Assembly (NCBI GenBank): GCA_963920705.1
Contig: OY987229.1
Coordinates: 21,209,728-21,273,727, forward strand
Direction of reading: 5' to 3'
DNA from: Odiellus spinosus
Lineage: Eukaryota > Arthropoda > Arachnida > Opiliones > Phalangiidae
Length of the DNA stretch: 64,000 nucleotides
Part shown: positions 1 to 64,000 of the stretch, piece after piece
Layout of the letters: each line of letters begins with the position of its first letter
Position numbering within the stretch: position 1 is the first letter of the stretch
Notes under the pieces: generated by a model
Database searches by the model: none
Told to the model about the DNA's origin: nothing
Seen by the model: the letters and a program-made list of their open reading frames with translations, nothing else
Made by a program: the position numbers and the translations under genes

Positions 1-28
1 TTGGGTTAAAAAAAAAAGCTAGATTTAA

Positions 29-507
29 AGGGAGAATAAAAGGTCAAACCAACCTATTTTTAATCGATTAAGAATGCTAAAATAATGAGAAAAACAATAA
101 TATAACTCACCAAAAATATTTCGTTATTTTATAATCAATTTCCAAAGTTCCGAAACTTGCGGATGCTAAGCCTTGGCTGCCTAGCTCGGCGAACTAGGCG
201 AGCACGAGCCGTATTTTTTTTTTTTTAATATTCCCGTCTGATCTAGTCGCCAATCACGAGCGAGTACGCGTATTTTTAAAATACGCGTACTCGCTCGTGA
301 TTGGCGACAAGAACAGCCGTGAATATAAAAAATACGGGTCGTGCTCGCCTAGTTCACCGAGCTAGGCAGCCAAGGCTTAGCATCGGAACTTTGGAAATTG
401 ATTATAAAATAAGAAAATATTTTTGGTGAGTTATATTATTGTTTTTCTCATTATTTTAGCATTCTTAATCGATTAAAAATATGTTGTTTCGGCCTTTCAT
501 TCTACCT
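29..507. repeat. Family F palindromic element, copy F1 (TTAA-flanked)
   Basis: The whole 479 bp folds back on itself. The left arm is nearly repeated in inverted order by the right arm, and the centre (about 249-307) is an almost perfect hairpin around GAGTACGCGTATTTTTAAAA. Ends are AGGGAGAAT and its complement (one mismatch), flanked on both sides by TTAA. No coding capacity is seen. A second copy lies at 39062-39527. TTAA target sites are known for piggyBac and Kolobok transposons, so this is probably a non-autonomous foldback of one of those; the superfamily is inferred. Confidence 0.85.
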
Positions 508-511
508 TTAA

Positions 512-2440
512 GTAATTAGACGCTATTTAATTTATCAAATTTCCAATATTAAATATTTTTAGCAAATTGTGTGTAAGGTTTGTTTTATATAGAAAATTTT
601 GAGGGTTCGCAATAGAGTGTGAAATTAACCAATCGGGATCTATTGTTTCTTGTTGTGTCGCGAATTCATTATAATATTAATATTACCAAGGCTTACTCGT
701 GATTATTATAAATTAAAATTAATATTAAACAACCTTAAATATTAACTAAAATTTAACGTCTCGATCCCGATGATATTCACTCCATAATTACAATTTTTAT
801 CAATCCATTTCCGCTCGGGTTAAAATTTTACCGAGATGATTAAAAATTATTTATAGCTTACGTTAATTTGAAGACCTAATCTAAATAGTACGTTAAATTT
901 GGGGAGGGGACCACGCTTATCACAAGGCATATCTCGGGAAAGTGTATTACTATTTACTAGACAATCGCGCCTGAAAATTTCATAATATTTTTTATATATG
1001 AGGTTCATTTTTTTAAGTAATAATTGAATTTTTGTTTTTTTTTACAATATTCATTTACAAGTATTTTATGTATAGTAAATCAACCTTTGGCCTACAATTA
1101 GCACCTAAATTTTTATATTTTCCTTATCAATATAACGAAAGATAGCGTTATTTCAATTTAAAGCCTAAATAATAAATATAATTTCATGCCCAATATTATA
1201 GAGACGTATACAGTGACGCGTGGAGATGATCAAAAGCTAATATAATTATATATAGCTCATGATTTAACCTAGTATACAATGGCACTTTTGTTCAAATACT
1301 CTAAATATACTTACAACACTGATTTGTTTTGTTTCATAAGAACTTCACCACCAAAAAAAAAGTGGCTATTTAATTTCTCTTGTGTTTATTTTATGAGTTA
1401 TTTATCACCGATTATAGCTGGCAGTTGATTTTAAAGTCTATATATTTAAACCTTTTGTTAAATTTCTTTCCGTTTTCGCTTCTCGCTAATTTGTAATAAT
1501 TAGTTTTTTTTTTGCATAGTTCCACTAGAGGGCAGCTTATGCTTAAACAAGTTCAGTGCAGCGATTTGCAGAGAACGTACCGTATACTTTCATTTGCGCA
1601 TAAACGCCGTTGAACTGCGTAAGACGTATAACCAGTTTCAGACAAATTAAATTTCGATTTGAAATTTAAAATTAATATTTTAAATAGAATATCATGAAAA
1701 TTAGATACAACTGATAAGTTATTAAATTAAAAAGGGTGTTAAAATTTCTCTCGTGTCTTAGTTTAAATTAATTAAGCAACTTTCTTCAAAATCAATGACT
1801 TTGTTAATTAGTAAATCTGTAGTTTACTGAGGGAAAGCACTCCAAATTAATTTATAAAGTATGGAGGATAGCATCTGAAGTCATACTAAAATACAATCGG
1901 CCCATAACATTACACACTAACGCGTCTACTGAATACTAAAATTATTATTGGTTTTTTCGTGACCTTTCATTAACATTTCGTTTAATTAAAATTAACTGGT
2001 TAGGTTTGGAAATTTAATTATCATTTAGTTGATCGGGGGAAAATAAAAATAATTTCAGTTAATTTTAATTACGAGTTTAATTCGTATAATTAAGAAAACT
2101 AAGAGTAAAATTCGATTTGGTTTATAAAAAATGAATATTTTCAGGTATAAAAAAAGATTGAAATGGCAATTACAAGGATTTAAGGCAGTGATATGTTTTG
2201 AGTTAAAAATATTGCTTAGAAAATATCGTACATTATATCTTGTTTTGAGTGCAAAATATATATTTGTTTTTGAGAATTATTAAGTATAATTAAATTAAAA
2301 ATGCAATTAAGATTTCGTTAGCCTTCATTTTTCTTATTTTAAATATCGCGTTTAACCACCTCATTATTTTTTAAGTTCGAATCATAATTCCACGTATGAA
2401 ACTGCCTTAAAATTATTGAATTAAAATTAAGGCAATCGTA
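512..2440. other. Gene-free AT-rich stretch
   Basis: About 1.9 kb of AT-rich sequence on both sides of several homopolymer runs. I see no open frame with coding character, no tandem array and no clear terminal repeats. Confidence 0.5.
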
Positions 2441-2576
2441 TTTATACTTTGGCCGAAAAAATCATTCTCAGTGTCTTTTACGATCATACAATGTCAAGTG
2501 AAACGCGTTCTAGACATATTATACTGTTTAGACTTGACAATCTCACTTGACACTTAAGAGACGGCCGAAGTATAAA
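2441..2576. repeat. Short foldback element, 136 bp
   Basis: The ends are inverted repeats of about 15 bp (TTTATACTTTGGCCG at the left; the complement with one difference at the right). Sub-terminal inverted GTCAAGTG/CACTTGAC and GTGTCTT/AAGAGAC-like segments support a hairpin. No other copy was noticed in the window and no clear target duplication. Confidence 0.55.
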
Positions 2577-2959
2577 ACATTGTAGAAATTAATAAAAGTA
2601 ATTACTTCGAAATTATTGCTTTTGTCAATAAAAGGACCAGCAGGTAGAGGAGATCGCGCAAAACTCGACATATTATTAATTCATTCGAAACTAGTGGCAA
2701 TGGGTTGGTTTTTTAAAGAACCATCTTCTGACAAGACGCAATTATACACCCAAAAAGGGATCGTCAGAATTAGGCTTAACCTTAAGAATTACCACTAAAC
2801 AGTTATGTTCAAAAACTTGAATATGCCAACAAATCGTACAAAATGGGGGATATCGTTGGAGGCCAATAATATAACCATTAAACAACCCCTTTGTAAATTA
2901 CACGCTGTATTCGGCATTATTTACCCCTTACGTGGTACGTCAAAACTTGCAAGTCATTC

Positions 2960-3175
2960 GTACCGTCAAGGCTTAACTCTCAAAGCCGAGGCTTAACTCT
3001 CTCAAAGCCGAGGCTTAACTCTCTCAAAGCCGAGGCTTAACTCTCTCAAAGCCGAGGCTTAACTCTCTCAAAGCCGAGGCTTAACTCTCTCAAAGCCGAG
3101 GCTTAACTCTCTCAAAGCCGAGGCTTAACTCTCTCAAAGCCGAGGCTTAACTCTCTCAAAGCCGAGGCTTAACCC
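2960..3175. repeat. 22-bp tandem repeat array (about 9 units)
   Basis: The unit AGGCTTAACTCTCTCAAAGC + CG repeats about nine times with almost no divergence; the first unit lacks one CT pair. Flanks contain degenerate versions (CAAGGCTTAACTATCAAAGC near 3225), so the array grew from a local seed. It is not a CRISPR: there are no spacers. Confidence 0.95.
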
Positions 3176-4162
3176 CTATAACCATTTAAGACGATGCTTA
3201 AACTCTAAATTTGAACTCTTACAGCCAAGGCTTAACTATCAAAGCCTAGACGGCGATGTTTAAAACGGAACTAAAGCCATAATAGTATAAAAAAAAAATT
3301 AAAAATGCAGCGACGCGTTGCGTTAATCATGCGTGTCGTTTCGTCGATTTAGTTTACCAGTTTTAACAAATATCGTAATCTTCCTTCCATGACAGAGAAG
3401 AAGCCAAAGGTTATAATTTTTTGCGAAAGCGTTTATTTATTTTCATTGGTGTCTGTTTTATTCCCGTAATATTTATTTTTACTATTTTCCGTATCACATA
3501 TCCCTCGTTGAGAGCTAGGTATAGGTAGGGCTGGTCAAATTTAGGGCATTTATTAGTGATTTATATAAGCGGTGAGCCACTTGTTTAACTTCCAAGGACG
3601 GGAAATATATATATATATTTTTTTGAAAAAGATCGCGATTAGCCACATTTTTAACGTTTGCTTGGTATAAGCGTTGAAAAACCCAACTTTTCTAGTGAGG
3701 CTTTAAAATTAATTAAGCAAAATTATTTTTTCCCTTCCATTATCAATTTCAAAATCTTCTCACCAGATGTTTGAAACCAAAAATTACGCGCAATTGACCG
3801 TCATTTTGTTTGTCCTATGAACAGATGAAGCGGTGATTGTTGGCCAAAAATATTATATACACAAGGAAAAGTATCCATCTTTAGCAATATTTTGGCTAAA
3901 TGTTTTTTAGATTAAAGAAAATTCGACTAGTTAAAGATTTTTTTAAGTATATCACCATTTCATACTCTTTTTTTTTTATTATTATTAAGGGAGACGAAGA
4001 GCCGAGTGGATTTATTTTTTTGTAAGGAGGCGGGGCCTACCAGATGGAAGACTTTGAATAGTAGCACCTCATTAACGTCACGTCTCTGCACTTTCCACGC
4101 TTCTCGGTTTGCTCGTTCTGTCCACAGAACTCTAAATATGATCAAACTTTTAAGCCTGAATC
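3176..4162. other. Gene-free stretch left of MITE A1
   Basis: Contains decayed copies of the 22-bp unit up to about 3260. From 3960 to 4160 there are overlapping short open frames on both strands, with no recognisable motif. Nothing else supported. Confidence 0.45.
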
Positions 4163-4581
4163 CAGAGGTATATAATAATCCCCTTCGGAGGGAAGTATGA
4201 AAGCCCCTATACTACCAATGCTAAAAATCACGAACAACAAGAGCCCGCTGCTGACTATCTAGGCCACTAGCTCGCGCTGGACTTCTCAATGTCGCTACTC
4301 TAGTAAATGGTCTTTGTATAAACAAGACGGTTCGATTTGTGTTTAGAACTTCCTGTCTCGGGAGTCAGGCTGTCTGTTAAAATGGAGTCGAAGGTTGACT
4401 TCAGCTCGCGAGTTCCGGAAGTGTGCGTAGGGAAAATTTAGCGAGGTTCAAAATGGTGCAACTATTTTTTTGGGAGTAAAGCGGTGTGTCGATCCGCCGC
4501 AATTTACGCCGGGCACTTGTTGTTCGTCGATTTTGCCTACCTTTCATACTTCCCCCCGAAGGGGGTTATTATATACCTCTG
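4163..4581 (+). mobile_element. MITE family A, copy A1
   Basis: 419 bp with terminal inverted repeats beginning CAGAGGTATATAATAA and reaching into the CCCCTTCGG...GAAGTATGAAAG region. Flanked by the 7-bp direct repeat CTGAATC on each side, read as target-site duplication. Family members lie at 14042, 18105, 45541, 50148 and 54293. It sits about 70 bp beyond the proposed brp stop codon, just past the AATAAA, so it may lie in or just after the brp 3' end. Confidence 0.93.
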
Positions 4582-4611
4582 CTGAATCGTAATCTTCGAG
4601 GAATTATAATT

Positions 4612-4617
4612 TTTATT
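4612..4617 (-). other. Candidate poly(A) signal of brp
   Basis: AATAAA on the minus strand, 34 bp downstream of the TAA that closes the last visible brp open frame. The position suits a polyadenylation signal, but AT-rich DNA yields this hexamer often. Confidence 0.4.
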
Positions 4618-4650
4618 GGAAATTTTTGATAAAATTGGTCCCTTCCTTAT

Positions 4651-7600
4651 TTACGACGATAAAGTAACTTTTTTTGCTTTAAGATGCATAAAGAAAATTA
4701 CCTGATCAGTCGTGTCTTTTGATTGGGCTTTTCCGTTCGTTTCAATCGGAATGCCCAGCTCAAGCAACATTTTCAATCGGTTTTCGGTCTGCAATTCGTA
4801 AAATATTTTCAAGTTACGAAAAACAATAATTTCCGGAAGCAAAATTTACTTCTTCCTTCATTTTCTCCATCAGTTTCCGCTTTTCCGCCCTGAGTCTGTC
4901 AACTTCCTCGGAAGTCTGCGCATTTTTAATGCCAGACATCTCAAGAAGGGCTAAATGGGCGTCTTTTTCGCTAATAGCGGCGCTTATTGCTTCTTGCCTG
5001 ACAAAGAAAATATTAATATTTGTTATTTTTAAATAATATCCTTGGCTTGAGAGGTTCTTTTACTTTAAGTCAAAGAGATCTTCAACGTTTTTCTTTTGCT
5101 CAGTCTTCAATTTCGTGGCTTTGTCTTCCAAAAATTTCACCCTGTCTTGAAAACCCGTGCAGTTTGGACACAATCCTTTTTTCTTGGCAGACTCGAAATT
5201 ATCGACTACTTCTTGGAGCTCGTTTAGCTAAAACAACAAATGTTTATGGACAAAACCCTATGTCTATCATTTGAAAGTCGATCAGTTGGGCAAACGCCCA
5301 TGTTTATCATAGGATCTATATCCTACGGTTTTGAACCCCTTAAAATGTTAATGTATGGGAATGAGAAACGCGCCCGTGCAAAGTGAACTGAAGCCGTGTT
5401 CACACTAGAGACTTTGAAACTATTTTTAACCATTTTGGAAAGGTCAAATTATAATTTTTTTGGGGTCACCCGTATAGATCTATAGGCTATAAAACGATAA
5501 TTACCCTCTCTAAAGTGTTCCTGTTATCGGCTTCCTTCTGAGCCACGCTGAGTTCGCATTGGGCGGTAATGTGAACACTCTCTCTCAAGGCCTCCTCCAG
5601 CTCCTCGATTCGATCCCTTTGCTCATCAAGCAACTCCTTGGCGCCAAATTCGAACGCGGCAATGTCATCGTCAGTCGCGAGAAAATTCGTCGACATAGGT
5701 CATCGTGTTGACCCAGTTAACGTGGGCAGTGTGAAATACGGACGAAGTTTGCCGCCACCGCCGCCAGGATACAAATAAATGAGTTGATGTTTTTTGTTTT
5801 CAATTTTGGCCATTGTAATGATCCAACACATTTCGGCACGATGATTCCGTGAAGGTTTAAGTACGGATTCCAGGATGGGAATGAAATAAGCCCAGGAGGG
5901 AAATTTGGATACAACGGGTTGGGATTTAAAGCATAAGAGAAGCGATAGAAAATAAAACCCAAAAAATAAAAAACCAAAAGGAAAATAAGAAAAAAAGGCA
6001 GTAACCAAAACCATAGCTACAAATTCCCAGCAAAATAAAAGAAAATTAAAAATTATATTTAAATAAATTACTGTTAATTCGAAATTCCGATTTTCGCGAA
6101 AATGTTAAAAACAGCCGATGGGAAACGCGCGGCGTTTATTAAATTGGCAATACGCGATGACGTCACGAACGTAAAAACCCCGCCCTATTTCTTTTAAAGT
6201 ATTCGAGAGCCTAACGTAGTTTTTATTTCCGATATAAAAATCGTTCGTTAATTTTAAAAAAAGGATAATTGTTATTTTAAACAATGCAGCCATTATTTCG
6301 TTAATACACTGCAAAAACGACACGGCACACTATAATTGGTTTATGTCAAATAATGATTTATATAAACATCTTTCTTTTAGTTATGAATTGTAGGAAACAA
6401 CGTTGCGCGCCGCAAACAACAAATAGAAGACCGCATTTTTTTTTTATTTATATAAAATGGATTTTTGGTTTTCCTAAAATTGCGATTAGTTATTACTTTT
6501 AATTATTTTTTTATATATTTTTTATATATTTTTTTTAGTTTAGTAGTTTTATTTTAATATATTATGTTTTTTTTTTTGGCGAGCTTCTCGTTAGAAGAAG
6601 CTAGAGAAGAAACTAGCCGGACCTGAAGCACCGGCACCCTGACCCGGGCCCTACACCATACCAATCAAATCGTGGGAATATTTTTAAATAAGGTTTTTTT
6701 TTAACGAAAATAATAATTATAATAAACGTATAATGGTTAACATGGGAAAGGTTAAGAGAAATATAACAATATTTGTTAGTACACTTAGGTTTGATGATTA
6801 ATTAACATGTGACCCTAACTACATATCAAAACATGCCACGCTAATTAACTAATATTTTTGCTTTGAAAATAATTTTTTCCACAAGTCTAAAAACTATTTA
6901 AAGGGATAATGCAACCTAATATCATTTCTAGTTTAATATTTGTCAATTATAGGTGGATTAGGCTTATTTAAACGATAAGGAATCGATTAAAAAGCACTTG
7001 TAATTATGATGCATTCTCCCTTTAAGACGAATGATAACAAAAATGTTGAAAGGTTATAGGTTAAACGATAGCAAACCTGAGCTTTGGCCGCATCCTTATG
7101 GACTTCCGTTTCTCGTCTTCTGGCTTCGTCCAGCATTTGAGCACTTCTAGTTTTGTCGGTCTGCTGGGTTCTTTTCACGCTATTCAACTTTGCATCTCTC
7201 TCTTTAAGTTGGCTGTAAATAAAGCAATCGATACGGAAATTAATTTTCACATGAACGATAAGAACCAAAAAATCTGCTGGAACTTAAAAAACATATCAAA
7301 GTAACCGGACGAACCACAATTTGTAAAAACTTACTCTTGAAGTTCCTTAATTTGCTTGTTGAGCATGAATTTGTCTTCCTCCATACCCGACATGATTTGC
7401 AAAAGCCTTTCCAGCTCGGCCTGTTGCTGTTGCGTCTGTTGGGGCTGCGGTTGCGCCTTTTCCGCTTTTAATTTGGCTAACTCCTTCTCCCTCTCCGCTT
7501 GAGTCTTCTCCAATTTCAAGCAGTGTTCCTTCAGTTGGTCCAGTTGCATCATTAAGGCATCGTTGTTACCCGCAGCAGCCTTGCAAATTATCATAATCAT

Positions 7601-10600
7601 TATTGGACGTATTAATTTAAACGGTAGATAATATCCCTCCCTTCACAAGGAGCTATATAGTTAGGTAATATTAAAAAAAAAAAATCTATGACGTCTCACT
7701 TCGTGAAGTTGCTTTTCCATCTGATCTAATTTTTCTTTCCTCTTTTTCAACTTCTTCTCCAAGTCCTCCAACGTTTTGTGTCGCTCTTCCATTTGTTTTT
7801 GCATCGCGATAAGTTCCGGAGGTGGTTCCTTGGCCCCTTGTTTCGCTTGTTGTTGTAATTTTCTAATTTCCGCCTATAAAAAATAAATGGTTGACTAAAA
7901 TATCCATCGTAACTCGTTGAACTAAAAGTTAACATACACAAGCGAGCGTTGTTTTGAAGAATTACAAATAAAAATCAAGATGTGCCACCAATGGTGCAAC
8001 ATTTAAACAGAAGCCGATGAAACCCTCCTTTGAAGTCTATTACTCCAATGTTCCATATAGCGCTCCTCTCTGTATGGGTAAAATTCCCAATTTTACGAGA
8101 TCGGAGGGGTCCTACTTCATCCCCCCTGTCTACGGAAAATTGGAAATTCTCTCTCTCCACAAACGACGACGTTTTTGGACGAACTCCAAGGCTGCTAGAG
8201 ATATTCGCTCGACGAACTCCCGCTCCGAAAACATCTACCGTTAGGAGGCGTACGAATCGCACCTTTTGAGAATAACCCATACAGAGAGGGGTAGACAAGA
8301 CCAGGGAGTAATAGACTTCAAAGGAGGGTTTCATCGGCTTCTGATGTAACGAAATTGAAAGAGAGCTCGGATATTAGAACAGCGAATAAACAGTAATAGA
8401 AAGATTTTAGATGTGTAGTTTGAAATTAAGCGGGAAAAAGTGAAAGCTTTAGACGCAAGTAAAGCTCGGTTTGTTGGCAATTAGGCTAGATATAATATTA
8501 TCACTGAGGTTAAAATGAGTCAAAGATAACATTTTCTATATTCAGTGAGACAATGGTAATATTATAATAACGAGATCTGGATAAATATGAGTAGCTTTTT
8601 TTGGAGTGTTTTTTTAAGGAATGTAAAGTCTTAAGCCTCGGCCCAAGGATTCTTCCTAAATTTGCACAAACAAGTTGTTTGGTTTAAGATTTTTAAATAC
8701 TGTTCTTCGAAACACACATTGAGTAAGTTTTTTATTAATTGACATACTTTCTCTATTATGTTACTTATGGTCGTAGTACTTTGTCTTTAAACGATTGTTG
8801 TTAATTATTTCGGAAGGGAACAACCATCATTACAAGTATTTTGTCAAATTTTAAATCTCATTTTTAATCCTATAATGGTTTGGGCCACAAACATCTGTTC
8901 TTAATAATCCAGCGCTCTTTCCATTAAAATTAATGGCAATAAAAATAAAAATTTGGTAATTAAAAACTTAACCCGAGTAAAACAATAATAGAACGAACGA
9001 AAAAAATTATAAAACAATAATAAACTTTATTGAAAAATTAAAAAAAACAAAGGTATATGAAATTAATACTTAAAACTCCAGATAAATTGGAATAAAAATA
9101 ATATTGGTGGGTACAGAAACGTAATCAGACCATTACGTAACCAAATAAGGGGGACTAACCTCACGCCTCTCCAATTCTTGGACCAATTTTTCGAGTTGTC
9201 CTTGGAATCTTTCCCTTTCGACGTTAAACGATTCGCCGTCTTCGCGGGCTTTTTTCAGTTGTTTCGTTAATTGTTGCGTCTCTTGGACCATCCTCTGGGT
9301 CTCGCTCACGTGTTTGTCCAATTCCTTCCTCAGATGTTCAACTTCCTTTAGTAGCCTTTCCTTCTCTTCGAATATCACTCGCTCGTTGGCCTGTTGACTC
9401 TGTCCTTGCATCTCGATCAACTGCTTATTTTGTTCTCGGTATCTTTGGACTTCGACCTTGGCGTCTTCGATCTGTTGCTGCCATAAAGCGCCGCTTTCTA
9501 ATGATTTTTCCAACCTAGCGATCAATTCCTTGTTTTCGCGGTCGGTTCTTTGGAACTGCTGATCCATTTTTTGCAGCTCCTCGTACAGTTTTTGAATTTC
9601 CTGCTGCGACTTATCAAGCTCGTGCTTATATTTTTGGTGAGTCTCTTGCGATTTGCCGGCCACTGTTTTCGTTTGTTGGATTTCGCTCTCCAAGACCTGC
9701 AACTTTTGCTTGAGTTTATCTCTCTCTTCGGAAACCTTTCGCAACTCGACTTGAACTCTTTCCAACTGTTCCTTCATTTGCTGGTGTTCGTCTCGTAATT
9801 TGTCCCTCTCGACGGCAAGTTTTTCTTTCTCGGCGGTGGATGATTGCTGGTTCGATTGCACTTGGTTCATATAGTCCTCGGCGTCCTCGAGATCTTGCTT
9901 AAGCCGTTCGATTTCCATTTGCAGACGGCTATTCTCGCCTAAGGTCTTTTGCAAGTCGACTTCAGCGCGGTTTAGGAGTTGGCGGAGTCGATCGGCTTCT
10001 TCATTCTTCTCCTGGGAAGTTTGCCGCGAACTCTGTAGCCCGTCGATTTGCATTTTGGCTTGCGAGAGAGCTATTTGCAAAGACTGAACTTCCTGTAAAA
10101 GAACGTCTCTCTCTTCTTGAACCTTTTTCGTCTCCTTCTGACTCCTCTCCAATTTGTCCTTTATTTTCTCCATGTCGATCATCACCCTTTCGATGTCGTG
10201 CTTCTGCTTCTCGCCGCCAGTTTGAACTTTGTCCAAGCGATTGTGCGCCACTTCCAACTCTCGGTTAAGTCTCTCGATCTCGACTTGTTGTTTCTGTCGT
10301 ATTTCCGACAAATGCGTGATGTCCACCTTACACGTCTCGTACTTGTCTTTGACTTTCTCGATTTCGATGTACAATCGTTCTATTTCGCTCTCGTGTTTGT
10401 CCCTTTCTTGTTGCGTTACGCCTCGTTCGTTCAGCGCCTTGTCCAGCTCGGTTTGCAGCATTTGTACTTGGTGTAGCGCCAATTCCTTCTCCTTGGTAGC
10501 TTTTTCAATTTCCAGCAGGACCTTCTCGTATTTGTCCTTAATCTTCTCCATATCGATTCGTAGTCTGTCGAGTTCGCTCTGCGACCTTTCCTGGACAGAA

Positions 10601-13600
10601 TGATATTTGGACATTTGAGTGGCGTATCGGTCAACCTCGGCTTGGAGGTTTTCCTTGTCGGATTGCAACCGATCCTTTTCGTTTTGCGTCTTCCTGAGCT
10701 CTACCTGCGAACGATCGAGTTTTTCGTAGAGTTTTTCCAGTTCGACTTGCATCCTCGCCAATTCCTCTTGGGATTTCTCGTGGTGCGTCTGGGTTTTGCC
10801 GACGTGGGTTTGTATTCTGTCGATTTCTAGGGACATTCTATCGACCTCCCCTTGCAGTTTATCCCTTTCGGATTGCACTCGCCTCAACTCGACCTGCGAT
10901 TTCTCGTATCGGTCTCTCATGACTTCGAATTCCATCTGGCATCGGTCCATCTCGGTTTTGGTTTTTTCTTCGGATTCCTTCAGCTTCGTCAATTGGGAAT
11001 TAGTCCTAGCGTATATTTCCTGGAGGCCCTCGAATTCGTCTTGCGATCTCTTGCAGTCTTCCTTGGCTTTCGCCACGAATATCTGAGCCTTTTCCAGTTC
11101 CAGAGTTAAGCGATCAATCTCTCCTTGGGTTTGATCGAGCTTAGACTGATTCTTGAAATGCTCCGCTTGCGTTCGGTCCAATTTTTCCAGAACCTTTTCG
11201 TACTCGACCCGCGCGATTTCCTTCTCTTCCTGCGTCTTTGTCAATTGGTGCAACATCTTGTCCTGCTTCTCCCTCAGCACTCGCAGTTCGGCTTGCGTCG
11301 TGTCGTAATCGACGTGATATTTCTCCAACTGGTTTTGCGTCTTCTCCAGTCGATCTCGAATCACTTCAAACTCGGCTTGAACATTTTCTTTATCCTTATG
11401 GGTTTTGTTCAGCTGAGCCGTTAGTAAATCGATACGTTCCTGCAACTTCTCGACTTCGTTGTGATTCAAATCTTTTTCCTTCTGCAGCCTTTGCATTTGA
11501 GTCTGTAATCTTTCGTGTTTCTCCCTCATTTTATCGGCTTCGAGTTGAGCCGACTCTTTGTCTTTCTGCAGCCTTAGAGTCTGCGTCGTAACTTGATTGA
11601 GTTGCGCTTGCAAACCTTCGACTTCGCACTGGGCTCTTTCCCTTTCCGATTGCAATCGGCGGATTTCGGCGTTGGCCTTATCGAGTTTCTCTTGCACCCG
11701 GTCGCAGTCCAACTGCGCCTTGTCCAACGAAGCCTGTATCTTCTCGTGTTGCAATTGCGTTTTACCCAAGGTTCCTTGCACTCTTTCGAGTTCGCCTCGT
11801 AGTTTCTCGGCTTCCGCCATGGCTATGTCTCTTTCGGATTGACAGCGAGCTATGGAAGCTTGCACGCGATCGTATTCCTCTTGTAAGCTGTCTCTTTCAG
11901 CTTGAGAGTTTTCCAGTTTGGCTTTCAGCCGATAAATTTCGCCTTGCGACCTTTCGACCTTCTCTTGCAGTTGTTCGACCTCTCCTCGCGAGCGATCCTG
12001 TTCCGCTTGGTTCATTCTGAGTTCGGCTTGCGCTCGCCGAAGCTCCGACTGAACCTTCTCCATTTTTTCTTGCAACCTTTCGACCTCTTCCGATTGGAAC
12101 ATTTGGGTCTTTCCGAATGTATTCTGAGACCTTTCCAGTTCCAACCGTAAGCGATCCATCTGTTCGCGCATTCTTTCCATCTCTAAGGAAAGTCTGGAGT
12201 TTTCGCTCTTGGTTCTTTCATGTTCTATCACGCTTTTACCGTGTTCGCTGGCCAGTTTCTCTTGCTCGGCTCGCGCCTGGCCCAATTCCGACTGAGAATT
12301 TTCTAACTTTACCTCGACGCGGTCTTTTTCCGCGGCCGCCTTTTCCAGTCTGACCTAGATCAAGATCACAAAACAATATTATTTACGAAAAGTACAGTTC
12401 GCGAATAAATTTTTAAAAACCCTCTTTCTATCGCTGTGAAGGTATATTCAAAGGGAAAATAAAGCCCAATATAAAAATTTATCAAATCTGTTTGTATAGA
12501 TTTATAAATCGCGCGATAATTTATTAATTCATATTTTCTAATCTTCTTTAAAGAAAACGGTTCTATATTATTGAGGGAAATTTTGTGCAGGCAATGGCTT
12601 CAGCCAAAATCAATAGGTTTGGAAGAAATTTATTTTTCTGCGTTTCATACTTTAAAGAGAATGGAACCTGATAAAAAAATTGATTTTTTTAAATAGATTC
12701 CTTATCATTTAAATAGGCCTAATCCACCAGTAAAATAAATTTAAAACGGAAAATAGGCTTAGCTGGATTATTGGAGACCCTGCATTTCTTCGAATTGAAG
12801 AGTCAGCGATCAATCAAAATGTTATTGGAAGTCTCATTGAGATCTTGCCTTAACAACGGGCCTATTCTCATTGGTCAATGACCCTTCAACGCGAAGAAAT
12901 CCAGGATATCCATCAATCAAGCTAGGCCTATTTTAAAAATACATATTAGGTTTCATTCTCACTTTAAACTAACAAAACACGTGCATGGCTGCAGTGAATA
13001 GAAATATTTCTCTCAATCTGTATTTCATAACAATAACGGTTAAGCCTTTTCTTAAAACTCGGAAGAAATTAAGCGCGTATTTACCACTAGATGACGCTTA
13101 TTATGGTCAGTTTTTGTTGTTACTATCACCCTATTGAGTTAAGTATCCATTGTTAATAGTCTTATACGTTTAAGAAGCGACAAAATGCGTTAAGCCTAAA
13201 TGCTCTCTAATAATAAAATCTATATATACAGCATCCCAGAAAAAGTATCGGTGAGTGACCTAGTTTTTCGTTTCTCAATATAAATAAAATATTCACGATA
13301 AAAGCGCCGCAAATAAGTGCGTTTAGATTTATCCATTATCCGTAAGAAGGAAAAAAAAAGCTTATGACATCGCGATCGAATACCCGTAGTAAAACAAACA
13401 ATCGCGAAGCTTCGTGTATCCTCCAGAGAAATATGAAATAATGGAAGAAAAAAAAAAAAGGAGCGAATGCGGTTTGGTTTCGATCGAATGTCGTTTTAGG
13501 GTGTGTGGGGCTTACTTGTAACTTTTCCATCTCGCTTTCCATTCCGTGCATCTTCATTTTGTATTCGGCGATCTCTCGTTCGTGCAATTCTCGTTCTTCG

Positions 13601-16600
13601 TTTCGCTCTTGTTCGGCCCGGTCTCTCTGCTCCCTCAGCTGGCTAATTTGCTTTTCCTTATCCGAGATGGCTTCCTCCAGGCTGGACAGAGCCCCTTCCG
13701 ACGACGAATGGTGGGCTTGAATGGCCGTCAGACGCGCGCGAGCCATATCAACTTGGTTGTCTTTCTCTTTCAATAAATCTTCAAGATTTTCAATCTAAAA
13801 ACCAAAACAAACGAAATATAAAATTTATTTATACGGATTCGGTTCCTGAGAGAGAGGGAGAGAATTTTAAATCTTTATTCGTAAAAATAGTGTACCTGCA
13901 TTTGAAATATTTATACATATACTCAAGAATATATCATTTTCTGTAACTCTGGCTTCTTGTTTATTTTTAAAGGGATAATAAAGATGATTTTTTATCGAGT
14001 TTTTGAGTTAAATATAGGCCTACATTATCTCTAGGTATGACCAGAGGTATATAATAACCCCCTTCGGGGGGAAGTATGAAAGCCCCTATACTACCAATGC
14101 TAAAAATCACGAACAACAAGAGCCCGCTGCTGACTATCTAGGCCACTAGCTCGCGCTGGACTTCTCAATGTCGCTACTCTAGTAAATGGTCTTTGTATAA
14201 ACAAGACGGCTCGATTTGTGTTTAGAACTTCCTGTCTCAGGAGTCAGGCTGTCTGTTAAAATGGAGTCGAAGGTTGACTTCAGCTCGCGAGTTCCGGAAG
14301 TGTGCGTAGGGAAAATTTAGTGAGGTTCAAAATGGTGTAACTATTTTTTGGGAGTAAGGCGGGGTGTCGATCCGCCGCGATTTATGCCGGGCACTTGTTG
14401 TTCGTCGATTTGGCCTACCTTTCATACTTCCCCCCGAAGGGGGTTATTATATACCTCTGGTATGACTGTCCGTGGGTCTTCCATTACATACCTTTCTTTG
14501 TAAGACGTTGATTTTTCTGTCTTTGATGTCCATATGATCTCTCAGTTCCTGAAGCTCTTGCGTCAGTCGATTCCTATCTTGGGACGACGTCATAGACTGG
14601 TGGGTTCGCTTTTCAATCAACTTGTTCTTTTCCTCCAGCCTCTGACGTAGCTCCTCAACCTACAATTAGAAAAACCCAACAAGCTATTAATTTTTTTTAA
14701 AAGCATTCAATCCAACACTTAGGTAGGGCCCCCCCTAAGACGACGGATAGGTCGTTCGCGAATTACTTTAGTCAACAACAAGGCCCCAGCGCAATAATCA
14801 AAAGGCCCAAAAAATCTGAAAGTTGACGTCACCCCTAAGGAACCCCAGAATTTTAAAATGAGCGTCACAGGGGCCCCAAAAAGTTCATAGTCTTATTTTG
14901 AGGACCCCCAAAATTGTGCGGCGCTGGCCTGCATTGTTCCCCCCCCTCTCCCCTATCTGTGCCTGCATAATTATAGTCAATATCTGATGCTTTCGTTGAA
15001 TGAAAAAGCTCTTTATAGCCCAGAAAGAGTAAATCGATTGAATCGAACGAATAACCGATATGGGATCGAAAACTTTTTTTGGTAGGTAAAGCTACTTTCA
15101 CACTACAGCGTGTCCAAATCGATTTTAATCGATAAAAATCAAACGGATATTTTAAAATCGGTCGAAATCGATTTAAGCGCATTCATAAACCGATTTATTA
15201 TGGTTTCATCTGTTCGCTGTTGTAACCGAATCGGTTTGAAATTGGTTCCCGAAGCAGTTTCGAGAAATCAAGACAAAACGTTTTCCCATTCTCGCGATTG
15301 CATTTTTGAAATGGTTTAATGTCGCTTTAGATTCTATCGAGGGCGAAATAGTATAAAAAATATTTAGAATAAATTTTTCAAAATGACTTCAGAAGGATCG
15401 TTAACAAAACGGATTGAAAAGTCAAGACACGACTGCCTAATGAATCTAACCTTGCTAAGAAAATAAGATTTAAAAAAAAAAAAGTACGAAAAAAATGAAT
15501 TCTTTTAAAAAAAGTCTCTCTAAATCGGATACGAAGGAATGAAGGGCGATTAATGAAAGTTCTAAATGAACTGACAACCCGAGAAAAAAAAAAAGGATCG
15601 ATCGAGAGCGATGCTATTCTTCGCTCGAAAGGGCCAGTTAAAGTTGACACGAAAAATCCCCGGCTCATGGACTGCATGATGGCCCTAATGAGATAAGACC
15701 CGAATCAGTATCAGGCGCTAAGACCCTAAGACTGACCGCTGATTAGTTAGGCGCGCAAGTTGCTAAACGAAAAAGACTATTCGTAAAATTATACGTCAGA
15801 CGCCAACGTCTAGAGCTAAATGGTTCGTTTCTCCAACGTAATGAACGCCGAGACTCGACGGTTAGGAATAAAAACGTGGTTTAAATCTACGTTGATAAGT
15901 TTTCGAACGCGAACGTCTCGAACGATATCATTCGCGATATCACCACCCAAAATCAAGCAAATTGATGATGACTGGTTTGGTTTTAATTTAATAATTGAAA
16001 TTTTTACTAAAACATGTACGGAAATAAATTAAAATTTAATTTAAAAGACCTTTAAGTACAGTTATGATAAAACAAAAGTATATATTATAAGGCTGACCCC
16101 ACATTGAAAAGAAAAAAATCTTATTTGACACGACTGCACCATGTTATTTACTATGTAATTGACATATCAATAGGGCTGTCAATTGTATGATGCCAGAAAT
16201 AATTTACTATTTGAATTATTAAAATAAAAATCAATTTATTTTCTTATTTTTTGTAAGTGAAGTCAGAAGCCGATGAAACCCTCCTTTGAAGTCTATTACT
16301 CCCTGGTCTTGTCTACCCCTCTCCGTATGGGTTAGTTTCAAAAAGCGCGATTCGTACGCCTCCTAACGGTAGATATTTTCGGAGCGGGAGTTCGTCGAGA
16401 GAATATCTCTAGCAGCCTTGGGGTTCGTCAAAAAAACGTCGTCGTTTGTGGAGAGAGAGAATTTCCAATCTTCCGTAGACAGGGGGTATGAAGTAGGACC
16501 CCTCCGATCTCGTAAAATTGGGAATTTTATCCATACAGAGAGGAGCGCTATATCGAACATTAGATTAGTAGACTTCAAAGGAGGGTTTCATCTACTTCTG

Positions 16601-19600
16601 TTGAAGTGCATATAAACTTTGCTCTTCAATATGACGTTAACTTCAACATAGTCGCAATTATGCCAAACAATTGGACATAATTTTGTAATATCAATTTCTA
16701 AACAAATTATAGAAATACCACGCGTACAAAAAATCTATGAGCGTTAGTTCATATCAAATGTTGGCAAATATGGAGTCAGTACCGTCTTGTATCGCGAATA
16801 ACTGGGTATTTCACTCGGTTTACAAGTATCTAAATTTGTTCGTCGTTTTACCGAGTGGTAGAAACACCACCGTTAAAAGAAAGATATTGAAAATTGCTCT
16901 TAATATTTTAATTAATCTTTTCTTGTTAAACTCGTTGAAAACAAGCGGGCAAAGCCTCTACACGCATCGATATTCCGTCAATTTATTAAACTCGATTATG
17001 TATTTTGGGCGATACGTCGTCATGATATGGGTCTTTAATTATTCGATCAAGAAGGAAGGTTTAATCGACTTCTGCTCGCAAATTTTGATCGAGACTGAAC
17101 GAATTATTCCTAACGTTAAAAGAATCAAAATGACGACGCTAAGTTACCTTCAGATATTCATCGCCTGCATTTTGGTGGCGTATATATTTATTACATTTTA
17201 CATAATGATGACCGAAACCTACTTTTGGATGAACTTTCTTTATAACTATTCAATTGTTATAAAAAAATCTCAAGTTTTATATTTTCTAGTTGTTATAGAC
17301 ATTTGCTCGGAAACTATGGTGTATTTTTGGCTTTTTTCATTGCAAGCTACGATGGCATTTACCGTTCTAAGCGTACGAAGTGACATTTGTTATTTCGGAG
17401 ATACTTTAATCGGGGCAAATCGGTGCGACATCGAAACAATCGCTAAGAAACATACGCTAATTTTAGACATAATCCGACTAACTGATTCCAAATTTCGTTT
17501 CGTCGTTTTTTTGTGGATTATAGAATGGGTCGGTACCTTCTGCTTGAGATTATCGTACGTTTTTGGAATATCTTCGAAACAAATTAACGTAAGCCAGATA
17601 GTGTTGGATATGCTATTTTTTCTATCTGGAAGCGCTGTTTTAATCTTTACATTAACCCTGATGACGGACTGTACGAAGTATTTGGTATCGTGTTATCATA
17701 AGCGGGTATCACGTCAGAATGACCCGATTGAAACATATTTGTGTACTAAATTGATGGTAGCTCCGTTGAATTTCACCTATCTCGGTTGTATTACTTTAGA
17801 CAGAAGTTTCATTCTATCCATTTTCTTAGGAGCCGTGTCTTATTTATTGTTTACTATGACCCTTATTCCCCAGTCCGATTCTGCTCAAGAAATTGTTAAA
17901 CTGACTGCATGTACGAACATATCCGAACTATGTTTTCGGTGCAATTACTCTAAAATAGAACCATAATGAAAGTCGCGTAATTGTGTTTGCTAATTTAATG
18001 TTATTATGTGACCTGTTAAAATAAGTTGGTTTAATCACAGAAAAAAAAGCTGTTTACTACTTAAGAGGTAGGGGTAAATTTTATATTGTTTTAACTCGTA
18101 ACACCAGAGGTATATAATAACCCACTTCGGGGGGAAGTATGAAAGCCCCTATACTACCAATGCTAAAAATCACGAACAACAAGAGCCCGCTGCTGACTAT
18201 CTAGGCCACTAGCTCGCGCTGGACTTCTCAATGTCGCTACTCTAGTAAATGGTCTTTGTATAAACAAGACGGCTCGATTTGTGTTTAGAACTTCCTGTCT
18301 CAGGAGTCAGGCTGTCTATTAAAATGGAGTCGAAGGTTGACTTCAGCTCGCGAGTTCCGGAAGTGCGCGTAGGGAAAATTTAGTGAGGTTCAAAAAGGTG
18401 TAACTATTTTTTAGGAGTAAAGCGGTGTGTCGATCCGCCGCGATTTACGCCGGGCACTCGTTGTTCGTCGATTTTGCCTACCTTTCATACTTCCCCCCGA
18501 AGGGGTCATTATATACCTCTGATATTTCTTAAAGTTTTTTAATCAAAAAAGGTAAAGTAGATTCCAAAACTATTCTTTTAGCCATTGATTTCCCACTGAT
18601 ACTGTAACTGTTGTATACAAAAATTATGGCTAAAACCACGTAGAAAATAGAAATGTCCTATTTGAAACGTCTGTACAATGTTATCTTTATATATATTCAT
18701 AACCATAGGGTTGTCAATGATACTACACGCGAGTGTTCGTGCCCAAATTATTTCGTTATCCTTGAAATTTAATTAATATCAATTATGTATGCAAAAATAA
18801 AACATTTCGTTCACTCCTTTTTCTGGTTTGTCTTATTTTCTCTGTCAGACAAATTGCGAAACAATTCAACCAAACATTACGCGATCAATTTCAACAACAG
18901 GGTTCTAAAAGATAATAGAAAAGTATCGTGCATAAAACAATTCTAGATTTTATTGTCCGGGTATGCAGTCCGAAGATCAAACCTCGAATATGGAGCCTAC
19001 GGTACCGTCTTGTGTCGCGAATAACTTAGTATTTCACTCGGTTTACAAGTATCTAAACTTGTTCGTCCCTTTACCGTGTGGTAAAAAAACCACGCTTAAA
19101 AGAAAGATAATTACAAATTTAATTAATATTTTTATTAATATGTATTTGTTAAACGCGTTGAAAATTTGCGTGGAAAGGATATCCGCGGAGATTTATTCCA
19201 TTCGGTTATTTAACTCGCTAATGTATTCAGCTCGATACGTCGTCATGATTTGCGTCTTTAATTATTCGATCAAGAAGAAAGGCTTGATCGATATCTGCTC
19301 GCAAACATTGATCGAGATTGAACGATCTATTCCTAACGTTAAAAGAATCAAAATGACGACGCTAAGTTACCATCAGATATCCATCGCCTGCATTTTGGTC
19401 GCGTATACTTTAATTTTATGTTACATAATGATGACCGAAACTTACTTATACGTGAACTTTCTTTTTAACTATTCAATTGACATAAAAAATTATCACGTTT
19501 TGAAATTTATGGCTCTTATATACGCTGGTGCGGAAACGCTGGTGTATCTTTGGTATTTTTCTTTGCAAGCTATGATGGCGTTTACCGTTCTAAGCGTACG

Positions 19601-22600
19601 AAGTGGTGTTTTGAATTTCGGAGATACTTTAATTGGGGCAAATCGGTGTGACATCCAATCAATCGCCAAGAAACATACGCTAATATTAGACATAATCGAA
19701 CAAATTGATTGCAAATTTCGTTTCGTAGTTTTTCTGTGGATTATAGAATGGGTCGGTACCTTCTGTTTGAGATTATCGATTTTTTACGGAATGTCTTTGC
19801 CACTAATCTACGCAAGCTTCACGTTGTCCGAAATTGGATTTTTTCTATCTGGAAGCGCTGTTTTAATCTTTACATTAACCCTGATGACGGATTGTACGGA
19901 GTATTTGGTAGCGTGTTGTCATAAGCGAGTGTCGCGCTTTCGATCTTTCGGTTACCTTGGCCCGATTGAAACATATTTGTGTACCAAATTGAAAGTGGCT
20001 CCGTTGAATTTCACCTATCTCGGTTGCATTACTTTAGACGGAAGTTTCATTCTATCCGTTTTCTTGGGAGCCGTGTCTTATTTATTGTTTACCATAACCC
20101 TTATTCCTCAGTCAGATTCTGTACAAGAAATGACTAAATTGACTACTTGTACGAACATATCCGAACTATGTTTTCGATGCAATTACTCTAAAATAGAACC
20201 ATAAATGAGAGTCAAGACGAATTAGTGATGACAATAAGCTATTGACAGTCGCGTAATGAAGTTGATATTACATTAGAATTCGCGCGTGATATAATTATTG
20301 GATTAATTTTTATCCTCTAATTAAATAAGCTTTCAACTAGCTGGGAATAGCAAAAGATGTCCCAATTAACCCCCGTCCCATATACTTTGCAGCAAAAATT
20401 CTTCCGCTATTCGTTTTCTCAGATCTCTAAAAAAAAACAATGGCGTTTCATTTTTCTCCTGATTTAATTTTATTAATCCAAGATATTAGATTGGCCATCT
20501 AATCTATATTTTCATTTTAAATATTATTATTTGAATTGGCAAGCCTTCTGTCAAACTTCTACTTTTAAAATTATGTAATTACATCTTAAAAATAATAATT
20601 CAGGATAAAAATTCAAATATTCCTACAGAAACTGTTGTGTACAATACAAAATTGCCTTTAGAAAATAGAAAATTATTTCTTATTTGACAATGCTATTTAC
20701 CAGAAGCCGATGAAACCCTCCTTTGAAGTCTACTACTCCAATGTTCCATATAGCGCTCCTCTCTGTATGGGTAAAATTCACAATTTTACGAGTTAGAAGG
20801 GGTCCTACTTCATCCCCCCCCCGTCTACGGAAAATTGGAAATTCTCTCTCTCCACAAACGACGACGTTTTTTGGACGAACTCCGAGGCTGCTAGAGATAT
20901 TCGCTCGACGAACTCCCGCTCCGAAAACATCTACCGTTAGGAGGCGTACGAATCGCGCCTTTTGAGAATAACCCATACAGAAAGGGGTAGACAAGACCAG
21001 GGAGTAATAGACTTCAAAGGAGGGTTTCATCGGCTTCTGTATTTACTTAAAAATGATTATAGAAATAGGGCTGTCTCAGTGGCATGACACGTAATCATTT
21101 GTGCCCAATTATATTTATTTTATTCTTGAATTATTAACTAAAATCAATATCGATCTGATCAATTCGAGAAAAAACAAATAGAGAAAACTACCAGCCATAA
21201 AATAAATTATTTTCACTCAGTCCGTTGGTATCAAAGGTTCTAAAATATGGATCCTGTACCGTCTTGTATCGCGAATAACTGGGTATTTCACTCGGTTTAC
21301 AGGTATCTTAATTTATTCGTCGTTTTACCGAGTGGTAGAAAAACCACCGTTAAAAGAAAGATATTTAAAATTGTTCTTAATATTTTAATTAACCTTTTCT
21401 TGTTAAACTCGTTGAAAATAAGCGCCCAAAGAATCTACACGCAGAGATATAACGTCAGTTTATTTAACTCGCTTATGTATGTCGCGCGACTCGTCGTCAC
21501 AATGTGCGTCTTTAATTATTCGATCAAGAAGAAAGGTTTAATCGACTTCTGCTCGCAAACATTGATCGAGACTGAACGAATCATTCCCAACGTTAAAAGA
21601 ATCAAAATGACGACGCTAAGTTACATTGAAATATTCATCGCCTGCATTTTGGTGGCGTATACATTAATTGAATGGTACATAATTATGACCGACACTTACT
21701 TCTGGGTGAACTTTCTTTATAACTATTCAATTGTCATAAAAAATTCTTACGTTTTATATTTTATCGGTCTTGTACACACTTGCGCGGAAACAATGGTGCA
21801 TTTTTGGCTTTTTTCTTTGCAAGCTACGATGGCGTTTACCGTTCTAAGCGTACGAAGTGACATTTGTTATTTGGGAGATACTTTAATCGGGGCAAATCGG
21901 TGTGACATCGAAACAATCGCTAAAAAACATACGCTAATTTTAGACATAATCCGACTAACTGATTCCAAATTTCGTTTCGTCGTTTTTTTGTGGATTATAG
22001 AATGGGTCGGTACTTTATGCTTGAGATTATCGTACGTTTTTGGAATGTCTTCGACACAAATTAACGTAAGTCAGATGGTGTTGGACATGGTATTTTTTCT
22101 ATCTGGAAGCGCGGTTTTAATGTTTACATTAACCCTGATGACGGACTGTACGGAGTATTTGGTATCGTGTTATCATAAGCGGGTATCACGTCAGAATGAC
22201 CCGATTGAAACATATTTGTGTACTAAATTGATGGTAGCTCCGTTGAATTTCACCTATCTCGGTTGTATAACTTTAGACAGAAGTTTCATTCTATCCATAT
22301 TCTTGGGAGCCGTGTCTTATTTATTGTTTACCATAACCCTTATTCCCCAGTCAGATTATGTACAAGAAATGATTAAACTGACTTCTTGTACGAACATATC
22401 CGAACTATGTTTTCGGTACAATTACTCTAAAATAGAGACATAAATAATTTGGTTTAATCTCAGAGATTATTATGAAATAATAATGTTAATATACTACTAC
22501 AACGTTCTAATTGTTCACTTGCAAATTAGCTAATTAATTGTTACGGGAAAAGACGTTGGTTACCATCTCAATAAGGTTTAACACCGAGTATCAATACGCT

Positions 22601-25600
22601 AACTAAGGAGCAAGGCATCTGCAAGGGGTAATAATTTTACGGCCCCCAAATTTTCTTACGATCATCTAAAAGCACACTGTATAACAACTGCCACAGTTCC
22701 ACACTACGACAACTCCTCTTAGAAGTTGTAAATATTTTACCACACTCATAAGAAATCCAAATTTCACATTAAATTATGTACATAAGTATTTAGAACTACT
22801 GGTTTATGTTCTTAATAACCAAATTTTTGGTATTTCCGGTTTGGCTAGCCGCCGATAAAAGATATAAACGGAACCACTCATCAGTGGAGTTTTATATGGT
22901 GCTCTAATCTCATTCATGAAAACATATTTTCAAAATTTTTATCATATTTGTTATATTCATTAGCCTTGACCTTTATGACCCTACAATCTCATTCCTTAAT
23001 TTTTATAATTAAAATTAAACAAGAAAAATTATGTTAGATGCTACAAAAGATAAAGGAGAGAATTTTGGTCATAAATTTATATTTTCATTGATTTATGACA
23101 TATGTACATTTGTATCCAAAAAAAACTTTCCTTTTATATGATTGAACCCATTTATTAATAAGAAATTATTTTATTTACTTAATGGCAGAAGTAGATGAAA
23201 CCCTCCTTTGAAGTCTACTACTCTAATGTTCGATATAGCGCTCCTCTCTGTATGGGTAAAATTCCAAATTTTACGAGATCGGAGGGGTCCTACTTCATAC
23301 CCCCTGTCTACGGAAAATTGGAAATTCTCTCTCTCCACAAACGACGACGTTTTTTTTGACGAACTCCGAGGCTGCTAGAGATATTCGCTCGACGAACTCC
23401 CGCTCCGAAAATATCTACCGTTAGGAGGCGTACGAATCGCGCTTTTTGAAACTAACCCATACAGAGAGGGGTAGACAAGACCAGGGAGTAATAGACTTCA
23501 AAGGAGGGTTTCATCTACTTCTGTTAATGGTCATATGGACAAAGCAATAGGACTGCCAAATGGTAAGAGCTAGAATATTTCGTGCCCAGAATGATATATC
23601 TTTGTTATCTTTGAATTAATAAAACAATTCAAATCGACTCCTTTTTCTTGTTTTTTCATATATTTTTTGCGTAAAGTTTGAAAAACTTGTGTGTACATTG
23701 ACGACAAGATATTCGCCACCACATAACTTTAACCAATCAATTTCAAAATGCATTAAAAATAAATACCACGTGTTAAATAATGGTAGCTTATATTTTATCA
23801 GAACTCAAGAAATCGTTAGATTTTTCCATTTTACGTATTAATTATTTATAGCGAAAATATTCCATTGTTTGAAAAAGATTGCGACCTCTCAGCCCCACTA
23901 GACTTCTCTGGTTAATTAAAATTTCCACTACGGGTGACGTTCGTTCGTGTTAAAAGGTAATAATATAATATGGCCAACTCCGTAACTTGATAAATAATAA
24001 ATATAAATTGATCGAATAAATGGTTTTGAGCGTGTTTTGAAATGGGCTCTTTTATTTTTTTTTTTTTTTTTTCCTGGAATGTTCCTTTATAAATATTACC
24101 TGCAAAATAACCAAGCTTTTTCGACATTCTTTTCCAGAAGTCAAGTGATATCAAACGTTAGCAATTATGGAGCCAATACCGTCTTGTATCGCGAATAACG
24201 TGGTATTTCACTCGGTTTACAAGTACCTAAATTTGTTTGTCCTTTTAACCACAGTTAAACGAAAAATATTCACCATTTTTCTAGATATTTATATTAATTT
24301 GTGGTTGTTAAACTCATTGAAAGTTAGCGTGTTAAGTATGTACGCGAAGATATATTCTGTCGAGTTATTTAACTTGCTTATGTTTTTATCGCGACGCCTC
24401 GTCACGATTTGCGTCTTTAATTATTCGATCAAGAAGAGAGGCTTGATCGATATCTGCTCGCAAACTTTGATCGAGACTGAACGAATCATTCCTAACGTTA
24501 AAAGAATCAAAATGACGACGCTAAGCTACTTTCAAATATTCATCGCCTGCATTTTGGTCGCGTATACATTAATGGCGTGGTACATAATGATGACCGAAAC
24601 TTACATATGGGTGAACTTTCTTTTTAACTATTCAATTGACATAAAAAATCCTCACGTTTTATATTTTCTCGCTATTTTACACGCTTGCGCGGAAATGCTG
24701 GTGCATTTTTGGCTTTTTTCTTTGCAAGCTACGATGGCGTTTACCGTTTTAAGCGTACGAAATTATATTTTGAATTTCGGAGATACTTTAATAGGGGCAG
24801 AACGGTGTGACCTTCAAACAATCGCCAAGAAACATACGCTAATATTAGACATAATCGGACTAATTGATTCCAAATTTCGTTTCGTCGTTTTTGTGTGGAT
24901 TATCGAATGGGTCGGTACCTTCTGCTTAGAATTATCTTTCGTTTTTGGAATGTTTTTGAAACCAATCTACAGAAGCTTCGCGGTGTTCGACATTGTATTT
25001 TTTCTATCAGGAAGCGCGGTTTTAATGTTTACATTAACCCTGATGACGGACTGTACGGAGTATTTGGTAGCGTGTTGTCATAAGCGAGTATCGCGTTACC
25101 ATGGCCCGAATGAAATATATTTGTGTACCAAGATGAGAATCGCTCCGTTGAATTTTACCTATCTCGGTTGTATTACTTTGGACAGAAGTTTCATTCTATC
25201 CGTTTTTTTGGGAGCCGTGTCGTATTTTTTATTTACATTAACACTTATTCCCCAAAAAGATTCTGCTACTACTTTCACCAACATAACCGCAGTGTAATTG
25301 CTCTAAAATCGGGCTATAATATTTTTGCGCCAGGGGGTTAGCAAAGACTCTAGTGTGTTCTCTATAATATTAACAATTTATAACTATTTGCAGAAGCCGA
25401 TGAAACCCTCCTTTGAAGTCTATTACTCCCGGGTCTTGTCTACCCCTCTCTGTATGGGTTAGTTTCAAAAAGCGCGATTCGTACGCCTCCTAACGGTAGA
25501 TATTTTCGGAGCGGGAGTTCGTCGAGCGAATATCGCTAGCAGCCTTGGAGTTCGTCAAAAAACGTCGTCGTTTATGGAGAGAGAGAATTTCCAATTTTCC

Positions 25601-28600
25601 GTAGACAGGGGGGTATGAAGTAGGACCCCTCCGATCTCGTAAAATTGGGAATTTTACCCATACAGAGAGGCGCGCTATATGGAACATTAGAGAAGTAGAC
25701 TTCAAAGGAGGGTTTCATCGGCTTCTGTTCTCTATAATATTAATATTTTATAACTATCTAGCACACTTCTTAGAAGTTGTAGACACTTACCACCTCTCGT
25801 AAGGAATCCAAACCGAAACCCAAAATTATTTTCGCGGGTTCTTTCATATGTGTAATATTTATTAGCCAATATGGTTGGCAATTATCATTTCTTCTTATTA
25901 TTAAAATTGTAATAGCTTACAGAAGATAATTTATGTCAAAAAAATTAAATTTCCGTGAATCTATTTGTGTACTAAAAGCCTTTCTGTATGACTAAATTAA
26001 ACTAGAAATTACTTTATTTACTTATAAATGGGCACAGAAAAAGGGATATCAACAGCAAGACGTGGAAAAATTCGTGCCCAGAATGAAATAAAAACTTTGT
26101 TATCTTTGAATTAATAAAACTCTTCAAGTTCCCTCCTTTTTCGTGTTTTTCTTTATTATTTGTGTGTGCGTGAAGTCCATAAACATTAAATGTTTATAGA
26201 CCCCAACATAGTCACATCTATGCCAAACAAGTCCTACTAATTTTATCCGATCAATTTTTAAATAAATTAAAGGAAAACACCGAGTTAAATAATTCTAAAT
26301 TGACAATCATATTTTAGAATAAATTACGTAAATTATTTCAAGAGTCTGAGAAAAATTAGCGCGACCTTTCAGCCCCTGTGACGTTTCATGTATCAAACGT
26401 GTTGACCAATGATAAATTTACCTACATCAAGAATCCATTCAGGTTCCATAAGAATATGGGAGGGTCGCGATTCAATATCCATCCTCCCAAACTTTGTAGC
26501 AAAAGTTCGTCCGCTTCGAATCGATTTTTCAAGTAAATCGCTCCTGATATCTATTATTAACCCGCCCCACTAACGACCTTAACATAATATTTTGGGTAAG
26601 AAAAATGGAGCCGACCGAAAAAAGATCAAAGCGTACAAATGTTGCGAAAATTGCGGACGAACTTTTGTTACAAAGTTTGGGAGGATGGTACCAGAGGCTA
26701 TAAGCTATGCTCCCATATTCTTATGGAACCTGAATTGATTCTTGCCTACATACATGTTCGTTCGTGTTAAAAAGCAATACATTAGGACCGCCTCACACGT
26801 CCATAACTTGTTAAATAATTAATGTAAACAGTTTTTTGAAAAGGGCAATTTCTTTTAGAAAGCAATTATTTCTCCTGGAATTTTCCTTCATAAATATTAG
26901 CTGCAAAATACTCATGCCTTTTCCACAAATTTTCCTAGAACTCCTTTGCTATCAAACGTTGGCAATTATGGATCGTGTACCGTCTTGTATCGCGAATAAC
27001 TGGGTATTTCACTGTGTTTTCAAGTATCTAAATTTATTCGTCGCTTTACCGCGTGATAAAAAAACCACAGTTAAACGAAAGATAATTACAATTTTTCTTA
27101 ATCTTTTCATTAATCTCTTTTTGTTAAATCTGATAAAAGTTAACGCGGAAAATTTGTATGCCGAGATTTATTCTATCCAGTTATTTAACGCGCTTATGTA
27201 TTTAGCACGACGCGTCGTCATGATCTGCGTCTTTAATTATTCGATCAAGAAGAAAGGTTTAATCGACATTTGCTTCGAAACCTTGATCGAGACTGAACAA
27301 ATTATTCCTAGCGTTAAAAGAATCAAAATGGCGACGCTAAGTTACCTTCAAATATTTATCGCCTGCATATTGGTCGTTTATATGATATTTGCGTGGTACT
27401 TAATCATATCCGAAAGATACCTTAAAGTCAATTTCTTTTTTAATTATTCAATTATCATAATTAACCCTCAAATTCTGTGTTTTCTCGCGATTATCTTCTG
27501 TTGCGCGGATAACTTAGCGCATATTTTCGTGTTTTCTTTGCAAGCTACGATGGCATTTACCGTTTTAAGTCTACGAAATTATATTTATGTTTTCGGAGAA
27601 ACATTGCAAGCCGCAAAACATTCGGATATCCAAAAAATCGCCAAGAAACACACGCAAATATTAAACATAATCGAAAAAATTGATTCCAAATTTCGTTTCG
27701 TCGTTTTTATGTGGATAGTGGAATGGGTCGGTACCTTCTGCTTAAGAATTTCGTTCGTGTTAGGATCAGTATCTTCGACAGTAATAGTGGTTAGTTCATT
27801 CGCTTTGGATATCGCGTTTTTTCTTTCGGAAAGCGCTGTTTTATTCTTTACATTAACCCTGATGACCGATTGTACGGATAATTTGGTGTCGTCTTGTCAT
27901 AAGAGAGTATCCCGCTTTCGAAATTTTAGTTACTGTGGTCCAAATGAAACATATTTGTGTACCAAGATGAAGGTAGCACCGTTGAATTTTACCTTTCTTG
28001 GATGTATTCCTTTGGACCGAAGTTTAATTCTGTCAGTTTTCTCGGGAGCCGTGTCTTATTTATTGTTTACCTTAACACTTATTCCCCGATCAAATTCTGT
28101 AATTGTTAACTCGACTAATTGTTCCGATGTATCTCAATTATGTTTGCAATGTAATTACTCTAAAATCGGACCATAGTCCATCAATAAAAATATTAATTAT
28201 AACTAAAAATTCATTTAAAACTTACCCTGAAAATAGGCTTAGCTGAGGATTCCTGAAGAACTCAACATTTAAGGACTATCAACCAATGACATTGATCAAG
28301 AATCCATTCAGGTTCCATAAGAATATGGGAGCATAGCTTATAGCCTCTGGTACCATCCTCCCAAACTTTGTAACAAAAGTTCGTCCGCAATTTTCGCAAC
28401 ATTTGTACGCTTAGATCTTTTTTCGGTCGGCTCCATTTTTGTTACCCAAAATATTATGTCAAGCTCGTTAGTGGCGCGGGTTAATAATAGATGTCAGGAG
28501 CGATTTACTTGAAAAATCGCTTCGAAGCGGACGAACTTTTGCTACAAAGTTTGGGAGGATGGTTATTGAATCGCGGCCCTCCCATATTCTTATGGAACCT

Positions 28601-31600
28601 GAATGAATTCTTGCATTGATTGATAGTCCTTATATGGGGAGCTAAGCCTATTTTGATGGTAAGTAAATAATTTTACTGATATTAGGCCTATTTAAACGAT
28701 AAATCAGTTATGTTTCATTCTTCCTTTAACTGTAATAAACAGATAGGTAACGCTTTTTAATCTTGATATTAACCCTTGACGAAACATTGGGTAAGCGCTT
28801 TGTGTATTTTGGTTACCGTGGCCCGATTTCTGCTACCCTTTTAAATATCTTAATTATCAATTCCCCCTAGACTTGGCATTTTATATGAAAGTAGGAACAA
28901 ACGTTTCAAATTAAATAAATAAAAAAAAAAAAACAATATTTAAATATGAGTGCAGAACCCATAAAGAAAAGAGGTTTATGCTATTTACTTAAATGGTCAC
29001 ACGCACATATAGCAATAGATACGTTAATGACCACACGTGCCCAGAGTGAAAAATATCGGTTTCTTTCAACTAATAAAACAATTCTTCGAAAGGCCACTCC
29101 TTTTTGGTGTTTTTATGTTTTACGCGTACATTTTGTAAACTTTACATCTTCATAGACGTCAATATAATCGCGACAATACCCAAGTTAGCTCCATTCTTTT
29201 CAACAAGTCTCTTGATTGTTGGCAAAAATGGATTCAGTACCGTCTTGTATCGCGAATAATTGGCTATTTCATTTGGTTTACAAGTACCTAAATGTGTTCG
29301 TCCCGTTACCGAGTACCAGAAGAATCACAGTTAAACGAAAGATAATTACCATGTTTCTTACTGTTTTAATTAATCTCTTTTTGTTAAACTGGTTAAAAAT
29401 TTGCGTGCAAACGATTTACGCTGAAGGATATTCCATTAATTTGTTTAACAATCTAGTGTTTCTCGGGCGACGCGTCGTCACGATTTGCGTCTTCAATTAC
29501 TCGATTAAGAAGAGAGGCCTAATCGACATTTGTTTGGAAACATTGATCAAGATCAAAGGAATTATTCCTTACGTTACAAGTAACAAAATGGCGACGTTAA
29601 GTTACCTTCAATTATTTATCGCGTGTATTTTGACGGTATACACATCAATAACCTGGTACTTAATGATGTCCGAAACTTTCGCGTGGATGAATTTCTTTTT
29701 TAACTATTCATTTGTCATAAAAAATGAACGCATTTTATATTTTCTCGCGATTATCTATTGTTGCGCGGACACTTTGTTGAATTTTTTCGTGTTCTCTTTG
29801 AAAACCACGATGGCGTTTACAATTCTAATCGTACGAAAATATATCTGGTATTTCGGAGAGCATTTAGTCACGGCAAAGCCTTCGGACATCCAAACAATCG
29901 CGAAACAACACACGATTATCTTAGACATAATCGGACAAATTAATTTCAAATTTCGTTTCGTCGTATTTGTGTGGATTATGGAATGGGTTGGTACCTTCTG
30001 TTTAAAATTATCTTTCGTTTTTGTAAAGTCTTCTAGACTAATTTTATTAACTTTTGACGTGTTGGATATAGCTATTGTTCTTTCGGGAAGCGCGGTTTTA
30101 ATCTTTACATTAACTTTAATGACAGAATGTACGGAGCATTTGGTATCATGTTGTCATAAGCGAGTATCGCGATTTCAATCTTTCGGTTACCATGGCCCGA
30201 TTGAAATTTGGTTGTCTACCAAGATGAGGGTCGCTCCGTTGAATTTCACCTTTCTAGGTTGCATTCCTTTAGACAGAAGTTTCATTCTATCCGTTTTCTT
30301 GGGAGCCGTGTCTTATTTACTGTTCGCAATAACCCTTATTCCCCAATCAGAGTCTGTTCAAGAAATTGTTAACGCAACTAATTGTATCAACATATCAGAA
30401 CTATGTTCGCGGGGTTACGGCTGTAATGTGTCCGATTTTAATTAATATATAGTCAGAAGCCGATGAAACCCTCCTTTGAAGTCTATTACTCCCGGGTCTT
30501 GTCTACCCCTCTCTGTATGGGTTATTCTCAAAAGGCGCGATTCGTACGCCTCCTAACGGTAGATGTTTTCGGAGCGGGAGCTCGTCGAGCGAATATCTCT
30601 AGCAGCCTTGGTGTTCGTCCAAAAAACGTCGTCGTTTGTGGAGAGAGAGAGAATTTCCAATTTTCCGTAGACAGGGGGCATGAAGTAGGACCCCTCCGAT
30701 CTCGTAAAATCGTGAATTTTACCCTTACAGAGAGGCGCGCTATATGGAACATTAGAGTAGTAGACTTCAAAGGAGGGTTTCATCGGCTTCTGTTAATATA
30801 TAGTTTATTTGCAAACGCAAACGTTAATTTGTAGGGATTTAACGGAAGGGTGAAGAGGAAAAAAAGTGTTTTTTATAGATTTTTAATTAATTAGAAGACT
30901 AATCCGCGAAGTGAAATAAACCCCAATGATTTTAAAAATCAAAATAGATCCTCCCTCTGACCAATCATGTAACGCCCTGCCTTCCAGCGAACAAAATACT
31001 CTTGGCAATAAAGGTTTACCAGCAGAAAAAGGCTAAACACACAAACCGGAAATTAGACCCTTAAAATATATATCACGTGACGTCAAGATTAAAATTACGT
31101 ATACATTATAAACTTAAATATGTAAGAATCATGTAATTTAATTAAAATCTGAAATTTTGAAACCGTTTAAATCGATTTCAAGGCCTAGTATGAATGCGGC
31201 TTAAGTATACTTCGATGAAGATTCAACGAACTATGTAACACAAAAAAAAAGTGTGAAAGACTGAAACCCGGATGGAAGATGGGAATTCGCTTCCCAATCC
31301 CTCCGTTCATTGGTTGGTTATCTCTACGGAGTTCACTAATGACTTTCTGACAGATGAGACTAATGGCGGATATGGCCTGGGTTCTCTACATTCGCTTCCC
31401 ATTCAGTTTTTTTTTTTTACTGATTTTTTTCCTTCCCCACTCTCTATAGGTCGTTTCTTCATTATTTTCACAAAATCTAACCGATTTAATCTCCCGCGCT
31501 TCGACCAATAAATTGTCTCCCCTTTATTATTAATTTGAAAGTGAGGGTAAAAGAAATAATAATAAAAAAAAAAAACTAGTTACCGTCAAGATAAGGTGAT

Positions 31601-34600
31601 AATGGATTAAAGTTTCATTTAAAAAAAAAACGACTTAACGAAATAACTTTCATCAAAAGTATATAAAACTAAACTTGGAAAAAAAAATGTTCCACGAATT
31701 TAGACAATGCACGATTTAAGGATTCCAGTCTACAGGCAAAAATAACAACTTCCCATTGGTTAACCGTGTTGGGGGATTTGTACCTAGTATGGACAATGGT
31801 GTATTGTACCAAGAGTTTAATATCAACATCATATAGAAAATGGCGGGAAAATTAACGTCATGGATAGAGACTACAATAACATCCGGCTACTCGCTGGGTT
31901 TTTATTTTGACCTAATTTTCTAGGCCCGTATGGCTTTGTCCAAGGAGATTATATCTCCAACAAAGGTTTTTTTTACCACTCATAACCAAGTTTTTCTAAA
32001 AAAATAGGCCTAAATTGCAACGAGGTTCCAAGAGAGCACGACATAAACCGACGTTCATAATCTTCAAGTCTACTTAAGGGGGCAGACACTCGCGAACTCA
32101 GGTGTAGAAAATTCTGGAACTCTTTGCACTATCAAAGCTGAACTCAGAGTTCATAAGAGTTCGAGCCCAATGCACTATCAAAGCTGAACTCAGGTGTACA
32201 GCGAATTCAAGAGTGTCGGACCCCTTGATCTGAACCTTTACTTCATTCAAGGTTGAATTATACCCCAAATTGAAATGAATAGCAAAACCTGTACTCACAT
32301 CATACCCCAAATTGAAATCGCAAATGAATAACAAAACGTGTACTCACATCGGCTTGCAGCATATTATAGTGCTCCTCTTTGGCGCAGAGAGATTCTTTGA
32401 GGACGGCTATGTGTCTTTGATAGTCCTGATGTTGTTCTTCCAACGTCCTCATTTTGGCACCCATGGCCAATATTTCCTGATCGCGCTTGTTTAACTCTAT
32501 TTTCAACTCCTCCATCTATAATTCACGGGGAAAAAAGCTTTTAAGTCGAGATAAATAACGCGAAAGCCTGTTTTAAAATTCCTCGCTAACTAAATTATTC
32601 CGAGAATCAGCTAGAAAAAGCAATATCACTTAAGCAATTACTTCGCATTTTATCTACTATACACAATCACGCAGCTACTAAAAACAAAATTAAAATTGAA
32701 TCCTCAGCAATTTATTATTTTAAATCGTTGAAGTGCTTTTCTTTATCTATTTTTCTTGATTATTTCTTATTTATGGAATGTAAAAGTTCAAAGTTCAAGT
32801 TATTTAAAGCCTGGTTTTCACAGAGGGTGGATCTTAAATTCTATGACACCGCCAGTGGAAAATTAACCGGGCCTAACCTGGATGTACACACACTTCACAA
32901 AAGAGCATGCCCAGATTAATTATTCAAGTGGCGAAAATATTTCTATATGTTCACCCGAAAACATGCAAAAATTATCGAATTTCAAGTTTACGCGAATTCT
33001 AGAGCGACTTCAGTGTGCATCCGACTTCAATCTTATTAAATTAACAATCTAATTTAAAATTTACTCACAAACAAGGCTTAAAAAATCTACGGAGAGATGG
33101 AAGAGATTGAAATCTCACTTTAGCCAAGGCCTAATCAGATAAAAGCGCGCGAATCTTAAGCCTAATTTGAAACATTTCACATTCGAAAAAAGCGCGCGCT
33201 TTTCGCGTTTCGAGGAGCGTTTGCCGATTCGTTGGAAAATTTCCTCACGTGATATATCAATCTCCCAATGGATCTTCGTTAGGCCTAATATTTTTTATTC
33301 CACAAGTAATAACCCAAAATTTATTTTACCTTATTGAGATCTTTGTCTTTGACATCCATGAGACTCTCTAGGTGCCTGGCTCTCGTTTCCAGTTCCATTA
33401 ACCTGGATCGTAGCCTTTCATTTTCTAACCTCTCCTCTTCGGATCGTATACTCCCTGCTCAGAATCCAAGAAAAAGAAAACGCTATGAACATCGTTTACA
33501 TCCGCGAAACGAGCGCGAATTAGAAAAGTCGAGTGCGCCTTTTGAACTTTGAAACTCAATTATGACTAAAGGGATACTAAACTCTCTAAACTAGTTATTT
33601 TTAATCGATAGGGACAGTTAAAACATTACCAAAACTCGAAGAAGTCTTCGTAGTAATTCGGGGTCAATTACTGAACCAATGAGAGCCCGTCTTTGAAATG
33701 GCGCGTGAACCGAAGGATGTTTTATTAGAAATAGCTCGCGCTTTAGATTTGACTTGATTCACGTGCATCAGCAAATAATTTTTCCCGCCAATTTTTAGTG
33801 TTTAAAATTTATTCTCAACGGATTTAGGCTTAGCGAGTCTAGTTCGTGACTTTGATAATTCGAAATTTTTCATGAGTTTTAACGCGTACAGTTCAAAATC
33901 GTTCTAGTATCCTTCTAAGCCTAATTTTTTAGGGAATAATTAAAACCTAAATTTGTAAAACCTGTTTCAACATATCAAACGTATCTAAGCCTAATGCGAT
34001 GATGTGATTTTAAAAACACAAATAAATTAACAACCTAGGGTTTAGGTTACGAAAAAAATTGATTTCAAACTTCTACGGGGTGGGGGGGGGGGGGGGTGAG
34101 GTATTCGTGTAGAAAATTATTTACACCCTATTTGGACAAGAGACTCAAAAAATTTACATAACTGAAAATATTAGTCTTTTTGCGTTTGGTTCAAGACTTA
34201 ACCCACTAGTGTATAATTAGTTAATAAAAATAAGCTAAAATTCACAAGGGAAGCTATAAGAGTCGCTAGGGAAGAGATATTCGCTAGAAACCATTTTTAA
34301 TTAGGCATTTTGTAAAAACTTTGAGAAGCTTATGGAGCAAAGATTACTTTCTTTTAATATAAATTATATACCGCTAAGTGTAGTGAACTTTCAGAAGTGG
34401 TTGAGGGGTGTTTATTATGATCGTCATTTTGTTTTAAGGACAAGCAAATGGTAGGTCTGAGTACTCAGGGAGTTCAAATGGTTTGACTTGTTTATTTAGT
34501 ACTTAAAAGTTTATACTCGCGAGAGAAATTTAAATAAAATTATGAACTTACCAATTCCTTTGTTTTGTAGCATCTCCATCAACTTCTTGATGCTCTCGTC

Positions 34601-35445
34601 TCTAGCCGCCAGCGTCTGTTTTTGCGTTTCTATCCTCATCTCTAATTCCTAAAGATAAAACAATTTAACTTTGTTTTAGTGTATTTTCTATATGGTTTCA
34701 CCCAAGGACTTGGTCGCATTTTCGTTAAACAATATAAAGTGCTACAAAAACCAAAAATCAAGCACAAAAAAAATGGTTTCTATTGCGAATTTCGAAAATT
34801 ATACTGTACCGTCTGTTTCTCGACAAAATTCGAGAAAGTTATATCGTTACTCGAACTTTCAACTAAAAATACTACTGTTTCTCGAATTTTTAACTAAAAG
34901 TACTACTGTTTCTCGAATTTTTAACTAAAAATACTACTGTTTCTCGAATTTTTAACTAAAAATACTACTGTTTCTCGAATTTTTAACTAAAAATACTACT
35001 GTTTCTCGAATTTTTAACTAAAAATACTACAGTTTCTCGAATTTTTAACTAAAAATACTACTGTTTCTCGAATTTTTAACTAAAAATACTACTGTTTCTC
35101 GAATTTTTAACTAAAAATACTACTGTTTCTCGAATTTTTAACTAAAAAACACTACTGTTTCTCGAATTTTTAACTAAACAAGATCTGTTAAGTTGGCCTG
35201 AAATGCATGAATTCTGCCTCATGTAACAGAAGGTCCCGAGATAGGTACTATACAGCCACAATTTTTGGTTTCATTTGTAAGATACAACTTACTTTAACAG
35301 TTTCCCTGAGCAAAAATATTTCTTTTGTCATGTGGTCCTTCTCTTGGTAGAGAGCTTCGAGATGTTGTTGGAGTTCGGCGTCCTGATTTCTTCCATGGGA
35401 CATGCGTAGTTCTTCCTCCAATTGTCGCATCAATTGCGCTTGTTT
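4651..35445 (-). CDS. brp: Bruchpilot / ELKS-CAST-ERC active-zone scaffold (3' part of gene)
   Basis: Large coiled-coil scaffold of presynaptic release sites, which in flies shapes the T-bar and clusters calcium channels and vesicles. Fourteen exons, each listed separately, have GT donors and AG acceptors and join in phase to 1757 codons. Landmarks seen: RIETQKQTLAARDESIKKL near residues 53-71, LKESLCAKEE near 165, an insect-type 1065-residue coiled-coil block at 331-1395, RDRIEELEEALRES near 1587, and AISEKDAHLALLEM near 1683. These match the order in vertebrate ERC1 as I remember it. The N-terminal exons are not identified, so the protein is longer than 1757 residues (fly BRP is about 1740 in total). 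A 17.7-kb intron (14660-32347) holds six receptor genes on the other strand. The C-terminus either reads through to the TAA at 4651 or splices onward. Family assignment is near certain; exon borders are by eye. Confidence 0.95.
4702..4788 (-). CDS. brp: brp exon N (last clear exon)
   Basis: Acceptor TTGCAG, 29 codons starting TENRLKMLLELG, aligning with the TQNRMKLM stretch near the ERC1 C-terminus. A good donor (CAG/GTAATT) follows, but the frame also stays open for 16 more codons to TAA at 4651. Two C-termini are therefore possible. No exon encoding a GIWA-type PDZ-binding tail was seen downstream. Confidence 0.8.
4850..4997 (-). CDS. brp: brp exon M
   Basis: 148 bp, acceptor TTTGTCAG, donor GAA/GTAAAT. 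Encodes QEAISAAISEKDAHLALLEM and a charged tail ending KMKEE. This is the most strongly conserved part of the ELKS C-terminus (QEALLAAISEKD in vertebrates). Phase 2-to-0 joins correctly to exon L. Confidence 0.93.
5064..5227 (-). CDS. brp: brp exon L
   Basis: 164 bp between acceptor TTTTAG and donor AAA/GTAAAA. The coiled coil is interrupted by GLCPNCTGF, a CxxC pair absent from the vertebrate ERC sequence I recall; the rest (LEDKATKL...VEDLFDL) fits the helix before QEA. The CxxC could bind metal or form a disulfide; that is speculation. Confidence 0.88.
5505..5636 (-). CDS. brp: brp exon K
   Basis: 132 bp, 44 codons. Encodes ELLDEQRDRIEELEEALRES, almost identical to ERC1 at DDRIEELEEALRES. 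I chose acceptor GCCAAG/GAG because it makes the residue spacing to exon J match ERC1 exactly. The frame continues upstream to an ATG at 5696, so an upstream acceptor is possible. Donor AGG/GTAATT. Confidence 0.88.
5700..6901. other. brp intron, no feature seen
   Basis: Intron between exons K and J. AT-rich, with a low-complexity open frame around 5700-6010 that lacks any motif and looks accidental. Nothing else recognised before the E1 element. Confidence 0.5.
6902..7021. mobile_element. MITE family E, short derivative E1
   Basis: 120 bp, ends AGGGATAATGC and GCATTCTCCCT, flanked by TTAA on both sides. It retains only the terminal segments of family E (TTAGGCTTATTTAAACGATA and similar), the middle being absent. 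It lies 55 bp from brp exon J. Confidence 0.8.
7077..7212 (-). CDS. brp: brp exon J
   Basis: 136 bp, acceptor TTTACAG, donor CAG/GTTTGC. Encodes DQLKERDAKLNSVKRTQQ then AQMLDEARRRETEVHKDAA, matching SAQMLEEARRREDNLNDSS of ERC1. Phase 2 in, 0 out. Confidence 0.93.
7335..7579 (-). CDS. brp: brp exon I
   Basis: 245 bp, acceptor TTGCAAG, donor CAAGA/GTAAGT. Encodes a coiled coil split by a glutamine/proline-rich stretch (AQPQPQQTQQQQAEL), then MEEDKFMLNKQIKELQ. The Q-rich segment probably breaks the helix and may vary in length between species. Confidence 0.9.
7700..7873 (-). CDS. brp: brp exon H
   Basis: 174 bp, 58 codons in phase 0, acceptor TTTATAG, donor GAA/GTGAGA. Sequence AEIRKLQQQAKQGAKEPPPE then a lysine/glutamate-rich helix (LEDLEKKLKKRKEKLDQ). 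The PPPE proline run is a helix breaker. No direct ERC1 counterpart recognised; placement rests on phase and strand. Confidence 0.85.
7874..9159. other. brp intron with MITE B1
   Basis: Intron between exons H and G. Holds family B element B1 (8008-8343); the remaining 0.9 kb is AT-rich with nothing recognised. Confidence 0.6.
8008..8343 (-). mobile_element. MITE family B, copy B1
   Basis: 336 bp, ends CAGAAGCCGATGAAACCCTC and its complement. Orientation is given by the long internal open frame (see the finding on family B), here on the minus strand. No clear target duplication: flanks are ATTTAAA and ATGTAAC. Confidence 0.9.
9160..12354 (-). CDS. brp: brp exon G: giant coiled-coil exon
   Basis: 3195 bp, 1065 codons without a stop; acceptor GATCTAG, donor GAG/GTTAGT, phase 0 at both ends. 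Almost pure heptad-rich charged helix, with recurring modules such as IDMEKIKDKYEK (three variants), QSERDKLQ and SQVELRRVQ, which suggests growth by internal duplication. It corresponds to the long C-terminal rod of insect BRP and is absent from vertebrate ERCs as I recall them. As a phase-0/0 exon it could be skipped without a frameshift, giving a short ELKS-like isoform; that is inference. Confidence 0.96.
12355..13515. other. brp intron with MITE E2
   Basis: Intron between exons G and F, 1161 bp. Contains the E2 element at 12656-12963. The rest is AT-rich and featureless to my reading. Confidence 0.6.
12656..12963. mobile_element. MITE family E, copy E2
   Basis: 308 bp, flanked by TTAA, ends AGAGAATGGAACC and GGTTTCATTCTCACT. 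Inverted inner motifs ATAGGCTTAGCTGG and GCTAGGCCTATTTT mark family E. More diverged than E7, so older. Confidence 0.8.
13516..13794 (-). CDS. brp: brp exon F
   Basis: 279 bp, 93 codons, acceptor TTTTAG, donor CAA/GTAAGC. Starts IENLEDLLKEKDNQV, then SSLEEAISDKEKQISQLREQ, matching ERC1 TLEEALADKERTIERLKEQ. Fits directly after exon E (NVLQRK/IENL, as in NVLQKK/IENL of ERC1). Confidence 0.95.
14042..14459 (+). mobile_element. MITE family A, copy A2
   Basis: 418 bp, terminal CAGAGGTATATAATAACCCC; perfect 7-bp duplication GTATGAC on both sides. Lies in the brp intron only 32 bp from the donor edge of exon E, so it is close enough to affect splicing in principle. Confidence 0.95.
14492..14659 (-). 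CDS. brp: brp exon E
   Basis: 168 bp, 56 codons, acceptor AATTGTAG, donor AAG/GTATGT. VEELRQRLEEKNKLIEKRT then DHMDIKDRKINVLQRK, matching VDALRLRLEEKE and DMLDVKERKVNVLQKK in ERC1. First exon downstream of the 17.7-kb intron that hosts the receptor genes. Confidence 0.96.
14660..16263. other. Left part of the large brp intron; AATCGATTT-rich repeat
   Basis: From about 15088 to 15300 there is a dispersed repeat rich in AATCGATTT and GAAATTGGTTCCCGAAGCAG, also found at 37937 and 51425. The remainder has homopolymer-rich sequence and accidental open frames. Nothing else supported. Confidence 0.6.
16121..16250 (+). promoter_or_regulatory. Receptor upstream block, copy 1
   Basis: Shares scattered motifs (TTATTTGACA-like, ATAGGGCTGTCA, GAATTATTAAAATAAAA) with blocks at 18655, 21040, 23524, 26005 and 28975. 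Ends in TTTTTTGTAAGTGAAG, which would make a strong 5' splice donor. Could be promoter, enhancer or non-coding first exon. Confidence 0.45.
16264..16600 (+). mobile_element. MITE family B, copy B2
   Basis: 337 bp, ends CAGAAGCCGATGAAACC and its variant at the right (TCTACTTCTG). Flanks GTGAAGT and TTGAAGT agree in 6 of 7 positions, a decayed 7-bp duplication. Inserted directly after the possible splice donor upstream of receptor 1. Confidence 0.92.
16770..17966 (+). CDS. Gustatory-receptor-like 7TM protein 1
   Basis: Intronless, 398 residues from the start conserved in all six paralogues (MESVPSCIANN); an in-frame ATG lies 33 bp upstream. Seven hydrophobic segments at about 38-57, 70-92, 124-147, 167-192, 242-266, 276-298 and 345-366. 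The last one, GCITLDRSFILSIFLGAVSY, fits the 7tm_7 gustatory receptor signature region (LDxSLLxSxxGAxxTYL), but the usual terminal QF is missing. Expected to be a ligand-gated cation channel subunit in chemosensory neurons, with cytoplasmic N-terminus. The tail CTNISELCFRCNYS has three cysteines and two N-glycosylation sequons. Its second half is almost identical to receptor 3, not to neighbour 2. Ligand unknown. Lies antisense in a brp intron. Confidence 0.87.
   Translation: MESVPSCIANNWVFHSVYKYLNLFVVLPSGRNTTVKRKILKIALNILINLFLLNSLKTSGQSLYTHRYSVNLLNSIMYFGRYVVMIWVFNYSIKKEGLIDFCSQILIETERIIPNVKRIKMTTLSYLQIFIACILVAYIFITFYIMMTETYFWMNFLYNYSIVIKKSQVLYFLVVIDICSETMVYFWLFSLQATMAFTVLSVRSDICYFGDTLIGANRCDIETIAKKHTLILDIIRLTDSKFRFVVFLWIIEWVGTFCLRLSYVFGISSKQINVSQIVLDMLFFLSGSAVLIFTLTLMTDCTKYLVSCYHKRVSRQNDPIETYLCTKLMVAPLNFTYLGCITLDRSFILSIFLGAVSYLLFTMTLIPQSDSAQEIVKLTACTNISELCFRCNYSKIEP
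18105..18521 (+). mobile_element. MITE family A, copy A3
   Basis: 417 bp with family A ends, between receptors 1 and 2, 138 bp after the stop of receptor 1. Flanks GTAACAC and ATATTTC do not match, so the duplication has been lost or the copy arose by recombination. Confidence 0.93.
18655..18850 (+). promoter_or_regulatory. Receptor upstream block, copy 2 (uninterrupted)
   Basis: Best intact example of the shared upstream block: CCTATTTGAAACG, ATAGGGTTGTCAATGA, GTGCCCAAATTATTTCGTTA and CACTCCTTTTTCTGG follow in the same order as in the other units. Lies about 140-330 bp before the start codon of receptor 2. Function not shown by sequence alone. Confidence 0.5.
18990..20204 (+). CDS. Gustatory-receptor-like 7TM protein 2
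   Basis: Intronless, 404 residues from MEPTVPSCVANN; an ATG 27 bp upstream in frame would give 413. Same seven-segment plan as receptor 1. Carries the longer intracellular-loop form RFRSFGYLGPIETY, also seen in 5 and 6, where receptors 1 and 3 have RQNDPIETY. C-terminal segment LDGSFILSVFLGAVSYLL then CTNISELCFRCNYSKIEP. Flanked by MITEs A3 and B3. No stop or frameshift, so it looks functional. Family 7tm_7 by pattern; ligand unknown. Confidence 0.87.
   Translation: MEPTVPSCVANNLVFHSVYKYLNLFVPLPCGKKTTLKRKIITNLINIFINMYLLNALKICVERISAEIYSIRLFNSLMYSARYVVMICVFNYSIKKKGLIDICSQTLIEIERSIPNVKRIKMTTLSYHQISIACILVAYTLILCYIMMTETYLYVNFLFNYSIDIKNYHVLKFMALIYAGAETLVYLWYFSLQAMMAFTVLSVRSGVLNFGDTLIGANRCDIQSIAKKHTLILDIIEQIDCKFRFVVFLWIIEWVGTFCLRLSIFYGMSLPLIYASFTLSEIGFFLSGSAVLIFTLTLMTDCTEYLVACCHKRVSRFRSFGYLGPIETYLCTKLKVAPLNFTYLGCITLDGSFILSVFLGAVSYLLFTITLIPQSDSVQEMTKLTTCTNISELCFRCNYSKIEP
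20205..20700. other. Spacer between receptors 2 and 3
   Basis: Contains at about 20350-20430 a diverged stretch reminiscent of the inner part of MITE family D (CATATACTTTGCAGCAAAAA), and at 20640-20700 the start of the receptor 3 upstream block. Confidence 0.4.
20701..21039 (-). mobile_element. MITE family B, copy B3
   Basis: 339 bp with full CAGAAGCCGATGAAACCC ends and a perfect 7-bp duplication TATTTAC. It splits the upstream block of receptor 3, about 6 bp from the site where B4 splits the equivalent block of receptor 4. Confidence 0.96.
21040..21160 (+). promoter_or_regulatory. Receptor upstream block, copy 3 (split by MITE)
   Basis: ATTTACTTAAAAATG, AATAGGGCTGTCTCAGTGG and GTGCCCAATTAT continue the block begun before B3. 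Distance to the start of receptor 3 is about 90-200 bp. Confidence 0.45.
21247..22443 (+). CDS. Gustatory-receptor-like 7TM protein 3
   Basis: Intronless, 398 residues, start MDPVPSCIANN. From about residue 190 to the end it is nearly identical to receptor 1, including the short RQNDPIETY loop, while the first half is clearly more different (KISAQRIYTQRYNVSLF against KTSGQSLYTHRYSVNLL). This mosaic suggests gene conversion or unequal crossing-over skipping receptor 2. Seven hydrophobic segments, GAVSYLLFTITLIPQ at the end, tail CTNISELCFRYNYS (one tail cysteine replaced by tyrosine). Intact. Confidence 0.87.
   Translation: MDPVPSCIANNWVFHSVYRYLNLFVVLPSGRKTTVKRKIFKIVLNILINLFLLNSLKISAQRIYTQRYNVSLFNSLMYVARLVVTMCVFNYSIKKKGLIDFCSQTLIETERIIPNVKRIKMTTLSYIEIFIACILVAYTLIEWYIIMTDTYFWVNFLYNYSIVIKNSYVLYFIGLVHTCAETMVHFWLFSLQATMAFTVLSVRSDICYLGDTLIGANRCDIETIAKKHTLILDIIRLTDSKFRFVVFLWIIEWVGTLCLRLSYVFGMSSTQINVSQMVLDMVFFLSGSAVLMFTLTLMTDCTEYLVSCYHKRVSRQNDPIETYLCTKLMVAPLNFTYLGCITLDRSFILSIFLGAVSYLLFTITLIPQSDYVQEMIKLTSCTNISELCFRYNYSKIET
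22444..23185. other. Spacer between receptors 3 and 4
   Basis: 740 bp, AT-rich, with a few C-rich patches at about 22620-22750. The stretch AGAAGTTGTAAATATTTTACCAC (about 22720) has a relative near 25770. No gene seen. Confidence 0.4.
23186..23523 (-). mobile_element. MITE family B, copy B4
   Basis: 338 bp; left end is the CAGAAGTAGATGAAACCC variant. Perfect 7-bp duplication TTAATGG. Interrupts the receptor 4 upstream block. Confidence 0.96.
23524..23665 (+). promoter_or_regulatory. Receptor upstream block, copy 4 (split by MITE)
   Basis: CAATAGGACTGCCAAATGG, TTTCGTGCCCAGAATGATAT, TTGTTATCTTTGAATTAATA, ACTCCTTTTTCTTG. Very close to the receptor 5 block at 26005-26150. A second shared stretch with receptor 5 follows at 23880-24005 (GCGACCTCTCAGCCCC, TTCGTTCGTGTTAAAA). 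Confidence 0.5.
24167..25297 (+). CDS. Gustatory-receptor-like 7TM protein 4 (altered C-terminus)
   Basis: Intronless, 376 residues from MEPIPSCIANN. Five residues are missing at about position 30 relative to its paralogues (VLLTTVKRK where others have LPSGRKTTVKRK). All seven hydrophobic segments and LDRSFILSVFLGAVSYFLFT are present. The end differs: after IPQKDSATTFTNITAV it stops, whereas paralogues continue with the cysteine tail. A remnant of that tail (CNCSKIG) can be read just beyond the stop in another frame, so a small deletion shifted the frame. The membrane core is untouched, so the protein may still work. Confidence 0.83.
   Translation: MEPIPSCIANNVVFHSVYKYLNLFVLLTTVKRKIFTIFLDIYINLWLLNSLKVSVLSMYAKIYSVELFNLLMFLSRRLVTICVFNYSIKKRGLIDICSQTLIETERIIPNVKRIKMTTLSYFQIFIACILVAYTLMAWYIMMTETYIWVNFLFNYSIDIKNPHVLYFLAILHACAEMLVHFWLFSLQATMAFTVLSVRNYILNFGDTLIGAERCDLQTIAKKHTLILDIIGLIDSKFRFVVFVWIIEWVGTFCLELSFVFGMFLKPIYRSFAVFDIVFFLSGSAVLMFTLTLMTDCTEYLVACCHKRVSRYHGPNEIYLCTKMRIAPLNFTYLGCITLDRSFILSVFLGAVSYFLFTLTLIPQKDSATTFTNITAV
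25391..25727 (+). mobile_element. MITE family B, copy B5
   Basis: 337 bp, family B ends, 93 bp after the stop of receptor 4. Instead of a 7-bp repeat, about 33 bp before it (starting TTCTCTATAATATTAACAAT) is repeated with a few changes just after it. Confidence 0.92.
25728..26427. other. Spacer before MITE D1, includes receptor 5 upstream block
   Basis: Contains the long flank repeat of B5 (25728-25760) and the upstream block of receptor 5 (26005-26150). Further right GCGACCTTTCAGCCCCTG (about 26362) matches the receptor 4 upstream region. Confidence 0.5.
26005..26150 (+). promoter_or_regulatory. Receptor upstream block, copy 5
   Basis: ACTTTATTTACTTATAAATG, TTCGTGCCCAGAATGAAATA, TTGTTATCTTTGAATTAATA and CCCTCCTTTTTCGTG, in the same order as in the other units. 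Now about 820 bp from the receptor 5 start because MITE D1 lies between. Confidence 0.5.
26428..26744 (+). mobile_element. MITE family D, copy D1
   Basis: 317 bp, ends CAAGAATCCATTCAGGTTCC and its near complement; inner inverted repeats CCATCCTCCCAAACTTTGTA. Perfect 7-bp duplication CCTACAT. Other copies at 28297 and 36822. Confidence 0.95.
26968..28176 (+). CDS. Gustatory-receptor-like 7TM protein 5
   Basis: Intronless, 402 residues from MDRVPSCIANN. The frame is open 132 bp further upstream with an ATG at 26836, but only the later start is shared by the paralogues. More diverged than 1-4 in segments 3 and 4 (MIFAWYLIISERYLKVNFFF). Loop form RFRNFSYCGPNETY. Last segment LDRSLILSVFSGAVSYLLF, tail CSDVSQLCLQCNYSKIGP keeps three cysteines. 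Intact; 7tm_7 family by pattern. Confidence 0.86.
   Translation: MDRVPSCIANNWVFHCVFKYLNLFVALPRDKKTTVKRKIITIFLNLFINLFLLNLIKVNAENLYAEIYSIQLFNALMYLARRVVMICVFNYSIKKKGLIDICFETLIETEQIIPSVKRIKMATLSYLQIFIACILVVYMIFAWYLIISERYLKVNFFFNYSIIIINPQILCFLAIIFCCADNLAHIFVFSLQATMAFTVLSLRNYIYVFGETLQAAKHSDIQKIAKKHTQILNIIEKIDSKFRFVVFMWIVEWVGTFCLRISFVLGSVSSTVIVVSSFALDIAFFLSESAVLFFTLTLMTDCTDNLVSSCHKRVSRFRNFSYCGPNETYLCTKMKVAPLNFTFLGCIPLDRSLILSVFSGAVSYLLFTLTLIPRSNSVIVNSTNCSDVSQLCLQCNYSKIGP
28184..28725. mobile_element. MITE family E, copy E3, interrupted by D2
   Basis: Left part has AAAACTTACCCTGAAAATAG and GGCTTAGCTG; right part has GCTAAGCCTATTTTGATGG, TTAGGCCTATTTAAACGATA and ends at CATTCTTCCT before TTAA. The left terminus is missing. 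Family D element D2 sits in the middle, so E3 is older. Confidence 0.8.
28297..28613 (-). mobile_element. MITE family D, copy D2 (nested in E3)
   Basis: 317 bp, opposite orientation to D1. Perfect 7-bp duplication CATTGAT. Confidence 0.95.
28746..28829 (+). pseudogene. Decayed receptor fragment
   Basis: TTTTTAATCTTGATATTAAC and, further on, GGTTACCGTGGCCCGATT match the stretch of the paralogues running from segment 6 to the following loop (TTTTAATCTTTACATTAACC ... GGTTACCTTGGCCCGATT in receptor 2). Most of the part between them is gone. This is a relic of a seventh gene between receptors 5 and 6, or of the ancestor of one of them. Confidence 0.7.
28975..29125 (+). promoter_or_regulatory. Receptor upstream block, copy 6
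   Basis: TGCTATTTACTTAAATGGTC, ATATAGCAATAG, CACGTGCCCAGAGTGAAAAA, CTAATAAAACAATTCTTCG and CACTCCTTTTTGG. Uninterrupted. It shows the empty sequence at the position where B3 and B4 sit in units 3 and 4. Confidence 0.5.
29228..30445 (+). CDS. Gustatory-receptor-like 7TM protein 6
   Basis: Intronless, 405 residues from MDSVPSCIANNW. Most diverged member: segment 4 region LNFFVFSLKTTMAFTILIVR, loop EHLVTAKPSDIQTIAKQH. Retains LDRSFILSVFLGAVSYLLFA and a cysteine-bearing tail (CINISELCSRGYGCNVSDFN) with extra glycine residues. Stop is followed 8 bp later by MITE B6, so the 3' UTR is largely transposon. Intact frame. Confidence 0.86.
   Translation: MDSVPSCIANNWLFHLVYKYLNVFVPLPSTRRITVKRKIITMFLTVLINLFLLNWLKICVQTIYAEGYSINLFNNLVFLGRRVVTICVFNYSIKKRGLIDICLETLIKIKGIIPYVTSNKMATLSYLQLFIACILTVYTSITWYLMMSETFAWMNFFFNYSFVIKNERILYFLAIIYCCADTLLNFFVFSLKTTMAFTILIVRKYIWYFGEHLVTAKPSDIQTIAKQHTIILDIIGQINFKFRFVVFVWIMEWVGTFCLKLSFVFVKSSRLILLTFDVLDIAIVLSGSAVLIFTLTLMTECTEHLVSCCHKRVSRFQSFGYHGPIEIWLSTKMRVAPLNFTFLGCIPLDRSFILSVFLGAVSYLLFAITLIPQSESVQEIVNATNCINISELCSRGYGCNVSDFN
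30454..30792 (+). mobile_element. MITE family B, copy B6
   Basis: 339 bp with family B ends. Flanking direct repeat is 12 bp (TTAATATATAGT), longer than the 7 bp of most copies. Inserted 8 bp after the stop of receptor 6. Confidence 0.95.
30793..32075. other. Right part of the large brp intron
   Basis: A small AATCGATTT-type repeat at about 31150-31205 (GAAACCGTTTAAATCGATTT). Poly-A/T runs and accidental open frames otherwise. No gene seen. Confidence 0.5.
32076..32226. repeat. Family H element, copy H1
   Basis: 151 bp, ends AAGGGGGCAGACACT and AGTGTCGGACCCCTT, inner repeats of GCACTATCAAAGCTGAACTC (twice, direct). Relatives at 44911 and 54850. Non-coding; probable MITE, superfamily not assigned. 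Confidence 0.8.
32348..32515 (-). CDS. brp: brp exon D
   Basis: 168 bp, 56 codons, acceptor TATAG, donor GAT/GTGAGT. MEELKIELNKRDQEILAMGA then HIAVLKESLCAKEEHYNMLQ, matching HIEVLKESLTAKEQRAAILQ of ERC1. Its donor region (TGTGAGTAC...) is imperfectly duplicated just downstream at 32281-32340. Confidence 0.96.
32516..33329. other. brp intron, nothing recognised
   Basis: AT-rich. Vertebrate ERC1 has roughly 100 residues between the parts encoded by the flanking exons; I found no exon for them here. Confidence 0.5.
33330..33454 (-). CDS. brp: brp exon C
   Basis: 125 bp, acceptor TGAGCAG, donor AAG/GTAAAA. SEEERLENERLRSRLMELET then ARHLESLMDVKDKDLNK, matching the HHLESLLEQKEKE part of ERC1. Phase 1 in, 0 out, as required by neighbours. 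Confidence 0.92.
33455..34551. other. brp intron with poly-G run
   Basis: About 1.1 kb. Contains a run of some 16 G at about 34080-34097. No element ends recognised. Confidence 0.6.
34552..34648 (-). CDS. brp: brp exon B
   Basis: 97 bp, acceptor TCTTTAG, donor ATTG/GTAAGT. Encodes ELEMRIETQKQTLAARDESI then KKLMEMLQNKGI, almost identical to ERC1 over its whole length. The clearest diagnostic exon for the ELKS family. Confidence 0.97.
34845..35181. repeat. 31-bp tandem repeat array (about 11 units)
   Basis: Unit TTCTCGAATTTTTAACTAAA + AATACTACTGT, with the left units more diverged and the right ones near identical. Lies in the intron between brp exons A and B, about 110 bp from exon A. A minisatellite likely to vary in length. 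Confidence 0.95.
35293..35445 (-). CDS. brp: brp exon A (first identified exon)
   Basis: 153 bp, 51 codons, acceptor GTTTTTAG, donor AAA/GTAAGT. KQAQLMRQLEEELRMSHGRN ... KDHMTKEIFLLRETVK, the end matching QAKELFLLRKTLE of ERC1. The acceptor proves that further exons lie to the right; none was recognised. Confidence 0.92.
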
Positions 35446-36821
35446 CTAAAAACGACAAAATAAAAATATTCAAATTTCATACCATTGTAATAAAAAACAT
35501 GAATTTATAGCTTTAGCTAACGACGAAGGTTTTTGCCATAGATGGCAAGAAATACAAGACCACCTTGCAACCATCACCTTGAGGAACTTGGTAATATATC
35601 TATACCGTGATGCCATCCCTTTTTTTTAGTAAACGTTCCGTCTTTAGGTAATTAGGCTGAAAAGGACTTAGCAGACGCCTCGAAAAAGATCCAAACTCAA
35701 CGAGTGGAGCGTAAAATCCACTTTGTAATTGTTGCTAGCCCTTTCTCCCCCTTCCTTTAGACACGGCCAGCACTTTACGTAATTGCCCCGCGAGATCATA
35801 AACTTCCAAAAGCTCTTCCTTGGTTTAAGTTCACCTTCTTACGTAAGAGTAGCTCAGCTTAGGAATTGTATATTATAAAGGACAGGTCTCGTTCAAATTT
35901 ACGTTTTTGATAACCAAGACAATAGATGGTAGGCAACCCACGAAATCAGACCTGTAAAGGAGGATGATGAGCTCACGGGCAGTGAAGGCGATGTTTCATT
36001 TTCCTCTGCTTGTCTGATTCTGATGGTTGCCTACTCCCCCTGGAGGGGGTGAAAACAAACGCAAGAGGTCTAATGAGAGCAAAAAAATGCAACCATGACC
36101 TTTAACCATGAACTGCTGCCACTGTCAAAGGCAGAGATCGTAAGCTTACGTGAAAAATGTCAGAGAGATCCTTTACTGTCAAAGGCGAGGGGTTTTACCA
36201 GAGATTTTACAACTCTGCGCTATAGATATGCCTCTTCCCATCATCCCTATATGTAAACCATGGAGTAATAACAATATTGGGAGAGCCAGACATCATTCGT
36301 GGAGAGCAACTTGTAACTTTGGCCGCGTTATCAAGTAGCGTAATTACAGTGGCCCAACAGATCATCTTGTTTTTACTGTTGCGTTTCAAGAATTCTATTC
36401 ACAGCTTTATACATTTTTAATCATTTTTCACTGCTCTTTCCGAAAATTAGCCTTAAATTCCATTTGATTACTCCCGATTTAAATAAAAACAACGATTTAT
36501 AACGAACTTTAAAAAAAGCTTTCTTCAATGGATAGCTTATTTCATAAATTTGGTTCATTTTATGCAAAAACTTATCTCCTTATTTAAAGGAAAAATGAAA
36601 AGTAATCTTAGGAATTTTTTACGATGGCCATTTTTTTAAACTCGCGCCACTTATTCATTTTTCAGTAGAACTTAAAAATTGTGGCCCTCTGCAAATCAAG
36701 CCCGGATTCCAAAGAGTCACGTGACTTAACCGGTCCCTTTACTAAACTTTCACTGTACCAGGACCCAATAAGAAGTCTAATTCTGCAATTTAAAGTTTTT
36801 TCTAAAGTTTGGGACTCTCAG
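35446..36821. other. Gene-free stretch, brp 5' intron
   Basis: 1.4 kb of mixed sequence including C/T-rich patches near 35750 and 36030. A 28-codon open stretch on the minus strand near 35737-35823 has a coding look but no splice sites. Presumed intron of brp. Confidence 0.45.
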
Positions 36822-37137
36822 CAAGAATTCATTCAGGTTCCATAAGAATATGGGAGGGCCGCGATTCAATAACCATCCTCCCAAACTTTGTAGCAAAAGT
36901 TCGTCCGCTTCGAATCGATTTTTCAAGTAAATCGCTCCTGCCATCTATTATTAACCCGCGCCACTAACGACCTTGACATAATATTTTGGGTAATAAAAAT
37001 AGAGCCGACCGAAAAAAGATCTAAGCGTACAAATGTTGCGAAAATTGCGGACGAACTTTTGTTACAAAGTTTGGGAGGATGGTACCAGAGGCTAAAGCTA
37101 TGCTCCCATATTCTTATGGAACCTGAATGGATTCTTG
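36822..37137 (+). mobile_element. MITE family D, copy D3
   Basis: 316 bp, same orientation as D1, ends CAAGAATTCATTCAGG and its near complement. Perfect 7-bp duplication CTCTCAG. Confidence 0.95.
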
Positions 37138-37936
37138 CTCTCAGTACATGAATGGTGATGGATTATTACTACTTATATTTATGTTTTAAATGGAAAAAAC
37201 TATTTAAAACATTTAAATGGAAAGACATATCTAAGATTCCTTTATTATTTTTTGTTGTAATTCGTAAAGGTGGTGCTATATGGCAAAATTACGTTAGGGA
37301 ATGTGAACTTTAAGGATAGCTCGGATGAGATCTTCAACAAAAGAATATATCCGAAGCTAAAAAAAATACAACTAGACGCGTAAGATGAAGAGAAAAAGAA
37401 CTTTAAGAAGAAGAAGAAGAAAGTGGAAAAGCAATCGTTTCTGTCACCATGGAAACCAAAAATCCCTATATCTCCTCCCACTATTGGCAAGTTGCCAAGA
37501 ATCGTCGGCCGACGACGAACTCTTAAACGCGTGTGACGTCCCGAAAAAGATTTCAGCTGGGTCTGTCTACAGGTTTTAAACTGAACCAATATAATGAAAA
37601 GCGGGGACAAAGATATAAAGGAAATGACGTCATTTAGTATCTCTTTCATCATGCCTTGAAACGTATTCGTTACGAAACTCTCCTTTACGTCGCTCGCTCT
37701 GGACAATGACACGGATAGTTTCGTGACAACGACCGATTATAAAAGGAAAGAGAGCTCAGACGTGGCTAGTTGTTAGGAAATGACGTCATTTCACGTGTCT
37801 CTACTTCCCGCTTCTTTCCCATTGGTTCATAGGGTTGTTACAAACATTTCTCGGACCATAAAAAACATTTTTCTCTTATCAAATTTAATATTATTATGTT
37901 TACCTTTCTTTCGTAATAAATTTTCGGCTAAGCAGT
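37138..37936. other. Non-coding stretch with two CRE-like palindromes and a TATA-like motif
   Basis: GGAAATGACGTCATTT occurs twice (CRE core at 37625-37632 and 37781-37788). TATAAAA lies at 37738-37744 and an X-box-like GTCACCATGGAAAC at 37443-37456. A promoter is possible, but no transcript start or first exon can be assigned. Open frames here show no motif. Confidence 0.35.
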
Positions 37937-38135
37937 CAAAAGCCGCGTTCATACTATGCCTTGAAATCGATTTAAACCGTCTTTTCTCGAATCGATTTGA
38001 TACGATTTCTCGAAACTGCTTCGGGAACCAGTTTTGGTTTCAACAACCGATAGATGAAGCTACGATAAATCGATTTATAAAGATAATCCGTGAATGCGTG
38101 AGGCTTAAAACGATTACTGGCGATTTGAATATGGT
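37937..38135. repeat. AATCGATTT-rich dispersed repeat (left part)
   Basis: GCGTTCATACTATG, TTGAAATCGATTTAAACCG, GAAACTGCTTCGGGAACCAG and AAATCGATTTATAA, matching in inverse order the repeat at 51425-51875 and the one at 15088-15300. Interrupted on the right by MITE B7. Confidence 0.65.
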
Positions 38136-38471
38136 CAGAAGTAGATGAAACCCTCCTTTGAAGTCTACTACTCCAATGTTCCATATAGCGCTCCTCTCTG
38201 TATGGGTAAAATTCCCAATTTTACGAGATCGGAGGGGTCCTACTTCATACCCCCTGTCTAGGGAAAATTGGAAATTCTCTCTCTCCACAAACGACGACGT
38301 TTTTTGACGAACTCCAAGGCTGCTAGAGATATTCGCTCGACGAACTCCCGCTCCGAAAATATCTATCGTTAGGAGGCGTACGAATCGCGCTTTTTGAAAC
38401 TAACCCATACAGAGAGGGGTAGACAAGACCCGGGAGTAATAGACTTCAAAGGAGGGTTTCATCGCCTTCTG
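38136..38471 (-). mobile_element. MITE family B, copy B7
   Basis: 336 bp, ends CAGAAGTAGATGAAACCC and GGGTTTCATCGCCTTCTG. Flanks ATATGGT and ATATAAG match poorly, so no duplication is claimed. Confidence 0.9.
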
Positions 38472-39061
38472 ATATAAGCCTTACTTTAGTAAATATTACA
38501 ATCAATTTCATTCATATTATTGAAAATATTACCCATATCCGAATAAAACCGACACCAAAACGCTATTCATATAAACGTGCCAGAATAAAAAGTCCGTTTT
38601 AATGAATATTTTAAAGATGATAATAACGAAACGGTAAGGTTTACTGTAACTGAAATTCTGGGAATTCCTATGAGAGGAAGCTTAGATAAATTGTTAAAAA
38701 ATAAGGTACTGAAAAAAATTCTGATATAAATAGATTATTTCTTTCTACCCGAGCTAGAAATTCTCACCATACAGGAAAACCCATGAATAATGCATTTGGC
38801 ACGCTTGGAATTGCCAATATAGGGTTGATTCGTTAAAAAAAAAGAACACTACAGGTATGTCAAGGTAAACTCTACGCGAGCGAGTGTCTAAGTTTGTCAA
38901 CAACTGAGCCAAAAATTCTTCGTGAGATTACAGAGATAGGGGAGCTGAATGTATACAAGTTAAAGTGGTAATGTATTAAAAATTATTTTCTAAAATTAAT
39001 TAGCTTTTAAATAGGCCTAGTAATCTAGTAAAAGAAAAAAAAACAATATATTCTGGATTAA
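38472..39061. other. Gene-free stretch
   Basis: AT-rich; nothing recognised. Confidence 0.45.
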
Positions 39062-39527
39062 AGGGAGAATGAAAGGCCAAAACAACCTATTTTTAATCGA
39101 TTAAGAATGCTAAAATAATGAGAAAAACAATAATATAACTCACCAAAAATATTTCCTTATTTTATAATCAATTTCCAAAGTTCCGATGCTAAGCCTTGGC
39201 TGCCTAGCTCGGTGAACTAGGCTTAGCACGACCTGTATTTTTTTTAATATTCGCGGCTGTTCTTGTCGCCAATCACGAGCGAGTACGCGTATTTTAAAAA
39301 TACGCGTGCTCGCTCGTGATTGGCGACTAGATCAGACAGGAATATTAAAAAATACGGCTCGTGCTCGCCTAGTTCGCCGAGCTAGGCAGCCTAGGCTTAG
39401 CATCGAAACTTTGGAAATTGATTATAAAATAACGAAATATTTTTGGTGAGTTATATTATTGTTTTTCTCATTATTTTAGCATTCTTAATCGATTAAAAAT
39501 ATGTTGTTTTGGCCTTTCATTCTCCCT
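39062..39527. repeat. Family F palindromic element, copy F2
   Basis: 466 bp, ends AGGGAGAATGAAAGG and its exact complement, flanked by TTAA. Central palindrome CACGAGCGAGTACGCGTATT with its inverse. Near-identical to F1, and the arms match over almost the full length. Confidence 0.9.
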
Positions 39528-39601
39528 TTAATACACTTTTACAAAGAAGACCGCGCGAAAGGGACTTTATCACTGGTGCCATAATCAGCTGTAGGCTCTA
39601 C

Positions 39602-39882
39602 CAAGGAGGATCAGAGAAGGAGAGGAAATGTGGGGACGGCGCGGTTCCTACTGCGTCGGCCTAAACTCCCACTCTGGGAGAACGGGGGTAGAGACGTTTC
39701 GTGGTAAAATGTTGTCGCGTGGGTAAAACGAATCCTTTATGAGACGCGCTAGCTAGCGACCACGTGACAACAGTTTACCTCGAGAATTTCCTATCCCCCC
39801 TTTCCACCCGAGTGGGAGGTTGGCTCTTCTCTCTCTAACTCAACGCAGCCCCACATTTCCTCTCCTTCTCTGATCCTCCTTG
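39602..39882 (+). mobile_element. MITE family C, copy C1
   Basis: 281 bp, ends CAAGGAGGATCAGAGAAGGA and its complement. Inner inverted GTTGTC...CACGTG pairs around GCTAGCTAGC. Perfect 7-bp duplication GCTCTAC. Confidence 0.95.
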
Positions 39883-40441
39883 GCTCTACAATATCAAGCG
39901 ATCATAGTGATGACGTTTTGTTTTAAAAATTTCGAAAATGGCGATAAGAAAATATGTATTTTTACTGTCTCGGTAATTTTTTTCTATGACGATCTTTCCG
40001 AAAATATGACTCAATTTCCATTTGAAGTTTATGAAATTCCTTGACAACCTCACTTCAAATCATGTCTACGGCGTGTGTTTTAAAAATTTTGTCCCACAAT
40101 AGATAATCTCATTTGATGGCCAAACCAAAGTTGCAAAAAGTAAGTGTTATGTTATCTTATTAATCCAAGATCAAACCTTAATCTCATTCCGGGATTTACG
40201 AGAAAGTTTGCATTCAGTTTTTCAGAATCTTGAATGAACACTATTTGTTGGCTTGTAGATTTTTATTACCGTATTAGTATAATTTACTTTAATGTCAAAT
40301 TAATCTAAGTCATTTAAAAACATCTCCGCTTATGGCATCAATTTCCTTCTAGTTAAAAAGAAATTCACTAATGCGTTCTAACAATATCGTTAAGCAAAGA
40401 AGGCGACGATGACAGGGAGTTAGCTCGTCTAAATCTCTTAA
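39883..40441. other. Gene-free stretch
   Basis: AT-rich, nothing recognised before element E4. Confidence 0.45.
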
Positions 40442-41126
40442 AGGGAGAATGCAACCCAACAAAAAGTGATTTTTAATCAATTCTTTATTGTTTAAATAAG
40501 CCTAATCGACTAGTGAACATTTTTACGAACAAATATAAAACTAGAAATAAAATTAAAACTTACCATCAAAATAGGCTTAGCGATATTCATGGAGAGCCTG
40601 AACTCCTCCTCGCGTGTAAGGTTAAGCGACCAATCGAACGCGATTGTAAGTCTCGTGAACGACGGCCGTCCCTCATTGGTCGTTATACCAAGAAGGATCA
40701 GATAAGGAGAGGAAAAGTGGGAACGGCGCGGCTCCTACTGCGTCGGCCTAAACTCCCACTCTGGGAGAGCGGGGGACAGACGGGGGTAGAGATGCTTCGT
40801 GGTAAATTGTTGTCACGTGGGTAAAACGAATCCTTTATGAGACGCGCTAGCTAGCGACCACGTGACAACAGTTTACCTCGAGAATTTCCTATCCCCCCTT
40901 TCCACCCGAGTGGGAGGTTGGCTCTTCTCTCTCTAACTCAACGCAGCCCCACATTTCCTCTCCTTATCTGATCCTTCTTGGTTATACTTTACACTGAATC
41001 TCCATGAATCCAGCTAAGCCTACTTTCAGGGTAAGTTTTAAACTTATTTCTAGTTTAATATTTGTTTGTAATTTTATTTACTGGTGGATTAGGCCTAAAT
41101 GAATCCATAAAAAATGACTTATTCTA
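40442..41126. mobile_element. MITE family E, copy E4, interrupted by C2
   Basis: Left end AGGGAGAATGCAACCC after TTAA; inner AAAATAGGCTTAGCG and, right of C2, CCAGCTAAGCCTACTTTCAG and GGTGGATTAGGCCTAAATG. The right terminus is lost. C2 is nested inside. Confidence 0.85.
40689..40980 (+). mobile_element. MITE family C, copy C2 (nested in E4)
   Basis: 292 bp, ends CAAGAAGGATCAGATAAGGA and its complement. Perfect 7-bp duplication GTTATAC. Confidence 0.96.
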
Positions 41127-42314
41127 ATACTACAATTGTTTTTTCGACGTTTATATTTCCATCCTCCCTTGAAAGGATGCTAAATACCACGATGAGGCTC
41201 ATAAAGAGGGTCAAACATTATTTTTAGGAAGCGTAATATATAGCGTAATAGCTATAAGCCGTCCACGAAGGGAAATGGTAATTGCCAAAATGTAGGATGG
41301 GGTTCTAACGGCACCCTGAGGGGTAAAACTAGGGCCTTGTAAGGTAAATAACCCTTAAAATCCTGAAAATACATTACAGAACCAGTACAGGTATACAAAT
41401 ATTTACACCTATAACGAGCGAATTTAATATCAGTTGCTTGCAAAAGCCAAATCCGCGCTCGCCTTGTCAGGGATTTAACCGAGTTTATTTTTCGCTCTAA
41501 TCTGACTACATATAGACACGGAGATACAATAAAAAAGGAGAGCCAGATGGGGTGGAAACCCCAAGTTTTTTGTGGCATGCAATCTACGTTAATCTGCTCT
41601 TAATTGGTTAAATTTGATAAGGAAGCTGGTCCTAATCCAAATTTTGTAGTTTTCAACTTAAAAACAACATATTTCAAGGACATTGATTAACGGCTTAACC
41701 GTCAGTGCACCCGCAAAAACCGATTTTTGCTTGGTCTGGTTTACCGCTTGGCTAACTCTTAAGATCAATAGTTGACCTAAGGAATTATATACAATAATGA
41801 TCAGTACAAGAAGATCATATTTCAAATATTCTTTTGATATTTATGTCGAGACACTCGAGACAACTTAGAGACGTGAAGTCATCAGTTTGATATAGACGCA
41901 ACTGAGGTCTTGTAAGTTATGTAGAAATGTAAACTAATTCTTTCTACACGACAAGAATGGTTCTTTATTAGAGTTTAGCTTTGTTAGAAAGAGAAGTTTT
42001 CCTGACCAATGACGCGAGATAAAACATGAAGAATGAGGATCATTTTCACGCTTCATTTCATAGCAAGTTGGGAGTTTCGGCCACGGTTTATACGTTTTTC
42101 TTTCCATAACAATTATTAAGGCTCGCGTTTTCATGTACCTCTTTGAATACAAAAAACTTAGAACTATTAACAATGGACGCCTATCTTAATCTATAGAGAT
42201 GAATAATAAGCGTCCTCTTACGGCAAACATTGGTGAAAGTAAGAACTAACAAAAATATTCGCGATTCTGTCTATTTTCTATCTATAAAAACTCACGAACT
42301 TCTTTTACACGCAG
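41127..42314. other. Gene-free stretch
   Basis: 1.2 kb. Open frames on the minus strand at 41250-41580 and 41930-42170 have no recognisable domain and atypical composition; treated as accidental. Confidence 0.4.
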
Positions 42315-42606
42315 CAAGAAGGATCAGATAAGGAGAGGAAAAGTGGGAACGGCGCGGCTCCTACTGCGTCGGCCTAAACTCCCACTCTGGGAGAATGGGG
42401 GACAGACGGGGGTAGAGATGCTTCGTGGTAAATTGTTGTCACGTGGGTAAAACGAATCCTTTACGAGACGCGCTTGCTAGCGACCACGTGACAACAGTTT
42501 ACCTCGAGAATTTCCTATCCCCCCTTTCCACCCGAGTGGGAGGTTGGCTCTTCTCTCTCTAACTCAACGCAGCCCCACTTTTCCTCTCCTTATCTGATCC
42601 TTCTTG
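42315..42606 (+). mobile_element. MITE family C, copy C3
   Basis: 292 bp, family C ends, perfect 7-bp duplication CACGCAG. Confidence 0.96.
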
Positions 42607-42980
42607 CACGCAGTGTTTCTATCCATAGAATCTAAGCACGTGTTTTGTTACTTTTACACGCACTGTTTGCCGTTAGAGGACGCTTATGAACCCCAGATTT
42701 CGTTATTCATCTTTATGTAATAAGCAGCTAGGTGTCCAATATTTCGCAGAATTTGTATTCGTGTAATTTTAGTTACCATTAATCTTATATGTAATATGAT
42801 ATTAAAATTAAAACCCAGTACATTTAGCTTTAAATTTTAAAAGATAATTTGCTAAGATTTTAGGAAAAAGTTTATCTTATATGATTAGTTTTATCACGAA
42901 TCGTCTTTACAAACTCAGCGCATATATTTTTGAGTAATATTTGATAGGAAACTAGATTCGGGAAACAAGTTTATAATAAA
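42607..42980. other. Gene-free stretch
   Basis: AT-rich; nothing recognised. Confidence 0.4.
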
Positions 42981-43366
42981 AGGGAGAATGCAACCTTACA
43001 ACAAGTATTTTTAATAGATTATTGTTTAAATAGGCCTAATTACAAACAAATATTAAACTAGAAATAAATTTAAAACCTACCATCAAAATAGGCTTAGCTG
43101 GATTCATGGAGATCCTGAATTTCTTCAGATTAAAGGGTCATCGACGAATCAGCAATGGTACGTCGTTAAGACGAGATCTCAATGATACTTTCAATCACAT
43201 TCTATTGGTCGCTGACCCTTCAATTCGATAAAATTCAGCTGATCTCCATGAATTCAGCTAAGCCTATTTTCCGGGATTAATTTCTAGTTTGTAAATTTTG
43301 TTTACTGGTGGATTAGGCCTATTTAAACTATAACTAATCGATTCTCCACTTGTTAGACGAATTATT
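42981..43366. mobile_element. MITE family E, copy E5
   Basis: Left end AGGGAGAATGCAACC; inner AAAATAGGCTTAGCTGGATT, its inverted partner GAATTCAGCTAAGCCTATTT, and GGTGGATTAGGCCTATTTAA. The right terminus is degraded. Confidence 0.82.
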
Positions 43367-44010
43367 TGATGATGATCATGTCCTCTGATCAGAGTATTCG
43401 TGTATGAAAACGCGCTTTTACGCGGTATGAACCCTTGGTTTCTTTTGGGAATTTTTTTTTTTTATTATTGTTGTTTGCGACTCTAGAAGGCGTTTTTATC
43501 TCGACCTTATATACATTCTTTTTACGCTCTTTTCGCGGCCTGTCATATATACAAGATGGCAATAAAAAATACGACGAGTTTTATCTCTCCTCTTCTGAAA
43601 AACAACTGGAAGCAAACAGAGATGGTTCGTCACCATTTCCCGCGTTTTTTAGTTTCCCGTTTGCCATAGGAAATGGCCGGTTACTCCGTCCCACCCACTT
43701 TGGCCCTCTCCTCCTGAAACTCAGTCCGACTTTTACTCTATAACCACTCTCTTTTGGTCTTTGACGGGAAACGGTTACCGTGGTAACAGACGCAAATTTT
43801 TGCTTTATTGGCGTTATTAAAAGCTCCTACTTCTTATCCTATATGTACAGCGCGACTCCGACTTCCGTGTTGAAAGGTTTTTATTACCAAGAGTGTATGA
43901 TAATTCTCCCATACGAGTAACGAGGTATAGTTCTAAAATTATTGTAATTTCGAAAATTGGTAAATTTCCACGCGAATTTACTACCTCACAGTAATTTACC
44001 GGTTTTAACA
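43367..44010. other. Gene-free stretch containing a perfect X-box palindrome
   Basis: Open frame 43435-43743 shows no motif. Otherwise only the RFX-type site listed separately. Confidence 0.45.
43774..43787. promoter_or_regulatory. X-box (RFX-type) palindrome
   Basis: GTTACCGTGGTAAC is a full inverted-repeat match to the RFX consensus GTNRCC-N2-RGYAAC. RFX factors drive genes of ciliated cells, in insects the sensory neurons. No gene start is recognised beside it. Confidence 0.5.
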
Positions 44011-44383
44011 AAATGAACTTAACCTAATAAGTTTGATTAGGCCTAAATTTATACAAATAAACTAGAAATTAAACTTGGCCTGAAAAATAGGCTTAGCTGG
44101 ATTCACGGAGAACCTGAATTTTGTAACGCATTGATGAGTCAGCGACTAATCGAATGTTATTGAAAGTCTCACGGAGATCTCGCCTTAACGAATGGCCTTT
44201 TTTCATTGGTCGCTGACCCTTCATTGCGAAGAGATTCAGGATCTCCATGAATCTCGCTAAGCCTACTTTCAGGGTAATTTTTAAATCATTTCTAGTTTAA
44301 TATTTGTTTGCCAATTTTTTTACTGGTTGATTAGGCCTATTTAAACGACAACAAAATACTGGTTGTTAGGTTCCATTGTCTCT
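44011..44383. mobile_element. MITE family E, copy E6
   Basis: TTGATTAGGCCTAAATTTAT, AAATAGGCTTAGCTGGATTC, inverted partner ATCTCGCTAAGCCTACTTTC, right end TAGGTTCCATTGTCTCT before TTAG. Both ends decayed. Confidence 0.78.
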
Positions 44384-44910
44384 TTAGAACTACTAGAGTT
44401 ATTCATAGAGGGGGCTATAGTTTCCCGCTATAATAAATTCTTAAACACTGCAGAATGCTAGCGAATAAGAAGAATCGAGTGAAGGAGGGATTGAAACGGA
44501 GGATACTCGTAAAACTTTAACTTCAAACCCACGGTTGTGTGTCTAAGGTCAGACGTAATCCGCCCACGCTCGTAACCAATGGAGACCCAGAAGTTAAATC
44601 TTGGTTAAGATGGCGGAACGGAGGAAGCTATAGTGGAAGGAAGAAGAGATAGAGGGGACGTAAATCCACATTTACAGTGATGAGGCAGAGAAACAAGTTG
44701 GAGAATATAAACAATAGGTGCACACTTACAACAGAGAAGATTAACCTTATAAACAACGTTGTTTCAAGAAAGCCTATTTTAGTGCCCGTGTCATGGAACA
44801 ATTTCATATAATGTGTATAAAAACGAAATATCAGCCTCCTTGGCCGCAACTCTGCCTGTTTTACCTTGGTGTTATGATTCAATTGTGCTACAACTACTAA
44901 CTACAGCTCG
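44384..44910. other. Gene-free stretch
   Basis: Nothing recognised; an open frame at 44628-44882 (minus) is leucine/phenylalanine rich without motif. Confidence 0.4.
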
Positions 44911-45046
44911 AGGGGTCAGACACTCTTGAATTCGCTGTACACCTGAATTCATTGAGTTCAGCTTTGACAGTGCATTGAGTTGGAACTCTTTTGAACTCGG
45001 AGTTCAGCTTTGATAGTGCAAAGAGTTCACGAGTGTCTGCCCCCTT
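44911..45046. repeat. Family H element, copy H2
   Basis: 136 bp, ends AGGGGTCAGACACTC and GAGTGTCTGCCCCCTT, with inner direct repeats of GAGTTCAGCTTTGA.AGTGCA. Confidence 0.8.
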
Positions 45047-45540
45047 GCTACAGCCCCTACAGCTACCAAATCTACAGTAAATGATAGTAAACGTTCGTAA
45101 AATAATAAAAACTGAAGTCGGTTTCTACACTTTGATGTTTTTTTTTTTTTGGTGAAGCCCATTATCCGAAATAGGTGGTCCTTGTTTTTTATAGAAGCTA
45201 AGATACCCTACCTATTATTTCTGTAAAGTAATAATCTCGCAGGCCCCCTCGAAAATCCATACCCTTTCGGTCATGACACCCTCCATATATATTTCTTAGA
45301 GCCTGGCTTTTTTTTTATGCTCCGGTTTTAAATCCATTAGTGATGCTCTCTTTTTTTATCGAAGACGTGAACCGACAGAACCTCGCCGCGAAGATGATGG
45401 GCGTCATAAACTACACGCGTCCCATCGCTCGACTGAGATCTTGGAATTTGCTAATTTTAACTCCGACATAAAACGCGATTAGTGGTAATAAAAAAATTAC
45501 CACCAACCCACCTATGGAGGATCAATGGTATGAAAAAAAC
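45047..45540. other. Gene-free stretch
   Basis: T-rich runs near 45140 and 45310; nothing recognised. Confidence 0.4.
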
Positions 45541-45939
45541 CAGAGGTATATAATAACCCCCTTCGGGGGGAAGTATGAAAGGTAGGCAAAATCGACGAAC
45601 AACAAGTGCCCGGCGTAAATCGCGGCGGATCGACACACCGTTTTACTCCCAAAAAATAGTTACACCATTTTGAACCTCACTAAATTTTCCCTACGCAGAC
45701 TTCCGGAACTCGCGAGCTGAAGTCAACCTTCGACTCCATTTTAACAGACAGCCTGACAAACACAAATCGAGCCGTCTTGTTTATACAAAGACCATTTACT
45801 AGAGTAGCGACATTGAGAAGTCCAGCGCGAGCTAGTGGCCTAGATAGTCAACAGCGGGCTCTTGTTGTTCGTGATTTTTAGCATTGGTAGTATAGGGGCT
45901 TTCATACTTCCCCCCGAAGGGGGTTATTATATACCTCTG
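45541..45939 (-). mobile_element. MITE family A, copy A4
   Basis: 399 bp in reverse orientation to the other A copies, slightly shorter inside. Perfect 7-bp duplication AAAAAAC. Confidence 0.95.
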
Positions 45940-46932
45940 AAAAAACGTAATACCTAGGACTATTAACAATTGACACCTATAGATTAATGACGTGGTATTC
46001 ATTAAAGTCCTTTAACGGCAAACAATCTATGCAAAAGTAGGAATTAACAAAACAAAACGCGCGTCTGTCTATTCTACTACTAGTCTAGTATACTACTTTC
46101 AAAACCCAGACCTATAAAGGTTCCAACTGCCCTCCAGGACATTATGTATACGCGGGAAAAAATCCTGACTAGGCAGTTAAAATAAATTTAAACTGCACCC
46201 TTGTATCAAAACGGAAACTAGAGATACTGACCCGATCTTTGGCAATGGCTCGCCTACCAATAATGCCTTACTTTTCCCCTCAGATAGGTAGAAAATTGTA
46301 ATTCCCATCGTTATTTCTCCCACCCAGCCCCGCTTGCCGTGTTGATTTGTTACAGGAACTAATATTTCTCGCCAAAAGAGGGGGATGACGAATAACAGGT
46401 TTGGTTGCGAAGAAAGTCGGGAATTTCGATTGAAAAGCGTGTCAATTTCCGTATATTTATGAACGAAATAAAGTCTATAACATTTTACAGATACAATGAA
46501 TGACATTTATTCGTTTAAGCGTGTGCGTGAAGGTAAAAAGCTACGCGCGTATACGAGTTTGACCTCTCGAAACGGCGTTTTACTACCCCCGTGGTGCAAT
46601 TAACGAGATTTACGATAAACTCCCTCGTATCGAGAATAGAAGGGGTGGAACGTATTATCGACGTATAAGCAGAGCAAGGGGGCCTCGAAGCTCTAGAACA
46701 CCAAAGCAGCCTATGTAAGCGTTAAGCAAACACATTTCTATATATACCTATAGTAAGATAAAGGATCGTATTAAGCTCAATACTTAGAAGCGTTCTACAA
46801 AAATAGATTCGCCAGGGGGGTTGGTGGTTCTAATTGACATAATGACCTACAACAGGAACTTATAAGTTGATTTACGTTTATGATAATTTGAAGGGTTCAT
46901 AATAAGCTTCCGTAAGTATGCCACTTTCAATA
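45940..46932. other. Gene-free stretch
   Basis: About 1 kb; an open frame at 46177-46506 (minus) has no motif. Nothing else. Confidence 0.4.
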
Positions 46933-47212
46933 GTCCTGGTCGATTTGCCGGAAATGGGCCCTTGTCTCATAGCCACGCCGCCATCTTTTTGTAGTAACAG
47001 GCTGCCAGACTATTTCTAATTTTATTTCCCACAAACCAAATTCAAGATGTTAGTCCAACGCTTCCTATATGATAAAGTATAGAAGGCGTTGGTTAGTCTG
47101 TAGCTATTTTCACACTACAAAAAGATGGCGGACGATCACGTGACAAAAAGTTTTCCCCGCCAAAATTTTCGCGAGGTTCTCTAGACTTCCGGTTTTGGAA
47201 ATCGACCAGGAC
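46933..47212 (+). mobile_element. MITE family G, copy G1 (TA-flanked)
   Basis: 280 bp, ends GTCCTGGTCGATTT and complement, bounded by TA on both sides. Sub-terminal inverted ATCTTTTTGTAGT / ACTACAAAAAGAT. A copy of equal length lies inverted at 59335-59614. TA duplication and size fit a Tc1/mariner-type MITE. Confidence 0.85.
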
Positions 47213-48024
47213 TATTGTAGTATATTAAAAATAAAACATTCGGGAAAAATTATTGGAAACACATTCAGCTTTTGACATTCAGTTCAAAAAGAACAAAAAT
47301 CAGAAGATTTTTCGCGCGCTTTTGCAAAAATGAATGTAATCGAGATTGGCGCGAGCCGCAATTCGCGCGCTTTTCCCCGAAAGATACAATTTTTCGCGGG
47401 AAATATAAATCGTGCGAAAATTAGCCACTCCCCTTTTCTGAATTTATCTCTAAAAAACAGGGTAAAAACTCGGAATTTCAAATCATCTTTGCGGGAAAAC
47501 TGTTGAATATTTTGGAGTGCAATTTGGTATATGCGCTTTTTAGACCATACTACACGTATTTAATAAGGTTTGAAAGAGATTCATTTTGCCTCTTGCCAAG
47601 ATTTAAAACAGTGGGTGAAATCGTAAGCCTTGGCTAAGTAACAAGTGAAGTAAATAACTCCCAAATTCGTCGTATATATTGATGTGTAAATAAAATTTTA
47701 TTTCCTATTCAGAGTTTATGGAGGTAACAAATGTATTTAAAATTTAACTAATTCAATGAGAGGTTGAATTATCCCCGTGAGTATTAGTTAATCCATGGCA
47801 AAACGAACTATTTATAGAAGGTCAGAAATGTGGGAAATTTAAGCCCAGTTAGTTCTGGGTCAGTCTATTCTCCTTAGTCTCCTACTATGTAGTTCGTTCA
47901 AGGAGGCTTCGCTTCCGGGTCACGGATACGATCGTAGCGCTGCGAGGAAAAGGTTTGTGGATAGAAAAATAAAGAGGGCGAGCACGCCATTGGTGGATGA
48001 GAGAGGAAACGTAGATACGAGAAC
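47213..48024. other. Gene-free stretch
   Basis: CGCG-rich patch at 47310-47420; nothing recognised. Confidence 0.4.
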
Positions 48025-48703
48025 CAGGGGTCGGACATTATGAAAAGTTATGTACACTAGCTTCGTCAAAAGTCGATAATATATATTTTGATTTCGAAAT
48101 TCGAAATATTTGGATAAAATCTCATAAATTTATCCTGAAATCTCAAAATTCCGAAATATTTAACACTAAAAATCTCAGTTTGAAATCCGAAAATCTCATT
48201 CAAACCTCAAAATTTGAAAATTAAACCGAATTCAAAATTTCCCAAATGTCTCAAAAATCTTCAAATCTTAGTATAAATCTGAAATCTTGTTTGAGATTGA
48301 TATTATAGAAATATTAGTCAAATACTTTTTAATATTCTCAAAAACCTCACTCAAAATGTTATTAAAGTTCTCAAAAGATCTTCAAAACCTTAAAGGAATG
48401 GTTCACCCATAAAGTTTTTTTGCCTCTAAGGGTCAATAGCACTCTTGGCAACAGAAATTTATAACTCAAAATTAATTTTTAATAATAATAATAATTTTAT
48501 AGTTAAAAATAAATTTAGTATTGACGTGGCCCTTTTGCCCCTAATTCTAAACTTCTCTGTCGTGCTTGGCCAGGCTAGCAATCTGATAGGCCAATAGAAA
48601 TAACTTATAAACCAATGAAATGAGATTATTTATCCATGGTCTGAGACAGTAAAGTCTAGAATCCTTCGATTTTTAATCGGTGTTGTTTTAAAGAAAGTTC
48701 AAA

Positions 48704-48895
48704 ATGCCAAGTTGTATTATAAAAGAATGCAAAAATTTTAGTTCTCGGTTTGGACTAAGTTTTTATACGGTTCCTGATCATTTAAAGTACCCCGAACTCG
48801 CGTCAAAATGGCTAAAATATGCTAAAGAAACAGTGAAAGCCGCGTATTATACTAAGCCTTTGCCTACGAAGAAGTTGGATTACAGAGTTTGTCAG
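48704..48895 (+). pseudogene. THAP-domain N-terminal exon (transposon-derived)
   Basis: 64 codons, MPSCIIKECKNFSSRFGLSF ... YPELASKWLKY ... YRVCQ. Spacing C-x4-C, the FYTVP (FxxFP-like) motif, the tryptophan and the final VC fit the first two thirds of a THAP zinc finger. The next residues should be (S)EHF. Instead CAG/GTGCAA, a donor-like site, follows, or a deletion border. Reading on gives unrelated sequence to the stop at 49076-49078. Confidence 0.7.
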
Positions 48896-49038
48896 GTGCA
48901 ATTTTCTTTCATCTGGTCCATGTCAATTACATTTTCGATACCGTCATTATTATTCCGCTCTTCCTGTAGTCTATCTCTAATTAAAAGTTCTTCTTCCGTG
49001 TACACTGGTTCAACTTCAAACGGATATATTCGCGGCAT
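48892..49038 (-). pseudogene. Short transposon ORF (second gene of the Kolobok-like element)
   Basis: 48 codons, MPRIYPFEVEPVYTEEELLI ... ends DMDQMKENCT then stop. The F-E-x-E-P-x-Y-T-E-E-E-L pattern recalls N-termini of transposon- or P2X7-tail-like zinc proteins in animals; identity uncertain. Overlaps the THAP exon border by a few bases, consistent with two genes brought together by an internal deletion. Confidence 0.45.
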
Positions 49039-49507
49039 GACGATACTCTCCGAGAGTCCGAATCGCCGACGGAGTTAGGCCTAGGCTACAGCTTACCGGG
49101 GTTAGATGCTCCTTCAGTCGGCGTCCCGTTCGTTAGACTGGCGAGCACTGCCGTTATAACCTGTCGTCGATGTAACGTTCAAGCGCGTAGTAGTCAACTT
49201 TACCATTGAGTTAAAGCTGAGCCAAGTTACTTTGGCCAATCAGATTATTGCCGAAATAAAAACCTTGAAGTGACGTATCGAATGCGCTCTTGCTTTACAG
49301 GAAAGCTTCATACGGGCGCCTATGTGCCCTCAATGTAATTTGTTTTAATTGTTTATTTAAAAATATACTTAATTTTAAATTTTTTTAACACTTGAAAAAT
49401 TGGTTTTGAGTTTAACTAAAGGGTTTGCAGCAAAAATATTTTAACACCGCACCATTCCTTTAAAATTTCAAAATCAAGTACGCAAAAATGTTACTATGTC
49501 TGACCCC

Positions 49508-50147
49508 TCGTAGAAAGAAGGGGTTTAACGCAGCCCAACCGAGATGCTAAGCCTTTACGCTGCCTAGATACGAAAGGAATATCGATTGGCGTAAGGAACT
49601 TATTGTAAATGGACCACTCGCCCACGCCTCCCCCACTAACGCCCACGCTCTCTCAAACACACATTTCGTTCTGAGAAAAGAGATATAGTATTTGAGAGGC
49701 ATCTTAACTATACGAAAAGTTCGTATACTTTTGCCTCGAGAAATAGGAATGATTCTGTAAATTAAATTTAAATTAGTGTAATAATCACTTGACCAGAGAC
49801 GGCCTCCGGTTGGAGCTAATTTAGTTCGACACTTGACCGCTAGTCTGACTCGATAATTCTTACGCACTATTACAGTAGACCTATAAAGAGTTTTAGAAAA
49901 CTGTAGAGGAACAAATTGCCGTATAATTTTGATCTAATACATCGTAATAAATTTTAAAATCGGCTTTTAAGATTATTGGATCCATTCTACATACCTATTG
50001 AACGGATAATGTCTCTGGTGGAATTTAACACGTTTCAGCTAAAGGGATAGTCTCACTATCTTGTTTAAAACCCTTTGAATCTTAAGCCTTGGTTCAGAGT
50101 TTCATTCAATACGAAATTTTCGACTAAAATGAATCAATGAGTTAAAG
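49508..50147. other. Gene-free stretch
   Basis: Open frame 49547-49867 (minus) lacks motifs. Nothing else. Confidence 0.4.
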
Positions 50148-50563
50148 CAGAGGTATATAATAACCCCCTTCGGGGGAAGTATGAAAGCCCCTATACTACC
50201 AATGCTAAAAATCACGAACAACAAGAGCCCGCTGCTGACTATCTAGGCCACTAGTTCGCGCTGGACTTCTCAATGTCGCTACTCTAGTAAATGGTCTTTG
50301 TATAAACAAGACGGCTCGATTTGTGTTTAGAACTTCCTGTCTCGGGAGTCAGGCTGTCTGCTAAAATGGAGTCGAAGGTTGACTTCACCTCGCGAGTTCC
50401 GGAAGTGTGCGTAGGGAAAATTTAGTGAGGTTCAAAATGGTGTAACTATTTTTTGGGAGCAAAGCGGTGTGTCGATCCGCCGCGATTTACGCCGGGCACT
50501 CGTTGTTCGTCGATTTTGCCTACCTTTCATACTTCCCCCGAAGGGGGTTATTATATACCTCTG
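50148..50563 (+). mobile_element. MITE family A, copy A5
   Basis: 416 bp, family A ends; flanks GTTAAAG and GTTAAAA agree in 6 of 7 positions. Confidence 0.94.
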
Positions 50564-51119
50564 GTTAAAATTAATTTATCACTGATGTATATGTTTTTTA
50601 GATCATCTCCAATTACAAAATTTCAAAGAGCTTTCGATTAATTAAAGATTTTGATGCGAGCCTTTCAATGCCATGACATCATCAAATAAATTTCTGAAAT
50701 TAGAAATTAGTTGAAGTAACCCTGGAAAAATTCCGCGCCAAAACGTATACGGCACTTTTTTCTTAATAATACCGTTTTCGTAAGACTTGCCCTTCAACGA
50801 AAAGTGATGTAAGATTCAATCGCCAACTACAATAAGTTTAAATCGAGAGATTTCGAACTATATATTTGACAGCGTCTGAGAGACTTTGTGCCCTACATAA
50901 AAAAGTAAGACCCGGTAGAAGGGCTGGAAACATCTATTTTCTTCGGAAAAGAAGTCTTTGTTGAAAGAAATCTATCAGACACGAGACATCAGGTGGATTT
51001 TTTTACTTTCCCACGCTCTTTTACTCGGGTGAGAACCTCATAATCATAACTTCACATCAAATTGTAGAATTAGTTTCTACACTTTGCCGATCTAGCAATT
51101 TTATTATTAGTGTCATTAT
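50564..51119. other. Gene-free stretch
   Basis: Nothing recognised. Confidence 0.4.
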
Positions 51120-51404
51120 CAGAAGCCGATGAAACCCTCCTTTGAAGTCTACTACTCCAATGTTCCATATAGCGTTCCTCTCTGTATGGGTAAAATTCCC
51201 AATTTTACGAGTTAGAAGGGGTCCTACTTCATCCCCCCTGTCTACGCAAAATTGGAAATTCTCTCTCTCCACAAACGACGACGTTTTTTGGACGAACTCC
51301 GTTAGGAGGCGTACGGATCGCGCCTTTTGAGAATAACCCATACAGAGAGGGGTAGACAAGACCCGGGAGTAATAGACTTCAAAGGAGGGTTTCATCGGCT
51401 TCTG
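51120..51404 (-). mobile_element. MITE family B, copy B8 (shortened)
   Basis: 285 bp; about 50 bp of the family B middle is missing. Family ends intact and perfect 7-bp duplication TCATTAT. Confidence 0.95.
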
Positions 51405-51424
51405 TCATTATACAAACCCCCCTT

Positions 51425-52010
51425 GGGAGAGGTTTAGCCACGGTCACACTAGCATCTCTTAATCGATTTGAAACTGTAAAATCAAACCGATAATGAAATC
51501 GCCAGGAATCATTTATAAATCGATTTATTGTAGCTTTTTCTATCGATAGTTGAAACCGAATCGGTACGAAATTGGTTCCCGAAGCAGATTAAAAAAAAAA
51601 CCAATCAAATCGATTCGAGAAAAGACGGTTTCCTGTTCACACGAAACGTTTTGAAAAACTTGTTTAAATCGATTCCAAATTCCTAGTATGAACGCGGCTA
51701 TTATCTTTATAAATCGATTCATTGTAGCTTCATCTATCGGTTGTTGAAACCGAATCGGTTTGCAATTAGTTCCCTAAGCAGTTTCGAGAAATCGATTCGT
51801 TCACACGACTCTAGAGAAACGTTTTGAAACGGTTTAAATCGATTTCAAGACCTAGTATGAACGCGACTTATGTGAAAGTTTCGCCTTAAAACTCAGCGGA
51901 TTTAAACTTATCGTGAAAAATAGTTCCATGCATTTTTAAACAATATCTGATTGATTTTATCGATTGAAATCGATTTGGATACCCTATAGTGTGAATGTAA
52001 CTTAACTTTT
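51425..52010. repeat. AATCGATTT-rich dispersed repeat, longest copy
   Basis: Contains two similar halves, each with ATAAATCGATT.ATTGTAGCTT, GTTGAAACCGAATCGGT and TTCCC.AAGCAG, and phrases like CTAGTATGAACGCG. A further relative spans 51900-52010. Its palindromic AATCGATTT motifs suggest a folded, non-coding element. Ends not defined. Confidence 0.65.
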
Positions 52011-53486
52011 TGTTATTAACTGTCGTACTTATCTCTGTTACGTGACTTATGGCTACATTTATAATATATAAACACGTTTAATCGTTTTTTAACGATCTCT
52101 CCGAAAATGCTATTCAAATCACATTTGTTTATAATGAGACATAGAAGACTTAAATATTATTTTTGATTCTGGACTGTTTTTGACGTCAGATATTCCCCTT
52201 CAAAATCTAAGTTCAGGAACCAAGGCTTATACTACGCAAAGAGTTAAGTTTACATCTGACGTTTTGACAAGATTTCGTCGTTTTTATAAAAATAAAAATT
52301 TGCCTGTTTAAAAACGATAACGCTCGAAAAAGTGGGGAGTAAGAGAAACGAGGTTATGACGTCTTTCTCCCTGCCTTATTATATATTGCTTCTTATGATA
52401 AACATCAGCAGTATCTCGGAAGTTCAGAGTACTATACCCTTATCAAATCTCACAGTCTTGAAAATTTTCTTTTCGGCATAAAAAATTTCACATAAAATGG
52501 TATAAGATGTTCTGGCAAAAAAGATATGATCACATACTCTTAGGAAAATTTACGATAAGCCCTATTTAGGCCTAATCCGTTCTCCCTTTAGTCTATTTCC
52601 GAAAGTATGCTAAGCCTAATCACGATATTAGAGAGAAGCCAGCTAAGCCTATTGCCAGGGACTGGATGAATCAAATTGGGGCAAAAACGAAAACAACAAC
52701 ATCAAATTCACAACAGCTCCGTACAATAAAAGAGCCTACACTCACCCCCTTGATAGAAGGGGGGGGGGGTGAGGCTAAATATGCGAAATATCAAAATCTC
52801 GTCGTTAACGACAAATTACTAAGCTCATGAACTTGCAGAGTGTACTAGTATATGATCTTTGTTAAAAAAGAAGTAGGCTTACGAGAAATAGTGTAATTTT
52901 CTTACACGTTAGTTCGTTTTATAGCCAATGATCGTTTTTGGCGGGAGACACATTCAATTTCAATTTGATTAATCTGCTCGTTAATTCTAATCAGTTCACT
53001 ACTTTCACAAAACCACTTGAACAACGATAAACGAGATGAACTTGAAAAACGTTTCTATAAATAAAACACTGATAGTGGGATGTTTGCCAAATAAATGTCT
53101 GAATGTCAGATTTCTTGCAACGTGCCACCCTGTTATACTTTAATTTATTTTACTCGTCGTCAATTGGAGTGTCTATTTTTTAGCTACTCTATAAGTGTTA
53201 TTCCGCGGTACCTTTTTCCATTACCCAGAAGTGATATAAAACACTCGACAACTCGTCGAGTTTCTGTTCCGAGAAATAAAATTAGCTAGACGCGGTTTCC
53301 AACCTTTGTCTAAATGCCTTTTCGTCTATCGAAGATGCTATCAAGAATTCAACAACAACAAAACAAGAAACAATTTAACGCTAATGGAAGAAACGTTTCG
53401 ACTTAAGTAATGGAATTTGTAAGCAACAAAACAAAACTAAATGTTTTCTACACTAGCAGTTTTTGTTTTCTCACTTAAAACACTTT
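52011..53486. other. Gene-free stretch with E-type scraps
   Basis: TTAGGCCTAATCCGTTCTCC at about 52570 and CAGCTAAGCCTATTGCCAG at about 52640 are family E scraps. A short G run lies at about 52760. Nothing else. Confidence 0.45.
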
Positions 53487-54028
53487 TTTGTTCGAGTGCA
53501 GGTATAAAAATTCCCCGACTTTTCCCAAATTTTTAAATCCCCCGACTTTTAAAAACACATTAAATTCCCTGAATTTTTAAAATATCTTAAAATTCCCCGA
53601 CTTTTTAAAATAAATTAAAATTCCCCGACTTTTTAAAATAAATTAAAATTCCCCGACTTTTTAAAATAAATTAAAATTCCCCGACTTTTTAAAATATCTT
53701 AAAATTCCCCGACTTTTTAAAATATCTTAAAATTCCCCGACTTTTTAAAATATCTTAAAATTCCCCGACTTTTTAAAATATCTTAAAATTCCCCGACTTT
53801 TTAAAATATCTTAAAATTCCCCGACTTTTTAAAATATCTTAAAATTCCCCGACTTTTTAAAATATCTTAAAATTCCCCGACTTTTTAAAATAAATTAAAA
53901 TTCCCCGACTTTTTAAAATATCTTAAAATTCCCCGACTTTTTAAAATATCTTAAAATTCCCCGACTTTTTAAACTATCTTAAAATTCCCTTAATTTTCCC
54001 TGTTTTCCCTGACCTGTGGCAACCCTGA
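53487..54028. repeat. 28-bp tandem array inside a CAGGGTTGCCA-ended repeat
   Basis: Unit AAAATTCCCCGACTTTTTAA + AATATCTT (variant ATAAATTA) repeats about 17-18 times. The right flank runs TTTTCCCTGACCTGTGGCAACCCTG. The same right flank with a single unit recurs at 63515-63600, so the array expanded within a dispersed element whose end is CAGGGTTG. Confidence 0.9.
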
Positions 54029-54211
54029 TAAACATCATAGAATATGTGCCAACTCATGAACTATATAGAGAGCATACAATTCTAAAATCCGGGCTAAATA
54101 AGTTTCATTTAAAATAGATTAGCAACCACTTAACAACAAATTAAACTTTTCGAGAAGTGTTGAATTCCTTTAATTTATTTTTCCTCTTTCTTTCGCTATA
54201 AAAGCAATTAG

Positions 54212-54243
<32 letters not shown>

Positions 54244-54292
54244 AAGGATTTTAAATTAAAGAAAAAAGAATTAGTATTTTTTTGTATAAAAC
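54029..54292. other. Spacer with poly-G run
   Basis: Eighteen or so consecutive G at about 54224-54242. Nothing else. Confidence 0.6.
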
Positions 54293-54710
54293 CAGAGGTA
54301 TATAATAACCCCCTTCAGGGGGAAGTATGAAAACCCCTATACTACCAATGCTAAAAATCACGAACAACAAGAGCCCGCTGCTGACTATCTAGGCCACTAG
54401 CTCGCGCTGGACTTCTCAATGTCGCTACTCTAGTAAATGGTCTTTGTATAAACAAGACGGCTCGATTTGTGTTTAGAACTTCCTGTCTCAGGAGTCAGGC
54501 TGTCTGTTAAAATGGAGTCGAAGGTTGACTTCAGCTCGCGAGTTCCGGAAGTGCGCGTAGGGAAAATTTAGCGAGGTTCAAAATGGTTTAACTATTTTTT
54601 GGGAGTAAAGCGGTGTGTCGATCCGCCGCGATTTGCGCCGGGCACTCGTTGTTCGTCGATTTTGCCTACCTTTCATACTTCCCCCCGAAGGGGGTTATTA
54701 TATACCTCTG
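54293..54710 (+). mobile_element. MITE family A, copy A6
   Basis: 418 bp, family A ends, perfect 7-bp duplication ATAAAAC. Confidence 0.95.
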
Positions 54711-55025
54711 ATAAAACTAAAACTTTGTAAAAAACAAACCTCTTTACTTAATTTAAGGATTACTTAAAATTAATTATTAAAACCATTACAAACATATTAC
54801 ATTAGAAATAAATTTTTAACTTGAAAAGTAGGCTTAACGTTTTAGACGAGGGGTCCGACATTCATGAATTCGCTGTACACCTGAGTTCACTGAGTTCAAC
54901 TTTGACAGTACATTGAATTCGAACTCTTATGAACTCTGAGTTCAGCTTTGATAGTGCAAAGAGTTCAAAATATTTGTACACCCGAGTTCGCGAGTGTCTG
55001 TCCCTTAAGCCTATTTTCAAACCGC
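54711..55025. mobile_element. Family E fragment split by family H copy H3
   Basis: Left of H3: AAACATATTACATTAGAAAT and AAAGTAGGCTTAACG; right of it: AAGCCTATTTTCAAACC. H3 itself occupies 54850-55006. Confidence 0.6.
54850..55006. repeat. Family H element, copy H3
   Basis: 157 bp, ends AGGGGTCCGACATTC and GAGTGTCTGTCCCTT, inner GAGTTCAGCTTTGATAGTGC. Nested in a family E fragment. Confidence 0.8.
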
Positions 55026-55600
55026 TTTACCAGTCTCAAGATTTTGTGGGCTAGAAAAATTGATTTCTATTTTATAGTAGACACGCAATCTATTTGGTTT
55101 ATACCCTCAGACTTCAGACGAGCCGGTTTAATCAGATTTAACTGATGTTTAATCACGATTAACCGAGGTTTATTGAACTGAAAAGGATATGTAAACCTCT
55201 GTTAAATCTGATTAAACCACGCCTGGTCTAAAGAGAGTATTATAATCTTCTCAAACCTTTAAAATATATTAACGAGGCTATTATTATTTAGAGTGTGACG
55301 TCAGTTTTACTTTTAAATATGTGGAAAATGTTCTAGTTTGGTTAAAAATGGTCCAAATTAGAAAATTCCTTCGGAACTAGGTGTAAAATAAATTTGACAA
55401 GGCCCGAAACGAGTCTTTAATATTTTGTTTGTGATTTTTGTTAGGTTTTTACTACTTTAACAATAAGAAATCGGGAAAATAAAAAATATGATGGATTTTG
55501 AGTCTTATTAGTTTAAAATGTACCATTCAAGTATTTTCAACTTCGATTTTTTTGGTTTTTACACATAGCTGTAACTTAGTACAAAATACCAAACTCTAAA
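55007..55600. other. Gene-free stretch
   Basis: Short inverted motif GATTAAACCACG / CGGTTTAATC at 55120-55220. Nothing else. Confidence 0.4.
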
Positions 55601-55822
55601 TTGAAATTGACTGTCCATCGCCAGAAAAGAAAAACAGAAATAAATTATTACCACGTCGGGGAAATTGTACTTGTACAAGACAGCTTTGAAAACGCGTTGG
55701 CCGCCATGGCCCGAATGGATCGCGAATTCAATCGATTTTGGGGAGAAAAAAACCCCAAAAAAATAGAAGAAAACGCTGACTTTGTGTCGGTTATGTATAG
55801 GAAACATCCTTTTAGGGTCTGA
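55601..55822 (+). CDS. Orphan ORF, 73 residues, unknown
   Basis: MKLTVHRQKRKTEINYYHVG then EIVLVQDSFENALAAMARMD ... FNRFWGEKNPKKIE ... ADFVSVMYRKHPFRV. The residue mix and the GC content of 55650-55740 look coding, unlike neighbouring AT-rich DNA. No family recognised. It could be a small gene, one exon of a larger gene, or a captured fragment; no flanking exons identified. An acceptor-like CATAGCTGTAACTTAG lies just upstream (55564-55580). Confidence 0.35.
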   Translation: MKLTVHRQKRKTEINYYHVGEIVLVQDSFENALAAMARMDREFNRFWGEKNPKKIEENADFVSVMYRKHPFRV

Positions 55823-57118
55823 ACTGAAAGAGGGGATCTAGAAGTAAAGTCGCGTTTTCATGGTCACATTTGTAGTAAAAATCAGGCTTCAAGTTTACAA
55901 GTTAGTACGTGGTTCTGAAAGTTTTGTCGTCAGAGCTTTCGCTCTATAGAGAGAGGAAAAAAAAAAACAAATTCGAAATTGCCTGCTCTAGCGGTTGAGA
56001 TTGGAACTAAGTAGGCGTTGCTAAAATCGCGGTGAACTTTCTAGGTGAAATTTATCGACGGAAAACAACTCTCCGTGAAAACCCACCTTATAAAGAGCTT
56101 CGAACGGTCGGAAATATGAAAAGAAAAATATATTTAAGCTCGGACTTTGGGTGGACAATTGCGCTGGACGCGGAGTTCGTGCTGATATACAGTACCAGTT
56201 TTAAACAACTTTGACCCCCCTTCCCCGATAATGCGCCGGGATATCAAAGCAAAATGGAAAGTTTTCGCGTGACTGGCTAGCAAGCGTGCGACTTTTCCTT
56301 TCCAACCCAATATATAGGATGAATCAGGGCAAAAAGTATTAAGGCTAATAGGAAAATTGCTTCTAGTCAGCCAATAATAAAAAAAAAAATAAGAAGCTTT
56401 TTATTATATGATTTATATTTATATAAATATATAAATAGGATTTGTATTCGCGATCGAAAACTATCGTCAACATCGCCCTCTCGGTCGCGGTCGAAAACCC
56501 TGAGGAGTTGAGTTCGGGATCAACACCTTATCAAACGACAAAAGCAGCAATACCGTGGCGCCAACCATTGGGATACAAAGATAATGATGAATTATCACAA
56601 TAGATGGCGCGTCTGTATCTCCTATCCACGTAATACACCCGTTGCTATGGGAAACGCGTCAAGTCTCGAAGCGCGAGGGGAGAGGCTACCGCCTAGTTTG
56701 TCTCTATCGTCATAGCTCAGCCAATCGGAATAGGATCAGAATGGAAACTACAAAGCGACATCTCTAAACAGATCGGCGCGTAAAGAGTGTACCCCAATGG
56801 TGCGCTGACCCTGCAAATTCCTCTTCAATTTCGAATTCGTCTATTAATTTGGTTTTTGGACAAACATCTTACAACCTCAATCAAATTATATTGAATTATC
56901 TAGAAAAGTACCAGTCCTTTTTTGACCTTCCGGCGTATGACCCGCTACTTGGAGGTATTTTTTCCTGTACGGAATTTTCAAATCGGTCTAAAGATAAAAC
57001 TAATATTGCGTCTATTGGCTAAGAAACAATGGAGTATCAAGGCAAGAAAAAAACAAAAAGAGCAACAGTTAAGTTATCGATTTCCCTCGCACCTCGTACT
57101 TCTGGTTCCTAATATAAG
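55823..57118. other. Gene-free stretch with X-box-like site
   Basis: GTTGCTATGGGAAAC at 56641-56655 resembles an RFX X-box; the surrounding 56440-56800 is unusually GC-rich (GCGCGAGGGGAGAGG). Open frames at 56032 and 56922 have no motif. A promoter region is possible. Confidence 0.35.
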
Positions 57119-57454
57119 CAGAAGTAGATGAAACCCTCCTTTGAAGTCTACTACTCTAATGTTCCATATAGCGCGCCTCTCTGTATGGGTAAAATTCACG
57201 ATTTTACGAGATCGGAGGGGTCCTACTTCATCCCCCTGTCTACGGAAAATTGGAAATTCTCTCTCTCCACAAACGACGACGTTTTTTTGACGAACTCCAA
57301 GGCTGCTAGAGATATTCGCTCGACGAACTCCCGCTCCGAAAATATCTACCGTTAGGAGGCGTACGAATCGCGCTTTTTGAAACTAACCCATACAGAGAGG
57401 AGTAGACAAGACCAGGGAGTAATAGACTTCAAAGGAGGGTTTCATCGGCTTCTG
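57119..57454 (-). mobile_element. MITE family B, copy B9
   Basis: 336 bp, family B ends. Flanked by a 14-bp direct repeat, GTTCCTAATATAAG and GTTCCTAAGATAAG, twice the length seen at most copies. Confidence 0.95.
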
Positions 57455-58277
57455 GTTCCTAAGATAAGACCGAGAGTTTTCTAAGAAGAAAATAAAACAG
57501 CGTCGAAAGGATACTGGGAAAAATCGAATGATCTAGCGAAATTTAGAGCAAGATATAGGAGATTTCAACCCTGGATTCCAAATAACCCCGGTATAAAATG
57601 AAAAGCTGACTTTGCCTTTCGAGGCTTGATTGCCAAATGATTTCGATTCTCTATCAAAAGATCATCACCTTATTCCATAAAAGTAAACAACGCCCCGTAA
57701 TACGATCAGCAAATCACTTAAAAATATCCAAAAAAATCATCACCCCTGTCTGGTTCGAGTAATTTGGACTATTCCTCGATATTTTGAGTCGGGAGAGAGA
57801 GAGGGAGAAATTTAGGCGGGCCGCGCTTGGATATCGTCTTCCCTCCCAACTCCGCAATCCTACGTCATCATACTATGGTCGCGTGGATATTATAGAGCCT
57901 ATAATTATTTCTCGCGAGTTCATAAGGTCATAAGGTCGCTTTCGCGTGGTATTTTATAGTTGCCAACATGGTTAATAAATTTAATATAAAATATGGTTAT
58001 ATGGTGAGGTTTTTCAGACTTGAATTTTACTGCGCCTGGCATTCAGTATATTTTGAAAGAAACAGTTAAAAATTAAATTTTGATTCACCAATAATAAATC
58101 CATTAAATAAAGAAACCATTTTCAATGCGTTTTCGGTTAGGCCTAAAAAAGCTTTTTTAAATTTCCACGTTATTTCAATCTGTCATGAAAGTCAAGCTTA
58201 TGGATCCTCAAGAAAATTGGGAATACCGCCCCAAAACAGACCCCAACTACAATCTCAACCATTTACTTTTTGGTTAA
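57455..58277. other. Stretch with repeat J1
   Basis: 57693-57860 is an inverted relative of 61090-61232 (GGAGTTGGGAGGGAAG, GCGCGGCCCGCCTA, ATATCGAGGAA, CAGACAGGGGTG in both). Otherwise AT-rich. Confidence 0.6.
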
Positions 58278-58710
58278 AGGGAGAATGCAACCTAACAACA
58301 AGTGATTTTTTATCGATTCCTTATTGTTTAAATAGGCCTAATCCACTACTGAAAATATTTACAAACAAATATTAAACTAGAAATAAATTTAAAACTTACC
58401 CTGAAAATAGGCTTAGTGGGATTCATGGAGGTCCTGTTTTCCTCGCGTGTAAGGTCTAGCGACCAATCGCGCGCGACGTAAGTCTCGTGGAGATCTCGCG
58501 TGAACGACGGGCCTTTGCTCATTGGTCGCTAGACCTTACACGGACGCGATTTAGGATCTCCATGAATCCCGCTAAGCCTATTTTCAGGGTAAGTTTTAAA
58601 TTTATTTCTAGTTTAATATTTGTATTGTAAATTTTTTATCGATGGATTAGGCCTATTTAAACGATAAGGAATCGATAAAAAATCACTTGTAATTAGGTTG
58701 CATTCTCCCT
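58278..58710. mobile_element. MITE family E, copy E7 (best preserved)
   Basis: 433 bp between TTAA sites, ends AGGGAGAATGCAACCTAA and exact complement (AATTAGGTTGCATTCTCCCT on the right). Nearly full-length inverted repeat: TAAATAGGCCTAATCCA, AATTTAAAACTTACCCTGAA, AATAGGCTTAG and partners. Reference copy of family E. Confidence 0.93.
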
Positions 58711-58999
58711 TTAAGCCTTTTTAGGGGTAAAAAAAAATCTGAAAGAGGTTGGACCATGGACGTAACAAAAAATGGAGTAGCCAGCCGATAGTAAAAATAA
58801 AAAAATGCAAATGTTCATGAAATATTTTCAATTTCAGGGGAAATATAAGCCCTCAGTGCTGGAGATTTATCGACGCTTATCATACCCTTTTTTTCTTGTT
58901 GCGGAAACAGAAGCAGAGAGTTTATTTTGGGATAGAAAAAAATAACAAGATGGTCAACTCTAAGTAATAAACTAGACGAGGCGAGGAAAAATAAGACAG
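58711..58999. other. Spacer
   Basis: Nothing recognised. Confidence 0.4.
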
Positions 59000-59268
59000 C
59001 TTGATTCATGGAGATCTTGAATTTCTTCGCATTGAAGGGTCAGCGACCAATCAAATGTTATTGGAAGTCTCACGGAGATTTCGCCTTAACAACAACCCTT
59101 CAATTTTAAGAATTTCTGAGTCTCCTTGAACCCAGCTAAGCCTAATTTCCGGGTGAGTTTTAAATTGATTTCTAATTCAATAATGGTTTGTAATTTTGTT
59201 TACTGGTGGATTAGGCCAATTTAAACTATAAGGAATCGACCAAAGATCATTTAGGTTTCATTTTCCCT
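59000..59268. mobile_element. MITE family E, partial copy E8
   Basis: Begins at GATTCATGGAGATCTTGAAT in the middle of the family; right end TTTCATTTTCCCT before TTAA. The left half is missing. Confidence 0.75.
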
Positions 59269-59334
59269 TTAAGATAGGTGTTAATTGTTATTAGTCCTAG
59301 GTTAGCCACCTCCCCGAAACATGTACACCTTATA

Positions 59335-59614
59335 GTCCTGGTCGATTTCCAAAACCGGAAGTCTAGAGTACCTCGCGAAAATTTTGGCGGGGAAAACTTT
59401 TTGTCACGTGATCGTCCGCCATCTTTTTGTAGTGTGAAAATAGCTACAGACTAACCAACGCCTCCTATACTTTATCATATATTAAGCGTTGAACTAACAA
59501 CTTGAATTTGGTTTGTGGGAAATAAAATTAGAAATAATCTGGCAGCCTGTTACTACAAAAAGATGGCGGCGCGGCTATGAGACAAGGGCCCATTTCCGGC
59601 AAATCGACCAGGAC
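59335..59614 (-). mobile_element. MITE family G, copy G2 (TA-flanked)
   Basis: 280 bp, inverted relative to G1 and of identical length; ends GTCCTGGTCGATTT; TA on both sides. Confidence 0.85.
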
Positions 59615-60345
59615 TATTTCTGATTCCCAATACTTCGCTCTTACTTTCCACGCGTATTGGAAATGAAACTTAGGCCTAACGATAATGAAAAATGTACGAT
59701 AAGGTTTGATGTACACAATCGCAAACCTTTAACTCAGAGTCCTGGGTATTTACCATCACTACTACTACAACAAATACTACACTAAACAAAAAAGAAACCC
59801 ACAGCGAATGACGTACGTGTCTAAAAAAAAAAACGATAGTCATAAATAAGGTTTTCTGACCAAGGTATAGAGAATCTTGGAAGGATTTGGAGCCCTGGAT
59901 ATATTACTTACATCGCTAGTCTTCGAGGAAGTTGGAGCTCCCTTCATAAATGTCAAGATTCAAAGTCCCGAGTGACTATCTTTGGTCAGTGCACCGGTTT
60001 TAAAGATACCCTATTTCCCAAAGGGTTTGATGCCCGAAAATAAAAACCTTCATTCCCTTTAAGCCTTTGCCGTAAAACCCAACTTAAAGTCCTTTTATTT
60101 TTTGTTTCAGACACGTTATCGCGCCAAGAACCCATTTATAACAGCTCCTCCACAAAAGTACAGAATTCCCGCGCTTTTAAATATGTAAAGCTCCAGCCTG
60201 GAGCGTCGTCTGCTATTTGTCCCTTGTTCCATCAACATGCACTAAAAGATATCTATGATTTTCACTCGCGCAATTGCGCGTAACACATCACGTGTCCCTG
60301 GTATTTTAAGAAATCAAAGGAGGTATGTATTTTGATTGGATGGAG
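59615..60345. other. Gene-free stretch
   Basis: Nothing recognised. Confidence 0.4.
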
Positions 60346-60626
60346 CAAGAAAGATCAGATAAGGAGAGGAAATGTGGGGACGGCGCGGTTCCTACTGCGC
60401 CGGCCTAAACTCCCACTCTGGGAGAACGGGGGTAGAGACGTTTCGTGGTAAAATGTTGTCACGTGGGTAAAACGAATCCTTTATGAGACGCGCTAGCTAG
60501 CGACCACGTGACAACAGTTTACCTCGAGAATTTCCTATCCCCCCTTTCCACCCGAGTGGGAGGTTGGCTCTTCTCTCTCTAACTCAACGCAGCCCCACAT
60601 TTCCTCTCCTTATCTGATCCTTCTTG
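60346..60626 (+). mobile_element. MITE family C, copy C4
   Basis: 281 bp, family C ends (CAAGAAAGATCAG on the left), perfect 7-bp duplication GATGGAG. Confidence 0.95.
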
Positions 60627-61070
60627 GATGGAGGGACGTAGGTCAATTGCGGAATATTTTTTCTATTTTTTTGTACAATTCATTGAAACTTTCTGAAGCT
60701 AAAAACGATTACTTTAAGGTTCCCTTCAAAGGTGGCGCTTTTGTAACAACAAGAAAAAAATATATAATCCATTTGATAATGAGTAATCAAACCCAATTCT
60801 CCACAGTCCAGTGCGTGATCTAATATCGTTAATTCAACCTAACTTGGTCGATGTCATTATGATAATGAAGGACTCAAAAACGTCAGGGATTTTTTTTATT
60901 TAAAAAAAAAATGATCCACCCCATCCGCAATAAAAAAAACGCTAATAGGAAATTTGACGGCACTTTCTAGGCTTGACTCTATAGGGATAAGAACAAGCCA
61001 TCACGCCTTATTTTGATAATACCAAAAGTAACTAATTCTCCTAAAAAGAAGTATTGCGCGCATCTAATTT
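60627..61070. other. Gene-free stretch
   Basis: AT-rich; nothing recognised. Confidence 0.4.
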
Positions 61071-61232
61071 ATAGGGGCCTCGGTATCTCAGTTGGTTTGG
61101 AGAAATTACGGAGTTGGGAGGGAAGAAAATTTAGCAAAGCGCGGCCCGCCTATTTCTTCCCTCTCGTCCGACTGAAAATATCGAGGAAGAGTCCAAATTA
61201 CACCAGGCAGACAGGGGTGTTGACTTTTATTA
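61071..61232 (+). repeat. Repeat J2 with tRNA-like head (possible SINE)
   Basis: Starts GGGGCCTCGGTATCTCAGTT + GGTTTGGAG, which recalls a tRNA 5' half with an A box. No B box or cloverleaf follows. The rest matches J1 at 57693-57860 in the other orientation. Confidence 0.4.
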
Positions 61233-62339
61233 CTAGTTGGGCTGTACGTTTACTGATAGTCTTAAGATGGGGATACTTTTGATATAACCAATTAGGTCGA
61301 CGAACGGATAATTTTGCTATTAATCAAACCTAATCCGGGAGATTTATATAGCAAATTTTATTAGAATGATTAGACAGACTATCGCTAGTTATAAAGCATC
61401 GAGCTGTGGAAATTAAAATTTGAGTGATATCTCTTGTTCTAAAGAGATGAGTCTGGAATATGCCATCCGTATTTCGTGAAAAAACAGCATATTCTCACTT
61501 TTAACGCTTCTAATTGATTAAAAATTAGCAATTACTCGTCTTCATTATCTCTTTTAAGTACGATTTAAACGCGTGAATGAGAGTGTACGTAGAAATGTCA
61601 CGAAGGGTTGATTCTACACGCGGGCGAAAAATAAACTCGTCCATCGCCACGTAATTTGGATAACGTTAACGTCAAGTATGCCAATAAAGCTGGTGCAAAA
61701 ATATCGATTAGCCTTAAGCCTTGGCTGTTAGAGGAAGAGAAACACGACGACCTCGTTTCTACGTAGTTCCGGCGCCACATAGTGGGCCAATTACGCAACA
61801 AGAAAACGCGCGGCGGGTCAGAATTGATTTGGGTTTGCCTTAAAATTATATATTCAATGATAGTTTGCAAAACTATCCTATACTCGGCGTAATGTTAAAA
61901 GATTATAGGGTTAAAATGTTTTACGACAACACATTCTGAACATAAAGCTTTCCCCGCTACTTCGAATTAAGTAATTTGTATCAACACATTGGGTGGATAA
62001 AAAAAAATGGATCAATCAATTTTATAGTCACGGGTTCTTGGTTCGAACGCTTTTCATAATTAATAACCTTTTAAATGGATGGTGTAGAGGATTAGGAAGG
62101 GATTAAATATCGACGGATTAATCGTGAAATTTCTCTGAATGTGCGGATAGATTGAGAAACATGAAATTTTAATCAATTAAGGCGGGTAAAATATAAAATT
62201 AGCTTGAACATTAATTAAAAAATATTTTTGAGAAAACCGTGGGAAATGAATTTAAGCTTTCAATATACGCAAGAACGGGCCTAATTATTTTTTCCTGCTT
62301 CCTAGATAAAGCCTCTCTTCAACATAGAATGCGTATTTC
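61233..62339. other. Gene-free stretch
   Basis: Open frame 61598-61870 (minus) has no motif. AT-rich otherwise. Confidence 0.4.
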
Positions 62340-62677
62340 CAGAAGCCGATGAAACCCTCCTTTGAAGTCTACTACTCTAATGTTCCATACAGTGCGCCTC
62401 TCTGTATGGGTAAAATTCACAATTTTACGAGATTGGAGGGGTCCTACTTCATACCCCCCTGTCTACGGAAAATTGGAAATTCTCTCTCTCCACAAACGAC
62501 GACGTTTTTTTGACGAACTCCAAGGCTGCTAGCGATATTCGCTCGACGAACTCCCGCTCCGAAAACATCTACCGTTAGGAGGCGTACGAATCGCGCTTTT
62601 TGAAACTAACCCATACAGAGAGGGGTAGACAAGACCCGGGAGTAATAGACTTCAAAGGAGGGTTTCATCGGCTTCTG
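62340..62677 (-). mobile_element. MITE family B, copy B10
   Basis: 338 bp, family B ends, perfect 7-bp duplication GTATTTC. Confidence 0.96.
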
Positions 62678-62867
62678 GTATTTCTATAAGGTGGCTATAT
62701 GATAGGTATCCCTAAAGCAGGTATCAACGTAATTAATCTATGCTGAAGGTGCAATAGGTTGGGCTTCACCGTGAACACCAAAGCGAAGAGGTTGAAACAC
62801 TTTTACAGGCGCTACCTTTAAATAATTGATAGAAATTCAATTACCTTGGCCATGTGATTAGATGGAT

Positions 62868-63056
62868 TTGCAAATAAATAGGCCTAATTCATCAGCTATA
62901 AATTTTTACAAACAAATTAAGGGTCAGTGACCAATCGATTGCTATAGGAAGTCTCACGGAGATCTCGACCTTAACGAAATGTCTTTTGTCATTGGTAGCT
63001 GACCCTTCAGTGCCAAGAAATTCAAAATCTCCATGAATCCAGCTAAGACTCTCTTC
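62868..63056. mobile_element. MITE family E, partial copy E9
   Basis: AATAAATAGGCCTAATTCAT, GTCAGTGACCAATCGATTGC, GTAGCTGACCCTTCAG and CTCCATGAATCCAGCTAAG; both ends lost. Confidence 0.7.
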
Positions 63057-63479
63057 ATAGCTTTACTTGTCCTTTAATTAGCGCAGATTAATTGTATAGA
63101 TATAAATTACAAGTTTATATTTAAAGATGGTTAATTATAGGGGTTATGAAATATTAATTTCTCGTAAACGATAATAGTCCAAACGAATAATAGTCCTACA
63201 GAGCTTTGGTTACAGGTTAATAAATTTAAAAGGTTGGCTAGGTAGTACAAAATTAATTGTTTTTATATATATTAATTGTCTCACTACTATCAACGAGCCT
63301 TTAGAGCTACGAATCATAAATATTTAAATAAAATATAGAATCAGCTCTTAAAACTAGTAAAAACGAAATTTTCCTTCACTAATTAATTATCTAAATCAGC
63401 AAACCAAATAATGTATTTGCCACAGCGCTGTTAATGGTTGAAATAATTTGATTGGCCCAAATTTAAACACACGAATGCT
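63057..63479. other. Gene-free stretch
   Basis: AT-rich; nothing recognised. Confidence 0.4.
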
Positions 63480-63644
63480 AAGATATCCAGCTAAGCCTAT
63501 TTTCTAGGCTTTTTGAAAGATCTTTAAATTCCCTGACTTTCCCCAGACTTTTTAAAATATCGTAAAATTCCGTACTTTTCCCTGACCTGTGTCAACCCTG
63601 GGAATCGATAAAAAAATCCCTTATTATTAGGTTCCATTCTCCCT
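63480..63644. mobile_element. Family E fragment E10 split by a CAGGGTTG-type repeat
   Basis: CCAGCTAAGCCTATTTT at the left and AATCGATAAAAAAATCCCTT ... GGTTCCATTCTCCCT before TTAA at the right. Between them 63515-63600 carries one unit of the 28-bp repeat and ends GTGTCAACCCTG. Confidence 0.65.
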
Positions 63645-64000
63645 TTAAAACGATTGCGAAAATACTACTACTCTTTGAGCATATAAACCTGCAATTGTTC
63701 AATAAAAAAGTTTTTCGTACTTTATAAAATATAGTATAAGGTCTTCAGTGCGTTTCTTTTGGGCTTTACCAACTGCGTGATACGCCAAAATCCAGAACCA
63801 AACAGGTCGGCAGTGCCACAGTGGCGTCGGTCAACCATTGAGAAGAATTTTATTTATTTTTTCTAACGTTTTATCTTTATACGGGGGAGCCAATACTTTT
63901 AGTCATTATTGGATTATGACGAAACGTGACTCCCATGGAAACCGTGAGCAGGTTCAATACGCTGAATGGTCAACCCAACAGCTTCGATCTCACCCCCCAC
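63645..64000. other. Gene-free end of window
   Basis: Nothing recognised. Confidence 0.4.

Follow-up and report, generated by a model that had tools for sequence, protein, structure and literature searches.

An array of Gr-like receptor genes nested antisense within one intron of bruchpilot

How did a row of receptor-like genes come to lie within a single intron of bruchpilot (brp), are its copies still working genes, and how do transcription units on opposite strands share one locus? In the window (the whole stretch of DNA analysed, 64,000 nucleotides), brp runs on the minus strand, and one of its introns (14660..32347, 17,688 bp, GT-AG, phase 0/0) houses six open receptor frames and one relic on the plus strand, an arrangement that a preliminary description had claimed and that the splice phases, the open frames and an nhmmer search bore out.

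Judging from its predicted protein, the host gene is brp, a member of the ELKS/CAST family (Bruchpilot/ELKS-CAST-ERC). The Cast domain (PF10174) was detected at E 1.3e-71 (242.4 bits versus a cut-off of 29.1) in 330 aa read across the host intron. A long coiled-coil C-terminal half is a feature of insect-type brp, and such a half is found here, where a giant coiled-coil exon of 3,195 nt (9160..12354) and the later exons share one open frame; the Pfam matches of this exon are mostly to coiled-coil families, CENP-F_leu_zip alone scoring above its cut-off. The spliced frame begins with the most 5' exon found in the window (35293..35445) and continues through exons at 34552..34648, 33330..33454 and 32348..32515, the last of which borders the host intron on its 5' side and is further supported by a Cast match through the junction. 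On the 3' side follow the exons at 14492..14659 (again with a Cast match) and 13516..13794, the giant exon, those at 7700..7873, 7335..7579 and 7077..7212, and the exon in which the coding part of the long form ends (6591..6650), all on the minus strand. The frame is stop-free until its BRP-type end near 6591, which reads GPASFFSSFF followed by the stop. The remaining nine brp introns inside the window measure 120-1286 bp each, and Rfam gave no match at gathering thresholds over the whole window.

Tandem paralogs and repeated MITEs are typical points of assembly failure, and an array from another locus might have been joined into the brp intron by error. Nevertheless, the donor GT lies at 32347 and the acceptor AG ends at 14660 with phase 0 on both sides, the brp frame stays in phase on either side, and the protein shows no net gap at the junction on the Cast profile (204 residues on 204 profile positions). 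Moreover, the MITE family of the array counts 10 copies in the window, five of which lie outside the host intron. Against these observations, such a misjoin is highly improbable.

It had also been claimed that duplication lengthened the intron to 17.7 kb. The array does take up ~14.8 kb of it (15990-30800, bounds drawn by hand), but the receptors are not the sole cause of its length, because an upstream intron with no detected array appears to be even longer and mobile elements (five MITE copies and two inverted-repeat elements) add ~2.4 kb to the host intron. This upstream intron, 5' of the exon at 35445, seems to exceed 28.5 kb, and a crude exon scan together with tblastn revealed no receptor array in it; the scan was run without a positive control, and a brp N-terminal exon in 35.5-64 kb may therefore have been overlooked. 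Ten ORFs, nine of which lie in this upstream intron, were put to Pfam and yielded one THAP-like match, the rest being blank or weak (E 0.018-0.18).

The six receptor frames are arranged head-to-tail on the plus strand, each with an intronless coding part, and encode proteins of 376-405 aa: R1 (16770..17966, 398 aa), R2 (18990..20204, 404 aa), R3 (21247..22443, 398 aa), R4 (24167..25297, 376 aa), R5 (26968..28176, 402 aa) and R6 (29228..30445, 405 aa). These coordinates start at a Met common to all six copies, which on sequence comparison is the likely start codon; in-frame ATGs further upstream occur in R1 (16737), R2 (18963) and R5 (26914), where the extensions are not conserved, and the one at 16737 is probably not the true start of R1. 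Identity to the reference copy R3 is 63-85% across the frames. R1 and R3 form the closest pair yet are not adjacent, and similarity is uneven along the frames, a pattern that raises gene conversion as a possibility. The C-terminal tail of R4 is shorter than in the other copies, while its last hydrophobic segment is retained. Polyadenylation-signal-like hexamers were counted nine times in six 600-nt stretches, compared with ~7 expected by chance.

Outside the six frames, no further coding sequence was matched significantly, either by tblastn or by a protein HMM. A candidate receptor match at 22885-23016 was discarded as too weak (tblastn E 0.55 for R1; domain E 8.7 at 22906-23013). The minus strand also yielded weak matches within 48.44-48.63 kb, with E 0.02-0.69 by tblastn and domain E-values of 1.7 and 2. 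The viral and prokaryote contigs scanned contained no relative of the receptors.

To which family do these proteins belong? They resemble Grs within the insect OR/GR superfamily, as suggested by one copy that weakly matches 7tm_7 and by rank in a fold search. At full length, none of the six had a Pfam match up to E 1, the limit applied to them; later items were listed to E 10, and five of the 26 receptor items put to Pfam matched 7tm_7, all five being among the eight items from R5, the sole copy to match. The best of them, from the C-terminal part of R5, reached E 8.3e-4 and ended at profile position 362 of 370, with a best score of 19.2 bits against a curated cut-off of 26.6. Fragments of the other copies gave unrelated weak Pfam matches only, MARVEL and DAD among them, none better than E 0.11, and a profile of the six copies found nothing among PDB chains at E 10. 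Where a Gr should have seven membrane helices, a simple hydropathy scan counted 6, 6, 8, 8, 8 and 9 hydrophobic peaks in R1-R6, R1 being read from 16791 rather than 16770.

An earlier receptor model (pLDDT 40) gave no significant match in a fold search. With a model of pLDDT 47, the top nine Foldseek matches among 350,542 chains were all insect ORs or GRs (E 1.0e-3 to 4.0e-2, none at E <0.001), the first in rank being an OR; TM-scores were 0.38-0.41 for four GR entries and 0.28-0.34 for five OR or Orco entries, all below 0.5. This ranking suggests an OR/GR fold with the S0-S7b helix order. Insect Grs such as BmGr9 and Gr43a (PMC11100771, PMC8308034) resemble R1-R6 as fold-search neighbours, in protein length and in forming tandem arrays, and their helix order agrees with that of the low-confidence receptor model. 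R1-R6 differ from them in the C-terminal TYhhhhhQF motif of insect Grs: the exact motif occurs in none of the six, SY replacing TY and QF lacking in all. This departure is compatible with a Gr identity, because variants such as SY have been reported from weevil Grs (PMC8308034). The name "7TM chemoreceptor", given to these frames at the outset, finds support as far as the OR/GR superfamily goes, but the canonical Gr motif is absent. We would file the receptors as Gr-like superfamily members and no further.

The kinship of the copies extends beyond their coding parts. Related 5' blocks precede all six on the plus strand, at 16161..16252 (R1), 18783..18845 (R2), 21065..21153 (R3), 23537..23781 (R4, ~0.4 kb before the start codon), 26030..26293 (R5, ~0.7 kb before the start codon) and 28982..29183 (R6). 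A MITE at 16264-16602 separates the R1 block from its start codon, and an inverted-repeat element at 26426-26746 lies between block and start codon in R5. The sequence at 26.0-26.3 kb had been considered as the orphan 5' end of another receptor; this was dropped, and it is read as the displaced R5 block, because the same block precedes R4 and R6. For R4 and R5, AG-like sites ahead of the start codon and the displaced block hinted at an intron within the 5' UTR; this was likewise set aside, as no conserved donor was visible by eye. Since related blocks stand ahead of every copy, leaders and genes were duplicated as one, and the homologous copies and their blocks together uphold the proposal that the array grew by duplication within the intron.

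A seventh copy is represented by a relic of ~83 bp with internal deletions (28746..28828, plus strand), detected by nhmmer over the whole window at E 9e-4; the reversed window, used as a control, listed a single match up to E 10, at E 9.4. The relic consists of two co-linear pieces with best identities of 79-82%, to R1, R2 or R6, and corresponds to the part coding for the sixth helix (as placed by the low-confidence model) and the sequence after it.

Whether the six remaining copies are under selection bears on whether they are passengers. It could be speculated that the array is mostly drifting in a tolerant intron, its frames open owing to recent duplication: one copy is a relic, the C-terminus of R4 and the pore motif are altered, a MITE sits within the R1 leader and more lie between copies, and dN/dS is merely moderately low. 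By a simple counting method, dN/dS was below 1 in all 15 receptor pairs (0.30-0.59), with bootstrap upper bounds of 0.39-0.84. However, all six frames are open though dS reaches 0.70, and in neutral simulations from R5, with substitutions only, 56 of 2000 frames remained open at 0.069 substitutions per site and none of 2000 at 0.28, a distance equal to one half the dS of ~0.56 between R5 or R6 and R1-R4. Because no simulated frame stayed open at 0.28, six open frames by chance are very unlikely, and silent passage is an improbable account of the array. The open frames and dN/dS argue instead that the copies may be regarded as working genes.

We consider it very probable that the locus arose as follows. 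A founding insect OR/GR-superfamily (Gr-like) gene would have come to sit antisense in the brp intron, and this unit, including its own 5' leader, would have multiplied in tandem to at least seven copies, six of which stayed intact while the seventh decayed until only a short relic was left. The intact copies would probably be transcribed separately, each from a promoter within its related 5' block and with a single coding exon for the receptor. The brp polymerase would cross the array on the opposite strand, the entire array being removed by splicing. Under this proposal, the 5' blocks would act as promoters, the receptors would be ligand-gated channels expressed by chemosensory neurons, and brp would tolerate the array through ordinary splicing.

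As brp is expected to be active in every neuron, sensory neurons should express it as well. The preliminary description had set brp, in all neurons, apart from receptors, in sensory neurons; this separation fails, because sensory neurons are neurons and expected to be brp-positive, and the expression of the two would not be kept apart. Transcriptional interference between array and brp is plausible. As an addition to the tandem-duplication proposal, the host might even regulate its guests, neuron-wide brp transcription silencing the receptor promoters via polymerase collision or antisense RNA, so that receptors are on only where this is overcome, perhaps singly. All six copies are antisense to brp and nested in a gene that should be active neuron-wide. 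In Drosophila nested pairs, expression divergence is reported and ascribed to interference (PMC8467205). However, the same text gives opposite-strand nesting as the usual orientation, for which reason antisense orientation alone is uninformative, and a reverse effect is reported from C. elegans, where a nested gene induces the gene that hosts it (PMC12274878). Such regulation thus appears unlikely, and we give slightly less credence still to brp read-through being an inbuilt brake on the antisense receptor promoters by which the host decides where, and which of, the six are expressed.

A tandem receptor array inside an active-zone scaffold gene had been presented as not known to be described, but the architecture has precedents in PMC1891103 and PMC3240667. 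The former reports GMC oxidoreductase genes clustered within a Flo-2 (flotillin-2) intron: as in brp, tandem paralogs share a single large intron of an insect gene to which they are unrelated, nearly all antisense to it. There, in contrast to the chemoreceptor-like brp array, the nested genes encode enzymes and the host encodes a lipid-raft protein; the Flo-2 nesting also recurs in the corresponding intron of four insect species. According to the latter, the last intron of CG18675 likewise holds several same-family genes, a TipE-like cluster, which differs in comprising sodium-channel auxiliary subunits in a host that is not synaptic; that cluster is old, and in drosophilids it also contains VhaM9.7-c. 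Several paralogs in one intron of an unrelated gene, on the strand opposite to it, were found here too, and the brp array is a further case of a known arrangement, paralog arrays within one insect intron. No description of chemoreceptors inside brp was found in the open-licence PMC literature.

The brp case thus adds a chemoreceptor-like array to the insect introns that host a single gene family. Because receptor neurons should transcribe brp too, the locus is a natural test of two opposed transcription units in one cell. Finally, if the nesting proves conserved, chemoreceptor birth and death could be dated here at a fixed location.

The gene brp (bruchpilot, ELKS/CAST family), rebuilt from the window on the minus strand, comprises 11 exons (35445 to 6591) with GT-AG sites and agreeing phases, and splicing yields one continuous frame, about 1,600 codons long, whose C-terminus is ...GPASFFSSFF; as far as the window extends, brp is intact. 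The 330 residues spanning the 17.7-kb intron (14660-32347) matched the Pfam family Cast (PF10174) at E 1.3e-71, with a best stretch of 204 residues on 204 profile positions that includes the exon junction (residues 181/182). The alignment runs over this junction and so places the exons at 32348 and 14659 next to each other in the protein. The remaining nine introns inside the window measure 120-1286 bp. A crude codon-based scan of 35.46-64 kb, run with no positive control, found no N-terminal exon, so that the next intron upstream is probably longer than 28.5 kb. Further 3' than the BRP-type stop codon at about 6591, ERC-type C-terminus exons occur at 4.7-5.7 kb (minus strand). They match Cast profile positions 630-766 (E 5.2e-19), carry an ATG in frame (MSTNFLATDDD...) that follows a stop, and represent either an alternative brp 3' end or a short separate transcript.

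As the preliminary description had claimed, this one intron holds six intact receptor frames on the plus strand, R1 (16770-17966), R2 (18990-20204), R3 (21247-22443), R4 (24167-25297), R5 (26968-28176) and R6 (29228-30445), all open, and the flanking brp exons (32348-32515 and 14492-14659) join in phase. When the six are aligned, a methionine is invariant and followed by a common N-terminus, and in-frame ATGs further upstream in R1, R2 and R5 give extensions without conservation; the shared methionine was therefore taken as the start. Identity to the reference copy R3 is 63-85%. The dN/dS ratio is 0.30-0.59 in all 15 pairs, every bootstrap interval lying below 1, and a substitution-only neutral simulation of the R5 frame with 0.28 substitutions per site left 0 of 2000 frames open, compared with 56 of 2000 at 0.069. 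Together, these results point to selection on the putative receptor proteins, though not strong selection.

Growth of the array by duplication, also proposed earlier, is borne out by the paralogous frames, each with a related 5' block upstream; since such blocks precede all six copies, the duplications moved leader and gene as one. The distance from 5' block to start is about 0.4 kb in R4 and 0.7 kb in R5, with six (23640-24166) and 13 (26140-26967) intervening ATGs, respectively; this would be consistent with splicing of the 5' UTR in both, but no conserved splice donor was seen in their 5' regions. In R1, a MITE (16264-16602) lies between block and start. This element (about 345 bp, inverted ends of about 38 bp) has 10 copies in the window, a further one of these lying at about 38140-38470, and five of the 10 are within the receptor intron. 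Among the 17,688 bp of this intron, the six frames account for 7,167, the five MITE copies for 1,700 and two oppositely oriented copies of an inverted-halves element (26426-26746 and 28266-28636, 97% alike over 317 nt) for 692. Tandem repeats with periods of 22, 31 and 28 bp are found at 2969-3173, 34846-35178 and 53507-53989, respectively. In the long upstream intron, weak receptor matches at 48442-48626 (minus strand; tblastn best E 0.020, HMM domain E 1.7 and 2) are due either to chance or to an ancient remnant of a receptor, and an ORF at 48692-49075 (plus strand), in which a THAP-like domain scores 22.8 bits (E 1.6e-4), slightly below the curated 23.9, is perhaps a transposase remnant.

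The single relic of a seventh copy reported previously was recovered with a nucleotide profile built from all six (28749-28828, plus strand, E 9e-4), the sole hit up to E 10 in the reversed window having E 9.4. Pairwise, it consists of two co-linear pieces (28746-28781 and 28795-28828), 79-82% identical to the better copies (R1, R2, R6); against R4 and R5, identity is 75-78% in those alignments that take in a longer piece. At the protein level no significant coding remnant was found, with only a 15-residue tblastn match (E 0.23 and 0.43) and no HMM domain.

None of the six full-length receptors matched a Pfam family at E 1, a search of PDB sequences with the six-receptor profile gave no hit at E 10, and scans with the receptor alignment found no relatives in viral and prokaryote contigs. 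The family 7tm_7 was matched by five of the 26 receptor items given to Pfam, all from R5 and including C-terminal parts of it (best E 8.3e-4, 19.2 bits, below the curated 26.6); R5 supplied eight of the 26, and two further fragments and its full frame gave no 7tm_7 match. From the shared methionine, R5 reached only E 4.9, but co-linearly over profile positions 33-362. Items from the other copies had no match or weak unrelated ones, the best of them to MARVEL at E 0.11. The first of two AlphaFold models (R3 on top, pLDDT 40) had no significant fold match, its top-ranked hit being an insect odorant receptor (OR) at E 0.38. For a second (R5 on top, pLDDT 47), the best nine of 330 matches were all insect OR or gustatory receptor (GR) structures (E 1.0e-3 to 4.0e-2, none below 0.001); an OR was best by E-value, and TM-scores stayed below 0.5 throughout, at 0.38-0.41 against the four GR structures and 0.28-0.34 against the five of OR or Orco. 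The S0-S7b helix plan described for BmGr9 (PMC11100771) fits the helix order of this low-confidence model. The exact Gr motif TYhhhhhQF is absent from all six receptors, which read SY[LF]LF[TA][MIL]TL at this position; some weevil Grs are described with SY instead of TY (PMC8308034). Given the weak 7tm_7 match, the OR/GR fold neighbours and the missing exact motif, the receptors are classed here as Gr-like within the OR/GR superfamily rather than as canonical Grs, so that the chemoreceptor identity suggested earlier would stand at superfamily level.

The simplest reading is that of six separate receptor genes, each with its own leader. Transcription of brp would copy the whole array and splicing would remove the entire stretch, and polymerases on opposite strands would encounter one another if both units were active on the same allele. 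As brp is expected in all neurons, receptor-expressing ones included, tissue separation could not fully prevent such meetings. According to PMC8467205, nested genes in Drosophila show expression divergence, attributed to interference, and in mammals such divergence is absent; in C. elegans, a nested antisense gene is reported to induce a host form (PMC12274878). Nothing in the present sequence decides between interference and host induction.

The earlier account knew of no description of such an arrangement, and in open-licence literature we found no description of chemoreceptors inside brp, but intronic arrays as such are known. The GMC oxidoreductases in the Flo-2 intron (PMC1891103) are likewise related genes in one insect intron, almost all antisense to the host, and occupy the homologous intron in four species, and the TipE-like genes nested in one intron of CG18675 in insects (PMC3240667) are a further related set. 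Because these introns host arrays of related genes, the brp array adds to a known arrangement: gene arrays in one insect intron are already known, and a chemoreceptor array in brp is a new and rather striking case.
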